NCBI GenBank assembly: GCA_031256445.1
Contig: JAIRQN010000021.1
Coordinates: 1-53,020 of the forward strand
Reading direction: 5' to 3'
Origin: Treponema sp.
GTDB lineage: Bacteria; Spirochaetota; Spirochaetia; Treponematales; Breznakiellaceae
DNA: 53,020 nt
Part shown: piece by piece, positions 1-53,020 of the stretch
How the letters are laid out: the number at the start of each line of letters is the position of its first letter
Position numbering within the stretch: the first letter of the stretch is position 1
The notes under the pieces: model-generated
Told to the model about the DNA's origin: nothing
The model's input: only the letters and a program-made list of their open reading frames with translations
Databases searched by the model: none
Made by a program: the position numbers and the translations under genes

Positions 1-222
1 TTAGACCTTAAAAAATCCATACTCTCTGACAGCGTCAGAATATTTGAACAAAAATCTTCTTTGGAGTTTACGCTGGAAGTTGATATATCAAAAATCGCAA
101 TCTGCGAATTTATCGAAAAGCTTTCGCGGGAAACAATGTTTTCTGATATAGCGGTTAAAGAACTGCCAATGGAAGAAATTATCACCCAAATTTATAATGA
201 GAATTTGGAATATTTGCAATAA
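1..222 (+). CDS. ABC transporter ATP-binding protein, C-terminal end only
   Basis: The reading frame is open from the first base and ends at TAA 220-222; 73 residues are visible and the gene begins outside the window. No Walker motif is in view. The tail resembles the accessory C-terminal domain of ABC-2/EcsA-type export ATPases: a beta-strand-rich stretch, then DIAVKELPMEEIITQIY, matching the usual end in which a conserved acidic residue pair precedes an Ile-Ile-x-x-Ile-Tyr helix. In such systems the ATPase drives a membrane permease, usually encoded next door; no permease follows here. Function is inferred from the tail alone. Confidence 0.55.
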   Translation, partial: LDLKKSILSDSVRIFEQKSSLEFTLEVDISKIAICEFIEKLSRETMFSDIAVKELPMEEIITQIYNENLEYLQ

Positions 223-421
223 TTACAGAATACAAAAACCATGTGTTTGCCGGCTATTCACGGGAATGCTGGGACGATGTAGGGAATGATCAATTTATCT
301 TTCTTGACTGGTTGAAACTAATGAATAAATAATATTGGACTTGTTCTATAACTGAGGTTATCGAACAACTCTATTATTGAAAAAAATCACAGGACAGAGC
401 ATTTATAACGCTTGTTCCCTC
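223..421. other. Intergenic region with a short gene remnant and a hairpin
   Basis: Between the ABC ATPase tail and the end of gltX. In frame +3, bases 201-332 read without a stop for about 43 codons and include AGYSRECWDDVGNDQF, which looks protein-like (aromatic and acidic rich), but there is no start codon or ribosome binding site. It may be the decayed tail of a gene. The hairpin at 341-368 is listed separately. No strong terminator with a T-run is visible for gltX. Confidence 0.3.
341..368. repeat. Hairpin repeat with AACTGAGGTTA loop
   Basis: Two 12-base arms (341-352 and 357-368) pair with one mismatch around loop TGAG. The central AACTgaGGTTA resembles the AACTcGGTTA core of the hairpins at 12118-12152 and 17427-17465, while the outer stem sequence is different. 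It is probably a member of the same dispersed family and lies just past the end of gltX. Confidence 0.4.
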
Positions 422-1900
422 TCACTCTCCCAGTGCCTCCAGCGCCCGCTGTACCCGCTGCGCGGAACGTTCGGCGCCCAGCAGGCGCAAAGACCCGAAA
501 AGCGGCGGGCTTACGCGGCTGCCTGTAACGGCGACACGTAACGGCATCATCAGGTCGCCAAGCTTAACCTGGCTCTTTTCGGCATGGGCTTTTACAAAAA
601 TTTCCGCCTGTTCGTCATCGGGGATTGCAGCTAACGCGCGGACGAGTTCCAGCCCGTGCCGCAAAAACTCCCTCGTCTGGGCAAGGCTGCTCTTTTTGGG
701 AATGAACTCTTCCGCCGCGGGGGTTTCAGGCTCTTTGAACAGGTATGCGATCTTGGCGGGAACTTCGCTCAGAAATACAAGACGCTCTTTTATAAGAGGC
801 ATCGCCTCGGTAAAAATCCTGCGCTGTTCTTCAGCCGGTTCTCCGTTAAATAAATCCGCGTTAATGGCGAAAGGCAGCGCCAAAGACGCAAGCTCTTCAT
901 CGCTTTTCATTCTGATGTACTGGCCATTGTACCATTCAAGTTTTTTATAATCAAAGACGGCGGGGGCCTTGTTCAGTTTTTCCAGGCTGAAACGCTGCGC
1001 AAGTTCAGCTAACGAATAAAGTTCCCTGCCTTCTTCGTAGGATGCGCCCAAAAGGGCGACATAATTCAGAAGCGCTTCTGGAAGGTATCCCTGTCTGCGG
1101 AATTCGTCTATGCTTGTCGCGCCGTGGCGTTTGGAAAGTTTTTTTCCGTCCTGGCCCATAACCATCGGCAGATGACAGTACTCGGGGGGCGTCCAGCCGA
1201 AAGCGCGGTACATAATAACATGGAGCGGGGTAGAGGAGACCCACTCCTGCGCGCGAAGAACATGAGTCACTTCCATTAAATGATCGTCTACCACATTGGC
1301 AAGGTGGTAAGTAGGAAAGCCGTCGGATTTTAAAAGAACGGGGTCAGGGTTTACATCGTCATTCTTCCACTCAATATCGCCCAGTATATGGTCATGAAAG
1401 CGGGTTGTTTCTCCAAGCGGGATTTTCAGCCTGACAGTGCAGGCTTCGCCGTTTTGGGCGCGTTTTACCGCTTCCTGCGGATCAATCCCGCGGCACAGGC
1501 GATCATATCCCGTTTCAGATGAATGTTCGGCTTCACGGGCAAGGCGCACTTCTTCAATTCTCTGCGGAGTGCAAAAACAGTAATAGGCGCGCCCCGAATC
1601 AATAAGCGCCTGAGCGTATTTTTTATAAAGATCCGTGCGCTCGGACTGGATATAAGGACCGAAAGGACCTCCGCAATCGGGACCTTCGTCCCACTTTATT
1701 CCCAGCCAGGAAAAAGTATCGTAAATATTTTGCACATAACTTTCATCAAAACGGGCCCTGTCGGTATCTTCCAGCCGCAGGATAAATTTCCCGTCCTGAT
1801 TGCCGGAACGGGCAAAAAGATAATTAAATAACGCCGTCCTTACGCTGCCGATATGCTGCAGGCCTGTAGGGGATGGGGGGTAACGGTCTCGAACTTTCAT
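422..1900 (-). CDS. gltX: Glutamyl-tRNA synthetase
   Basis: Class I aminoacyl-tRNA synthetase that charges tRNA(Glu), and in organisms with GatCAB also tRNA(Gln), in the cytoplasm. The protein has 492 residues, the normal length. Visible: RYPPSPTG then HIGS (residues 16-19, HIGH motif), LEDTD near 43-47, and the KMSKS equivalent KLSKR near 255. A zinc-knuckle pattern is present: C108, C110, Y132, C136, as in zinc-binding GluRS. No glutaminyl-tRNA synthetase is seen in the window, so discriminating versus non-discriminating type cannot be decided. The start ATG (1898-1900) has no Shine-Dalgarno sequence; instead a promoter ends 7 nt upstream (see 1908-1936), so the mRNA is probably leaderless. 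Divergent from the aminopeptidase at 1954. Confidence 0.97.
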   Translation of the reverse strand: MKVRDRYPPSPTGLQHIGSVRTALFNYLFARSGNQDGKFILRLEDTDRARFDESYVQNIYDTFSWLGIKWDEGPDCGGPFGPYIQSERTDLYKKYAQALIDSGRAYYCFCTPQRIEEVRLAREAEHSSETGYDRLCRGIDPQEAVKRAQNGEACTVRLKIPLGETTRFHDHILGDIEWKNDDVNPDPVLLKSDGFPTYHLANVVDDHLMEVTHVLRAQEWVSSTPLHVIMYRAFGWTPPEYCHLPMVMGQDGKKLSKRHGATSIDEFRRQGYLPEALLNYVALLGASYEEGRELYSLAELAQRFSLEKLNKAPAVFDYKKLEWYNGQYIRMKSDEELASLALPFAINADLFNGEPAEEQRRIFTEAMPLIKERLVFLSEVPAKIAYLFKEPETPAAEEFIPKKSSLAQTREFLRHGLELVRALAAIPDDEQAEIFVKAHAEKSQVKLGDLMMPLRVAVTGSRVSPPLFGSLRLLGAERSAQRVQRALEALGE

Positions 1901-1907
1901 GAGATTT

Positions 1908-1936
1908 AATGTACCATATTTGAATAATGGTGTCAG
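1908..1936 (-). promoter_or_regulatory. Predicted gltX promoter (leaderless type)
   Basis: On the minus strand: -35 CTGACA (1931-1936), a 17-nt spacer, -10 TACATT (1908-1913), then 7 nt to the ATG. The promoter spans the short divergent gap and overlaps the region just before the aminopeptidase start. Confidence 0.55.
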
Positions 1937-1953
1937 GCACCGATGGAGGCATT

Positions 1954-3435
1954 ATGGCGAAAGAAAAAGAAACAAAGAGCACAGGGCAGAAGCTGGCGGA
2001 TAAGCTTTTTTTCAATTTAAAAAATTGCTGGGAAGAGATTGATGAAAAAACCGCGAAAGAAGTTGAAGAGCTGGCTTTATCGTACAAACAGTTTCTGGAC
2101 AACGGAAAAACCGAGCGTGAATGCGCGCAGGCAGTCTGTGAATTGCTCGCGGAAAATGGTTTTGTGAACATTGATAGTCTGGCCAATAAAAAATTCAAGC
2201 CCGGTATGAAGGTTTATCAGGATATTCGCGGAAAGTCCGTCCTTGCCGCCGTTATCGGAAAAAAACCCGTCATCGAAGGCTGCAACATTCTGGGCGCTCA
2301 TGTGGACTCTCCCCGCCTCGATCTCAAGCAGAACCCGCTGTACGAAGACAGCGATCTTGCGCTGTTTGACACTCATTACTACGGCGGCATCAAAAAGTAC
2401 CAGTGGACAACCATCCCGCTTGCGATGCACGGCGTGTTTATCGGCGAAGACGGTAAAAAGAAAACTGTTAAAATCGGCGAAGAGCCCGGCGATCCTGTGT
2501 TCACCATTACCGATCTTTTGCCCCACCTCGCGAAGGAACAGATGGAGAAAAAAGCCTCCGTGGCAGTGGAAGGCGAAGACCTGGACATTCTGGCCGGTTC
2601 GCGTCCTTTTGCTGACAAAGACGTAAAAGAAAAGATCAAGCTTGCTTTGCTTTCCCTTCTTCATGACCAATACGGCATAACCGAAAAGGATTTCGCGTGC
2701 GCGGAAATTGAATTTGTTCCCGCTTTCAAGGCAAGCGATGTCGGTCTGGACAGGAGCCTGATCGGCGCTTACGGGCATGACGACCGCTGCTGCGCGTGGC
2801 CTGCGCTGAAAGCGCTTGTCGCCCTTTCCGGCGGGAAAACCGCGCGCGCAGCAAAGGATGCGCATTCTGCCCCGCCGGAAAAAACGCTGGTTTGTTATCT
2901 GTCAGACAAGGAAGAAATCGGTTCAGCGGGAAACACGGGCGCGCGTTCACTCAACTTTGAAAATTTTATCGCCCTCCTGTGCGCCGCGCCTGCCGGAAGC
3001 CCCGCGTCTCAGGCGGATCTGCGCCTGTGCTTCTCCCGCTCATCCATGCTGTCCGCCGATGTTAACGCGGCCTTTGATCCTACATACGCCAGCGTGTTTG
3101 ATAAAAAGAACGCGTCTTTTATTGGGAAGGGGATTGTGCTGTGCAAGTACACCGGCTCAGGCGGCAAATACGGAGCAAGCGACGCGAACGCTGAATTCTG
3201 CGCCAAGGTGCAGGCTATTATGGGCAGGAACAAAGTGCAGTGGCAGTTCGGAGAACTGGGTAAAGTGGACAAGGGCGGCGGCGGCACAATCGCTCTGTAT
3301 GCCGCAAATCTGGGAATGGATGTCCTTGACTGCGGTATTCCCGTGCTTTCAATGCATTCGCCCTTCGAGGTGATAAGCAAAATCGATCTTTACACAACAT
3401 ACAAAGGGTATATCGCGTTTTTACAGGAAGCCTGA
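1954..3435 (+). CDS. M18 family aminopeptidase
   Basis: Zinc metallo-aminopeptidase of family M18 (aspartyl aminopeptidase / aminopeptidase I type) that trims N-terminal residues from cytoplasmic peptides. Metal ligand motifs in order: GAHVDSPRLDLK (His and first Asp), YGHDDR (bridging Asp), DKEEIGS (catalytic and binding Glu pair), and a late His in SMHSPFEVI. About 493 residues, usual for the bacterial group. An upstream in-frame ATG at 1927 exists, but GGAGG at 1945-1949 sits 4 nt before ATG 1954, and the protein then starts MAKEKETKS, so 1954 is chosen. Stands alone between gltX (divergent) and the GGDEF gene. There is no signal peptide. Confidence 0.93.
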   Translation: MAKEKETKSTGQKLADKLFFNLKNCWEEIDEKTAKEVEELALSYKQFLDNGKTERECAQAVCELLAENGFVNIDSLANKKFKPGMKVYQDIRGKSVLAAVIGKKPVIEGCNILGAHVDSPRLDLKQNPLYEDSDLALFDTHYYGGIKKYQWTTIPLAMHGVFIGEDGKKKTVKIGEEPGDPVFTITDLLPHLAKEQMEKKASVAVEGEDLDILAGSRPFADKDVKEKIKLALLSLLHDQYGITEKDFACAEIEFVPAFKASDVGLDRSLIGAYGHDDRCCAWPALKALVALSGGKTARAAKDAHSAPPEKTLVCYLSDKEEIGSAGNTGARSLNFENFIALLCAAPAGSPASQADLRLCFSRSSMLSADVNAAFDPTYASVFDKKNASFIGKGIVLCKYTGSGGKYGASDANAEFCAKVQAIMGRNKVQWQFGELGKVDKGGGGTIALYAANLGMDVLDCGIPVLSMHSPFEVISKIDLYTTYKGYIAFLQEA

Positions 3436-3497
3436 GTTTTAAAAGCGCAGCCTTGTTTTAACGTTTTGTTTATTTTATACTGTATAATGGAATTACA

Positions 3498-4874
3498 ATG
3501 AATGGGACAAAACTTGTTAAAAACGCCAAAAATCTGTCTCTTATTGCGGTAATTTCTTTTTCCGTTTCCGCTGTATTATGCGCATTTATAATTACCGTGA
3601 CATCCGCCAATAAGATAAATATTGAGAGATTAAAAATTGAACAGCTTATACAGGAAAAAAGCGCCAAAATAAATGAGATTATGGCAAAATCACTTTACAA
3701 AACGCAGTCGCTGCTGGTTATCGTGCAGGGTAATAACCTGGACGCTTTTGATTTATTGGCGCCGTCTTTAATGGATGATCCTTCAATATTAAATATTCAT
3801 CTGGCTCCTGACGGCATAATTTCCAATGTATATCCCATGGCAGATAACGAGTATTTTATCGGAAGGAATCTTTTTGGCGGAAATCCGGGCAGCAAAGAAT
3901 CTGTTCAGGCAAGGGATTCGGGCGAGCTTGTTTTAAGCGGCCCTCTTGCATTAAGCAACGGCATACAGTTCCTTGCGGGAAGGCTGCCTGTATATACGGA
4001 AAACGGCGGTGCCGGCCGGAAATTCTGGGGAATTGTTTCCATTGTCTTGAAACACCCCCAGGTTTTTTATGACGCCGATTTGGGCATTTTAACCGCGCTT
4101 GGTTATTCATATGAATTATGGAGAATAAACCCGGATACGAATGAAAGGCAGGTTATTGTAAGCGATTATAAACACGGTAATATAACTACACGCTATATTG
4201 AAAAACCGGTTCACATACTCAACGCTGAATGGAATTTTAAAGTCGCGCCATTTCAGCCGTGGTACGCTTATCCGGAAAATATCGTATATATATTGGTCAG
4301 TATCTTTATATGTTTTTTTATTTTCTTCATTTTGCAGAACAATTTCGATTTAAAATTGATGCACACATCGTTGGAACAAATGGCGATAACCGATCCGCTG
4401 ACGGGCATTTATAACAGAAGGCATTTTATGGAAGTTGTGCAGATCGATATCGCGAAATCGCAGCGCCTGAAAAAGAACGCCTATATCCTTATTTTTGACA
4501 TTGATAAATTTAAAAAAATAAATGATACATACGGCCATACAGTCGGCGATATGGTTTTGATTGAACTGACCATGCGCATAAAAGCGAATATCCGCACTTA
4601 TGATCTGTTCGCGCGTTACGGCGGCGAGGAATTTATTATTTACACTTCAGATATCAGCAGCGTAACCGTTTATGAAATGGCCGAGCGTCTGCGGCTGAGT
4701 CTTTTTGATAAAAAATTCGAAGTTGACAATTTAAACCTTACGGTTTCGGCAAGTTTCGGCGTTGCGCATGTCAGGGATTATGATCTTAAAAACGGCATCA
4801 GACGCGCGGACGAGGCTCTTTATACAGCGAAGAAGAACGGCCGCAACTGCGTGTTCTTTAACAGCAAAGGCTGA
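3498..4874 (+). CDS. Membrane diguanylate cyclase with CHASE-like sensor and GGDEF domain
   Basis: Makes cyclic di-GMP from GTP. 458 residues: N-terminal membrane helix (about 13-35), an extracytoplasmic domain of about 220 residues with a CHASE-like pattern (IISNVYPMADNEYFIGRN, then a GPLALSNG segment and FWGIVSIVL), a second helix (about 260-282), then a GGDEF domain. The active-site motif is intact as RYGGEEF, and an inhibitory I-site RTYD sits five residues before it, so the enzyme should be active and product-inhibited. The ligand is unknown. There is no Shine-Dalgarno sequence; TATAAT at 3483-3488 lies 9 nt before the ATG, consistent with a leaderless transcript. No EAL or PilZ gene is nearby. 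Confidence 0.93.
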   Translation: MNGTKLVKNAKNLSLIAVISFSVSAVLCAFIITVTSANKINIERLKIEQLIQEKSAKINEIMAKSLYKTQSLLVIVQGNNLDAFDLLAPSLMDDPSILNIHLAPDGIISNVYPMADNEYFIGRNLFGGNPGSKESVQARDSGELVLSGPLALSNGIQFLAGRLPVYTENGGAGRKFWGIVSIVLKHPQVFYDADLGILTALGYSYELWRINPDTNERQVIVSDYKHGNITTRYIEKPVHILNAEWNFKVAPFQPWYAYPENIVYILVSIFICFFIFFILQNNFDLKLMHTSLEQMAITDPLTGIYNRRHFMEVVQIDIAKSQRLKKNAYILIFDIDKFKKINDTYGHTVGDMVLIELTMRIKANIRTYDLFARYGGEEFIIYTSDISSVTVYEMAERLRLSLFDKKFEVDNLNLTVSASFGVAHVRDYDLKNGIRRADEALYTAKKNGRNCVFFNSKG

Positions 4875-4879
4875 CGCCG

Positions 4880-5620
4880 CTAGAGTCTCGATCCGCAATA
4901 CATTTTTAACAGCTTTAAAAAATCTTTCCGGGATATCGACTCGCCGCCTAAACTAAGCAAATGGTTAGTGGGCACCTGGCAGTCAATAAAGGCAAGTCCG
5001 TCTTTAAAAAGTTTTTCTGCCAGGTTAAGCAGCGCGGCTTTGGAAGCGTTGCTTCTTTTGGAGAACATCGATTCGCCCATAAAAACCCTGCCCATTAAAA
5101 TGCCGTAACAGCCGCCTGCAAGCACCCCGTCCTGCCACGCTTCCGCGCAGTGAGCCCAGCCAAGACGGTACAGCTCTGTATACGCTTCGATTATGTCATC
5201 GGAAATCCAGGTTAAACTTGTGTTTGGATCGCTGACGCCGCTTCCCTGTCCAGGGCGGTACACTTCGGCGCATCCCCGGATTACGCCCGGAAAGTCATTA
5301 TCAAATTTCAGGCTGAATGTGCCGTTGTTTAAAATTTTCTGCATGGAAGATGATATATGCAGTTTACCGGGAAAGATTACGCAGCGGGGGTCCGGCGACT
5401 GCCAGATAACGGGATCGCCGGGGTTGTACCAGGGAAAAATTCCCTGTTCATAAGCCGATAACAGCATTCCCGGTGAAAGATTGCCGCCGACCGCGATAAT
5501 ATTATCATCCCATTTTTTTGAGCTTGGAAACGGAAAATAATCATTTTCGCGTAAATAGGGAAAATTTGGATCCGGACCCGGTCTATATGGAGATTGTATT
5601 CCCAATACCGCATTCCTCAT
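4880..5620 (-). CDS. aat: Leucyl/phenylalanyl-tRNA--protein transferase
   Basis: Transfers Leu or Phe from tRNA to N-terminal Arg or Lys of proteins, creating primary N-degrons for ClpS/ClpAP. 246 residues with the family core: YFPFPSS, GGNLSPGMLLSAYEQGIFPWY, SPDPRCVIFP, then WISDDIIEAYTELYRLGWAHCAEAW and GESMFSKRSNASKAAL. The start overlaps the clpA end by 38 nt, which suggests translational coupling. An in-frame TTG five codons in, preceded by GAGG, is another possible start. It is the third gene of a clpS-clpA-aat operon, so substrate tagging, recognition and unfolding are co-encoded. Convergent with the GGDEF gene, with 5 nt between stops. Confidence 0.96.
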   Translation of the reverse strand: MRNAVLGIQSPYRPGPDPNFPYLRENDYFPFPSSKKWDDNIIAVGGNLSPGMLLSAYEQGIFPWYNPGDPVIWQSPDPRCVIFPGKLHISSSMQKILNNGTFSLKFDNDFPGVIRGCAEVYRPGQGSGVSDPNTSLTWISDDIIEAYTELYRLGWAHCAEAWQDGVLAGGCYGILMGRVFMGESMFSKRSNASKAALLNLAEKLFKDGLAFIDCQVPTNHLLSLGGESISRKDFLKLLKMYCGSRL

Positions 5621-7928
5621 TGCACATTATGAAGTAGCCGTTTTTATCCTCGTTCCAATCTACAACTGCGTTGCCGCCTTCGCTCAGCCTGCCAAAAAGC
5701 ACCTCGTCCACAAAGAAGCTTTTTATTTTTTCTTCGATTAGCCGCCCTGCGTTTCTTGCGCCGAATTCGCGGCTGTATCCTTCTTCCGCCAGTTTGTCTG
5801 TACACGCGCTTGTGACAGTCAGGGTTACATTTTTTTCCGCGAGCTGCGCGGTAAAAACGTCCAGTTCCTTGCGTACGATAGAAATCATTATCTCGCGTGA
5901 AAGGTGGCTGAAACGGACTATCGCGTCCAGCCGGTTGCGGAATTCGGGGGTGAATATTTTTTCCACCGCGCTGTCTACCGCGCTGTCGTCCATTACGCGG
6001 TCTCCAAAACCGATAAGCCCCTTGCCGATTTCCCTCGCGCCGGCGTTGCTTGTCATAATAAAAATTACATTGCGGAAATCGGCTTTGCGTCCCTGATTGT
6101 CCGTCAGGGTAGCGTAGTCCATTATCTGCAGAAGTATGTTGTAAATATCTGAATGCGCTTTTTCAATCTCGTCCAGCAGAACAACCGCATGCGGCTGTTT
6201 GCGCACCGCGTCAGTAAGCTGCCCGCCGTCTTCGTAACCCACGTAACCCGGCGATGAACCGATTAGGCGCGAAACAGTGTACTTCTCCTGATACTCGCTC
6301 ATGTCGAAGCGGAGCATCGCTACGCCGAGGATATCCGCCAACTGCCGCGCCAGTTCTGTCTTTCCTACGCCGGTGGGTCCCGCGAAAAGGAAATTGGCGA
6401 CCGGCTTGCCTTCCGCCCTGAAACCGGCCCTGGAACGTTTTACCGCTTTTACAACCGCCTGCACCGCTTCGTCCTGTCCGAATACGCGTTCCCGCAGCCT
6501 GGAATCCAAATCTTTAAGTTTGTCTTTTTCGGTTTCGCCGACAGACCGCTGCGGTATACGGGCGATTTTTGAAATGACAGTTTCAATTAAAGGCAGACTT
6601 ATCTCTACTGTTTCGCTTTCCTGCACTGTCGCTTTTGTTGTCCCTGTCAGCTCATTGTTTGCAGTAATGCTGTTGCCTTCATGAGAATGTTTTCTGTATG
6701 CTTCAATCCGCGCGTAAGCGCCGGCTTCGTCAATTACATCAATCGCCTTGTCGGGCAGCCGCCTCTCTGTAATAAACTGCGCGGAAAGGCGCACTGCGGT
6801 TTCCACCGCTTCGTCGCTGTAATGCACATTGTGATAATTTTCGTATCTGGATTTAAGCCCTTTTAATATGTCAATTGCCGTTTCCACAGACGGTTCGTTA
6901 ATATCGATTTTCTGGAAACGCCGCGAAAGGGCGCGGTCTTTTTCGAAATACTTGCCGTACTCCTCGTGAGTCGTGGAGCCGATACACCTGAGCTTGCCCG
7001 ACGTAAGAGCCGGTTTAAGCAAATTGGAAGCGTCCAGCGATCCGCCGGAAACTGAGCCGGCTCCTACTATTGTATGAATCTCGTCGATGAAGAGAATGGC
7101 TTTTTCTTTTTTCAGCATTTCCTCTACAACGCGTTTTACCCTCTCTTCAAAATCGCCTCGGTACTTTGTGCCTGCGAGCATAGCGCCCATGTCCAGCGAC
7201 AGAATGCTGAACCCGCGCAGGGGCGGCGGCACATTGCCCGCAACGATTCTCTGCGCAAGACCTTCCGTTATCGCCGTCTTTCCCACTCCCGAGTCGCCGA
7301 CATGAATTGGGTTGTTCTTCAGCCTGCGGCAGAGCACCTGTACTGTACGGTCAAGTTCTTCTTCCCTGCCGATCACAGGTTCCAGCTTGCCGTCCCGCGC
7401 CAGAGCTGTCAGGTCTGTCGCATAACGCTCCAGAATGCCTTTTTTCAGCGATTTTTTCTGGCTGTCAGCCTGATCATCTTCGGCTGTGCCCGCGAATTTG
7501 CTGTCGGTTCCGTAACTGTGGGAAAGCACCTGCAAAAGCTCCAGCCGTTTAATCCCGGCCTTGCGCATATAATAGGCGCTGTAACAACGTTCTTCGTCAA
7601 AAAGCGAAACCAGGATGTCCGCTACATCGATCATGTCTTTTTGAGCGGATTTGCTCTGCATAACAGCCCGTTCGAAAATACTGTGAAAACCCACGGTCTT
7701 GGACGGTTCTCCCGCTGCCGTTACAGGCAGTTTTTGCTCAAAGTAATTTTCCATCCCGTTTTTAAGCTGCGCCGGATCGGCGCCGCATGAAAATAATATT
7801 CCCTGTACTTCGTCAAAAGCCAATGCGGCGTAAAGAATGTGCTCGGGCGTCAGATACTCATGATGTCTGATTTTGGCTTCGTTATAGGCGGCGTCAATAA
7901 TTGCCTGAACATGGCCTGATATTTTCAC
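5583..7928 (-). CDS. clpA: ATP-dependent Clp protease ATP-binding subunit ClpA
   Basis: Hexameric AAA+ unfoldase that feeds substrates to ClpP. 781 residues: Clp N-domain repeats (about 1-140), first AAA+ module with Walker A GDSGVGKT and Walker B ILFIDEIHT, second module with GPTGVGKTELAR and VVLLDEIEKAH, and a C-terminal D2-small domain. The ClpP-docking IGF tripeptide is visible in GLIGFGDRV, so this is ClpA rather than ClpB; the long ClpB middle coiled coil is absent. The start is GTG (7926-7928) with GAGGAG 5 nt upstream. It follows clpS by 39 nt and overlaps aat. No clpP is in the window. Confidence 0.97.
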   Translation of the reverse strand: MKISGHVQAIIDAAYNEAKIRHHEYLTPEHILYAALAFDEVQGILFSCGADPAQLKNGMENYFEQKLPVTAAGEPSKTVGFHSIFERAVMQSKSAQKDMIDVADILVSLFDEERCYSAYYMRKAGIKRLELLQVLSHSYGTDSKFAGTAEDDQADSQKKSLKKGILERYATDLTALARDGKLEPVIGREEELDRTVQVLCRRLKNNPIHVGDSGVGKTAITEGLAQRIVAGNVPPPLRGFSILSLDMGAMLAGTKYRGDFEERVKRVVEEMLKKEKAILFIDEIHTIVGAGSVSGGSLDASNLLKPALTSGKLRCIGSTTHEEYGKYFEKDRALSRRFQKIDINEPSVETAIDILKGLKSRYENYHNVHYSDEAVETAVRLSAQFITERRLPDKAIDVIDEAGAYARIEAYRKHSHEGNSITANNELTGTTKATVQESETVEISLPLIETVISKIARIPQRSVGETEKDKLKDLDSRLRERVFGQDEAVQAVVKAVKRSRAGFRAEGKPVANFLFAGPTGVGKTELARQLADILGVAMLRFDMSEYQEKYTVSRLIGSSPGYVGYEDGGQLTDAVRKQPHAVVLLDEIEKAHSDIYNILLQIMDYATLTDNQGRKADFRNVIFIMTSNAGAREIGKGLIGFGDRVMDDSAVDSAVEKIFTPEFRNRLDAIVRFSHLSREIMISIVRKELDVFTAQLAEKNVTLTVTSACTDKLAEEGYSREFGARNAGRLIEEKIKSFFVDEVLFGRLSEGGNAVVDWNEDKNGYFIMCNEECGIGNTISI

Positions 7929-7967
7929 TTTGACTCCTCAATAGCGGATACTATTATTATATCACAC

Positions 7968-8270
7968 TTACACAGGTTCCACTATGCAGCGAAGGGGAAA
8001 TTCATTTTCCCGCGCCGCCGCGTGAACCTGTTCGGCCTTGGTAGTTGCAATGTCCCAGACATATATGCCCACTATCCCTCTCCCCTTTTTGTGAACATCC
8101 ATCATTATATTATACGCTTCTTCTGTGTTTTTGTGGAAAATTTCAATCAGAATTTCAACGACAAATTCCATGTATGTATAATTGTCATTAAGGAGGATTA
8201 CTCTGTAGTGATCCGGCTCTTTTAACCTGTCGCTGGTCTTTATATCCGGTCTGTCAATTACTCTCGGCAT
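7968..8270 (-). CDS. clpS: ATP-dependent Clp protease adaptor ClpS
   Basis: N-recognin that binds N-terminal Leu, Phe, Trp or Tyr and delivers substrates to ClpA. 100 residues, typical size. Family core: YRVILLNDNYTYMEFVVEIL, then HKNTEEAYNIMMDVHKKGRG and IYVWDIATTKAEQVHAAA, which carry the hydrophobic-pocket and ClpA-docking surfaces. First gene of clpS-clpA-aat. There is no Shine-Dalgarno sequence; a promoter ends 8 nt before the ATG. Confidence 0.96.
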   Translation of the reverse strand: MPRVIDRPDIKTSDRLKEPDHYRVILLNDNYTYMEFVVEILIEIFHKNTEEAYNIMMDVHKKGRGIVGIYVWDIATTKAEQVHAAARENEFPLRCIVEPV

Positions 8271-8278
8271 TATTGCTT

Positions 8279-8308
8279 ATTTTAGGAGTATATTCGCATT
8301 ATTGTAAA
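8279..8308 (-). promoter_or_regulatory. Predicted clpS operon promoter (leaderless type)
   Basis: Minus strand: -35 TTTACA (8303-8308), 18-nt spacer, -10 TAAAAT (8279-8284), then 8 nt to the clpS ATG. It would drive the clpS-clpA-aat operon. Confidence 0.5.
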
Positions 8309-8413
8309 GGTATTACCGGGGCGCCCTGGCGGCGGCGGGAGGTAAAGTTCATGTTTACAGTAGGCATTTTTTTAAATCTGTGTATTAATTAAAAGTTAAA
8401 AGAGGAGGAGAAT

Positions 8414-9202
8414 ATGCCTTTACTGCCATTTTCTCATTTAATTGCGCCGGAGAGCCAGCAGGCCGAAATAAGCCAGGCCAAGCTTGCTGTTCTGATTGAC
8501 GCTGATAACACCAAACCGGCCATAATTGAAGGTCTTTTGAATGAAGTCGCAAAATACGGAATCGCGAGCGTAAAGCGGATTTACGGCGACTGGACAAATA
8601 ACAATCTTCGCTCCTGGAAGGACAGGCTGCTTGAGTACGCCATTCAGCCAATCCAGCAGTTTTCGTATACAACGGGAAAGAACGCCACAGATTCGGCGAT
8701 GATTATTGACGCGATGGATCTTCTTTACAGCCAGAAACTGGACGGCTTTTGCATAGTGTCAAGCGATTCGGATTTTACCCGCCTTGCCGCGAGAGTTCGC
8801 GAAAGCGGGCGTATTGTTTACGGTTTTGGGGAGAAGAAAACGCCCCGCGCCTTTGTTTCGGTATGCGACAAATTCATTTATACGGAGATATTGAATGACA
8901 GCCAGGAAGATGAAGACAGCCGCGCGCCTGTAAAAAACAAGAAGGAATTTAAAGTTGACAAGAAACTTCTTAAACTGCTCCATGACGCGGTTGATGATGT
9001 CGCCGAAGAATCGGGCTGGGCATATCTTGGCGGGGTAGGGCAGAAGATAAATAACCGCTCCACAGATTTTGATCCGCGCAACTACGGTTTTAAAAAGCTT
9101 GGCGATATGTTCCGCGCGATTCCCCAGTTTGAAATTGAAGAGCGCCCGCGCGCCAACAGCACCGCCAGGCAGTTGTACATCCGCTGGAAGAAGAAACGGT
9201 AA
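8414..9202 (+). CDS. NYN domain protein with C-terminal OST-HTH/LOTUS domain
   Basis: Predicted RNA-processing protein. 262 residues: an N-terminal NYN/PIN-like nuclease domain (about 20-160) with the acidic catalytic residues in LIDADN (D29), NATDSAMIIDAMDLL and IVSSDSDF, followed by a charged linker and an OST-HTH (LOTUS) RNA-binding domain (about 180-262) ending RQLYIRWKKKR. This LabA/DUF88-type architecture is widespread in bacteria, and family members are linked to RNA turnover; the substrate is unknown. A very strong ribosome binding site (GAGGAGGAG, 8402-8410) precedes the ATG. Single gene, convergent with 9208-9894. Confidence 0.88.
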   Translation: MPLLPFSHLIAPESQQAEISQAKLAVLIDADNTKPAIIEGLLNEVAKYGIASVKRIYGDWTNNNLRSWKDRLLEYAIQPIQQFSYTTGKNATDSAMIIDAMDLLYSQKLDGFCIVSSDSDFTRLAARVRESGRIVYGFGEKKTPRAFVSVCDKFIYTEILNDSQEDEDSRAPVKNKKEFKVDKKLLKLLHDAVDDVAEESGWAYLGGVGQKINNRSTDFDPRNYGFKKLGDMFRAIPQFEIEERPRANSTARQLYIRWKKKR

Positions 9203-9207
9203 TTTTT

Positions 9208-9894
9208 TTACTTGAACAAGTTGAACTTGCCGCCGAATTTGTAAAGTTTTCCGTTGGAACGTTTATTAATCTCGTCGATATTTTTGTACAGGAAAGCGGC
9301 GAAGGCTGACTCGTTTCCCGCATCGGAACAGGAAAACCCGATTGTGGTATACGGTTCGTTATGCGCCGCGGCAAGCAGGCTTTGGGTTAACGCGCGGAAG
9401 GACGCAAGCGAAGAAGGTCCAAGAATGTCCGCCGCGTCGTCTTTTCCAGCGGCCGGAATATCGTGGTAAACAAGAACCAGCGTTCCGCTTTGCCTGTTTG
9501 CGAAAACCGTTGTCAGTTCCTTTATCAGGAAAAACCATCCCTTTATGTGATCGTTGATCATTATTTCAACATCAGCTAACGGGAGTTCCGCCGCGCTGCT
9601 GCGGATGGAAGGAGGCGAACAGATGAGTATAGCTTCGTCAATTTGATCGAGCCTGTTCTCCGCCGCGATAACCATGGTTCTTGCCGAAATAGGGCTTGAA
9701 GGATTCCAGTCCAGAGGGATGCGCTTTTCATTCGTCTGCGCCGTATTTTTATGCGCCGCGTTTGCCGCGAGCACGCCGGTGAGCCGGTTCGGTATCAGCG
9801 CGGATGTAAAATGCTCTACCCGCTTCATAGTCTCGGCTTCCACGGCCCTGATAAGAGCGGACTCATTTCCCGCGATAAAAATACCTCTGGTCAT
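9208..9894 (-). CDS. Degenerate SDR-like Rossmann-fold protein, function unknown
   Basis: About 228 residues. The order of elements follows short-chain dehydrogenases: GIFIAGNESALIRAVEAE (nucleotide-binding-like first strand), a mid-domain AILICSPPS, a DVEIMINDHIKGWFFLIKEL helix, then SGTLVLVYHDI, SSLASFRALTQSLLAAA and SDAGNESAFAAFLYKNI. The catalytic Tyr-x-x-x-Lys is missing and the glycine-rich loop is poor, so it is probably catalytically dead or repurposed. The start is set at ATG 9892-9894 rather than 9909: TTGCCA-17-TACACT ends 6 nt before it and the Rossmann strand begins there. Divergent from the phosphodiesterase at 9939. Confidence 0.6.
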   Translation of the reverse strand: MTRGIFIAGNESALIRAVEAETMKRVEHFTSALIPNRLTGVLAANAAHKNTAQTNEKRIPLDWNPSSPISARTMVIAAENRLDQIDEAILICSPPSIRSSAAELPLADVEIMINDHIKGWFFLIKELTTVFANRQSGTLVLVYHDIPAAGKDDAADILGPSSLASFRALTQSLLAAAHNEPYTTIGFSCSDAGNESAFAAFLYKNIDEINKRSNGKLYKFGGKFNLFK

Positions 9895-9900
9895 GGATAC

Positions 9901-9929
9901 AGTGTACATTTTGAAGGCTTTTGTGGCAA
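9901..9929 (-). promoter_or_regulatory. Predicted promoter of the SDR-like gene (leaderless type)
   Basis: Minus strand: -35 TTGCCA (9924-9929), 17-nt spacer, -10 TACACT (9901-9906), then 6 nt to ATG 9894. It lies in the divergent gap with the phosphodiesterase gene. Confidence 0.5.
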
Positions 9930-9938
9930 TATCTATTT

Positions 9939-10751
9939 ATGCAAGTTGTAAGGGCGGCTATGGTGGGCGATGTTGTCGGCGCTTCCGGTCTTGAGGCATT
10001 GGAAGCCCAACTGCCTGCGCTGATCAAGGAACGCAATCTTGATTTTATCACTGTTAACGGCGAGAACGCAGCCGAAGGCTTCGGTATGACTGCCGGTGAC
10101 TTTCAGCGAATAATCGCCGCAGGCGCGGATGTTGTTACATCGGGAAACCATATCTGGGAGAAACGTGAATTCTGGACTGTTCTTAATAACGAAAAAAAAA
10201 TGCTGCGTCCCGCGAATTACCCTGGCTCTGTTTCCGGGGCGGGAGCGCCTGCCGGAGCGCCGGGGGCGGGTTCTGTCTGTATTGAAAAAAACGGCGTCTT
10301 CTGGACTGTCATTAATCTTCAGGGACGCGAGTACATGAGCGCCATAGACTGTCCTTTTCAATGTCTTGATCGCATCTTAACCGGTCAGGCGGAAGGGCAA
10401 AAACCGTCTGTTATCATCGTTGATTTTCACGCCGAGTCCAGCCGCGAAAAAGAGGCGCTCGGCTATTACGCGGACGGCCGCGTGTCCCTAATAGCCGGCA
10501 CACACACTCATGTGCAGACCGCCGATGAGCGCATACTGCCCAAAGGCAGCGCGTACATTACCGATTTGGGAATGACCGGCATCCATGACAGCGTAATCGG
10601 CATGGATCCAAAAATCTGTCTGGACAGGGCGCTTAAACAGGTCATGTTCCACATGGAAACGGCGGACGCCCATAAACCCGGTAAACTACAGGGTGTAATC
10701 GCGGAAATTGATATAGAGACGGGAATGGCGGTTGGGATTTGGCGGGTTTAG
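9939..10751 (+). CDS. YmdB/TIGR00282 family metallophosphoesterase
   Basis: Cytoplasmic binuclear metal phosphodiesterase; studied homologues such as B. subtilis YmdB hydrolyse cyclic nucleotides. About 270 residues with all family motifs: GDVVG (Asp), NGENAAEG (Glu-Asn), TSGNHIWEKRE (Asn-His), VDFHAESSREKEALGYYADGR, AGTHTHVQTAD and TDLGMTG. ATG 9939 is preferred over TTG 9921 because MQVVRAAMVGDVVG begins at the usual first strand. The last 54 nt are part of a perfect 60-bp repeat whose second copy lies at 12241-12300, beyond the ATPase gene; before that insertion this stop apparently overlapped the stop of the XRE gene. Confidence 0.9.
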   Translation: MQVVRAAMVGDVVGASGLEALEAQLPALIKERNLDFITVNGENAAEGFGMTAGDFQRIIAAGADVVTSGNHIWEKREFWTVLNNEKKMLRPANYPGSVSGAGAPAGAPGAGSVCIEKNGVFWTVINLQGREYMSAIDCPFQCLDRILTGQAEGQKPSVIIVDFHAESSREKEALGYYADGRVSLIAGTHTHVQTADERILPKGSAYITDLGMTGIHDSVIGMDPKICLDRALKQVMFHMETADAHKPGKLQGVIAEIDIETGMAVGIWRV

Positions 10752-10757
10752 GTGTTT
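10698..10757 (+). repeat. 60-bp direct repeat, copy 1
   Basis: Identical in all 60 positions to 12241-12300. It covers the 3' end of the phosphodiesterase gene, its stop, and the first two bases of the ATPase gene stop on the other strand. With copy 2 it brackets the ATPase cassette. Confidence 0.97.
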
Positions 10758-11994
10758 ACGCTGTCCATAAAGCCGCTATTGGAACAGCTAACATATTTTC
10801 CGCGAATGGAATAGTTCTGTCGCCTGAGTATACAACAAGCCCTGTGTATGGCTGTTTGTTTTTTATTATATTAGCCGCAAACCATTCCTGCGGAGCAAAA
10901 TCACTTTTTGAAACGCTGTGTCCGGCTTTTACTTCTATACCAAGCAGCGCTCCGTCTTCCCGTTCTATAATGAAATCTATTTCTCTGTCTGTTCTGTCAC
11001 GGTATTGAAAAAGATTATATTGATTATCCAAATCAACAAGAGCCGCCAGTTCCTGAAAAACAAATGTCCCTGTCAATTTACCGCAGCGATCCTGATTCAT
11101 AAATACTTCTTTTTGATTCCACCCGAGAAGTGACGTCATAATTCCTGTGTCCGCGGCATAAAATTTTGATCGCTTGCCAACCCGTTCATAATCTGTTTTC
11201 AGCCATGGAGATACTTTCTCGAACATGAACATGGAAACCAGCGTATTTATATAACTGTCCAGGGTTATTTTGTTAATTGGCAGAGTTGTTGTTATTTGTG
11301 TAACATCCATAAATTTCGCTGACCATGATGCAAGGATGCCGAATAAGCTTTTTAAAACATCCTGCCTCCTTATGTTCGCAATATCTTTTAAATCGCGTTC
11401 GATAATCGCCTGCAGATAATCCATGTGCCAGTCTTTTCTGTGCTTTTGATTTTCTATTGTTACTGCTTCAGGGTAGCCGCCGCGAAACGCAAGATCGATA
11501 ATTGCCTCTTTATTAAATCCGGTTATTTTACCGGGAAAATCCCTGTTAAACGCATGTTCAAGAAAAACCGGTTTTTTATTTAATGTTTCTCCTACGGTAA
11601 GAGGTCTTAAACGCGAATATTTTACCCGTCCTGCGAGGCTTTCGGATATAGCGGGTAATGTCAGAATGTTCGCGGAGCCTGTTAACAGATATTGTCCAGG
11701 CTGGCTGTTTCTGTCCACAGCCAATTTTATCTCCGGAACAAGCTGAGGCGCTTTTTGAATTTCGTCAATAACCATTGTTTCAGTTTTGTTAATGACAAAT
11801 CCTTTTGGATCTGAAACAGCGAAATTCAGCATATCAGTGTCGTCAAGAGACCTGTAATCTCCGTTTTTAGGCATAACCTGCTGTGAAAGTGTTGTCTTAC
11901 CTGTCTGCCTCGCGCCGGATATTACTATAACCCGCCGTAATTTTAACGCTTCCTTTACAGTTTTACATTGCCATCTTTTAAATTCATTTGCCAT
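10756..11994 (-). CDS. AAA ATPase with DUF4143 C-terminal domain
   Basis: About 412 residues. An N-terminal AAA_14 ATPase has Walker A GARQTGKTT, Walker B TMVIDEIQKAP and a sensor-like YLLTGSANIL. The C-terminal DUF4143 region ends in a PD-(D/E)XK-like pattern: REIDFIIERED...LLGIEVKAG. The family is common, usually solitary and often horizontally transferred; its cellular role is not established. ATG 11994 is preferred over TTG 12006 because GGAG lies 6 nt before it. The whole gene sits between two perfect 60-bp repeats, which marks it as a recent insertion between the phosphodiesterase and XRE genes. No transposase or partner gene accompanies it. Confidence 0.88.
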   Translation of the reverse strand: MANEFKRWQCKTVKEALKLRRVIVISGARQTGKTTLSQQVMPKNGDYRSLDDTDMLNFAVSDPKGFVINKTETMVIDEIQKAPQLVPEIKLAVDRNSQPGQYLLTGSANILTLPAISESLAGRVKYSRLRPLTVGETLNKKPVFLEHAFNRDFPGKITGFNKEAIIDLAFRGGYPEAVTIENQKHRKDWHMDYLQAIIERDLKDIANIRRQDVLKSLFGILASWSAKFMDVTQITTTLPINKITLDSYINTLVSMFMFEKVSPWLKTDYERVGKRSKFYAADTGIMTSLLGWNQKEVFMNQDRCGKLTGTFVFQELAALVDLDNQYNLFQYRDRTDREIDFIIEREDGALLGIEVKAGHSVSKSDFAPQEWFAANIIKNKQPYTGLVVYSGDRTIPFAENMLAVPIAALWTA

Positions 11995-12017
11995 TATTTT
12001 CTCCAATTAAGCCTGTT

Positions 12018-12079
12018 GCGAAAAGTATAGTAGAAGGCTGGCGAAAAGTATAGTAGAAAGCTGGCGAAAAGTGTAAAAG
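12018..12079. repeat. 23-bp tandem repeat upstream of the ATPase gene
   Basis: Units GCGAAAAGTATAGTAGAAGG... at 12018-12040 and 12041-12063 (one mismatch), with a partial third unit 12064-12079. On the minus strand each full unit contains CTACTATACTTTT, i.e. a TATACT -10-like box, so the repeat duplicates a possible promoter element for the ATPase gene. Confidence 0.7.
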
Positions 12080-12117
12080 CATTAGGCTTTTTTACTGATG
12101 ACTAAGTGTTATTTAGT

Positions 12118-12232
12118 GTCTGTCCACAAACTCGGTTAGTTTGCGGACAGACTTTGCATTTTCTCGCCTAAAGGCTGCGAAAATGCAGATTATAAGGTAG
12201 TCTGTCTATAATGTGTCCACATTATAGACAGA
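12118..12232. repeat. Three-hairpin intergenic module, copy 1
   Basis: Hairpin A 12118-12152: GTCTGTCC/GGACAGAC outer stem, CAAACT/AGTTTG inner stem, CGGTT loop. Hairpin B 12155-12187: TGCATTTTC/GAAAATGCA with GCC/GGC and a CTAAAG centre. Hairpin C 12201-12232: 13-bp stem TCTGTCTATAATG. The order, the AACTCGGTTAGTT loop, the CTAAAG loop and a TATAA linker recur at 17427-17558 with different stem sequences. It lies between the XRE gene and the ATPase gene, inside the inserted cassette. Confidence 0.75.
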
Positions 12233-12240
12233 TTCTATTT

Positions 12241-12300
12241 ATCGCGGAAATTGATATAGAGACGGGAATGGCGGTTGGGATTTGGCGGGTTTAGGTGTTT
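12241..12300 (+). repeat. 60-bp direct repeat, copy 2
   Basis: Perfect copy of 10698-10757. It contains a truncated, non-functional 3' end of the phosphodiesterase gene and supplies the last codons and stop of the XRE gene on the minus strand. Confidence 0.97.
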
Positions 12301-12599
12301 CGTAAAATGGCATCTATTTCTTTTTCAATACTTGATAGTATATAGTTCTTTTTATTTAGAATTTCCTGTTCCTGGGTTATTGGAATTTTACTTTTATCCT
12401 GGAATAAAGCTAACGGATCAACATCCAGGGCAATTGCTATTCTTTCTATCGTAGATAACTTTGGGATATTCCTGTAAATTTCCATTAAGCCGATATAACT
12501 GGTTGCCGTATTGCAGGCTTCAGCCAATTTTTCCTGCGAAATCCCTTTTTCTTTCCGTATTCGTTTTATATTGTCTATTACAAGCCTTTCCAAATACAT
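12291..12599 (-). CDS. XRE/HTH_3 family transcriptional regulator
   Basis: 102 residues with a Cro/CI-type helix-turn-helix in IRKEKGISQEKLAEACNTATSYIGLMEIYRNIPKLSTIERIAIALDVDP (about 15-58) and a helical tail. Such proteins bind DNA as dimers, usually as repressors, and often control themselves and a neighbour. The divergent 160-bp gap to the LRR gene contains three direct and one inverted TTGATATA octamer overlapping a strong promoter, which makes this protein the natural candidate to bind there. The final codons lie within the 60-bp repeat. The region is AT-rich compared with the housekeeping genes around it. Confidence 0.88.
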   Translation of the reverse strand: MYLERLVIDNIKRIRKEKGISQEKLAEACNTATSYIGLMEIYRNIPKLSTIERIAIALDVDPLALFQDKSKIPITQEQEILNKKNYILSSIEKEIDAILRNT

Positions 12600-12612
12600 T
12601 CCTATATTATTA

Positions 12613-12705
12613 TTGATATAATATAAAAATATTTATTGACAGTTTTGATATAGTATTGTATTATATTTGATATATTTTGGGCATAAAGACTGGAAATTAT
12701 ATCAA
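12613..12705. promoter_or_regulatory. Cluster of TTGATATA octamers, candidate XRE operators
   Basis: TTGATATA occurs at 12613-12620, 12645-12652 and 12667-12674, and inverted (TATATCAA) at 12698-12705, all inside the divergent gap between the XRE gene and the LRR gene. The second lies between the -35 and -10 of the LRR promoter and the third just past the -10, positions suited to repression. The region is AT-rich, so chance matches are possible, but four copies in 93 bp is notable. Confidence 0.45.
12636..12664 (+). promoter_or_regulatory. Promoter of the LRR surface-protein gene
   Basis: Consensus -35 TTGACA (12636-12641), exactly 17 nt, -10 TATTAT (12659-12664). It gives a leader of roughly 90 nt before the LRR gene, which has its own ribosome binding site. 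Confidence 0.7.
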
Positions 12706-12760
12706 ATATTTATTATGTGTATGAAAAAAGATACATAAAATTTAATTTAGGAGTACAGAG

Positions 12761-13606
12761 ATGAAAAAGGATGTATTGGTTTTCTTGTTTTTATTAGGTT
12801 TTACTACTTTAATCTTTGGGCAAACAGGATCTGGTTTTGTAGCAGTGGAAAACGCCGGAAAAATAACTATTACGGGTTATAATGGGACTGCCAAGAATGT
12901 AATTATTCCCGATGAAGTAAACGGAATGCCTATTGTTGCTATTGGAGATAATACTTTTTATAAAAAGGACTTGACGAGCGTTACAATTAATAAAAATGTT
13001 ACTTTAATTGGTAATAATGCGTTTTCCGGAAATCAACTGACAAGTGTTATCATTCCTGATAGTGTTACAATAATCGGGGATCATGCGTTTTCAAGTAATC
13101 GGCTGACAAATGTTGTCATTGGTAAAAATGTAACTTCCATTGGTTATGGCGCATTTGAAAACAATCAATTAACCAGTATTGTCATTCCAAATAGCGTTAT
13201 TAAAATTGGAAAAACGAGTTTTTCTAGAAATAAACTTACGAATGTTACTTTTCCTAATAATATAAAAGTCATTGAGGATAATACGTTTATTGGCAATCAA
13301 TTGAAAAGTATTACAATTCCAAATGGCGTTACTACTATAAAAGGATATGTATTTGCAGATAATCCAATTGAAAATATAATAATACCAAATAGTGTTAAAG
13401 AAATAGGAGAGTTTGCTTTTTATAACTGTCCATTAACTAGTATAACTATTGGTGCAAATGTTGAATTTAGTTATTATACATTTTATTCATATGATAACAA
13501 TATTGGGTTTTCATCTTCTTATTATAATAATGGTAGAACTGCAGGAACATATACACGAGTTGATACTAAAGCTACAACATGGGTCAAAGGAGCTTTTTCT
13601 TTTTAA
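12761..13606 (+). CDS. BspA-type leucine-rich repeat protein, exported
   Basis: 281 residues: signal peptide (MKKDVLVFLFLLGFTTLIFG, cleavage near Gln22), then about eight LRR_5 units of 22 residues, each like LTSVIIPDSVTIIGDHAFSS, ending in a Tyr/Phe-rich segment and AFSF. BspA-like repeats form a curved solenoid used for adhesion or host interaction in Treponema, Bacteroidetes and gut protists. GGAG lies 8 nt before the ATG. Gene and flanks are AT-rich with many AAT/ATT codons, unlike the GC-richer housekeeping genes, suggesting acquisition or fast divergence. Likely controlled by the divergent XRE regulator. The final role (surface versus periplasm) is unknown. Confidence 0.88.
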   Translation: MKKDVLVFLFLLGFTTLIFGQTGSGFVAVENAGKITITGYNGTAKNVIIPDEVNGMPIVAIGDNTFYKKDLTSVTINKNVTLIGNNAFSGNQLTSVIIPDSVTIIGDHAFSSNRLTNVVIGKNVTSIGYGAFENNQLTSIVIPNSVIKIGKTSFSRNKLTNVTFPNNIKVIEDNTFIGNQLKSITIPNGVTTIKGYVFADNPIENIIIPNSVKEIGEFAFYNCPLTSITIGANVEFSYYTFYSYDNNIGFSSSYYNNGRTAGTYTRVDTKATTWVKGAFSF

Positions 13607-13623
13607 AGAATTCTTCATTTATA

Positions 13624-13665
13624 TAGGCGGGGATAACAGGGATTGGAGCGGGACTCCATTGCCTA
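13624..13665. terminator. Nested inverted repeat between two convergent genes
   Basis: TAGGC (13624-13628)/GCCTA (13661-13665) encloses TGGAG (13644-13648)/CTCCA (13654-13658). It sits in the 69-nt gap between the convergent LRR and Sel1 genes. There is no T-run, so termination is only a guess. Confidence 0.25.
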
Positions 13666-13675
13666 AATCCTAGAT

Positions 13676-13990
13676 CTACTTCAGTCTTTTCAAAGCGTTA
13701 ACCGCTTCATGGTGATCATGCGAAGCGGCGGCGGTATACCATTCAACTGCTTTTTTTATATCAACTTCGCAGCCGGTTCCGTTTTCATACATGCGGGCTA
13801 ATTCAAATTGCGCTTCGACATGACCGCGCTGCGCCGCTTTGGCAAAGTATTTAATAGCCGTTGAAGGCATTGTTACTGTTTCGCTTGAACCGTCATCGCT
13901 GTAACCGTTCATTCCGTCAAGGTATTCCCTGCCAAGCTCGTACATTTCCTCCGCCGAATGGTTACTGTCGATTTCGTCTATTCTGCTCAT
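13676..13990 (-). CDS. Small Sel1-repeat (TPR-like) protein
   Basis: 104 residues with two Sel1-like units: STAIKYFAKAAQRGHVEAQFELARMYENGTG and IKKAVEWYTAAASHDHHEAVNAL. Sel1 repeats are helical protein-protein interaction scaffolds. There is no signal peptide, so it is probably cytoplasmic. There is no Shine-Dalgarno sequence; a TAAAAT box 6 nt before the ATG may serve as -10. No partner is identifiable. It lies 17 nt after the small winged-helix-like gene in the same direction. Confidence 0.8.
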   Translation of the reverse strand: MSRIDEIDSNHSAEEMYELGREYLDGMNGYSDDGSSETVTMPSTAIKYFAKAAQRGHVEAQFELARMYENGTGCEVDIKKAVEWYTAAASHDHHEAVNALKRLK

Positions 13991-14007
13991 AAAATAATTT
14001 TACTCTG

Positions 14008-15253
<1,246 letters not shown>

Positions 15254-15524
15254 TTTTAATCTTTGGATTTTTAAAATCATTTTTATATATTTCACATAAT
15301 ATTTTAAAAGGTTTCTGATATAAACGCCGCGCCGTCCGCGTCCCTGCGTCCCGGCGGGAATTTCTTCTTGTATAAAAATAAGGTTTGAATGTTATTCTTT
15401 TAATTTTCGATAAAAAAATCGCGTAATTTCTTGGATTATCTGCTTCATAATTATTATAATGTAACTATTGTGATTATTTTATTGTTAGATGAAATATTAA
15501 AGAGCGGAGGTCTTAAAATAAAAT
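15254..15524. other. AT-rich intergenic region with a GC island and an MCP promoter
   Basis: 271 nt without a gene. It contains a sharply GC-rich island at about 15325-15358 in otherwise AT-rich DNA, and a promoter candidate on the plus strand: -35 TTGGAT (15431-15436), 18 nt, -10 TATAAT (15455-15460). No reading frame here restores the missing C-terminal domain of the methyltransferase. Confidence 0.5.
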
Positions 15525-17297
15525 ATGAAAATCAGGACTAAATTAACAGGCGGTTTCAGTATAATAGCCGTAATTGGAGTATTTCTCGGAATTATGGGTC
15601 TTTATAACAATCAAAAGCTTACGGACTTATCCGAAGAGATGCTTGAAATAACAGAAACGGAATCAAAGGTATCGTCAATATTGAATTCGCATTATAACTG
15701 GAGGCACATTTTAACCGAGACGGTGTATAACGGAGCGGTATTCACCGGGTCGCTTGATTCTTCAAGCTGCTCTATGGGAAGCTGGCTGAGCAGTGAAGAA
15801 ATAAAACGCATAACAGATCCGGAGATTCTTTCATTGCTGCGCAATATTACGGAACCTCATGATTTGATTCATGCCAAAGCGAGCGTTATTATCAATTACA
15901 TGGATAAGGAAAAATTTGATGACGCGACGGCGCTTTTTAAAGATGAAGTTTTGCCCAAAACGCAGGAAGTAATTTCAGATTTGCAGAAGATGAATGACCG
16001 TTATGGCGTTTTACTTCATAAAAAAGTAAGGGAAATATACGGGGCGGGAAAAACTTTCGAATTTATTATTGTTTTAATTGTAATTTGCGCGGTCGCCGTA
16101 AGCATTGTTCTGGCGTTATTTATTACAGTCAGCATAGTCAGGCCGATTAGGAAAATAACCCTTACCCTAAAGGATATTTCCGAAGGCGAAGGGGATTTGA
16201 CCAAAAGGATTAAGAACAGTTCAAAAGATGAGATGGGAGAACTGTCGCGTTTCTTTGATCAGACGCTGGATAAGATAAAAAACCTTGTTATAATTATTAA
16301 AAAAGAATCGATAGTGTTATCTGAAATCGGAAATATTCTTGTAAAGAAAATGAATGAAACAGCGGCCGCGATAAATCAGATTACCGCGAATATTCAAAGC
16401 ATAAAGGGAAGAATTATAAACCAGAGCGCAAGCGTGACAGAAACCAACGCCACTATGGAACAGGTTACAATAAACATCAATAAACTTAACAGCCATGTGG
16501 AAAATCAGAGCAATCACATATCGCAGGCTTCTTCGGCCATAGAGCAAATGGTAGCAAATATTAATTCAGTTACGGATACGCTGGTTAAAAACACAGGCAA
16601 TGTCAATTCCTTAAAGGAAGCGTCCGATGTGGGAAGATCCGGACTGCAGGATGTAGCGACAGATATAAAGGAAATAGCGCGCGAGTCGGAAGGTTTAATG
16701 GAGATCAACCTTGTAATGGAAAATATCGCGAGCCAAACCAATTTATTAAGCATGAATGCTGCGATAGAGGCGGCTCACGCTGGCGAGGCGGGCAGAGGTT
16801 TTGCCGTAGTCGCAGATGAAATCCGGAAACTGGCGGAAAGTTCCAGCGTGCAGTCAAAGACCATCGGTATTGTGTTAAAAAAGATTAAGGAATCTATCGA
16901 CAAGATCACCAAATCTACCGATTACGTGCTTGATAAATTTGAGGCAATTGAAACGCATGTGGGAATTGTGGCAGGACAGGAAGAAAACATCCGCAACGCA
17001 ATGGAAGAACAGGGTCATGGGAGCAAGCAGATTCTTATAGGTATTGAACGGGTAACCGAGACTACGCGGCAGGTAAAGGGCAGCTCTAGTGAAATGCTTG
17101 ACGGAGCGAAAGAAGTAATTCTGGAAACTGCCAGTCTTGAAAAGGTAACGCAGGAGATTTCCCATGGAATTAATGAAATGGCAGCCGGCGCTGAACAGAT
17201 AAATGTCGCTGTAGAGCTTGTCAATCAGATTTCCGGGCAAAATCGCGAAGGCATTGATAACCTGATGGAAGAAGTGTCGCGGTTTAAAGTTGATTGA
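15525..17297 (+). CDS. Methyl-accepting chemotaxis protein with N-terminal CZB-like sensor
   Basis: 590 residues: TM1 (9-26), an extracytoplasmic helical domain (27-178), TM2 (180-203), HAMP (about 204-256) and the signalling domain with hairpin tip [37 protein letters not shown]. It sends ligand signals to CheA/CheW. The sensor carries the residues of a chemoreceptor zinc-binding (CZB) fold: H56/H61, C82-S-M-G-S-W87, and H112-x3-H116. CZB domains are usually cytoplasmic and C-terminal, so an extracytoplasmic one is a notable arrangement; zinc or an oxidant such as HOCl would be candidate signals. GGAGG is present, but 14 nt before the ATG. Stops with TGA. Confidence 0.93.
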
Positions 17298-17326
17298 CAA
17301 GCGACATGCTAAGTGAAAGTCATGGC

Positions 17327-17375
17327 TGTCCGAGAAGTTGGTTGCTTCACGGACACCGCCGAATGCGGTTTTTTT
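17327..17375 (+). terminator. Hairpin followed by a rho-independent terminator after the MCP gene
   Basis: A first hairpin, TGTCCG (17327-17332)/CGGACA (17350-17355), has inner GAAG/CTTC and loop TTGGTTG, resembling hairpin A of the three-hairpin module. Directly after it, ACCGC (17355-17359)/GCGGT (17365-17369) with loop CGAAT runs into seven Ts (17369-17375), a good intrinsic terminator for the chemoreceptor gene. Confidence 0.7.
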
Positions 17376-17426
17376 GGAATTTTCAGGCTTCGTTTGATTC
17401 AGAAACTGAAGTCTCATAATATATTT

Positions 17427-17558
17427 GAGGTTGTTTCAAAACTCGGTTAGTTTTGTCACAACCTCTTGAAAAAGCGGTCTAAAGTCCACTTTTTCATATA
17501 AATCTATGGTTGCTGTTCCAAAAAACGCGAACCTTCGGTTCGAAAGTTTTGGAACAGC
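17427..17558. repeat. Three-hairpin intergenic module, copy 2
   Basis: Hairpin A 17427-17465: GAGGTTGT/ACAACCTC outer stem, CAAAACT/AGTTTTG inner stem, same CGGTT loop as copy 1. Hairpin B 17467-17496: TGAAAAAG/CTTTTTCA with a CTAAAG centre. Then a TATAA linker, and hairpin C 17512-17558: GCTGTTCCAAAA/TTTTGGAACAGC enclosing CGAACC/GGTTCG. Loops and order match 12118-12232 while stems differ with pairing kept. A further AT-rich hairpin (17563-17590) follows before the feo promoter. Confidence 0.75.
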
Positions 17559-17596
17559 CTCATTTGAAAAAAAATTAAAAAATTTTCAAAAAGCTC

Positions 17597-17649
17597 TTGA
17601 CACAGGGGTTAGTTTATACTAACTTATATAGTAGTTAGGAATGACTAAC
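17597..17649 (+). promoter_or_regulatory. feo operon promoter with two GTTAG-n6-CTAAC operators
   Basis: TTGACA (-35) at 17597-17602. Two 16-bp dyads follow: GTTAGTTTATACTAAC (17608-17623) and GTTAGGAATGACTAAC (17634-17649), centres 26 bp apart. The first covers the spacer and -10 region, the second the probable transcription start. The shape is that of a metalloregulator box (DtxR/IdeR/TroR-like more than Fur-like), fitting iron-controlled repression of feoAB; which regulator binds is inference. Confidence 0.55.
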
Positions 17650-17673
17650 ATCTTTATTTGCCCGGAGGAAAAA

Positions 17674-17931
17674 ATGCTTAAACATGGCATAAAAACGCTG
17701 AAAGTAGTAAAACCGGGCGAACATGTACGGGTTGTCAGAATAAACGGCGAAGGTCCTTTAAAACGGCGCATTATGGAAATGGGCGTCACAAAAGGAGTTG
17801 AAATTCATGTGCGTAAAGTCGCTCCTTTAGGCGATCCTGTCGAAGTTTCAATCCGGGGATATGAACTATCGCTGCGAAAAGATGACGCGGAAATGATTGA
17901 AGTTGAAGAAGCTGTCCTTTGCGCGGTATAA
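17674..17931 (+). CDS. feoA: Ferrous iron transport protein A
   Basis: Small SH3-like cytoplasmic partner of FeoB. 85 residues from ATG 17674, chosen because GGAGG (17664-17668) lies 5 nt before it; ATG 17641 has no ribosome binding site and would lie inside the second operator. Family pattern: VVKPGEHVRVVRINGEGPLKRRIMEMGVTKGVEIHVRKVAPLGDPVEVSIRGYELSLRKDDAEMIEV. First gene of feoA-feoB-FeoB-associated, 46 nt before feoB. Expression is probably iron-repressed through the upstream dyads. Confidence 0.95.
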   Translation: MLKHGIKTLKVVKPGEHVRVVRINGEGPLKRRIMEMGVTKGVEIHVRKVAPLGDPVEVSIRGYELSLRKDDAEMIEVEEAVLCAV

Positions 17932-17977
17932 CCGGCTGAGCGCCGCTTTAAACCTCAGGTATTAAAAGGATTTCAAA

Positions 17978-20137
17978 ATGTCTGTAAAAATCGCTCTTGC
18001 CGGGAATCCGAACAGCGGCAAAACGACTCTGTTTAACACTCTTACAGGTTCAAACCAGTATGTTGGAAACTGGCCCGGCGTAACAGTTGAAAAATCGGAA
18101 GGAAAATTAAAAAATTTCAATGATGTAACCATTACAGACCTGCCCGGCATTTATTCGCTTTCACCTTACACGCTGGAGGAAGTGGTTGCACGTAATTATT
18201 TAATAGAGGAACGCCCCGATGTAATTTTGAATATTATCGACGGCACAAATCTGGAGCGCAATTTATTCCTTACAACTCAGCTTGTGGAGATTGGGATTCC
18301 GGTTGTGGCGACGATTAACATGATGGATATTGTCAGAAAAAACGGCGATAAAATTGACACTGAAAGGCTTGCCAAAGAGCTCTCCTGCAAGGTTATGGAA
18401 GTATCCGCTCTTAAAGGCGATGGCGTTTTTGAAGCGGCCGAAACCGCGGTGAACGCGGCGAGCGGAGCGAAAACCGTGCCGCGGCACATTTTTTCCGGCG
18501 GCGTGGAGCATACATTGGCGCATATCGAAGAAGCCGTTCTCCATGATATGCCGCAGGAACGGCAGCGTTTTTTCGCCATTAAATTGTTTGAACGCGATAA
18601 AAAAATCACCGAAAAACTGAAACTTGCTCCGCAGCAGACTGCGCATATCGAAGAAGACATCAAAAGAAGAGAGACTGAACTTGACGATGACAGCGAAAGC
18701 ATTATCACCACCGAGCGTTATAAGTATATCGACTCGATTATTAATGACTGCGCAAAAATTAAAAACAGGGGACGGCTTTCCGTTTCGGATAAAATTGACA
18801 GGATTGTTACCAACCGTATTCTGGCGCTTCCGGTTTTCGCGGCTGTAATGTTTATTGTTTACTTTGTTTCTGTTACGACCGTAGGCGCGCTTGTAACAGA
18901 CTGGGCCAATGACGGAGTATTCGGCGAAGGCTGGAGACTGTTCGGTATATGGATACCGGGCGTGCCTACAGCGCTGGGTGTTTTTCTTGAAGCAGTTAAT
19001 TGCGCTGATTGGCTGCGGAGTTTAATTCTGGACGGTATTGTCGCGGGCGTTGGCTCGATTCTGGGTTTTGTGCCGCAGATGTTTATCCTTTTTATGTTTC
19101 TCGCTTTTCTGGAAGCCTGCGGTTACATGTCGCGCATCGCTTTCATTATGGATAAAATTTTCCGGCGTTTTGGATTGTCAGGCAAATCGTTCATTCCGAT
19201 TTTGATAGGCACAGGGTGCGGCGTTCCGGGCATTATGGCATCACGGACAATAGAAAACGCCCGCGATCGCAGAATGACGGTTATAACAACAACTTTTATT
19301 CCCTGCGCGGCAAAATTGCCAATCATCGCGCTTATTTCCGGCGCGCTGTTTAACGGAGCGTGGTGGGTTGCGCCAGGCGCGTATTTTGCCGGAATTGCCG
19401 CGATTGTCTGTTCGGGCATAATACTGAAAAAAACAAAAATGTTCGCCGGAGACGCCGCGCCCTTTGTCATGGAGCTTCCGGCTTATCATATGCCGACATT
19501 ATTAAATGTGCTGCGAAGCATGTGGGATCGCGGCTGGGAATTCATTAAAAAAGCCGGAACAATCATTTTGATCGCGTCCATAGTGATCTGGTTTGCTTCC
19601 AACACCGGATGGAAGAGCGGCGCGGCCGGCGGTTTTGCGATGGTTGATATGGAGGCGAGTATTTTGTCCGCTTTCGGCGGGTTTATCGCGCCTGTTTTCG
19701 CGCCGCTTGGCTGGGGAAACTGGCAGTCTTCAGTAGCCGCGCTTACAGGTTTAATCGCGAAAGAAAATATTGTAGGGACTTTTGGCATCCTTTTCGCCGA
19801 AGGTTCGGACTCCGTTAACGCCGGCAGTATATGGAGCGCGTTAGCTGCTCATTTTACCGCTTTAAGCGCGTATTCGTTTTTGATATTCAATCTGTTATGC
19901 GCTCCATGTTTTGCGGCGATAGCCGCCATCAGGCGTGAAATGAACAACAGAAAATGGTTCTGGGGAGCCATAGGTTATCAGTGCGGTTTCGCTTATGCCG
20001 TGTCGCTGTGTATCTATCAGTTCGGGTCGCTGTTTTCAGGCAGGTTCACAGCGTCAACAATCGCGGCCTTCCTTTTGGCGGCCGGGTTTTTATACATGCT
20101 GTTCCGTCCTGAAAAAAAGGGAGCGTACAAGGCATGA
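17978..20137 (+). CDS. feoB: Ferrous iron transporter B
   Basis: Inner-membrane Fe(II) permease driven by a cytoplasmic G domain. 719 residues: G1 GNPNSGKTT (9-17), G3 DLPG (about 50), G4 NMMD (about 113), a helical regulatory domain to about 270, then the membrane region with gate motifs, including GCGVPGIMASRTIENARDRR. The usual second gate copy is present (VAALTGLIAKENIVGTFGIL). The length is within the bacterial norm. AAAGGA lies 7 nt before the ATG. Its TGA overlaps the next gene's ATG by 4 nt. Confidence 0.97.
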   Translation: MSVKIALAGNPNSGKTTLFNTLTGSNQYVGNWPGVTVEKSEGKLKNFNDVTITDLPGIYSLSPYTLEEVVARNYLIEERPDVILNIIDGTNLERNLFLTTQLVEIGIPVVATINMMDIVRKNGDKIDTERLAKELSCKVMEVSALKGDGVFEAAETAVNAASGAKTVPRHIFSGGVEHTLAHIEEAVLHDMPQERQRFFAIKLFERDKKITEKLKLAPQQTAHIEEDIKRRETELDDDSESIITTERYKYIDSIINDCAKIKNRGRLSVSDKIDRIVTNRILALPVFAAVMFIVYFVSVTTVGALVTDWANDGVFGEGWRLFGIWIPGVPTALGVFLEAVNCADWLRSLILDGIVAGVGSILGFVPQMFILFMFLAFLEACGYMSRIAFIMDKIFRRFGLSGKSFIPILIGTGCGVPGIMASRTIENARDRRMTVITTTFIPCAAKLPIIALISGALFNGAWWVAPGAYFAGIAAIVCSGIILKKTKMFAGDAAPFVMELPAYHMPTLLNVLRSMWDRGWEFIKKAGTIILIASIVIWFASNTGWKSGAAGGFAMVDMEASILSAFGGFIAPVFAPLGWGNWQSSVAALTGLIAKENIVGTFGILFAEGSDSVNAGSIWSALAAHFTALSAYSFLIFNLLCAPCFAAIAAIRREMNNRKWFWGAIGYQCGFAYAVSLCIYQFGSLFSGRFTASTIAAFLLAAGFLYMLFRPEKKGAYKA

Positions 20138-20322
20138 TCAGCGCGGGAACATTTTTAACAGCATTAATATTACTTGCGATTACGGCTGCTGCTGTTTATT
20201 CAATTTACCGCGGCAGAAAAAAAAGCAAATGCGCGGGAAACTGCGCTTCAGGATGCTCCCGCTGTTTCAGCGGTGATTTTCTCAATTGCGGGACATTTGA
20301 AGACTTCAAAACCAAAAGCTGA
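20134..20322 (+). CDS. FeoB-associated Cys-rich membrane protein
   Basis: 62 residues: one N-terminal membrane helix (about 4-24), a basic stop-transfer RGRKKSK, then a cysteine cluster CAGNCASGCSRC and a further Cys. This matches the small FeoB_associated family found directly after feoB; proposed roles are metal relay or FeoB stabilisation, functionally analogous to FeoC. The ATGA overlap with feoB implies coupled translation. It ends 9 nt before the convergent pepF stop. Confidence 0.88.
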   Translation: MISAGTFLTALILLAITAAAVYSIYRGRKKSKCAGNCASGCSRCFSGDFLNCGTFEDFKTKS

Positions 20323-20331
20323 AAACCAGCG

Positions 20332-22128
20332 TTATAAAAGCCTTTCCAGTTCATCAACCAGCCTCCCGAACGCTTCGCATGCGGCGTTCACTGGCTGCGG
20401 GGAACTCATGTCAACGCCGGCGGCTTTCAGCGCGTCAATTGGGAAGCGCGAACCGCCCGATTTCAGGAAAGTGAAGTAATCCTGCCTCTCCTGTGAACCG
20501 CCGGAAAGAACCCGATCCGCCAGGGCAAGGGCGGCTGAAACGCCGGTCGCGTATTTGTAAACGTAGAACGCGCGGTAAAAATGAGGAATCCGCAATCCTT
20601 CAAGATCGCTTGTTTCTTCAAACTCCATTTCCGGACCGAAGTATTTTTCCAGCAGTCTGCGGTATTCGGCGCGCAGAAGTTCCGCGGTTAACGGAGTGCC
20701 GCCCTCTTCAAGCTCATGCGTTACCTTTTCAAATTCAGCGAACATTGTCTGGCGGTAAAGCGTAGCCAGAAGATCATCGGCGTGTTTGCTTACAAGGTAA
20801 AGGCGGAGTCTGTCGTTATCTGATTTATTTACAAGATAGCGGAAAAGCAGCTCTTCGTTAAAGGTGCTGGCCACTTCTGCTTCGAAGATCGTGTAACTGT
20901 AGTGCATAAAGGGATTGCTGCGCGCGGAGTACCATGAATGCATGGAGTGTCCGCCTTCATGCGCGAGGGTAAAAACATCGCGGATTGAATCTTCCTTGTA
21001 GTTCATGAGAATGTAGGGGTCTCCTGTGAAACTTCCGGCGGAGAACGCGCCCGATCTTTTGCCCTTGTTTTCATAACGGTCCGCCCATCGCCCCAAAAGC
21101 CCGTTTCTTAAAACGGAAACATACTCGTCACCTAACGGGGAAAGCGCGCCGCTGACAAGCTCTACGGCTTCGTCCCAGCTTGTTGTTTTTTTGGCGGTTG
21201 GGACAAGGGGCGCGTATACGTCGTAGTGGCGGAGTTTTTCAAGTTTAAGGGCGCGTTTGCGGACGCTGTAATAACGGTGCAGAATATCAAGTTTGCCGCT
21301 TACCGCGCTGATAAGGTTATCATAGACAGTCTCGTTTACATTATCAGGAAAAAGCGCGGCGGCGCGCGCCGAGGAATACCCCCTGATGCGGGCGTTGACG
21401 GCGTCCTGTTTTACAGAGCCTGAATAAAGGCTTGCGATTGTGGTCTTGTGCGCGTTGTAACAGCCGTAAAAGGCTTCGTACGCGCGCCGCCGCAAATTGC
21501 GGTCGCCGTCTTCCATAAAAACTGAAAACGTGGACTGCGAAAGCGCTTTTCTGCCTTCGCGAGTGTCAATGTATCCGAAATTAATGTCCACATTTGTAAG
21601 CACAGAGAAAGTATCGCTGACCGCCCCTTCGCTTTCGGAGTGCATCGCTATTATCCGCTCTTCCTTATCGCTTAAAATATACGGCCTGTAGCGCAGCGTC
21701 TTTTGCAGATAGATTCTGTAATCGGCAATCCTCTGGTGAGTCATAAACGTTTCCATGTCTTTTTCGTTTATATCCAGTAATTCAGGATTCTCCCACGCGG
21801 CGGCGGCTCTCGCTTTTGCCGCTGCCATCGTAATTTTTCCCGTCATTGTCCGCGCGGCGCTGTCTCCTTCATCTTCGGACTGCCGCAGTTCCGAGTAGTA
21901 AATCAGCCTCTCGCCCAGAATGTTAAGGTCGCGGGAAAAATCCAGATAATCCGCAAGATGATCCGCGGATTTTCCCAGCGTTCCCCGGAAAGACGGAATT
22001 TTTTCCGCCATTTTTTCAAAATCATCAAGCGCCTTTTTCCATTCTTCATCATTTTTAAAAAGCCCCGATAAATCCCATGTGTCGCATACGGCTGTTTCTT
22101 TCCTCTGGGGAAGTTCGTTATTTGACAT
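20332..22128 (-). CDS. pepF: Oligoendopeptidase F, M3 family
   Basis: Cytoplasmic zinc endopeptidase that degrades short peptides. 598 residues, standard for PepF/M3B. The zinc-binding site is intact in TLAHEGGHSMHSWY (HExxH), followed by the downstream Glu region IFEAEVASTFNEELL. The typical N-terminal helical domain begins TWDLSGLFKNDEEWKKAL, and the C-terminal signature is HFYRAFYVYKYATGVSAALAL. AAGGAG lies 6 nt before the ATG. It is followed upstream, on the same strand, by hexokinase (21-nt gap), so the two may be co-transcribed. Confidence 0.96.
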   Translation of the reverse strand: MSNNELPQRKETAVCDTWDLSGLFKNDEEWKKALDDFEKMAEKIPSFRGTLGKSADHLADYLDFSRDLNILGERLIYYSELRQSEDEGDSAARTMTGKITMAAAKARAAAAWENPELLDINEKDMETFMTHQRIADYRIYLQKTLRYRPYILSDKEERIIAMHSESEGAVSDTFSVLTNVDINFGYIDTREGRKALSQSTFSVFMEDGDRNLRRRAYEAFYGCYNAHKTTIASLYSGSVKQDAVNARIRGYSSARAAALFPDNVNETVYDNLISAVSGKLDILHRYYSVRKRALKLEKLRHYDVYAPLVPTAKKTTSWDEAVELVSGALSPLGDEYVSVLRNGLLGRWADRYENKGKRSGAFSAGSFTGDPYILMNYKEDSIRDVFTLAHEGGHSMHSWYSARSNPFMHYSYTIFEAEVASTFNEELLFRYLVNKSDNDRLRLYLVSKHADDLLATLYRQTMFAEFEKVTHELEEGGTPLTAELLRAEYRRLLEKYFGPEMEFEETSDLEGLRIPHFYRAFYVYKYATGVSAALALADRVLSGGSQERQDYFTFLKSGGSRFPIDALKAAGVDMSSPQPVNAACEAFGRLVDELERLL

Positions 22129-22149
22129 TTTTTACTCCTTAACGGTTCG

Positions 22150-23514
22150 CTAGTTCTTTTTGCTGAGAGCGGCTACCGCGGCGCCGAAGAGACTTGCCTG
22201 TTCCACGGGAGATATAATATAGGGGCGCGGCTTTTTTTTATACAGCATCTGATGCAGATACGATTCAAGCGAGCGGCGCATGCCTTTGTAAATCAGGTAA
22301 GTTGTTCCCTCTACGGCGATTCGAACCGGCGCGAACGGCTCGCAGCCTGCGTCCAGCCGCTTTACTGTCGCCGCAAGCACAGCGGCGGAGAGAAGTGCGC
22401 CGCGCTCTGTCACTATAGACGTAAGGTACTGAACCGAGGCAAGAGCGTCGCTTTCGCCCGGTCCGAAAAGCGAGCCAAGCAGTCCCTGCGCGACAAGAGG
22501 CGCGTGGGTAAATTCATTCAAATACCTTGTCTCAAGATGCTGCATCGCAAGGAGTTCGTCCGATTTTTTAAACTGTATAATTTTATCTTTTACAGCCTGC
22601 TTTAAAATATGCAGCGTTAACGGGCCAAGGTACGCGCCCGCTGACGCTTTTTCCAGATAATAAACGCCGGGGTTTTTGGTTGTATTGTCAAATTCAACAT
22701 CGAGCATTCCCCTGTAACGCACGTTAAAATTGCCGGTTTCGCAGACTACAATCTGCGGCGATGAACGCGAACTGAATTTTATTTTAGGAATTGACATTTC
22801 AGGATACGCTGTGTTAAAACCTGTTCCCAGAATAAAGCCTATTACCGGGCCAGCGTCCGCGCCGAAATCGTTTTTGGTGCGCACAGTTTCCCCGTCAGGT
22901 GAAATTGCCGCGACGCCGGAAAGCAGGGTAGCCACTGTGTCATTGAGCATCACTATCGGCCCTGAATATTTGCAGCCTTTTGCCGCAAGAGCGTTCCGCA
23001 GTCCGGAACCTATTCCTTTTCCAATCACATCCGGAGCGTCGACTTCCTTGCTGAACGAAAGAAGAATTCCGTCCGATTCGGAAGTTATTTCCATAGGGTA
23101 AGAGAATGTGAAGCCGATGCCTTCTATCTTTGTATCTTTTAAAAGCGGAATTGTAACATCGGCAATAATATCAAAGAATTCCTGCGCGCTTACCTGTCCG
23201 CTGGTTCCCGGCATCGGCGTCTTGCTGGTTCCCTGTGCGACCGCTTCGCCGTTATCGTTAAAATACACAAGACTTGCGCGCAGATTTGTTCCGCCGGCGT
23301 CCAGAGCGAGAACTGTTTTTTCGGAGGGAATTCGCGTAACAGGCGTAATATATGACGGAATCATCTGAAGGCTGGAACTCCTGCCGCTTAGACCCCGATC
23401 CATTTCTATAAGGACTTCTTCCACCAGAGCCTGCGGGTTAAGGCTGTCATAATGAAACCCGTAATACCGGGCAAATTCAGACAATTCTTTTGCGTTGAAT
23501 TTATTACTCATCAT
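22150..23514 (-). CDS. Hexokinase
   Basis: Phosphorylates glucose and related hexoses with ATP, entry to glycolysis. 454 residues, similar in length to eukaryote-type hexokinases rather than to the shorter bacterial glucokinases. Motifs: phosphate-1 LALDAGGTNLRASLV, the sugar-binding region FTFSYPMEIT, phosphate-2/connect MLNDTVATLLSG, GFILGTGFNTAYPE, and adenosine AVEGTTYLIYKGM. This eukaryote-like class is found in treponemes. The start may be the second of two adjacent ATGs (23511), which is 6 nt from AGGAG. Confidence 0.93.
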   Translation of the reverse strand: MMSNKFNAKELSEFARYYGFHYDSLNPQALVEEVLIEMDRGLSGRSSSLQMIPSYITPVTRIPSEKTVLALDAGGTNLRASLVYFNDNGEAVAQGTSKTPMPGTSGQVSAQEFFDIIADVTIPLLKDTKIEGIGFTFSYPMEITSESDGILLSFSKEVDAPDVIGKGIGSGLRNALAAKGCKYSGPIVMLNDTVATLLSGVAAISPDGETVRTKNDFGADAGPVIGFILGTGFNTAYPEMSIPKIKFSSRSSPQIVVCETGNFNVRYRGMLDVEFDNTTKNPGVYYLEKASAGAYLGPLTLHILKQAVKDKIIQFKKSDELLAMQHLETRYLNEFTHAPLVAQGLLGSLFGPGESDALASVQYLTSIVTERGALLSAAVLAATVKRLDAGCEPFAPVRIAVEGTTYLIYKGMRRSLESYLHQMLYKKKPRPYIISPVEQASLFGAAVAALSKKN

Positions 23515-23581
23515 TTTCTCCTATATTAATTTATTGTAACACAGGAATTGTGAATAGTGAACATAAGGTTTATTGCCGCTC

Positions 23582-25054
23582 TTAGCGCGTTTTGAACACC
23601 GCGTCAAACTGCCTGCAAACCATCTGCGCCGCGCGGCGTCCGGTGTCTAACGCAATGGGCAGGCCGCCAGGAGGCATGATGCGGTGACCCGCGAAATACA
23701 GGCCTTTGATGTTTTTGCAGTATCCGGGGAAGGCTTTTAATTTATCGCCTTTATAAAACATGGTCATCCATGAGCCGTGATGCGAACCTGTGTAGCGTTC
23801 AAATGTCAGCGGCGTGGCGATATCTATTACATCGATCTTTCCTTCCAGCCTCGGAAATTTGCGGCAGAGAGCTTCTTTAACCTGATCGGCCAGGGCGTCT
23901 TTTTCCCGTTTGTAGCGGCCTTCTTCTTTTGCCTGTTTCCAGAATTCGTAGGTGTCGCCGGTGAACCAGGTAGTCAGGGAAGAACAGCCCTGTGGCGCGT
24001 ATCCTTCATACCCTGCATAATTATAAAACCCCAATGATGTTTCCGTCATTCCGGCGTATGTTATCGGTTTTTCCAGCTTCCAGACCGGTATCTGCGTTTC
24101 AGGTAACACATCCCGGATGCCCACGCCTATAAAAGTCGTTACAGTCGGCCTTATTGTTTTACGGAGACGTTTCATCCACGGTTCACGCAAAGGCGGATCA
24201 AATAACTGATCCATCGCGGCGGTCGTTTCCTGCGTTACAATAACCGCGTCGGCCGGCAGAAACCCGTTTTCCAGAGTAACTCCTGTTACCTCTTTGTTTT
24301 GTATGTTTACTTTTTTTACTTTTGTGTTTAACAGCAGCTTACCGCCCAGAGTCTCAAAAGTTTCCGTCATTCTGGCGATCATCCCCAGCGAGCCGCCTTC
24401 GGGATAACCGCCGTCTCCTGTGCTCAAAATGCCCAGGGTAAAAAGCCGGTTAATGGCTGAAAATTTTCCGGAGATGGTGCTGAACAGCCATTTAATTGCC
24501 GGGTGTTTGAATTTCTCCATATATTTCGCGTTTGTTGTTTTGTATAACCTCAGCGCGGTAAAAAACGCGGGCAGCAGATCGGGCGTTATTCTGAAGCGGC
24601 GCTTTGGATTTTGCGTTTTTACGCCTTTTATGTCAGAAAGCGGCCGGTTAAAACGGGAAAGCATTTTTATGTCGTTCACCAGCCTGAGAATGCGCTTTTC
24701 ATCCTCCGGCGAAATCGACAGAAGATTTTCCTTTGTTTTATTTACATCCCGGTAAAAACTGGCGACCTGTCCTTCCCATTCCGCCGACTTAAACGGCTCA
24801 TTCAAATGAATTTTAACGCTTTCATTTAACGCGCCTGTATCCTTCCACATCCCGTAAATCGGCGTTTCGGGATGCGTGCCGGTCATCCAATGTATTGCTC
24901 CTTCAAACAGATAGCCGCCGCGCCTCCAGCTTGTGCAAAAACCGCCGGCTGTTTTATTCTGTTCGCACAGCGTTACTTCAAAACCGCTTTTCAGCGCGTA
25001 AATCGCCGCAGAAAGCCCCGCAACTCCGGCCCCGACCACCGCTACCTTTTTCAT
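23582..25054 (-). CDS. FAD-dependent oxidoreductase, CrtI/phytoene desaturase-like
   Basis: 490 residues. N-terminal FAD-binding Rossmann motif VAVVGAGVAGLSAAIYALKSG with the downstream acidic residue in VTLCEQ, then GGFCTSWRRGGYLFEGAIHWM. The C-terminal flavin motif is GLYFAGHRIMPPGGLPIALDTGRRAA. This is the phytoene desaturase / retinol saturase-like branch of amine oxidase-type flavoproteins. No carotenoid gene is near, so the substrate is unknown; a lipid or isoprenoid is possible. There is no Shine-Dalgarno sequence; the promoter at 25061-25089 ends 6 nt before the ATG. Confidence 0.88.
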   Translation of the reverse strand: MKKVAVVGAGVAGLSAAIYALKSGFEVTLCEQNKTAGGFCTSWRRGGYLFEGAIHWMTGTHPETPIYGMWKDTGALNESVKIHLNEPFKSAEWEGQVASFYRDVNKTKENLLSISPEDEKRILRLVNDIKMLSRFNRPLSDIKGVKTQNPKRRFRITPDLLPAFFTALRLYKTTNAKYMEKFKHPAIKWLFSTISGKFSAINRLFTLGILSTGDGGYPEGGSLGMIARMTETFETLGGKLLLNTKVKKVNIQNKEVTGVTLENGFLPADAVIVTQETTAAMDQLFDPPLREPWMKRLRKTIRPTVTTFIGVGIRDVLPETQIPVWKLEKPITYAGMTETSLGFYNYAGYEGYAPQGCSSLTTWFTGDTYEFWKQAKEEGRYKREKDALADQVKEALCRKFPRLEGKIDVIDIATPLTFERYTGSHHGSWMTMFYKGDKLKAFPGYCKNIKGLYFAGHRIMPPGGLPIALDTGRRAAQMVCRQFDAVFKTR

Positions 25055-25060
25055 TTTATT

Positions 25061-25089
25061 ATTATATCTTTTTGCGGCGGTAACGTAAA
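25061..25089 (-). promoter_or_regulatory. Promoter of the CrtI-like oxidoreductase gene (leaderless type)
   Basis: Minus strand: -35 TTTACG (25084-25089), 17 nt, -10 TATAAT (25061-25066), 6 nt to the ATG. It lies in the 46-nt gap after the cyclase gene. Confidence 0.5.
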
Positions 25090-25100
25090 CCAGCGGAACA

Positions 25101-25802
25101 TTATTTTTTATAGAAAATCGCGCGGATGCGATCCTCGTCTTTAAGGCCTTTAAGAAGCGATAGATCTTTTTTCATTTCCGGCGTTTCATTAACCGTGTAC
25201 GAAACTGATCCTGTATTGATAAGTATCTCGTTCAGTATCAATTCGTCAGCATTGGCCAATGTCTGTAATCTGCACGCGAGGTTAATTCCGTATCCGACAT
25301 AATCGCGGTATTTTAATTCTGATAACTCCGCGGAAATTTCAAACTTATACACTTTTTCTGATACAAGAGCGCCGGCAAGGCTTAAATTATCGTAAGGTTT
25401 GAATAATTCTTCATTTAAAAAATCTGTATATAAATTGAATATTGTAAGCGCTTCTTTTATTGATCCTTCTGTAGTTTCGTCCCATATTATAAACACGCCG
25501 TCTCCCATCAGTTTATAATAGGAGCAGCCGTAACCGAATTGATTAATGCACGATAAAAGGTTCGATGTAAATTCCTTGATAAGTTTAAATACGACATTTT
25601 CGTCATTGTTGCATAAAAAATCGCTGAAATTGCGTATATCAACGCATAATACAAGCGCGTTTTTATGGACTTTACCCAGATATGCGCCCTCGAACACGTC
25701 AACCGGCATTTTCTTTAGTCCTTCAATCGCGCCAATGTCCAATATTAATCCGCGGTTCTTTTTATCTGTGGAATTTAGTTCATCCATAAGGTTATCGTTC
25801 AT
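25101..25802 (-). CDS. Stand-alone class III adenylate/guanylate cyclase domain protein
   Basis: 233 residues, soluble. A short N-terminal lead, then a nucleotide cyclase fold: VLCVDIRNFSDF (first metal Asp), YYKLMGDGVFIIW (second metal Asp), DYVGYGINLACRLQTLA (Asn and Arg that stabilise the transition state). It therefore looks catalytically competent. There is no membrane helix or sensor domain, so it is either constitutive or controlled by a partner. The base-specifying Lys/Asp pair cannot be assigned with confidence, so cAMP versus cGMP is open. There is no Shine-Dalgarno sequence; -10 TATAAT (25810-25815) lies 7 nt before the ATG. Confidence 0.85.
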   Translation of the reverse strand: MNDNLMDELNSTDKKNRGLILDIGAIEGLKKMPVDVFEGAYLGKVHKNALVLCVDIRNFSDFLCNNDENVVFKLIKEFTSNLLSCINQFGYGCSYYKLMGDGVFIIWDETTEGSIKEALTIFNLYTDFLNEELFKPYDNLSLAGALVSEKVYKFEISAELSELKYRDYVGYGINLACRLQTLANADELILNEILINTGSVSYTVNETPEMKKDLSLLKGLKDEDRIRAIFYKK

Positions 25803-25854
25803 ATTTTTTATTATACTGTACTATTATTTTTTTTGATACTGCGCTGAATGAAAA

Positions 25855-26496
25855 TTATCCGTTAAACCCCTGCGCCAGTCCCATGACAATGCTTCCCTGG
25901 GCGATTATGTATGGAATCATGGTAGTAAAATTAAAATATTTTGGTTTACCGTTAAAAAGCAGGTATGACATATAGGAATCGGAGAAAAGATATACCACGC
26001 TGCCCGCAAAGATAAGGATTCCCGCCAGTTCCATTCTGGAAAGCATTAGCTGAAGAGCGGACAGACTCATCAGCATGATAACAGCGGCATAGACGGCGAC
26101 AGGGATTTTCATTTGCGGGCTGGCGTTCAGCCATTTTAGTATAATCAGAACTATGGGAATCGCGGCTGCCGCGGAAATTATCAGCGCCGGTATATTAAAA
26201 TTTTGCGTCATAACAGCAAAAGCGGCAATGTAGCAGATATGGCTTACAAGAAAAGCCGCCAGTCCCAATTTAAAAAAGATCTGTTTTTCTTTATAAATAA
26301 GGAGGATATCGCCGGCGCAGCTGAAAACAAGAGCGGCAATGATCATATAAATAATTTGATCTGCGTTAAAAATGTAAAAAACAAGCAGCGCCGGCATAAG
26401 GCAGCCTTTTGATATTTTTCGCAGGCTTTCCTTAAATAAAAAGGCGCTTGCCAGATTAATGACTGCGGCAAGACAGTAAATTCCGAATGTTATCAT
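25855..26496 (-). CDS. YhhN family (lysoplasmalogenase-like) membrane protein
   Basis: 213 residues with about eight predicted membrane helices, no signal peptide, and the family signatures FSCAGDILLIYKE and YLFSDSYMSYLLF. TMEM86/YhhN proteins cleave the vinyl-ether bond of lysoplasmalogens; anaerobic spirochaetes may contain plasmalogens, which would fit. TTGCAA-16-TAAACT ends 6 nt before the ATG and no Shine-Dalgarno sequence is present. It lies 63 nt after addA. Confidence 0.85.
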   Translation of the reverse strand: MITFGIYCLAAVINLASAFLFKESLRKISKGCLMPALLVFYIFNADQIIYMIIAALVFSCAGDILLIYKEKQIFFKLGLAAFLVSHICYIAAFAVMTQNFNIPALIISAAAAIPIVLIILKWLNASPQMKIPVAVYAAVIMLMSLSALQLMLSRMELAGILIFAGSVVYLFSDSYMSYLLFNGKPKYFNFTTMIPYIIAQGSIVMGLAQGFNG

Positions 26497-26502
26497 TCTT
26501 TT

Positions 26503-26530
26503 AGTTTAACAGAAAATACTGAATTTGCAA
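26503..26530 (-). promoter_or_regulatory. Promoter of the YhhN gene (leaderless type)
   Basis: Minus strand: -35 TTGCAA (26525-26530), 16 nt, -10 TAAACT (26503-26508), 6 nt to the ATG. Confidence 0.45.
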
Positions 26531-26559
26531 GTATTTTTATGAGGCATTCCCGCCTGTGT

Positions 26560-29500
26560 TCACGTTCCTAAAATATCCGGCAGGCGCGTCAAATCCGGCA
26601 GAAAGGGCGTCATTTCAACGGCGTGGCCCGTGCGCAGATAGCAGATCCAGACGCGGCATTTAAAATTTGCAGATAACGCATACAGATTTCTGACGGCGTG
26701 ATAATAACACGCCATTTGCGCGGTATGTTCTTCCGGAATTTCACAACTGTCAGTTTTAAAATCAACTATATGAAACGTTTCCATGTCTTTAAAAAAAAGG
26801 TCAATGGAGCCGTTTATAAAAACATCTTCGCCCGCCGCGTTTTTTATTATGCTCCTGAAAGGAAACTCGCTTTCGCGTAACTCCGCGTTCCCGGCGATTT
26901 TTCCCAGCGGGGAACGTAAAAACCTGAGCGCGAGTTCCTTTCCGGCTGATAAAAACGCTTCAGTCTCTGATAAATTCAGTATCCCGCGGATATTCTGCGG
27001 TATAACGGGCTCTTCGCCCTTAAGGCAGGCCTCCACGCAGGCATGCGCTATTGTCCCGAAACTTGCCGGATTAAATTTTTCCGGGTTATTGCCGCCGGAT
27101 TTCTGCAGGCGAAAGATTACCGCGTCTACTTTTTCAAAAATATCATCCTGGTTTTCGCCGGAGAATTCCCTGTTAACCGAAAATCCTCCGCTGAAATTTT
27201 CATCTGAATAATCCGCATTGCGCGGCGTTTCGCCAGATTCCTGATATATGCGTTTTAAAGATACCGGCGTTATGTGATTATCATAAAGCGCCGGCGTTGT
27301 TATAATTTCCGCTTTTTCATAAAAAGGCTCAGCGGTTTTTAGAAATTCATTCAACCCTTTATGATCATTTGCGTACTTAAAGTTTTCTGTATTCGAAATT
27401 GCAGCCGCAGGGTCTGTATCTCCGCTGTACGCGATGATTTCCTCAATATTGAATAATGAAGACGGCGCTTGACCGTCTGCGGAAATATGCGAAACAACCG
27501 CAGGCAGAAAAAGGCCGAAAAATGTATCGTTATCAAGAATCGAATCGCCTTCAACAGGGTTTTCATTATCATTACATTTTTTTTCGATATAATTTTTTAT
27601 TTTAACTGGAAAATTTTCAGCGGGAATTTCTTCATTAATTTCCAGGCTGCCCGTAAGGTAAAGTTCCTTTTCCGCTCTTGTCATTCCCACATAAAGAAGA
27701 CGGCGCAGTTCGGCGGTTCTTTTCCGCCTTGTTTCATCAGCGGCCTGTTCCCAGAAAAAATTCTTTTTTTTACCGGCTGCCGCGCGGCAGGAAGGGGGCA
27801 CGGGCGGACTGAAAACAATACCAGCTTCGTCTGAATAATAAAATTCTTCGCATGTGTCAGAAAGGCTTTTCTTTCCGCACCCGCAGAGGAAAACAACCGG
27901 AAACTCCAGCCCTTTGCTTTTGTGTATTGTCATCAGATGAACCGCGCCGGGTCGCTCCAGGGGAATTTCGATATCGGATAGACGGCCTCCCGAATCCCTG
28001 AATGAGTTCATTGAATCTGTAAACGCGGCAAGCCCCTGATTGTTTTCATCCGCTTTTACCGCAAGATGAAAAAGATAGTCAAATAATCCGCTGTAAACCG
28101 CCGTCTGCGGATGCCATTCCGTTTCATAACGGTAACCTTCATTATGCCACAAACAGCTTACAAGAGAACTGACGCTTTCGCTTTTGGCTTTGCCGCGAAT
28201 GCAATTATAAATTTTTTGACCGTTCTCATATTTTATTTTATCCGCGGCGTTGAGCAGTTTGAGCGGCTCACCGCTGAAAGGAGCCGGTTTTTCAGCGGCG
28301 TTAAAAACTGAAAGGCACAGCGCCGTTCCTGAGAGCGAAAGACCCGCGAAAGGGGAGCGAAGCATATCCGCGTAAGCCGCGCTGTCCAGCGGATGGGATA
28401 CAATGCGGAGAACTGACATTATATCGTTAACAAGCCCGCCGTAGAAAAAATCGTTTATATCTTCGCAAGCGTAGGGAATGCCGAAAATTCGCAGGTATTT
28501 TTCAAAAAGATATTGGGCGCTGCGCGCGCGGAAAAGGACGGCTATATCTTTCGCCTGGCGCTTTGCATTGCCGTTTATATCTTTTTCTTTTAATAATTGG
28601 CTTATCTTTTCGGCTGTAAAACGCGCTTCATTCTCATCTGCGGAAAGGCGCGTCTCATTTTCGCTTTCTTTATATGTTTCGCTGTTTTTATCAAATACGC
28701 AGATTGTTAATTTGCCTTCGCCCGTTTTGCCGGCTTTAAGCGGCGTATACGAGGCTTCGTATAACGACAGCGCCTGCGATCCGGCAAACACGCTTTTAAA
28801 ACCGGTTTCCCGGTTTGGATTCTCTCCTCCGAAAATAGCGTTAAACGCATTTATCAGCGCAGGAGACGATCTGTAATTGATCTTAAGCGGAATATCCGCG
28901 CTTTTCAGCTCTTCCTTTAACCTGCGGAATACTGAAACGTCAGCGCCCCTGAAAAGATATATAGACTGCTTTTCATCTCCCACAAAAAAAAGTTTTCCCT
29001 TTACCAGATCCTGCGCGCGCGGAATCCCCTTGCCTGTAATTTCAGGTTTTTCCGCCAGTAAAAATAGCAGCTCTTTCTGCAGTTCGTTGTTATCCTGAAA
29101 CTCGTCGATCATGATCGCTTTACAGGATTCCTTTTCGCCCTGTCTGACATCTTCCTGTTCAAGCAGTATTGTTCTTGCGAGGCCGGCGGCGTCCGCGAAT
29201 GTCAGTACGCCTTGAGCGCGTTTTTTCTCAATGTAGCGGTTTTGCAGTTCCGCGAGCAGCGTCATTATCGAAAGAACAAGGCCTGCCTGCATGCATGAAA
29301 CCGCCAATGATGTGAATTTTCCGTTGTTTTCGCGAAGATTTTTGATTTTTTCCTTTACCGTATTGCCGGAACGTTTTCCCCTTTGTAAACCAAGGCCGCA
29401 TACGGAAGCAATAAATCCCAATATCTTAACAAGCGATTCCTGCAATGGATGAGCTTCAGCTTTTTCCACGCATTCTTCTCCCTGCGTCTCAAGAAGAAGG

Positions 29501-30264
29501 TTAAAATATTTTCTTATATCCGCATCATCGGGGATTTTTATTTCCCCCTTTCCGTATTTCTCCATAAGCGGGACAAGATCGGGAAGAAGGCTGTTGTCAT
29601 TAAAAATATCATTTTTCATTTCATTTAACGCAGATGTAATTTCTTCGCTGTATTCGGCCCATTTTGCGCAGATAATGTTAAATTGCGTTATTACATCGGC
29701 GGTAAAATCTCCTGGTCTGTCAATATTGCCGTAATTTATCAGAATATCCGCGAAAACAGCGGCTATATCCTTCGGGCGGCTGTTTAAATAAAGCCTTTCA
29801 ACAGCCGGATGACTGCGGTGCGAAATTAAAAAAGGAAGCGATTCATCGTGCGCCAGTCCGCGGCAGCGCTCCTGATCGATTTTAAAATCCGGACTTAGCC
29901 CGTAACGCGGAGCGCACTTTTTTACAAGAGCGGCGCTGTAGGAATCAAGGGTCTGTATTCTGGCGTGAATAAAATCATCAATAGCGTTACGTGCTCTTTG
30001 CGCTTTTATTCCGTTTTCTGTTTCCGCGATTTGCGAAACAAGCGTATAAATTCTCCTGAACATCTGAGCCGCGGCTTTCCTTGTAAATGTCAGGGTGAGT
30101 ATTTCATCCACTTTATGGCCTTTTTCCGTAAGAAGCCACGCGAAACGGTTTGCCAGAACCATGGTTTTTCCCGATCCGGCGCCCGCCGCTACGACGGCGT
30201 TTTCTTCGCAGAACGCGGCCGTCTTCTGCTCTTCGTTAAGCACGCTGTAATTTTCAACGCTCAT
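26560..30264 (-). CDS. addA: AddA/RexA-like UvrD helicase with C-terminal PD-(D/E)XK nuclease
   Basis: Helicase-nuclease subunit for end resection at double-strand breaks. 1234 residues, the AddA size. Superfamily 1 helicase motifs: Q-motif LNEEQKTAAF, Walker A AAGAGSGKTMVLA, Walker B IDEFQDNN, FFVGDEKQSIYLFRGA, INYRSSPALI, HLMTIHKSKGLEFPVV and LLYVGMTRAEKELYL. The C-terminal nuclease motif FHIVDFKTDS...QMACYYHAV is intact. The start codon lies inside the end of addB (11-nt overlap), preceded by AGGAAGG. The operon order is UDG-like, addB, addA. No RecBCD genes are seen. Confidence 0.93.
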   Translation of the reverse strand: MSVENYSVLNEEQKTAAFCEENAVVAAGAGSGKTMVLANRFAWLLTEKGHKVDEILTLTFTRKAAAQMFRRIYTLVSQIAETENGIKAQRARNAIDDFIHARIQTLDSYSAALVKKCAPRYGLSPDFKIDQERCRGLAHDESLPFLISHRSHPAVERLYLNSRPKDIAAVFADILINYGNIDRPGDFTADVITQFNIICAKWAEYSEEITSALNEMKNDIFNDNSLLPDLVPLMEKYGKGEIKIPDDADIRKYFNLLLETQGEECVEKAEAHPLQESLVKILGFIASVCGLGLQRGKRSGNTVKEKIKNLRENNGKFTSLAVSCMQAGLVLSIMTLLAELQNRYIEKKRAQGVLTFADAAGLARTILLEQEDVRQGEKESCKAIMIDEFQDNNELQKELLFLLAEKPEITGKGIPRAQDLVKGKLFFVGDEKQSIYLFRGADVSVFRRLKEELKSADIPLKINYRSSPALINAFNAIFGGENPNRETGFKSVFAGSQALSLYEASYTPLKAGKTGEGKLTICVFDKNSETYKESENETRLSADENEARFTAEKISQLLKEKDINGNAKRQAKDIAVLFRARSAQYLFEKYLRIFGIPYACEDINDFFYGGLVNDIMSVLRIVSHPLDSAAYADMLRSPFAGLSLSGTALCLSVFNAAEKPAPFSGEPLKLLNAADKIKYENGQKIYNCIRGKAKSESVSSLVSCLWHNEGYRYETEWHPQTAVYSGLFDYLFHLAVKADENNQGLAAFTDSMNSFRDSGGRLSDIEIPLERPGAVHLMTIHKSKGLEFPVVFLCGCGKKSLSDTCEEFYYSDEAGIVFSPPVPPSCRAAAGKKKNFFWEQAADETRRKRTAELRRLLYVGMTRAEKELYLTGSLEINEEIPAENFPVKIKNYIEKKCNDNENPVEGDSILDNDTFFGLFLPAVVSHISADGQAPSSLFNIEEIIAYSGDTDPAAAISNTENFKYANDHKGLNEFLKTAEPFYEKAEIITTPALYDNHITPVSLKRIYQESGETPRNADYSDENFSGGFSVNREFSGENQDDIFEKVDAVIFRLQKSGGNNPEKFNPASFGTIAHACVEACLKGEEPVIPQNIRGILNLSETEAFLSAGKELALRFLRSPLGKIAGNAELRESEFPFRSIIKNAAGEDVFINGSIDLFFKDMETFHIVDFKTDSCEIPEEHTAQMACYYHAVRNLYALSANFKCRVWICYLRTGHAVEMTPFLPDLTRLPDILGT

Positions 30265-33202
30265 TTGTCCTTCCTGCTATAATATTTTTATTTAAAATAT
30301 TATTTTCACGTTCAATAACGTAAACAGTCCTGCATATCCGGTTATAACCGCAGTTTTTACACCCGCTGTATTCCGATTCAAAAACGGAAAAATTTCCTGA
30401 TGAGATTTCTTGTGTGAATTGCAGCGTCTTTTTTTCAAATTCTTCAAAGATAAAATTGCATGTTTCGCTGCCGCGGTAAATGCGCTGATCTTCTTTTTTT
30501 GGAATTACCGCGCCTGTAAAAACATCATGAACAGCGCCGATTATCACCTCAGGTTTTTTGTCAAGGATGCTGTAAAAGAGAGCGGTATAAACATTTATTT
30601 CCGCGTTTTCTTCCGCAAGAGTCATGTACATCGGCAATTGAAAATCACAAAGGCCTTTTTCTCCTTCTGCCGTACAATCGCGGCGGTCAGGGGTATTTTT
30701 CAGTTTAAAATCTATAATCGCGTATTTTTTTTCTTCTCCTTCGCCGGGTAGTTCAAGTATGCAGTCAGCTTTTCCGTTCAGAAAAAATGAACCGCGATCT
30801 GACTGATAGGACGCTTCGCTTCCGGCCGCGCGGTATCCTGCGAACAGTAAAAGAAAACCCGCAAGGCAGTTTTCAAGGTTTAAATAAAAGTATCTTTTCC
30901 CGGCGTAAAGCAGCCGGGAGGTGAGCGAACTTATCTGCGGCTTGCCGTCTTTTTGAAGAGCGGGGAAATATCCAAAAACCGAGTCTGTGCATGTTTTTAA
31001 AAGTTTTTTATATACAGCGGGAAGGGCAGGTCCGTCTTCCGTTTCAGCGGGTTTTAAAAGTATTTCATTTGTTTCCTTAAGTTTTGAAAAAAATAGATTT
31101 AATATCCCGTGGTATACAAGGCCGGCGGTATTTTCCGCCATAAGGCTTGCTTCAATCTGCGTGTTTTCCAGGGAAAGAACGCGTTCAAAAAACCATTTAA
31201 GCGAACATTGAAAATATGTTTTTAAAGAAGAAGCGGAAACGCTGTATTTGCCGGGAAATTGCGCGTTAGCTGCAAACTTTTTCCGGATTAAATCAAGCGC
31301 CGCCCTGTCTGTCTGCCATTTCCCGTCTCCGCTGTCTGTCTGCTTTCTCCGGATTTTCCATTCTCTGAAACCTTTTGCCTGGTTTTCGTGTAATTTTTCC
31401 GGGAAAGGATTTCCCGTAACAGAAGCGTAAAATGCGCTTTCCGCCGCGTAATAATCGGGAGAAAACCTTTCGCTGAACGCGGGATCGGCCGCGTAGCGCG
31501 TTCTGGGTTCCGAAGGGGCGCCTGTCTTTGAGTGGGGAATCGCAAAGCCGGAAAAAGTCTGCTCACTGCAAAAAAAGGCTGAGTGTTTAAGAGAGTTGTA
31601 TTTATGCATATTAATAAAGGAGAGGGACGCGTCTTCATCCGCGATACCCAGCTTTTCGCGTTTTTTTTGCGGTAAAAAATCAAGCCCCGGATAGACAACG
31701 GAAAGACTGTCCTGTCCCGCGCCCAGTACAATATGACAGTCAAACGGCGCCGCCGCGGCGGTTGTATACGGTAAAATGCTGACGCCCGCCGCTTTTGTCT
31801 GCGCCAGGTATTTTACCTCATCCAGATATTCTGTAAAGAACATGAAAGGATCTGACGTTTTTACGCCGGGATAATCTTTTTCAATTTCCGCAAGATATAC
31901 CAGTTCTGAAATGCAGCGGGACAGAATAAGATCCGTATCATCTGAACATTTTTCCATATCAAAAAACCGTTCACGGAAGATAAAGTACTGCCTGCGAAGT
32001 TCGGAAAATGAAGACGCTCCCCTGAAAGCGTTCAAACGTTTTTTCAGATCATGAAAAAATTGATATGCCCGCTCTCCCGGCCAGCCAAGCGGTTTGCTGA
32101 AAGCGTCTTCCCAGACATTTATTAATTTTTCTTTTCCGTCTGTTATTTCTGTCCATGAGCTGATGCAGTTGTTCTTTATTCCAAAGTCAATAAGGCTGTC
32201 AATCTCCTGCGTATCTTTCCACGGAAGGTTTTTATTAAGGACAAGGCCGGCGAATGATGAAAAGGCGAAATCCCGTGATGTGCAATCAATTACGCCGCGG
32301 AAAAATCCTCCCGCAGGGTATTCGGTAAGCGGTTTGCTGCCGCGCCTTACAAAAGGAATGTTCCTGAGCTTAAATTCCCTCAGCACATAAGGCTCGTAAT
32401 TTTCCGGGTTGGGAATGCAAACCGCGATTGATTCCCATCTGACGCCTTCTTTTTCATGCAGGGCGCGTATGTAAAGCGCCGCCTCTGCAATTTCACTGCG
32501 CGAGTTGGCGTAAAAAAACGTGCTGCTTTTGGCATCAGGCGCGGCTGCCGCTTCCACTGTTTTTACATGTTCGCTTTCCGCCAGTAAGCCGCGGTACTCG
32601 CTGTAGTCGGAAAGAGATTCCGGAAAAAATATGTAACAATCGGTTCCGTCATTGTCAAAAGGCGGCGTTTCCCACGCGGGCTCAAAAAGTTTCTGCTCTT
32701 CCAGAAATTGCGCATAATGCCGCGCCAGCGTGAATAAATCCTTTTCGTCGTCTTTAAAGACAAGAGCCGCCTCCTGCGCGCCCTTACCTGAAACAGCGTC
32801 AATTGAAATTCCAGTTGTTTTTTTAAACCATGAGCCAAGCTGCGGCAGGATCCCCGTCAGCCAGGGCGCGAAACGCGCCGCCTGAAGCGCCCACTGTTCC
32901 CTTATCAGCGATGTAAAAAGCGGCTCTTTTCCCTGTTCAGCCGCTTTTGCGTTTTCCTCAATAAGCCGGCGCACGAAAATTTTACGCAGAACGGCGGGTA
33001 TGCTCTTCCTGTTCTGCACTTTGGATTTAATTGAATTCTGTTTGAACTTGTCCCATGCCATGAATTTGTTCATCGGTATTGTGCCGCCTTTCATGCGCAG
33101 AATATGATCCGCCCACCCGGATACGGCTATGTCAGTCGGAAAAATAAAACGGGAATTTGGTTTATCAATGTTGTTAAACAGGACTGTTTCAACTGAATTC
33201 AT
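30254..33202 (-). CDS. addB: AddB/RexB-like PD-(D/E)XK nuclease subunit
   Basis: Partner of AddA. 982 residues. C-terminal nuclease motif YAIIDFKLKN...CDFQLPMYMTLAEE, flanked by four cysteines placed as in AddB iron-sulfur nucleases: one in TYFQCSLKWFFE and three in CKNCGYNRICR. No Walker A (GxxxxGKT/S) is visible near the N-terminus (MNSVETVLFNNIDKPNSRFI), so it resembles RexB, whose helicase domain is inactive, more than classical B. subtilis AddB. There is no Shine-Dalgarno sequence; TATACT (33212-33217) lies 9 nt before the ATG. Overlaps addA by 11 nt. Confidence 0.88.
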   Translation of the reverse strand: MNSVETVLFNNIDKPNSRFIFPTDIAVSGWADHILRMKGGTIPMNKFMAWDKFKQNSIKSKVQNRKSIPAVLRKIFVRRLIEENAKAAEQGKEPLFTSLIREQWALQAARFAPWLTGILPQLGSWFKKTTGISIDAVSGKGAQEAALVFKDDEKDLFTLARHYAQFLEEQKLFEPAWETPPFDNDGTDCYIFFPESLSDYSEYRGLLAESEHVKTVEAAAAPDAKSSTFFYANSRSEIAEAALYIRALHEKEGVRWESIAVCIPNPENYEPYVLREFKLRNIPFVRRGSKPLTEYPAGGFFRGVIDCTSRDFAFSSFAGLVLNKNLPWKDTQEIDSLIDFGIKNNCISSWTEITDGKEKLINVWEDAFSKPLGWPGERAYQFFHDLKKRLNAFRGASSFSELRRQYFIFRERFFDMEKCSDDTDLILSRCISELVYLAEIEKDYPGVKTSDPFMFFTEYLDEVKYLAQTKAAGVSILPYTTAAAAPFDCHIVLGAGQDSLSVVYPGLDFLPQKKREKLGIADEDASLSFINMHKYNSLKHSAFFCSEQTFSGFAIPHSKTGAPSEPRTRYAADPAFSERFSPDYYAAESAFYASVTGNPFPEKLHENQAKGFREWKIRRKQTDSGDGKWQTDRAALDLIRKKFAANAQFPGKYSVSASSLKTYFQCSLKWFFERVLSLENTQIEASLMAENTAGLVYHGILNLFFSKLKETNEILLKPAETEDGPALPAVYKKLLKTCTDSVFGYFPALQKDGKPQISSLTSRLLYAGKRYFYLNLENCLAGFLLLFAGYRAAGSEASYQSDRGSFFLNGKADCILELPGEGEEKKYAIIDFKLKNTPDRRDCTAEGEKGLCDFQLPMYMTLAEENAEINVYTALFYSILDKKPEVIIGAVHDVFTGAVIPKKEDQRIYRGSETCNFIFEEFEKKTLQFTQEISSGNFSVFESEYSGCKNCGYNRICRTVYVIERENNILNKNIIAGRTNER

Positions 33203-33246
33203 GTTAAAAAAAGTATAACCCGGTAAGCTGAATTTTGGAACCTTCG

Positions 33247-34032
33247 TTAACCCAATATGCGTTTTCTGTAAGCCGATCCGATTCGTTTAAGGGTTTTAGC
33301 CGCGGTTTCGCCGGGGAGGGACTGTTGTTTCAAATCAATTGTAAACTGGTTCATGGAAAAATGGCGGTAAAAAAAAATTTGCTTTAATAACCGCTCATTG
33401 CCGGAGTAAAGGTTATTCAGGCTTCCGGTATAGGTTTCAAATAGGCCGCCTTTTTTCATTTCTGAATAGCCGACAATCCAGACAGGACAGTCAAGAGCAG
33501 TTTGAAATTCCAGCAGAAGGGCAGCCATTTTTTTTTGGGATTCTTCCAATGCTTCTGAAAGGGAGAGGCGGCTGCCTTTATACATACGGCACAGTTCCCG
33601 CAGTTCAACCGTGCGCGGGGAATGAATTGGAGTTTTATTAAGAATGATTACATTTTTGCGAAAGTCTATTCCAAGCGCAGAATTATCGCGGAAAAATTTA
33701 TCCGCTATTTTCCCGGACGGACCCGCAAGATAACGCCTGTTTTCTGCGGCCTGTTCGCGCCGTCCGGGGTTATCTGCAACAAGTATCAGTTTAATTTCAT
33801 CGTCAATCGTTATGCTGTCAAGCGCGCTGTTGAAAACAACAGGCGTTTCCACAATATAGGCGCCCCGCGCGGATGCGCCGTTTTGCGGGGCGGAATTTTT
33901 TCCTTCGCCTCGGCTATCCGCGAATTTCTGCTGGATTTTTTTCAGTTCAGGCAGCGATAAAGCCAGTTCTTCCGTTGTCTGCCGGAAACTCTCTCTGGCT
34001 CTGGTAAAATCATTCCATGCGTTTCTGTTCAA
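33247..34032 (-). CDS. Uracil-DNA glycosylase superfamily-like protein
   Basis: 261 residues. The central region follows the UDG fold: KLILVADNPGRREQ (in place of GEAPG), LAGPSGKIADKFFRD, GIDFRKNVIILNKTPIHSPRT, VWIVGYSEM, and a late His in FYRHFSMNQ. No cysteines for a family 4 iron-sulfur cluster are seen. The N-terminal 60 residues are helical and charged. It probably acts in base excision repair, or binds damaged DNA if the altered motif has lost activity. Start TTG with GAGAGG just upstream. It lies 44 nt before addB on the same strand, consistent with a repair operon. Confidence 0.7.
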   Translation of the reverse strand: MNRNAWNDFTRARESFRQTTEELALSLPELKKIQQKFADSRGEGKNSAPQNGASARGAYIVETPVVFNSALDSITIDDEIKLILVADNPGRREQAAENRRYLAGPSGKIADKFFRDNSALGIDFRKNVIILNKTPIHSPRTVELRELCRMYKGSRLSLSEALEESQKKMAALLLEFQTALDCPVWIVGYSEMKKGGLFETYTGSLNNLYSGNERLLKQIFFYRHFSMNQFTIDLKQQSLPGETAAKTLKRIGSAYRKRILG

Positions 34033-34116
34033 AATACCTCTCCGGTTGTTTACAGTTTACCATAAAAAAGCAGCGGTTTACTTTAATAAATAACCTGTTT
34101 GTATTATATTTATACT

Positions 34117-34950
34117 ATGAGATCTCAAAAAGAAATTTCGCTTGATAATAAAATTATCGAAGCAGTCAGGCAGCTTTTGCCTGAAGGCGCGAATCCGGCG
34201 GGTTCAGCGGCAGTCACTGTTTCCCGGCTGCTTGCCTCTGACGATGAAATTCAGGCTTTACAGGAATATGCCAACACCGTATCGATTAAACGGCTCAGTT
34301 TTAATGATCACGGTCCCGTTCACATGCGTTCCGTAGCGCTGAACTCTGTAATTATGATGGGGCTTTTGCGGAAAGCGGGCATTTCCACCAGTCTGGAAAT
34401 TGAAGAATGCGGGAATTTTGATGACAGCCTGACAGCCGTGCTTCTTGCGGCGAGCCTGCACGATATCGGAATGAGCATAGGCAGGCAGGATCATGAACTG
34501 CACAGCGCGTATCTTGCGAGTCCTGTTATCGAACGGCTCCTGTTAAACGCGATTCCCGACAAACTGAACAGACGCATTATTATCCGCTCGCTTGCTCTGG
34601 AAGGCATCTCCGGGCATATGGGCACCCGCCATATCAAGTCTCTGGAAGCGGGCGTTATTCTTGCTGCGGACGGCTGCGACATGGAAAAAGGCCGCGCCCG
34701 GATACCAATCGCGCTTTCATCAGGCCCCAAGGTGGGAGATATTCACAAGACTTCCGCCAATTCCATAGAGGTTGTACGCATACAGGCAGGCGATAAAAAA
34801 CCAATACGCATAGAAGTCCATATGTCAGGCGAGGTTGGATTGTTTCAGATAGAAGAAGTACTGTTAAGCAAAATCTCAGCCAGCACAATTAAAGAGCATG
34901 TTGAATTATTCGCGATTGTGAATAACAGCGAACCGCGGCAGTATTTGTAA
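34117..34950 (+). CDS. HD domain phosphohydrolase-like protein
   Basis: About 277 residues from ATG 34117 (TTG 34099 is the only earlier option). HD-type motifs: FNDHGPVHMRSVAL (His), LLAASLHDIGMSIGRQDHE (His-Asp pair), ISGHMG, and VILAADGCDMEKGR (Asp). HD proteins hydrolyse phosphate esters or nucleotides; substrate unknown. The C-terminal 60 residues (KPIRIEVHMSGEVGLFQIEEVLL) look like a small beta domain. There is no Shine-Dalgarno sequence; a TATTAT/TATATT box lies 6-9 nt before the ATG. Convergent with the large cyclase, with 5 nt between stops. Confidence 0.78.
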   Translation: MRSQKEISLDNKIIEAVRQLLPEGANPAGSAAVTVSRLLASDDEIQALQEYANTVSIKRLSFNDHGPVHMRSVALNSVIMMGLLRKAGISTSLEIEECGNFDDSLTAVLLAASLHDIGMSIGRQDHELHSAYLASPVIERLLLNAIPDKLNRRIIIRSLALEGISGHMGTRHIKSLEAGVILAADGCDMEKGRARIPIALSSGPKVGDIHKTSANSIEVVRIQAGDKKPIRIEVHMSGEVGLFQIEEVLLSKISASTIKEHVELFAIVNNSEPRQYL

Positions 34951-34955
34951 AAGTA

Positions 34956-37715
34956 TCATTTCTTGTCAAAAATAAACACGCTGGGCAGCGCCGGGTTTTC
35001 AAGATGCTCCTTCGCTTCCGCAAGATGATGAAGGGCGCATTTATCATTTGGATCCGCGGTTATTACCTTATGAAAACGCTGAACAGCGGCGGCATAATCT
35101 TTCATGTGATATTTCCGCACCCCGGATTCAAATATTTTTTTGGTTCGCAGCCTGTTCTTTTTGTCTTTCGGGGAAAGAGCGTCCAGCATGTCAAACAGGC
35201 CGATTACTACATTAACGCCGGCCGCCCGCACCATGCCGACGAACCTGTATGAGAATTCAGATTCATGGCCGGTAAGCTGGTTCAGAGTATCTCTTGTAAT
35301 AAGCAGGCCCGATCCTGTATGTTTGGTCAAGCCTTCCACGCGGGAAGCCAGATTTACGTTAGCTGAAATAACCGTGCTGGAAAGCCTTTCGTTTTCGCCT
35401 ACAATGCCCATCATCACAGACCCCGTATGTATGCCTATTCCGATATTTATGCCGTCCACGCCGATTGTTACTTTTGTGCTCCTGTCAACCACCAGCGTCC
35501 TGTACAGTTCAATGCCGGCGCGAACCGCGTCCATGCCGTTATTGAAAAGGGCCATTGCCGCGTCTCCGATATATTTATCGACAAAGCCGTTGTGTTTGCG
35601 GATAATGGGGCCGGAAATGCCCAGTAGTTTATTGATGAACTCAAAATTCTCACGAGCTGTCATCATCTCTGAATTGACGGAAAAGTAGCGTATGTCAAAA
35701 AACAGTATATTAATGTCGCGCTGCACGTTATCGCCCAGTTTCATTTTGGTAATGTCGGATACGCCAAGCTGCTCCATAAACTGTATCGGCACAAACCTGA
35801 TGGTAGATTCATTAAGCCTGGTTATGCGGTCAAACTGAAACTGGAGCTCTTCCGCCATATGGTTAAGGCCGTGGCTTACCTTGCCGAGTTCGTCACGCGC
35901 CATATATGATACCCGCGCCGAGCGATCCCCGCTCGCGATGTTGTGTAAAACATTGCCGACTGCCGAAAGCCGTTTTACTATAACGGAGATTAATATACAC
36001 AAAGCCGCTAGAATTATCACGCAGATTGCAGCTACTATAAGCGCGACATACCTTTTAAGCATTGCGCTGCCAACTTCATGACCTGTCATGTCAAGTCCGA
36101 TTTCAAACTTTCCGGCTATGTCTCCTTTGCTGTTGTATACGGGCGAACTGGCGAAAGTCCATTTGCCGTTAAACAGCTCAGAAGTATCGACAATGGGCTG
36201 ACCGCTCGCCAGAATGTTGTAATCTTCTTCCGTAACCGGCTCGTCTGTGCGGAAAAGATTCCATTCCTCTTCCGAAATCACGACTACATATTCAAAATTC
36301 GGGCCTTTATATAACGCCGCGTAATAGGCCCTGTTCCATGGATTCGCGTTGTATCCGACGATCTCCTTGATCTGTCTGGACAGTTTTTTATATTCATCGC
36401 TATGAACGTCCTTAATGGTATTGATTTTATCAAGATCGTCTCCGTCTATCAGTTTCGCGGAAAGCACCGCAAGTCCGGTCATTTCGTTATACAGGGCGCC
36501 GTTAAGCTGCTCTGTCATTATGTTAAATGTCAGCGTAAATACGATTATAAACGCGACTATCAGCAGAGGAATTATAACGACTGTCAGTTTTATAAAAAGC
36601 GAAATATAGCCTTTAAGTACCCCTATAAAAAGAATGCATAACCCCGCGATAAAGAACAGAACGCCCAGCAAAAGCGATATTTGCACAGCCGCGATATGCA
36701 GCCTTTCGCGTAACGGAAGAAGTATTTCGCCGTCATATGTGAAAAAATCCATGCCGTCGTACAGCCAGACTGTTTCTCCGTATACGCCGGCGTATTTATC
36801 CCTGTAAAAGCCGAAGCCTTTCAGCGCGGTTTCTTCTCCCTGCAGTTTTAACTGCCTGAAGTATCCTTCGGGAATAATATGCTGTATCTGTGAATCTTTT
36901 ATGCGAAAAATGGCATTGGAAGCCATATCAAAGAAAACCAGATTATCGCCTGAGTCATAAAAGATATACCAGGGAATCATGCCGCCTTCATCTATGCTCC
37001 AGTTGCACGAAGCGCGAAGCTCGGGTTTGCCGCCTTCCGTTACTTCATAAATATCGCCGTCCCGCAGGACAAAAGCGTAATTACGCATATTTTTGAGTAT
37101 AAGCTGGGCAACCATAAAATTTTCTATCGGTTTTCCCGGCAAGTATTCGTTTATTGGCGTTTTAACAATTTGATCGCGGAATGTATCATAATAATACATT
37201 GTAACTCTGTCCTTTTCTGTCTGGGAAAAAGTCAGCATTCCGTTTTCGCAGTAGAATGAGCCGAACTGATAAAAAAGCCTGGGATTACTGTAAGGATCGT
37301 CATAACTGATGCTCAGGATGTCTTTAATGTAATTTCCCTGATTATCATATTTTCTGATTATGTCGCGTTTTGTCAGCAGCGCGTTATATTCCGCTTCTAT
37401 CGCGTAAACGTAAAGATTTCCGGATTCGTCAATAACGCAGTCCGCCATGCGGATATATTCTTCAAATTTATCAATCTCAATTGTATAGCGGATGTTTCCT
37501 TTTATATCCATGCATATAAGGCGGAATGAGCCGTTATCAATGATATACATATTACCGTCTTTTTCATATTTTGCCGTGGTTGGGGCGGTAATTGATGTGG
37601 TCTGTTGAAAAGGCTTACTGCGAAAAACATCCGAATTCAGAAAGCACAGAATTCCAAGACCGAGAAAGCACGCCATAAAGACGGTAAACAACAGCAATAG
37701 CGTAGACTTTTTCAT
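34956..37715 (-). CDS. Large membrane class III cyclase with two sensor regions, HAMP and TPR tail
   Basis: 919 residues. TM1 (about 7-27); a propeller-like extracytoplasmic region (about 40-330) of strands such as NLYVYAIEAE and DIYEVTEGG; a membrane pair (about 340-400); a second extracytoplasmic CACHE-like region ending FEIGLDMTG; TM (about 575-600); HAMP; a cyclase domain with NILFFDIRYFSVNSE, KYIGDAAMALF and VNLASRVEGLT, all catalytic residues kept; and a C-terminal TPR-like segment YAAAVQRFHKVITADPNDKCALHHLAEA. It makes cAMP or cGMP in response to outside signals. AT-rich upstream with TAAAAT 7 nt before the ATG; no Shine-Dalgarno sequence. Confidence 0.88.
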   Translation of the reverse strand: MKKSTLLLLFTVFMACFLGLGILCFLNSDVFRSKPFQQTTSITAPTTAKYEKDGNMYIIDNGSFRLICMDIKGNIRYTIEIDKFEEYIRMADCVIDESGNLYVYAIEAEYNALLTKRDIIRKYDNQGNYIKDILSISYDDPYSNPRLFYQFGSFYCENGMLTFSQTEKDRVTMYYYDTFRDQIVKTPINEYLPGKPIENFMVAQLILKNMRNYAFVLRDGDIYEVTEGGKPELRASCNWSIDEGGMIPWYIFYDSGDNLVFFDMASNAIFRIKDSQIQHIIPEGYFRQLKLQGEETALKGFGFYRDKYAGVYGETVWLYDGMDFFTYDGEILLPLRERLHIAAVQISLLLGVLFFIAGLCILFIGVLKGYISLFIKLTVVIIPLLIVAFIIVFTLTFNIMTEQLNGALYNEMTGLAVLSAKLIDGDDLDKINTIKDVHSDEYKKLSRQIKEIVGYNANPWNRAYYAALYKGPNFEYVVVISEEEWNLFRTDEPVTEEDYNILASGQPIVDTSELFNGKWTFASSPVYNSKGDIAGKFEIGLDMTGHEVGSAMLKRYVALIVAAICVIILAALCILISVIVKRLSAVGNVLHNIASGDRSARVSYMARDELGKVSHGLNHMAEELQFQFDRITRLNESTIRFVPIQFMEQLGVSDITKMKLGDNVQRDINILFFDIRYFSVNSEMMTARENFEFINKLLGISGPIIRKHNGFVDKYIGDAAMALFNNGMDAVRAGIELYRTLVVDRSTKVTIGVDGINIGIGIHTGSVMMGIVGENERLSSTVISANVNLASRVEGLTKHTGSGLLITRDTLNQLTGHESEFSYRFVGMVRAAGVNVVIGLFDMLDALSPKDKKNRLRTKKIFESGVRKYHMKDYAAAVQRFHKVITADPNDKCALHHLAEAKEHLENPALPSVFIFDKK

Positions 37716-37847
37716 AAATAATATTTTAATTTACTTTTATAATAAAATAAAGCCATAATAATAAAACTTTACCTGTATATTCGGACAAATGCTTGAATAA
37801 ACCCTATAATAATTACATAATAACCGTAATGTAAATGAGGAATTCTG

Positions 37848-40406
37848 ATGGGAACAAGAAAATTCAGATCGTTACATAGTCAAATTATCTTTACAGCGCT
37901 TGCCTTTACCCTGATGGTAGTATTAAGTTACATATTAAACAGCAGAACAGTTCACAGGAATCTGTCAAGGAACGCCGAATGTATGCTCTCTTTCACCCAG
38001 GAACAGATAGAATCAGAGCTTATCGCCTCAAAAATGATGCTGGGCGGCTTTTCCGAGACTGTGCGTCTGATGATACTGGACGGCCGCGCTGACGAACTAC
38101 AGTATTATATAGATATCTCAAGCAAATATGTTATATCAGAAGAGTCAGGGCTGAACAATATGAACGGCCTTTACGGCTATTTTGAGAATGTTTTTGAGAA
38201 AGATGTTTTTATAAACGGCATTGACTGGGTTCCTGAGGATGATTATGTTCCGGCCGAAAGAGAATGGTATAAAGCCGCCATAACAAACTGCGGCACGATT
38301 GCCGAAACGCAGCCTCATTTGGATTATCCGAGCGATACATATATCATTACATACGCGCGCTGCATACATGATAATAATGGAGACCGCGTCGGGGTTGTTT
38401 GCATTGATGTGCCGCTGGATAAAATCGGGGAGATTGTTACGGACGCGGCTCTTAACGAAGGCGGGTACGGTTTGCTTGTCTCTCAGGATTACACAATTAT
38501 TTCTTACGCTAACCATGACTTTATAAAGAGACGCATTAATGAGCCCGGAATAATACCCGCGGGGTTTTTGGAGAAAATTCAACAGGGCAAAATTCTTTAT
38601 GAAGAGCCCATGAAAAACTGGAAAGGCGAAAATGTTATTGTCTTTTCCCGCGTTCTTCCCAACGGCTGGCATTTGGCTATTTTATCTCCGAAAGAACAGT
38701 ACTATTCTGGCACCAACCGGATGCTGATGGCGCTCTGCTTTATAGGCGGAATTATGGCAGCCGCGCTTATAGTCTTCCTGATACGAATTGACAGGGCGAA
38801 AGAAAAAGCCGGCGAAGAAAGCAAGCAAAAAAGCGCGTTTCTCGCGAATATGAGTCATGAAATTCGCACCCCCATGAACGCCATCATCGGCATGACTTAT
38901 GTCGGAAAATCAGCTAACGACGCGCCGCGCAAGGATTACTGTCTGGAAAAAATAGAAAACGCTTCGCAGCATCTTTTGGGCGTAATAAATGACGTTCTTG
39001 ATATGTCAAAAATAGAAGCGAACATGTTTGAACTTTCCTACGATGAGTTCAGCTTTGAGAAAATGCTCCAGCGCGTTATCAGCATTGTAGGTTTCCGCGC
39101 CGAAGAAAAAAAACAAAAAATATCCGTTTATGTTGACAAGTCCATACCGCGCACATTAATAGGAGACGAACAGCGTCTGGCGCAGGTGATTACCAATCTT
39201 TTGGGTAACGCGGTCAAGTTTACTCCAGAAGGAGGCTTGATAAAACTGGACACGCGCTTTATCGCAGAAGAAGACAGAATGAACACGATACGGATTACTG
39301 TAAAAGACAGCGGAATCGGAATAAGCGAAGCGCAGCAAAATCAGCTGTTCCATTCATTCCGGCAGGCTAACGCCAGGATTTCGCGCAAGTTCGGCGGCAC
39401 AGGGCTGGGGCTTGCGATATCCAAAAACATCGTGGAATTAATGGGCGGAAATATTGAGCTTGTCTCCAAACTTGGAAAAGGATCATCATTCTCATTCACA
39501 TTCAAGGCCAGACGCGGCACAAAAAGGATAATAAATCTGTCCAAAGCCGGAATAAACTGGGACAATATTAAAGTAATCGCCGTAGATGATGACATGGAAA
39601 TTCTGCTTTACTTCAAAGATATTATGCGCGGTTTGGGAACAAGCTGCAGCACCGCTTTAAACGAAGAAGAGGCGCTGTCATGTGTTGAAAATGACGGAAA
39701 GAAACATATTTATTTTATAGACTGGAAAATGCCGGATATCGACGGAATTGCGCTCGCGAAAAAACTGGCGGCAAAATCCGCCGCCGTGTCTGACGGAAAT
39801 TCATCTTCTGATGACGCGATGATAATTATGATCTCAGCGGCAGAATGGAGCGGCGTAGTTGACGAAGCGAAGAAATCAGGCATTAGCATGTTCCTGTCCA
39901 AACCGATATTCCCGTCCGCGGTAGCGGAGTCAATTGCGGACGCGGCGGGAGTGCAGTATCTGGAGCAGGAAAAGAAAGACGACTACAGCGGCGTTTTTGA
40001 AGGATTTAAAATTCTTCTTGCCGAGGACGTGGATATTAACCAGGAGATAATAGATACCTTAATTGAACCTACGCTGCTGAAAATGGACTGCGCCATGAAC
40101 GGCGCGGAAGCGGTAGCCATGTTCAGGAAATCGCCTGATGATTACGATTTGATTCTTATGGATGTGCAGATGCCGGAAATGGACGGTTACGAAGCGACCC
40201 GCAGGATAAGGGAAATTGAGGTTGCCTGGAGAAAAACAGAACCGACCGCGCGTCCGCGTGACGTGCCGATTGTAGCGTTGACAGCTAACGTATTCAAGGA
40301 AAATATCGAAAAATGCCTTGAAGCCGGAATGAATGATCATCTTGGCAAACCGATTGTTGTTGATGAATTTTACAACTTATTAAGAAAATATTTTCTTGAC
40401 AGATAA
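37848..40406 (+). CDS. Hybrid sensor histidine kinase with CACHE domain and two receiver domains
   Basis: 852 residues: TM1 (about 12-29), extracytoplasmic CACHE-type sensor with GIDWVPEDDYVPAEREWYKAA and GGYGLLVSQDYTIISYANHD, TM2 (about 293-313), HisKA with FLANMSHEIRTPMNAIIGMT (phospho-His), HATPase with NLLGNAVKFTPEGG, DSGIGIS and FGGTGLGLAISK, then REC1 (VIAVDDDMEILLYF, phospho-Asp in FIDWKMPDIDG) and REC2 (ILLAEDVDINQEI, phospho-Asp in LILMDVQMPEMDG). No HPt domain is fused, so an outside HPt protein would be needed for relay. GAGG lies 7 nt before the ATG. The output is unknown and no response regulator is adjacent. Confidence 0.93.
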   Translation: MGTRKFRSLHSQIIFTALAFTLMVVLSYILNSRTVHRNLSRNAECMLSFTQEQIESELIASKMMLGGFSETVRLMILDGRADELQYYIDISSKYVISEESGLNNMNGLYGYFENVFEKDVFINGIDWVPEDDYVPAEREWYKAAITNCGTIAETQPHLDYPSDTYIITYARCIHDNNGDRVGVVCIDVPLDKIGEIVTDAALNEGGYGLLVSQDYTIISYANHDFIKRRINEPGIIPAGFLEKIQQGKILYEEPMKNWKGENVIVFSRVLPNGWHLAILSPKEQYYSGTNRMLMALCFIGGIMAAALIVFLIRIDRAKEKAGEESKQKSAFLANMSHEIRTPMNAIIGMTYVGKSANDAPRKDYCLEKIENASQHLLGVINDVLDMSKIEANMFELSYDEFSFEKMLQRVISIVGFRAEEKKQKISVYVDKSIPRTLIGDEQRLAQVITNLLGNAVKFTPEGGLIKLDTRFIAEEDRMNTIRITVKDSGIGISEAQQNQLFHSFRQANARISRKFGGTGLGLAISKNIVELMGGNIELVSKLGKGSSFSFTFKARRGTKRIINLSKAGINWDNIKVIAVDDDMEILLYFKDIMRGLGTSCSTALNEEEALSCVENDGKKHIYFIDWKMPDIDGIALAKKLAAKSAAVSDGNSSSDDAMIIMISAAEWSGVVDEAKKSGISMFLSKPIFPSAVAESIADAAGVQYLEQEKKDDYSGVFEGFKILLAEDVDINQEIIDTLIEPTLLKMDCAMNGAEAVAMFRKSPDDYDLILMDVQMPEMDGYEATRRIREIEVAWRKTEPTARPRDVPIVALTANVFKENIEKCLEAGMNDHLGKPIVVDEFYNLLRKYFLDR

Positions 40407-40426
40407 TTTTCCCGTATAACTGTAAT

Positions 40427-40804
40427 TTAAAAGTTAATCAGTCTTTCCAGAGCCATAAACGCCGCTGTGCCGCCGAAAATGCTGAATAGCGCGTTTCTCC
40501 GCCACAGGTGAACAATGACGGTGACAGCGGCGGCAATAAACGCGGCTCCGCCCTGTCCGGGGCTGCCGTTTTTAACGCTTTCGTATACAGAAGCGCTGAC
40601 AGCGTTGAATGTCAGTACAGTCATCGCAAGCGGAGGCACGATTTTCCCGATAAAATCTATAAAGGCTTCCGCGCGGCGGCCCGCGTTTTTATCCCCCGGA
40701 CTCTTCCCGCGGAATAACAGGAATGGGCATACCCGGCAAAAAAATATCACAAGAGCCATGACTGCCGTAAGCAGAACCGCTTCGCCAATGCCGGTTTTCA
40801 TCAC
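40427..40804 (-). CDS. azlD: AzlD family branched-chain amino acid exporter subunit
   Basis: 125 residues, four predicted membrane helices, with FCRVCPFLLFRG and FIDFIGKIVPPLAMTVLTFNAV typical of AzlD. It works with AzlC to export branched-chain amino acids or their analogues. Its start overlaps the azlC stop by 4 nt (ATGA type). A linker insertion (KSPGDKNAGRR) follows the first helix. Confidence 0.88.
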   Translation of the reverse strand: MMKTGIGEAVLLTAVMALVIFFCRVCPFLLFRGKSPGDKNAGRRAEAFIDFIGKIVPPLAMTVLTFNAVSASVYESVKNGSPGQGGAAFIAAAVTVIVHLWRRNALFSIFGGTAAFMALERLINF

Positions 40805-41529
40805 GCGCGCTCCTTCTTATAAATTACAGAACTGGCCGCCAGCGCCAGCGTAATTGCCGCCAGCAGCGATATGCGCGAAGGCAGCAATACCGCCAGCGCC
40901 GCGGGCACAGCGGAGACAATAAATACGCCGGGTTTTCGTATCCTGAAAATTTGTTCAAGCATGAGCACAATGAACAGGGCGGTCAGGGCGAAACTAACGC
41001 CTTCAATATTAAACGGAATCAGCGATCCTGTAATTGTGCCGATGAGCGAACCTGATATCCAATAGCTGTGATCCAGCAGAGTTACCAGAAACATGAATCT
41101 GCTTCTGCCGCTTGCTGGAATCGGATGGCTTAATCCGGGAATATGGATATTTTCTTCTGTATTTTCCGGCAGCGATGAAAGCAGCGCGAATGTTTCATCG
41201 GTCATGCCAAAGATGCAATACGCCCTATAGAAACCTGAAGACGGCATACGTTTGATCATTGACAGTCCGTATGCGATATGCCTGGCATTCACTACCAATT
41301 GCACCAGAGCCGCTTCCCATATGCTTGTTCCGGCGGCGAACAGCCCCACGGCGATGTACTGTCCCGCTCCGGCAAACATTGCCGCGCTCATTAACACGGT
41401 CAGCCACCAGGGGTATCCCGCGTCCGCCATGAGCAGGCCAAAAGCGAAGCCGATAGCCAGATAACCCAGCAGTACCGGAATTGAGTATTTAAACGCCGCC
41501 GAAAGCAGGCGCGGACTTTCTTCTTTCAT
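40801..41529 (-). CDS. azlC: AzlC family branched-chain amino acid exporter
   Basis: 242 residues, polytopic, with family signatures: FKYSIPVLLGYLAIGFAFGLLMADAGYPWW, MSAAMFAGAGQYIAVGLF and NARHIAYGLSM. First gene of azlC-azlD. There is no Shine-Dalgarno sequence on the coding strand; TATACT lies 8 nt before the ATG, again a leaderless arrangement. No Lrp-type regulator adjoins. Confidence 0.9.
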   Translation of the reverse strand: MKEESPRLLSAAFKYSIPVLLGYLAIGFAFGLLMADAGYPWWLTVLMSAAMFAGAGQYIAVGLFAAGTSIWEAALVQLVVNARHIAYGLSMIKRMPSSGFYRAYCIFGMTDETFALLSSLPENTEENIHIPGLSHPIPASGRSRFMFLVTLLDHSYWISGSLIGTITGSLIPFNIEGVSFALTALFIVLMLEQIFRIRKPGVFIVSAVPAALAVLLPSRISLLAAITLALAASSVIYKKERA

Positions 41530-41580
41530 TTACAAGGAGTATATCAAATTTTTTTTTTAACCGCTATTATCACCCGCTCC

Positions 41581-41651
41581 ATCACCTGTTTTGGCGGGTA
41601 AAATTCAGCAAAAAACAGCTTAAAACATTTTATATCACCTGATTTGGTGAG
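41581..41651. promoter_or_regulatory. Pair of similar 18-bp sites upstream of the tandem BOF gene
   Basis: ATCACCTGTTTTGGCGGG (41581-41598) and ATCACCTGATTTGGTGAG (41634-41651) match at 15 of 18 positions and are 53 bp apart. The second is a dyad (TCACC-n6-GGTGA). They lie between azlC and the BOF gene. They may be operators for either divergent gene. Confidence 0.35.
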
Positions 41652-41729
41652 TTACTTTTGCATTTTCCGGCTGTATTTTTTAATAAACGCGTATTTAAAA
41701 TATGCTAAACTATTTTAGGAGGTATACTT

Positions 41730-42461
41730 ATGAAAAAGTATATCATTGCCGGCTGTTTGGTTATCTTAATATCAACAGGAAATATTTTTGCCCAGGCTGG
41801 GTTTACAGGGCGGCAGGGGTTTAGAGGTCAATCCGGATTTGGATTCACGGGCCCTGCGGGTCCTGATAATTTTTTGCCGGGACAGGCTGTCATGATCAAT
41901 CAGCCTGTTACTGTCATTGAAGCGAGGAATCTTCCCCATGATTCATGGGTTGTTTTATCCGGGAATATCATCAATATGCTGCCGGGCGGCAGGCAGTATA
42001 CATTCCGCGATATAACGGGAGATGTCGCAGTTGATATCGGGCCCAAAGAATGGCGGGGATTGAGCGTTGACGTAACAGACAGGGTTGAGATTTACGGAGA
42101 GGTTAAATCGCACCGCGGACTGTTTCATATTAAAGTCCATGCGATTTCAGGGGCTGGAAAGGTAAACAACAGGCCATGGCAGGCGGTTACTGAAACTGCG
42201 CCTGTTACAATTAACGAAGCGAAAAATCTTCCCCATGATTCATGGGTTGTATTAAAAGGAAATATTGTAAACATTTTGTCCGCAGGAAGGCATAATTATA
42301 CGTTCCGTGACGCTTCGGGAGAAATTATGGTTGATATTGGCATGAAAGAATGGCGCGGGCTGTCTGTCGGCGTATCTGACATTGTTGAGATTTACGGAGA
42401 GGTTAAATCGCACCGCGGGCTGATATATATTAAAGTTCATGCAATCAGGACGGGAGCGTAA
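41730..42461 (+). CDS. Exported protein with two tandem BOF (OB-fold) domains
   Basis: 243 residues: signal peptide (about 1-21, ending NIFAQ), a Gly/Phe-rich linker FTGRQGFRGQSGFGFTGP, then two BOF/YgiW-YdeI-type OB folds (about 55-145 and 150-243). Each contains NLPHDSWVVL.GNI, YTFRD..G...VDIG.KEWRGLSV and VEIYGEVKSHRGL. BOF proteins are small periplasmic stress or ligand-binding proteins. The two halves are nearly identical even in DNA, so the duplication is recent. A single-domain relative is at 47068-47454. AGGAGG precedes the ATG. The stop lies inside the start region of the membrane LuxR gene. Confidence 0.88.
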   Translation: MKKYIIAGCLVILISTGNIFAQAGFTGRQGFRGQSGFGFTGPAGPDNFLPGQAVMINQPVTVIEARNLPHDSWVVLSGNIINMLPGGRQYTFRDITGDVAVDIGPKEWRGLSVDVTDRVEIYGEVKSHRGLFHIKVHAISGAGKVNNRPWQAVTETAPVTINEAKNLPHDSWVVLKGNIVNILSAGRHNYTFRDASGEIMVDIGMKEWRGLSVGVSDIVEIYGEVKSHRGLIYIKVHAIRTGA

Positions 42462-43920
42462 AGTTTTGCATAACAGAACAGGCGGCGCATCCGGCTGGCG
42501 CGCGATAATCAGGAGTTTTTTTCAAACGCGCGATGAGCTGTCATTCCGCAATATCAGGGTTAATTTGCTGTCTGTTCTGCTGGTTTTCCCGACTTCCGTT
42601 ATTCTGGGAAATCTGCGTTATTACGGTCACAGCATCGCGCTGGGCGGTTTTGCAACTAACGAAATAATGTTTTTTATGCTGGCTTTTGGCTGGCTAATCC
42701 TGGGCTTTGCGCCTGAACGCTTTATTCTTCCTTTGCTGAAAATATCGGCGGTTTTTTCCGCTGTCTCGCTGTCATTTCTGATTTTCCTGCCGATGGGTTC
42801 AGGTCAGTTCATGCTTTATATGGCTTTTAAATTCTGCAATGGCTTATGCGCCGCCTGCGCGTTTTTCCTGTTCTGCTTTGTGTTAAATAATGTCGAGCGG
42901 CTTGCCGGCATGGCAGTTATTCAGGTTTACTACGGGTTTTATTATACTTCATGGAGAATGCTTCCTGATTTTCATACAGCGGGAAATACATGGGCAGGAG
43001 CCGTTTCAATGGCAGTTTTTCTTGTCGTCGTATTTAACTGTGCGGGAAACTTCGCCGCAGGAAACGGCGTAAGGCTTAAATCCGGCGCCGCGTTAAATAC
43101 TGACGGCGACGGCAAAGGATCGGGAGTATATTTTGTTATTGGCCTAGGTGTTGTTCATTACATGATTATGTGTATGAGCAATTACATCGAATGGTCAGAA
43201 AACAGCGTTTCCAGTCTTGCATTCGGCCTTGGAACCGTTATATCCGTCGGGCTCGTTATAATTATTCAATTATTTAAAGGCAGAAACGCGCTGTATATCT
43301 GGCTCATGTTTCTTGCTTTTACCCTGCTTGGATTGGGCGTTCTTCTGTTTAATACGCCGGCGGCAATTTCTTCCGGTTCTTTCATTTATGGTTTAGGCGA
43401 CAGCCTGGGTTATATAATTATCTGTTATATGTGCGCCGGAGCCATTAAAAGAAGCAAGTCGCTACGGATGTTCAGGTTTTATTGTTTTGTTTTTTTTATC
43501 CAGTATTTTATCATTTCCGGTATTTTTTCATTTTACTTTAATTATTTTGACGAGCCAAATAAATTTCTCGCGTTTGCCGTTGTTCTGGTTCTTGTCAGCC
43601 TATGTCTGTTATTCATGCCGCTTATTCAAAAAAAACTGTTTGACGCGGACTGGACAGACGGCCTTTATCTGCGGGACATGGAAGAGTATTCCAGGCCGTT
43701 TGTAAAAACGGAAGAAATCAATAAAAAAGAAAAATTGAATTTAACGCCGAGAGAGCAGGAAATTTTTACCTTGCTGCTCAAAGGAACGCCGCCCAAAGAA
43801 ATAGGCTATACCCTGAAGATAAGCTATGAAACGGTTCATCATCACCAAAAGAATTTATACCGGAAATTGGGCATTCAGAGTATACAGGAACTTTTTGCCA
43901 GATACGCCAGAGCTATGTAA
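42439..43920 (+). CDS. Polytopic membrane LuxR-family transcriptional regulator
   Basis: 493 residues: ten to twelve predicted membrane helices (about 45-400) of a transporter-like fold without a known transport motif, then a cytoplasmic C-terminal LuxR helix-turn-helix (LTPREQEIFTLLLKGTPPKEIGYTLKISYETVHHHQKNLYRKLGIQS). Such membrane-LuxR proteins sense through their membrane part and bind DNA from the membrane. The ATG overlaps the BOF gene by 23 nt; an alternative TTG at 42466 follows GGAG. Overlap implies coupled expression, so the BOF protein may be its periplasmic partner. Convergent with the methyltransferase, ends overlapping by 8 nt. Confidence 0.85.
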   Translation: MQSGRERKVLHNRTGGASGWRAIIRSFFQTRDELSFRNIRVNLLSVLLVFPTSVILGNLRYYGHSIALGGFATNEIMFFMLAFGWLILGFAPERFILPLLKISAVFSAVSLSFLIFLPMGSGQFMLYMAFKFCNGLCAACAFFLFCFVLNNVERLAGMAVIQVYYGFYYTSWRMLPDFHTAGNTWAGAVSMAVFLVVVFNCAGNFAAGNGVRLKSGAALNTDGDGKGSGVYFVIGLGVVHYMIMCMSNYIEWSENSVSSLAFGLGTVISVGLVIIIQLFKGRNALYIWLMFLAFTLLGLGVLLFNTPAAISSGSFIYGLGDSLGYIIICYMCAGAIKRSKSLRMFRFYCFVFFIQYFIISGIFSFYFNYFDEPNKFLAFAVVLVLVSLCLLFMPLIQKKLFDADWTDGLYLRDMEEYSRPFVKTEEINKKEKLNLTPREQEIFTLLLKGTPPKEIGYTLKISYETVHHHQKNLYRKLGIQSIQELFARYARAM

Positions 43921-44794
43921 TGGGCGATGTTTCTTTCTTTAATTTCAAAAGCCTGTTTTTTGTTAAACCGCAATATTCAATATCAATTTCTGTTCCCACA
44001 TAAAATCTGTTTCCCGCTGTTAAAGAAGCAGCTCCCGTAGTACCCCCTCCGTTAAACGGGTCCAAAATTATGTCTCCTTCATTGGTAGAGGCCGTTATAA
44101 TTCTTAATAATAAATCCAACGGCTTTTGAGTTGGGTGTTTGCCGAATTCTTTCCCGCTGTTTTTTGGCGCAGGTATTGACCATACTGATCGCATCTGGGT
44201 ATTTTCTTTTTTTATTTTATCTTCCGGAAATTTTCCATTTTTCATTTTTTCATAGTTAAACGTATGTTTGGCTTTTTTATCTTTGCGCGCCCAAATTACC
44301 GTTTCGTGTGAAGCTGTAAAAAAACGGCAGCTTAAATTGGAAGAAGCGTTTGGTTTAAACCATGTAATATCATTTAATATATGAAAATTATTTTTCTGTA
44401 ATATATAACCGCATTGATAAATGCTGTGATATGTGCCGGAAATCCAGATTGTTCCTTCAGGTTTTAATACCCGGCGGCATGCAGTTATCCAGGCATCATG
44501 AAATTTTATATCCTCTTCAAACCCTTTGCTTTCGTCCCACTTGCCTTTATTTACTTTTGCCATTCTTCCATTCCTGCATGTAAATCCATTGTTTGATAAC
44601 ATATAGGGAGGATCGGCGAAAATCATATTTATGGAATTTTCCGGCATTCGATCCAGTATCTCAAGGCAATCATTGTTGAAAACAACCGCATTTTCGGAAG
44701 AAAAAAAAGGCGCTATTTCATTTTTTGAGTCTATTATTCCGGATAAAACATTCTTAAATTTTTTTCCAGGCTCCGGAAAGTTTTTATCTTTCAT
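43913..44794 (-). CDS. Orphan N6-adenine DNA methyltransferase, DpnA (GATC)-like
   Basis: 293 residues, beta-class: DPPY first (MIFADPPYMLSNNGFTCRNGRMAKVNKGKWDES), then RVLKPEGTIWISGTYHSIYQ, LNDITWFKPNASSNLSCRFFTASHETVIWARK, GKHPTQKPLDLL, and motif I DPFNGGGTTGAAS. The pattern LSN-G-...-KG-WD and NLSCR-FT--ETI-WARK recalls M.DpnIIB (DpnA), which modifies GATC including single-stranded DNA. Motif I reads NGGG rather than the more usual F-GSG. No restriction endonuclease or second GATC methyltransferase is in the window. It starts 19 nt after the barrel gene on the same strand, so it may be the tail of that operon. Confidence 0.85.
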   Translation of the reverse strand: MKDKNFPEPGKKFKNVLSGIIDSKNEIAPFFSSENAVVFNNDCLEILDRMPENSINMIFADPPYMLSNNGFTCRNGRMAKVNKGKWDESKGFEEDIKFHDAWITACRRVLKPEGTIWISGTYHSIYQCGYILQKNNFHILNDITWFKPNASSNLSCRFFTASHETVIWARKDKKAKHTFNYEKMKNGKFPEDKIKKENTQMRSVWSIPAPKNSGKEFGKHPTQKPLDLLLRIITASTNEGDIILDPFNGGGTTGAASLTAGNRFYVGTEIDIEYCGLTKNRLLKLKKETSPIT

Positions 44795-44813
44795 AATATA
44801 TCTTTAAAGATAA

Positions 44814-45626
44814 TTAAAAATTGAACTTAACTCCAATCGCGGGAGATACAGTCACTTTACCGCCTGCGCCAACGCCGGCAAATTCGCACGTCAGATAGAA
44901 ATTCCAGTTTCTGAAGCCATACTCAAACAATGGAGTGATAATTACGCCTTCATCGCCGATGTCTTCGGGGACAATTACCTCAACTTCCAGATAAGCCGGA
45001 CGGATTTCGTATCCGGCGATCAATTCAAGACCCTGATAACCGGCATCTTCTCCTGGAGCAAGCAGGGTAAGTAATTTAAAATCCAGAACAAGGCCGAAGG
45101 CGCTTTCCAGGCCAATTGAAACATCAAGCCCAAATTCTGCGCCGGCGTCTTTATCGTATTGAACATATGTGATTGGCGCACCAATATTGACAAAAGCGTC
45201 TCCAAAATTAAATTCCTGTTCAAATCTTACTGCCGGAGTAAAAATTCCTTCCAAAATATTCGTTCCGTTTGTTTTGGGAGAAATTAAAATTTCATCAAAC
45301 TCATTCTGTAAAATAAAAGATAAGGTAGAACCGCGGCCGAATTCCAGATTGTAGCCCAGCATTATATCCGCATACAGCGACTGCCTCAATTTATTGGCAA
45401 AACCGAAAGTATAGTTAAGTTCTGCGGACAGATCCAGAGCGTCATTCAGAAAAGACGCTTCGTATGTAAATATGGGCATAAGATACGGGATCATGTCCTC
45501 ATTGTCCGCCTTGTTAACATTTTCAATGCCGAACTCCAGTCCCGCCGAAAAATCCGCCGTTTTATCCGCCGCCGCGGCAAAACTTACAATCTGTGTAAAA
45601 ACAAGCAATAAAATAAAAACCTTTTT
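44814..45626 (-). CDS. Predicted outer-membrane beta-barrel protein
   Basis: 270 residues from ATG 45626, preceded by GGAGG; the longer reading frame to 45668 would overlap DUF4956. Signal peptide MKKVFILLLVFTQIVSFAAA, then alternating strands with aromatic girdles (ALDLSAELNYTFGFANKL, VNIGAPITYVQYD, NWNFYLTCEFAGVG) and a C-terminal strand ending VKFNF, a typical outer-membrane insertion signal. I do not recognise a named family. It is the last envelope gene of the BOF-VTC-DUF4956 operon and could be its outer-membrane component. Confidence 0.75.
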   Translation of the reverse strand, partial: KKVFILLLVFTQIVSFAAAADKTADFSAGLEFGIENVNKADNEDMIPYLMPIFTYEASFLNDALDLSAELNYTFGFANKLRQSLYADIMLGYNLEFGRGSTLSFILQNEFDEILISPKTNGTNILEGIFTPAVRFEQEFNFGDAFVNIGAPITYVQYDKDAGAEFGLDVSIGLESAFGLVLDFKLLTLLAPGEDAGYQGLELIAGYEIRPAYLEVEVIVPEDIGDEGVIITPLFEYGFRNWNFYLTCEFAGVGAGGKVTVSPAIGVKFNF

Positions 45627-45648
45627 CATATAATCCTCCAATATTGAT

Positions 45649-46323
45649 TTACAATCTTTCAATTTCATAATTACCGCTTAGCATAATAGTCAGATTACCG
45701 TTGCGGCAGCGCAATTCGTCTATAAATTCCTTTGTTGCATTTGATGTTTTTAACTGAACGGCATAGGTCAGTTCATAAAGACTGCCCATGTTGGTGGTTG
45801 TAACAGTTTTCAATTCGGCGCTTTTGGTATATTTTGAGAAAATATCATCAAAGACCCCTTCATAATCCAGATTTTCCGGAATTTTTACCTTGAGAAAACG
45901 GACACTCGCGTCTTCGCCAAAAGAAAATCTGGTTAACAGCAGTGATACCGCGCCCACAATCAGAAGGAACATGAAAGCGTAGAACATAAAACCCATTCCC
46001 ATTATAAATCCTATTGCCATTGCGAAAAATATGGCGCTGATTTCCCTTGCGGTTCCCGGAATTGAGCGAAAGCGTATCAGGGAAAAAGCCCCTGCAACCG
46101 CTATACCTACGCCGATATTGCCGTTAACCAGCATTATTATTATCTGTACTATAGCAGGTAATAGCACCAATGTCACGGCCATACTCCGGCTGTATTTGTT
46201 TTTATACATATAAATTCCCGCCGAAGCAAATCCAAATACCAGTGAGCCTACAGTGCAGATAATCATGCCATGCAGCGTAGGAAATTCTCCCATAAAACTG
46301 GTTGATAAAACATCAAGCGACAT
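45649..46323 (-). CDS. DUF4956 membrane protein
   Basis: 224 residues with four membrane helices in the first 135 residues and the DUF4956 signature AGAFSLIRFRSIPGTAREISAIFFAMAIGF, followed by a soluble alpha/beta domain. DUF4956 is repeatedly found next to VTC-domain polyphosphate-polymerase-like proteins, as here, and is thought to be part of the same membrane machine; its biochemical role is unknown. The start overlaps the VTC gene end by 11 nt, and the barrel gene follows 22 nt downstream. Confidence 0.92.
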   Translation of the reverse strand: MSLDVLSTSFMGEFPTLHGMIICTVGSLVFGFASAGIYMYKNKYSRSMAVTLVLLPAIVQIIIMLVNGNIGVGIAVAGAFSLIRFRSIPGTAREISAIFFAMAIGFIMGMGFMFYAFMFLLIVGAVSLLLTRFSFGEDASVRFLKVKIPENLDYEGVFDDIFSKYTKSAELKTVTTTNMGSLYELTYAVQLKTSNATKEFIDELRCRNGNLTIMLSGNYEIERL

Positions 46324-47011
46324 TACTCATTCCTCCTATATATCCGGTATAACAAACGCCAAATTTTGAAAATGGCACCGGGAATATGCTGTTTTCGCTG
46401 AGCGTTTTGGCAAGCCATAAAGGCATAGCGCCCGTTGTCTTTATTTCCATTATCATCTGATTGGGCTTAAGGATTTGGCGGTTTTCACCGGAATCATAAT
46501 TATTAAAACTGATTAAGCGAAAAAAAACGTCTTTATCAAAAGTGATGCGCAGATCCCCGTCTCCAATGCCGTTATAGGCGATTCGGGCATAGGCAATGTA
46601 TATTTTTTCAGAGATTTCTTTCCTTTGCATAAAAAAAATTATTTCCCTGGAAATTTGAGAATCCAGAGATGAAACAATTTCACGGATGCTGCGGCTTTCC
46701 AGTTCGCATAAGGGAAAATCTATTCTGCGCTTGTATGTAATGCCGTGAAATTTTTTCTTTAGTTCCAGAAAGCCGTGAGACTCCCGGGTTTTTTGACCAT
46801 AAAACCGCAAGCGCAATTTTTCCTTGTACATGGGTCTTTCTATGGATTCACGGATAATTTCCCAATCATCCGTATCAAAATATAGATTCTGCACCAGATA
46901 CTCGCCATGCCGGTCTATTGTCATATATTGCGTTAATTTCCTCTGCAATACGGCTCCTTGTTCCATTGTGACAAGGTATTTATTTTCGCGCCGGTTAAAA
47001 ATGCTCTGCAT
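46313..47011 (-). CDS. VTC-domain polyphosphate polymerase-like protein
   Basis: 232 residues. The tunnel fold of the VTC/triphosphate tunnel family shows its charged lining: FNRRENKYLV (Glu, Lys), YKEKLRLRFYG (Lys, Arg), GFLELKKKF and TYKRR, DGDLRITFDKD, and MEIKTTGAMPLW (Glu, Lys). All expected basic and acidic positions are kept, so catalysis is plausible. In yeast VTC makes polyphosphate from ATP; bacterial stand-alone domains are little studied, and cluster with DUF4956 and often CotH kinases. No CotH gene is in this window. Second gene of the BlaI-operator operon, 56 nt after the BOF gene. Confidence 0.9.
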   Translation of the reverse strand: MQSIFNRRENKYLVTMEQGAVLQRKLTQYMTIDRHGEYLVQNLYFDTDDWEIIRESIERPMYKEKLRLRFYGQKTRESHGFLELKKKFHGITYKRRIDFPLCELESRSIREIVSSLDSQISREIIFFMQRKEISEKIYIAYARIAYNGIGDGDLRITFDKDVFFRLISFNNYDSGENRQILKPNQMIMEIKTTGAMPLWLAKTLSENSIFPVPFSKFGVCYTGYIGGMSNVA

Positions 47012-47067
47012 ATTTCACCTTTTATTCGCGGCGAGGGTTTTATACCCCGCCCTTTAGGGCTGTGTTG

Positions 47068-47454
47068 TCATTTTGACTGTAATTTTTTAAGGTACAATAC
47101 ATCAACTACCGCGTTCCTGTTTTGAATTTCAATTTCCCCCCTGATTTCCACGCTGTCGTTTGCGCTGACAGACAGATCAAGCAATACCCAAAGATTTCTG
47201 TCAATTTCTATGGTTACATCGCCTGTTGAATCGCGGAATGTGAATTTTTCACGTCCAAGCGAGTTTACAATATTTCCTGTTAATATTACCAAAGAACCTT
47301 CCCGCAGATTTTTCACCTGACTGGCGGTAACGGTTTGTATCTGCGCGTTCGTTCCGGAACCGGGTCCAATTCCGGTAAATCCCTGTCCATATACGGCATT
47401 AACCGAAAAAACAGCCGTAATAAAAATAACGCTCCAAAACACGGATTTTTTCAT
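47068..47454 (-). CDS. Exported single-domain BOF (OB-fold) protein
   Basis: 128 residues: signal peptide (MKKSVFWSVIFITAVFSVNAVYG), a short Gly-rich linker, then one BOF domain with NLREGSLVILTGNIVNSLGREKFTFRDSTGDVTIEIDRNLW and VEIRGEIEIQNRNAVVDVLYL. It is related to the tandem protein at 41730. BOF proteins sit in the periplasm and may bind small ligands under stress. AGGAG lies 6 nt before the ATG. First gene of BOF-VTC-DUF4956-barrel, about 100 nt downstream of the BlaI-type operator. Confidence 0.87.
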   Translation of the reverse strand: MKKSVFWSVIFITAVFSVNAVYGQGFTGIGPGSGTNAQIQTVTASQVKNLREGSLVILTGNIVNSLGREKFTFRDSTGDVTIEIDRNLWVLLDLSVSANDSVEIRGEIEIQNRNAVVDVLYLKKLQSK

Positions 47455-47562
47455 ATAGCATACTCCTATCGCTTTGTTAAACCTTCATACGAAAGCCTTA
47501 ATAAAATCGTCTGCGGTAAGGCGGCGGGTATAACCCACAAGGTTCTACAAGTGTCGTAATTA

Positions 47563-47593
47563 ATATACTACATATGTAGTATATATATGTCAA
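47563..47593 (-). promoter_or_regulatory. Promoter with perfect BlaI/MecI-type operator for the BOF-VTC-DUF4956 operon
   Basis: A 22-bp perfect palindrome (47563-47584) with core ATACTACATATGTAGTAT. This is the TACA/TGTA dyad known for BlaI and MecI. It overlaps a minus-strand promoter: -35 TTGACA (47588-47593), 17-nt spacer, -10 TAGTAT (47565-47570). A repressor bound here would cover spacer and -10. The matching site at 49541-49558 lies in the same register in the blaI promoter. Confidence 0.8.
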
Positions 47594-47662
47594 CAATTTT
47601 TTAAGAAAATACGGAATTTTTGAAACAAACAACCGGGCTGCCTGATATGTCCGTATTTACAG

Positions 47663-47905
47663 TTACAGCCGCTCCATCTCAATAACCGCTCCGGTTACCG
47701 CGTCAATTGTAATTTCATACCGCCGGTTATTGGATTTGATTATTACATCGTAAATCAGCAAGTCATTCTCATATTCAAGCTCAATCTCCTCTACTGCGCC
47801 GCCTCCGGCCCTTGAGACAGCTATTTCCATGGCTTTTTCAAACGATACTTTCGCGGAGTTAATAAGTTCGGTCAAAGGTATTATTTCTTTGAACTCTATA
47901 ATCTC
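47663..47905 (-). pseudogene. Second PepSY domain of the BlaR-like protein, cut off by an in-frame TGA
   Basis: These 80 codons are in the same frame as the upstream M56 gene and continue its sequence after TGA (47906-47908): EIIEFKEIIPLTELINSAKVSF, then a complete PepSY domain (AMEIAVSRAGGGAVEEIELE...YEITIDAVTGAVIEMERL). The residue at the TGA should be Gly, as in the Thr-Gly of the second PepSY unit (AVTGAVIE), so GGA to TGA explains the break. A TTG at 47875 could restart translation and give a free 70-residue PepSY protein, but no good ribosome binding site is seen. It may be read through, restarted or lost. Confidence 0.7.
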
Positions 47906-49150
47906 TCATGTTTCTGGGTTAATTTCTATTTCGTATGCCTTGTCATTGGTTCTTATAATTAACTCGTAAAATGATTTTCCGTTTATTTGCTCAAGATGAA
48001 CCTCTTCCACCGCGCCGCCGCCGGATTTTTCCAGGGCAATTTCCATGATTCCCTTAAGCGAAAGAGCGGATTCCGGCAATGCTGAAAAAGCGGGCGAAAC
48101 CGCAGATGCAGACAGTTCCTGAACGGCAAAAACCGAGCCGGAAAGCAAAGTAAGCGCCAACACAATTGATAAGACCGGTATGGCAAGCCATTTCATTTTT
48201 AAAGTTGGTTCCAGGATTGAATCCAGGCGTTTTTTTAAACTCAATTTTCCTTTGTAGATAAAACAGGTAGACAATATTGTAGAGGCTGTTTTTTTTCGTT
48301 CAATCATGCCAATAATTGTTTCGGCGTAAAAATGCCGGTTTTCTTTACCGGAATTATGCAGAACCGCTTCGTCACAGGACGCTTCCCCGTCAGCCTGCAT
48401 TAGTTCGTACATCCAGAATATAAGGGGATTAAACCAATATATTGATATGGTGACAACGAACAGGAATTTTACCAAAAGATCGCGGCGCATATAATGAGTA
48501 AACTCATGCCTGAAAATGAGTTCCAGCTCGTCAGCGTTAAAATTCTTTTCCGGCAGAAGTATACTGGGGTGCAAAAATCCCGTAAGCATTGAACTTGACA
48601 CAAAACCGCAGACCAGGAGGCTGATGTTTTTATGTTCCAGTCTTTTCTCCGCCTGAATGGTTTTGAATATTGACAGGATTTTTTCGTCATTGACTGCTGC
48701 GCCCCAGCGCCGGATTGCCCGCATAAAATTGATATGCCGCCGGATGTGATAGGTGAAAACCGCAAGCGCGGTAACGCCCCAAAGGAACATGCAAACCATG
48801 AAAGGCGAAAATGACCTGCCGAAAAACAGGCCATGCGGGAAATTTATTTTCCCGATAGCCGGATTGCTGTTTAAAACATTGCCCGCTGCGCTGTCCTCGG
48901 AAACTGAATACTGCGCTTTGGCCGGCGCTGAAAATTTTGCCGTAAGATCCGGCAGCGAAACAGTAAAAATACCGCCGTTGATTACGGGAGGCAAAGGTAA
49001 AATTAAGCCTATAAGAACAACCAGCCATACTGTATAACGCAGCTTTGCGGAAAACGCCCTGCCAAACAGCGCATTGAACAGAAAAATTACCAGAATGATC
49101 GCGCTTATGGCAATGGATTTAAACAGAAAGGATAAAAAATACAATTCCAT
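47906..49150 (-). CDS. BlaR1-like M56 membrane protease with PepSY instead of a beta-lactam sensor
   Basis: 414 residues from ATG 49150, one base after the blaI stop. Four membrane helices with a zinc protease domain: IFRHEFTHYMRRDLL (HExxH) and QADGEASCDEAV (third ligand region). BlaR1 and MecR1 use this domain to inactivate BlaI after their outer penicillin-binding domain senses drug. Here the segment after the last helix (LLSGSVFAVQEL) is a PepSY domain (LKGIMEIALEKSGGGAVEEVHLEQINGKSFYELIIRTNDKAYEIEINPET), so the signal is not expected to be a beta-lactam. The frame ends at TGA inside the PepSY Thr-Gly motif; a second PepSY follows in frame. Confidence 0.85.
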   Translation of the reverse strand: MELYFLSFLFKSIAISAIILVIFLFNALFGRAFSAKLRYTVWLVVLIGLILPLPPVINGGIFTVSLPDLTAKFSAPAKAQYSVSEDSAAGNVLNSNPAIGKINFPHGLFFGRSFSPFMVCMFLWGVTALAVFTYHIRRHINFMRAIRRWGAAVNDEKILSIFKTIQAEKRLEHKNISLLVCGFVSSSMLTGFLHPSILLPEKNFNADELELIFRHEFTHYMRRDLLVKFLFVVTISIYWFNPLIFWMYELMQADGEASCDEAVLHNSGKENRHFYAETIIGMIERKKTASTILSTCFIYKGKLSLKKRLDSILEPTLKMKWLAIPVLSIVLALTLLSGSVFAVQELSASAVSPAFSALPESALSLKGIMEIALEKSGGGAVEEVHLEQINGKSFYELIIRTNDKAYEIEINPET

Positions 49151-49151
49151 T

Positions 49152-49532
49152 TTATTTCTTCTTTTTGGCAAGCCAATCTTTCAGTTCCTGTAAATCTTCT
49201 TTGGAAAGATTTTGATCTTCGAACATTGTTTTTACAAGAACTCCCACGGAATATCTGCCGGTGTTTCCGATATACCGTTTCATGAAATCCCCGGTTTCAA
49301 TGCGCATATAATCCTGTTCCGGCATTTTCGGCGTATAGTTCCGTTCTCTGCCTACGCGCTCGCTTTGCAGAAAACCTTTTTCAATCAGCCGCACCAGCAT
49401 TGTTAATACGGTTTGAGACTTCCATTTTTTATCATCCTTTAATTTTTCCATTATCTCCAATGTGGTTACAGGAGGCGTAGAGTCCCAAATGATCTTCATT
49501 ACTTCAAATTCCGCGTCAGGCAGTCTTTTCAT
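49152..49532 (-). CDS. BlaI/MecI/CopY family transcriptional repressor
   Basis: 126 residues: winged helix (PDAEFEVMKIIWDSTPPVTTLEIMEKLKDDKKWKSQTVLTMLVRLIEKGFLQSERVGRERNYTP), then the dimerisation helices that BlaR-type proteolysis targets. Such repressors bind TACA/TGTA dyads and are released when the M56 partner is activated. It is co-directional with the M56 gene, with one base between stop and start. There is no Shine-Dalgarno sequence; a promoter with an overlapping degenerate operator ends 8 nt before the ATG, implying autoregulation. Confidence 0.93.
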   Translation of the reverse strand: MKRLPDAEFEVMKIIWDSTPPVTTLEIMEKLKDDKKWKSQTVLTMLVRLIEKGFLQSERVGRERNYTPKMPEQDYMRIETGDFMKRYIGNTGRYSVGVLVKTMFEDQNLSKEDLQELKDWLAKKKK

Positions 49533-49540
49533 ATTTTCAC

Positions 49541-49569
49541 ATTCTACACTTATAGTTTCTGCTTGTAAA
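49541..49569 (-). promoter_or_regulatory. blaI promoter with a degenerate BlaI operator
   Basis: Minus strand: -35 TTTACA (49564-49569), 17 nt, -10 TAGAAT (49541-49546), 8 nt to the ATG. The segment AAACTATAAGTGTAGAAT (49541-49558) matches the perfect operator core at 47565-47582 at 13 of 18 positions and occupies the identical position relative to -35 and -10. Confidence 0.6.
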
Positions 49570-49618
49570 GAGCCGCGTTACTTTATTGGCAGGTCTCCGG
49601 TGTAAAACCTGAACAGCC

Positions 49619-52600
49619 CTAATCTCTTGAAGCAATCTCCAGTATCAGTTCAACTTCGTTCCTGGAAAGGCCCATTGCGGTGGCGATTTCCTCGTCTGTC
49701 CAGCCTTTGGCTTTCAGTCTTTTTACATTGTCGCGGCTTTGGGGAGTAAGAGCGCCTTTGACGTTTGAAGCGGAAGGTTTGCCGCTATCTTTCTCCAGCA
49801 GTCCTTTTGTCAGCTTGAACTGGGTGCGCGCGTCATTATCCAGCGCTTTAAGTTCTGTTTCCGTGCGCGCAAGCCATTCGCGGGCGACATTCATCTCTGT
49901 TATGCGCTTTTCTATCTGGGTAAGGGTGTCGTCCAACGTGCTGATTTTTTCCACCGCGTCGGATGCTTTTTCGTTTTCAGCGGCGATTGCCTCTATTGAA
50001 GAGCGGAGATTTTCGAACCGGTCAGAGAGAACTGTAATAACAGCCTCTGCGTTTTTAATCGCGGATTCTGTTTTCTGAAGCGCCTTGAAGTTATGATCAA
50101 TGCCTTCTTTGGTTTCTTCCAGGATTTCATTTTTCTTTTCGATGCGCTGATATTTGTCTTCGGTGTCTTTCATCGCCGTTTCAAGTTTGCGTATGCGCAT
50201 TTCCACGGCCTGGAGAAGATCGTCAGATGTTGTGACATGCTCCAGTTTTTCTTTTACCGATTGTGAAATTTTCAGAAGGTTATTGAAATTCATTTCCATT
50301 GTTTCAATTCGGACTTTCTCATTCAGGAAGCGCGTCATCTTGTTGTTTACTTCGTCTTCCTGTCGCTTTAGGCGCGTAAACTGGGTTTCCAACTGCGTAA
50401 TTTCGTTTTTGCGCTGATCCAGCCGGTCAAGATCCCCGTTGATTTCCTCTATCCTGTGTTCCAGTTCCTGTTTAAGTATGCCTGTCTGCTCGAAGATTTT
50501 TTTCTGAACGCCGAGTTCCTTGCGTATTTCTTCCAGATTTGAACGGAACTGGGAAATACGCTCGTCGTTTTCAGCGGCGATTTCCCTGCTGCGCCGGCGC
50601 AGATCTTCCAGCGAAGTGTCCGTTTCGCGTATTCGCGTATTGTACAGAATTTGCCATTCGCCGAAATCCTGTTTTGATTTCTGAAGATCGTTATCCAGCG
50701 ATTCTGTAGCGGTTTGCGAACGGGCTGTCATTTCTTCAAGTTCCTTGTCCAGCTCCCTTTGTTTCTGGCGCAGGGTATCCTGTATTGTCAGTTGATACTG
50801 GCCGACCTGGGACTTTACTTCGCTTTCCGAAGTAAAGCGTATTTCATCAAGATCCTGTTTTATCTGTTCGGTGAAATTCGCGCGCATTTCCTCGACATTG
50901 CTCATGTCGTTCCTGATGCCTTCTTCAAACGCCGCCGCTTCCTTTTTAAGGCTGTCCATTTCCGATATTAAACGCTCGCCGAGCGAGGCGATATCTTTGC
51001 GCTGATCCGTTAAAATGCGTTCTTCCGCCTGATGCCACACCGAATCAATTTCTTCGGCGCTCTTGCTGAATTTTCCCTCCATGTCTTCCTGCCAGACTGC
51101 AATATGTTTCCCGATATCGGCGGATCGTTTGCCAAGTTCCGCAGAAAAATTTTCTTCAAAATTCGCTAACTGCTCTGATACGTTATCAAATGCCTGTTTT
51201 CTGATGCCGTTAAGCTCATTGTTCATGTCTTCAAGTTCTTTCCGGAGCGCCTGCGATTGCGCGTTAAACGCCGCCGTGGTTGATTCCATTGATGTGTTCG
51301 ATTCTTTTTCAAAGGCCGAAAAATCATCCCTGATTCCTGATACCGCTTCTTCCATTATTCTGCGAAGCTCCGTATCAAGGTCTGATGTGTCTTTGGCCAG
51401 TTTGCCAAGCTGGTTGATGGATTCAGTATGAAGTTTGCCGTAATCGTCCAGGCGTTTTTCTGTTGCCTGAATGATGTCATGTTCCGCGTCTCTGCACATG
51501 ACCTTCCACGCGGCAATCTGTTTTTCCAGGGCGGCAGTAATATCGCTCTGCTGCTGGTTAACTTCGCTTTCGGATTTAATTTTCAGATTGCCAAGTGTCT
51601 GTATAAGTTCCTTATGCTGCTGGCTTACCGCTTTCTCTGATTTTTCCTTAAGCTCGCTGAGAGCCGCGGCCAGTTCTTCATTCTGTTTCTTGATTGCCGC
51701 TCCGGAGCTGCTGTTCAATTCACCGAGGGTCAGTTTTAGTTCACTCTGCTGAAGGTTTACGGCTGCCTCTGTTTTCTTGTTCATTTCATTTATGGAGGAA
51801 CTCAGTTCATCCTGCTGATCTTTAATCGCGGATGAGGAAATTTCCTTAAGCTCTTTAATTGCGGAAAGCGTATCCTGCTGCTGCTGCCTGATATCAGTTT
51901 CGGATTTTGTGCGTAACGCGGCGATGGAAACGGTGAGTTCGGAAATGAGCCCGCTGAATTCCTTTTGCTGGCTGTTAATGGCTCCGCCGAGTTCTTCCTT
52001 CTGCCGTTTGACCGCCGTCTCCAGTTTATCTCTGGCTTCATTGATATCCGCGCTCAGTTCATCGCGCTGCTGTTTGACGGCGGCTTCGGATTTTTCCCTT
52101 ACCTCTCCGAGCGCTTCGCTTAGTTCTTCCTGCTGATCTTTTATTGCTGTATCTGATTTTTCTTTAAGTCCGTCGAGTACCGCGCCCAATTCAATTTCCT
52201 GGTTTTTAACGGCGGCGTCCAGTTTTTCCTTTAATCCGCCGAGAACTGTATCAAGTTCTACCTGCTGTAGTTCCACGGAGTTATCCAGTTTCTCTTTCAT
52301 TCCGCCCAGGGCTGTGCTTAGCTCTTCCTGCTGCTGCCTGACAGCGGTATCCGATTCTTCCTTTATTTCGCCCAGAACCGAGCTTAGTTCCTGCTGCTGC
52401 TGTTTAATCGCGGTCTTTGTTCTTTCCTTTAACGCGCCAAGTACCGCGGCAAGGTCTTCTTCCTGATAGTTAACAGAGGTATCCAGTTTTTCCTTTAGTC
52501 CTCCGAGTACCCTGGTAAGTTCGTCTTCCTGATACTTAACAGAGGCGTCCAGTTTTTCCTTTATCCCGTCAAGAACGGTATCAAGTTCCACCTGCTGCAG

Positions 52601-53020
52601 TTCAACAGCGGTTTCCGCTTTTTCCCTTATTCCGCCGAGCAGCGCTGTGATTTCTTCATCATGATTCCTGACTGCGGTTTCTGATCTTTCTTTTATCCCG
52701 CCAAGCAGCGATGTTAGTTCTTCATCCTGCCGTTCGACCGCGGTTTCCGCTTTGTCTTTTATTCCGCCGAGCAGCGCTGTGATTTCTTCATCATGATTCC
52801 TGACTGCGGTTTCTGATCTTTCTTTTATCCCGCCAAGCAGCGATGTTAGTTCTTCATCCTGCCGCTTGACTGCGGTTTCCGCTTTGTCTTTTATTCCGCC
52901 AAGCAGAGATGTTATCTCTTCGTCATTTTTACTGACCGCTGTCTGCGCTTTGTCTTTTATTCCGCTGAGCAGCGAGGTTATTTCTTCATCCTGCCGCTTG
53001 ACGGCTGTTTGCGCTTTTTC
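49619..53020 (-). CDS. Giant spirochaete coiled-coil protein (SpiroCoCo-like), N-terminus outside window
   Basis: 1133 residues are visible and the frame is still open at the window edge; the GTG at 52591 is internal, not the start. The visible N-terminal third is a tandem array of 22-residue units (e.g. KAETAVERQDEELTSLLGGIKE), i.e. two 11-residue turns each. A long heptad coiled coil follows (to about 90 residues from the end). The tail is a predicted helix-turn-helix: NVKRLKAKGWTDEEIATAMGLSRNEVELILEIA. No membrane helix or signal peptide is visible in this part. In spirochaetes such proteins are suspected of being cytoskeletal or structural; function is not established. Isolated, 86 nt beyond blaI. 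Confidence 0.85.
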   Translation of the reverse strand, partial: EKAQTAVKRQDEEITSLLSGIKDKAQTAVSKNDEEITSLLGGIKDKAETAVKRQDEELTSLLGGIKERSETAVRNHDEEITALLGGIKDKAETAVERQDEELTSLLGGIKERSETAVRNHDEEITALLGGIREKAETAVELQQVELDTVLDGIKEKLDASVKYQEDELTRVLGGLKEKLDTSVNYQEEDLAAVLGALKERTKTAIKQQQQELSSVLGEIKEESDTAVRQQQEELSTALGGMKEKLDNSVELQQVELDTVLGGLKEKLDAAVKNQEIELGAVLDGLKEKSDTAIKDQQEELSEALGEVREKSEAAVKQQRDELSADINEARDKLETAVKRQKEELGGAINSQQKEFSGLISELTVSIAALRTKSETDIRQQQQDTLSAIKELKEISSSAIKDQQDELSSSINEMNKKTEAAVNLQQSELKLTLGELNSSSGAAIKKQNEELAAALSELKEKSEKAVSQQHKELIQTLGNLKIKSESEVNQQQSDITAALEKQIAAWKVMCRDAEHDIIQATEKRLDDYGKLHTESINQLGKLAKDTSDLDTELRRIMEEAVSGIRDDFSAFEKESNTSMESTTAAFNAQSQALRKELEDMNNELNGIRKQAFDNVSEQLANFEENFSAELGKRSADIGKHIAVWQEDMEGKFSKSAEEIDSVWHQAEERILTDQRKDIASLGERLISEMDSLKKEAAAFEEGIRNDMSNVEEMRANFTEQIKQDLDEIRFTSESEVKSQVGQYQLTIQDTLRQKQRELDKELEEMTARSQTATESLDNDLQKSKQDFGEWQILYNTRIRETDTSLEDLRRRSREIAAENDERISQFRSNLEEIRKELGVQKKIFEQTGILKQELEHRIEEINGDLDRLDQRKNEITQLETQFTRLKRQEDEVNNKMTRFLNEKVRIETMEMNFNNLLKISQSVKEKLEHVTTSDDLLQAVEMRIRKLETAMKDTEDKYQRIEKKNEILEETKEGIDHNFKALQKTESAIKNAEAVITVLSDRFENLRSSIEAIAAENEKASDAVEKISTLDDTLTQIEKRITEMNVAREWLARTETELKALDNDARTQFKLTKGLLEKDSGKPSASNVKGALTPQSRDNVKRLKAKGWTDEEIATAMGLSRNEVELILEIASRD
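52627..52890 (-). repeat. Two adjacent 132-bp copies inside the coiled-coil gene
   Basis: 52627-52758 and 52759-52890 match at 129 of 132 positions. Each is a dimer of 66-bp (22-residue) units, so the gene has grown by duplication of a two-unit block. Further, more diverged 66-bp units fill the gene on both sides. Confidence 0.92.

Follow-up and report, generated by a model that had tools for sequence, protein, structure and literature searches.

In one genome of a Treponema species, a BlaI–M56 switch appears, judging by its genes and predicted operators, to be rewired to cell-envelope and putative polyphosphate genes. BlaI–M56 circuits are mostly known from beta-lactam resistance. The whole model, in which a horizontally acquired BlaI and M56 control the adjoining BOF–VTC–DUF4956–barrel operon, is in our judgement probable. 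We analyse a stretch of 53,020 nucleotides (the window), and its features are collected in Table 1. The Pfam search confirms the Penicillinase_R, Peptidase_M56, BOF, VTC and DUF4956 families called in an initial annotation of this DNA, leaving only the barrel without a family match. Box 2, the in-frame TGA in M56, the PepSY sensor and the 15.6-kb block described below are details beyond that annotation. The GC content of the window is 45%, with a low-GC stretch (31.6%) at 12001–13500.

Table 1 Genes, promoters and predicted operators of the BlaI–M56 locus and the adjoining operon (positions in the window).
Feature	Position	Strand	Description
CcrM-like adenine DNA methyltransferase	43913..44794	minus	19 bp after the barrel gene
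Barrel-like exported protein	44814..45668	minus	Signal peptide, alternating strands, C-terminal Phe (sequence reading)
DUF4956 membrane protein	45649..46323	minus	Pfam; standard partner of VTC
VTC-domain protein, putative polyphosphate polymerase	46313..47011	minus	PF09359, 137 bits
BOF, exported OB-fold protein, NirD/YgiW/YdeI stress family	47068..47454	minus	Pfam
Operator box 2 (predicted)	47543..47558		TTCTACAAGTGTCGTA, read as TACGACACTTGTAGAA on the minus strand; downstream of box 1 by exactly 23 bp; weaker than box 1
Operator box 1 (predicted)	47563..47584		22-bp perfect palindrome ATATACTACATATGTAGTATAT; centre 3 bases before the -10 of the BOF–VTC promoter
BOF–VTC–DUF4956–barrel promoter TTGACA-17-TAGTAT	47565..47593	minus	Promoter scan
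Second PepSY domain	47665..47905	minus	80 aa; in frame after the TGA, no further stop; PepSY 2.5e-13
M56 (BlaR1-type) membrane metalloprotease	47906..49171	minus	HEFTH motif, C-terminal PepSY; ends at in-frame TGA
blaI-type repressor	49152..49532	minus	126 aa; only PF03965 protein found in the genome
blaI promoter TTTACA-17-TAGAAT	49541..49569	minus	Promoter scan
Degraded box in the blaI promoter	49542-49557		AACTATAAGTGTAGAA; centred at -3

The promoter of the target operon lies about 100 bp before it, and box 1 spans its spacer and -10 element. A perfect palindrome at this place had been claimed before; the promoter scan and the palindrome search confirm it and extend it to 22 bp. It is the longest perfect palindrome in the window (the runner-up has 16 bp), and when intergenic regions of matching composition are simulated, about 2 in 10,000 contain one of at least this length. 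Its core, ATACTACATATGTAGTAT (47565–47582), is expected 0 times in shuffles. We build a BlaI operator matrix from 35 BlaI-homolog loci, taking from each the best box ahead of its blaI (20 distinct sites; consensus TATTACAATTGTAATA) and leaving the window sequence out. By this matrix, the palindrome ranks first among about 53,000 window positions with 19.95 bits, the next position reaching 12.05 bits, and box 2 ranks fourth. By sequence match, the window holds only 8 exact ACANNTGT cores, two of them in this promoter, where the box centres are at -3 and +20, counted from the first base of the -10 element. Tandem boxes 22–28 bp apart are recurrent among the collected BlaI loci. The leader between the promoter and the BOF gene has a folding z of -0.5, and no structure is found in it.

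The BlaI of the window scores 97 bits against PF03965 (Penicillinase_R; cut-off, 22.6), with a winged-helix match over its full length, and aligns to the solved BlaI and MecI. As is typical of the BlaI/MecI class, the gene is paired with an M56 gene, which it adjoins and, if a TTG start is used, overlaps by 20 bp. The N-F residues of the MecI cleavage position are not conserved; T-M aligns with them in the window BlaI. Against the CopY/TcrY equivalog the protein scores 86.3 bits, below the cut-off of 121.95, and it contains zero cysteines, so there is no CXC copper motif.

Searching the genomes behind the collected BlaI loci gives the closest homolog, from the Clostridiales MAG AS21ysBPME_273 (L151/L181; 44% identity, E 2e-33). 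In a 52-sequence tree this homolog is sister to the window BlaI with support of 99/96, and the two group with BlaIs outside the canonical clade; the deeper placement is unsure as some branches are long. All seven intact M56 partners scanned in this group are without a transpeptidase domain, whereas the canonical partner scanned has one. Like the BOF–VTC promoter, the blaI promoter of the closest homolog (TTGACA-17-TAAAAT in L181) has its boxes centred at -3 and +20 by the same count. The boxes are likewise at -3 and +20 in L196 and at -3 and +17 in L157, whereas canonical blaI promoters have a box at +15 to +19. The BOF–VTC promoter, the blaI promoter of the window and that of the closest homolog align without gaps. 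Unlike the window, the homolog has GACA/TGTA half-sites instead of TACA/TGTA, and therefore the specificities differ in part; no VTC gene is nearby, and no strong boxes other than those of its own blaI promoter occur in its genome. In the MAG, its M56 gene (10044–10888 of L181) is split across overlapping frames.

For CopY, which is related to BlaI, TACANNTGTA alone is an unreliable predictor of binding (PMC7253601). The caution applies here, but further support comes from the length of the match, the tandem spacing of the boxes and their homologous register. A predicted BlaI-type operator common to the BOF–VTC and blaI promoters, and with it a shared control by BlaI, is thus well supported by matrix rank, box spacing and homolog register, in line with what the initial annotation had proposed.

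At the blaI promoter, the scan bears out an earlier report of a 13/18 match to the palindrome in the same register. Only 8 bases separate the end of the -10 element from the blaI ATG, and the blaI message would therefore have little or no leader. The promoter carries a single box, at -3, whose core has 1 mismatch; a second box is absent. By the matrix this box ranks 66th in the window with 0.06 bits, and because it is so weak, the autoregulation of blaI that had been suggested is only moderately supported. The -3 register speaks for autoregulation; the degraded sequence and the missing second box do not.

Repression might also be local only, with BlaI acting on BOF–VTC, the blaI box non-functional, and blaI–M56 expressed constitutively or from the upstream gene, with no loop. 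We regard this as possible but not probable. It would account for the low rank and the missing partner of the blaI box and for a -10 element so close to the ATG. However, the box lies in the exact -3 register of the VTC promoter and of the blaI promoter of the closest homolog. Among 35 promoter-like sites with a 17-nt spacer in the window, only the BOF–VTC and blaI promoters have at -3 a core with no more than 1 mismatch; over the 14 specified bases, they have 0 and 3 mismatches, respectively, and the other 33 sites at least 6. Furthermore, autoregulation of BlaI is common in the family, for example in Clostridium thermocellum (PMC8457756).

Comparison with relatives bears on the origin of the circuit. 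In most congeners examined, the coiled-coil gene that begins at 49619 in the window is followed directly by the homolog of 33247–34032, with a gap down to tens of bases. In the window, a 15.6-kb block (34033–49618) lies between these two conserved genes and holds blaI, M56 and the whole target operon. It also encodes AzlCD, a hybrid histidine kinase, a HAMP-cyclase protein and a membrane LuxR-type regulator. The window has no tRNA, and no target repeats are found at the ends of the block. The 39 other congeners yield no M56, so that 1 of the 40 genomes of the genus has it. The family sample contains no other convincing BlaI (the next matches are 2e-5 or weaker), and at 1e-10 a BlaI is present in just 9 of 393 genomes across the phylum, counting this one. 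VTC–DUF4956 is present in four other congeners, all without M56, and no operator boxes are found at their VTC orthologs.

Conservation of the palindrome at orthologous operons had been proposed as a check, with its absence there as a refutation; taken at its word, this refutation applies in congeners. The palindrome is absent from all congener and family VTC loci examined, and so is the repressor system. As these congeners are also without M56, and the family without another convincing BlaI, the absence points to lineage-specific acquisition and not to a false site. About 60 further BlaI loci from Lachnospiraceae and the same phylum, mostly with some 4–10 kb of flank, show no BlaI–VTC linkage, and this genome is the only one in which the arrangement is seen. 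The block is missing at this site in relatives, M56 and BlaI are rare, and VTC–DUF4956 occurs elsewhere without boxes. Therefore, the circuit was acquired or assembled locally and is not a regulon conserved in the group. The coiled-coil gene itself (49619–53020) encodes a very long protein with many repeated heptad-like segments and is present in 36 of the 40 genomes of the genus.

The M56 protein has the HEXXH motif of BlaR1/MecR1, its HEFTH aligning with HEYAH of the solved BlaR1. A domain scan gives only M56 and PepSY, with no penicillin-binding transpeptidase domain, and the protein scores 141 bits against the BlaR1 model (cut-off, 400). The in-frame TGA (47906–47908, minus strand) ends M56 near the end of the first PepSY. 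It may reflect a genuine nonsense mutation or a fault of the assembly; since it removes one PepSY, sensing by M56 may be altered. We infer that M56 senses the signal and derepresses by cleavage.

The same TGA raises the question of decay: the block would be a recent island, M56 would be cut by a nonsense mutation, and BlaI would hold the operon permanently off, or the circuit would be losing function. The position of the stop between two PepSY domains, the weak blaI box and the restriction of M56 to 1 of 40 genomes are in keeping with such an outcome, which we consider unlikely. The protease domain, the repressor and all frames of the operon are open, the palindrome is perfect, no other stop follows the TGA in frame, and one base may simply be wrong in a draft assembly.

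The 2.79-Mb genome has a single PF03965 gene and a single PF05569 (M56) gene. The extended motif has two perfect matches genome-wide, the palindrome site and one inside the frame of hcp (hydroxylamine reductase), which is taken as chance. Five sites with 1 mismatch are rejected as further targets; four are in reading frames, and the fifth lies where two convergent genes end. Across the genome, the degenerate motif shows no enrichment, with 95 matches versus 201 for the reversed control. With one match at a promoter, the hcp match in a coding frame and no enrichment, the BlaI regulon is therefore probably local. Related repressors such as CopY bind TACANNTGTA-like sites, and the palindrome could in principle serve another regulator, with its place beside blaI a coincidence. 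With only one PF03965 protein in the genome, and with a matrix match and a register and spacing as in the closest homolog that would all have to be coincidental, we hold this to be very improbable.

The repressor family, the M56 family and a ACANNTGT-core operator overlapping promoters are common to the window and to the BlaR1–BlaI and MecR1–MecI systems of Staphylococcus and Bacillus licheniformis. The differences are that the window has PepSY at the sensor position instead of a penicillin-binding sensor, and BOF–VTC–DUF4956–barrel as the target instead of a beta-lactamase or PBP. A classic beta-lactam circuit, in which BlaR1–BlaI control a beta-lactamase or PBP, has identical protein families in its favour, as well as Lachnospiraceae BlaIs that adjoin an M56-transpeptidase sensor (L068) or a PBP gene (L065), but it is largely refuted already and the least credible reading, the window BlaI being outside the canonical clade and the box register -3 instead of +15 to +19. 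Because M56 is without a transpeptidase sensor and no beta-lactamase or PBP is found among the scanned genes of the 15.6-kb block, the earlier claim, made from the sequence, that the system is not built for beta-lactams is supported. In the canonical Lachnospiraceae BlaI systems (L034–L068), we also observe that a second strong operator pair often lies 4–6.5 kb away, upstream of DUF6070 genes (L039, L044, L060 and L068) or of a PBP gene (L065). The position of these distant operators suggests that BlaI also targets the uncharacterised DUF6070 genes.

BlaI regulons beyond beta-lactamase are already known. In C. thermocellum, BlaI_0696 and BlaI_1845 have small autoregulated regulons with paired operators; their motif differs from that of the window, and they act on BlaR1 genes and on a putative peptidoglycan gene (PMC8457756). 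BlaI of Mycobacterium tuberculosis (Rv1846c) regulates, beyond beta-lactamase, the ATP synthase operon and ftsQ (PMC12565901, citing Sala 2009); VTC, DUF4956 and BOF are not among the targets reported there. Neither a link of BlaI to VTC, DUF4956 or BOF nor an occurrence of the operator string is found in the literature searched.

In the target operon, the VTC protein has the conserved basic tunnel residues, and its RLR motif aligns with yeast Vtc2 and Vtc4. Polyphosphate synthesis by a bacterial VTC–DUF4956 pair is not demonstrated in the literature searched. VTC–DUF4956 genes are accessory to some Pel loci (PMC7112168). The pair is shared with the VTC–DUF4956–Cthe_2159 operons of family relatives and with the CotH–PPP–DUF4956 sets of Gram-positive Pel loci (PMC7112168); unlike the window, these have no BlaI link, no leading BOF, and Cthe_2159 or CotH instead of a barrel as the third gene. 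The secreted protein Cthe_2159 (PF14262) is encoded by the third gene in 6 of 7 relatives scanned, and the barrel-like gene takes its place in the window. The barrel-like gene probably starts at 45629. Family searches with its product give no match, and a structure prediction with a pLDDT of 34 was discarded. The methyltransferase gene is possibly the last gene of the envelope operon; no terminator-like site is found on the minus strand from the promoter to its end. A second BOF gene, with two BOF stretches, is at 41730–42461 in the same 15.6-kb block, where it adjoins the gene of the LuxR-type membrane regulator.

From its genes, the operon would have a polyphosphate/envelope output. Because the BOF family includes SipA of Vibrio cholerae, this output is probably envelope stress defence. 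SipA (VCA0732) is a stress-induced periplasmic protein of the YgiW/BOF family that binds antimicrobial peptides and interacts with OmpA; in contrast to the control predicted for the BOF of the window, it is induced by a two-component system (PMC6370654).

Starting from what is read directly, namely the genes, the boxes, their register and spacing and the single repressor and protease, we infer binding, repression, proteolytic release, a signal and a chemical output. BlaI dimers would occupy the two boxes and block RNA polymerase, box 1 lying across the spacer and the -10 element and box 2, 23 bp on, just past the expected transcription start. The weaker box in the blaI promoter would give looser self-repression. 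The extracytoplasmic PepSY region of M56 would read an envelope signal, not penicillin, whereupon the active protease would inactivate BlaI. The operon would then be on, and blaI–M56 on to a lesser degree. The products would be a periplasmic YgiW-type protein, an outer-membrane barrel and a VTC/DUF4956 membrane enzyme possibly making an anionic polymer. We suggest, only tentatively, that the PepSY BlaR-like receptor detects envelope damage (e.g. by cationic peptides, or cell-wall material) and via BlaI induces a defence consisting of a surface polymer or polyphosphate and a periplasmic chaperone.

Many M56 proteins have no penicillin sensor, and to our knowledge no signal or output is known for them. 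The predicted operators give a specific output, the VTC/DUF4956/BOF operon, for one such non-penicillin M56 circuit. The -3/+20 operator architecture, common to the closest homolog and distinct from the beta-lactam type at +15 to +19, may be used to find the regulons of a non-beta-lactam BlaI clade. Through the circuit, the widespread and uncharacterised VTC–DUF4956 pair would also become accessible by way of its regulation.
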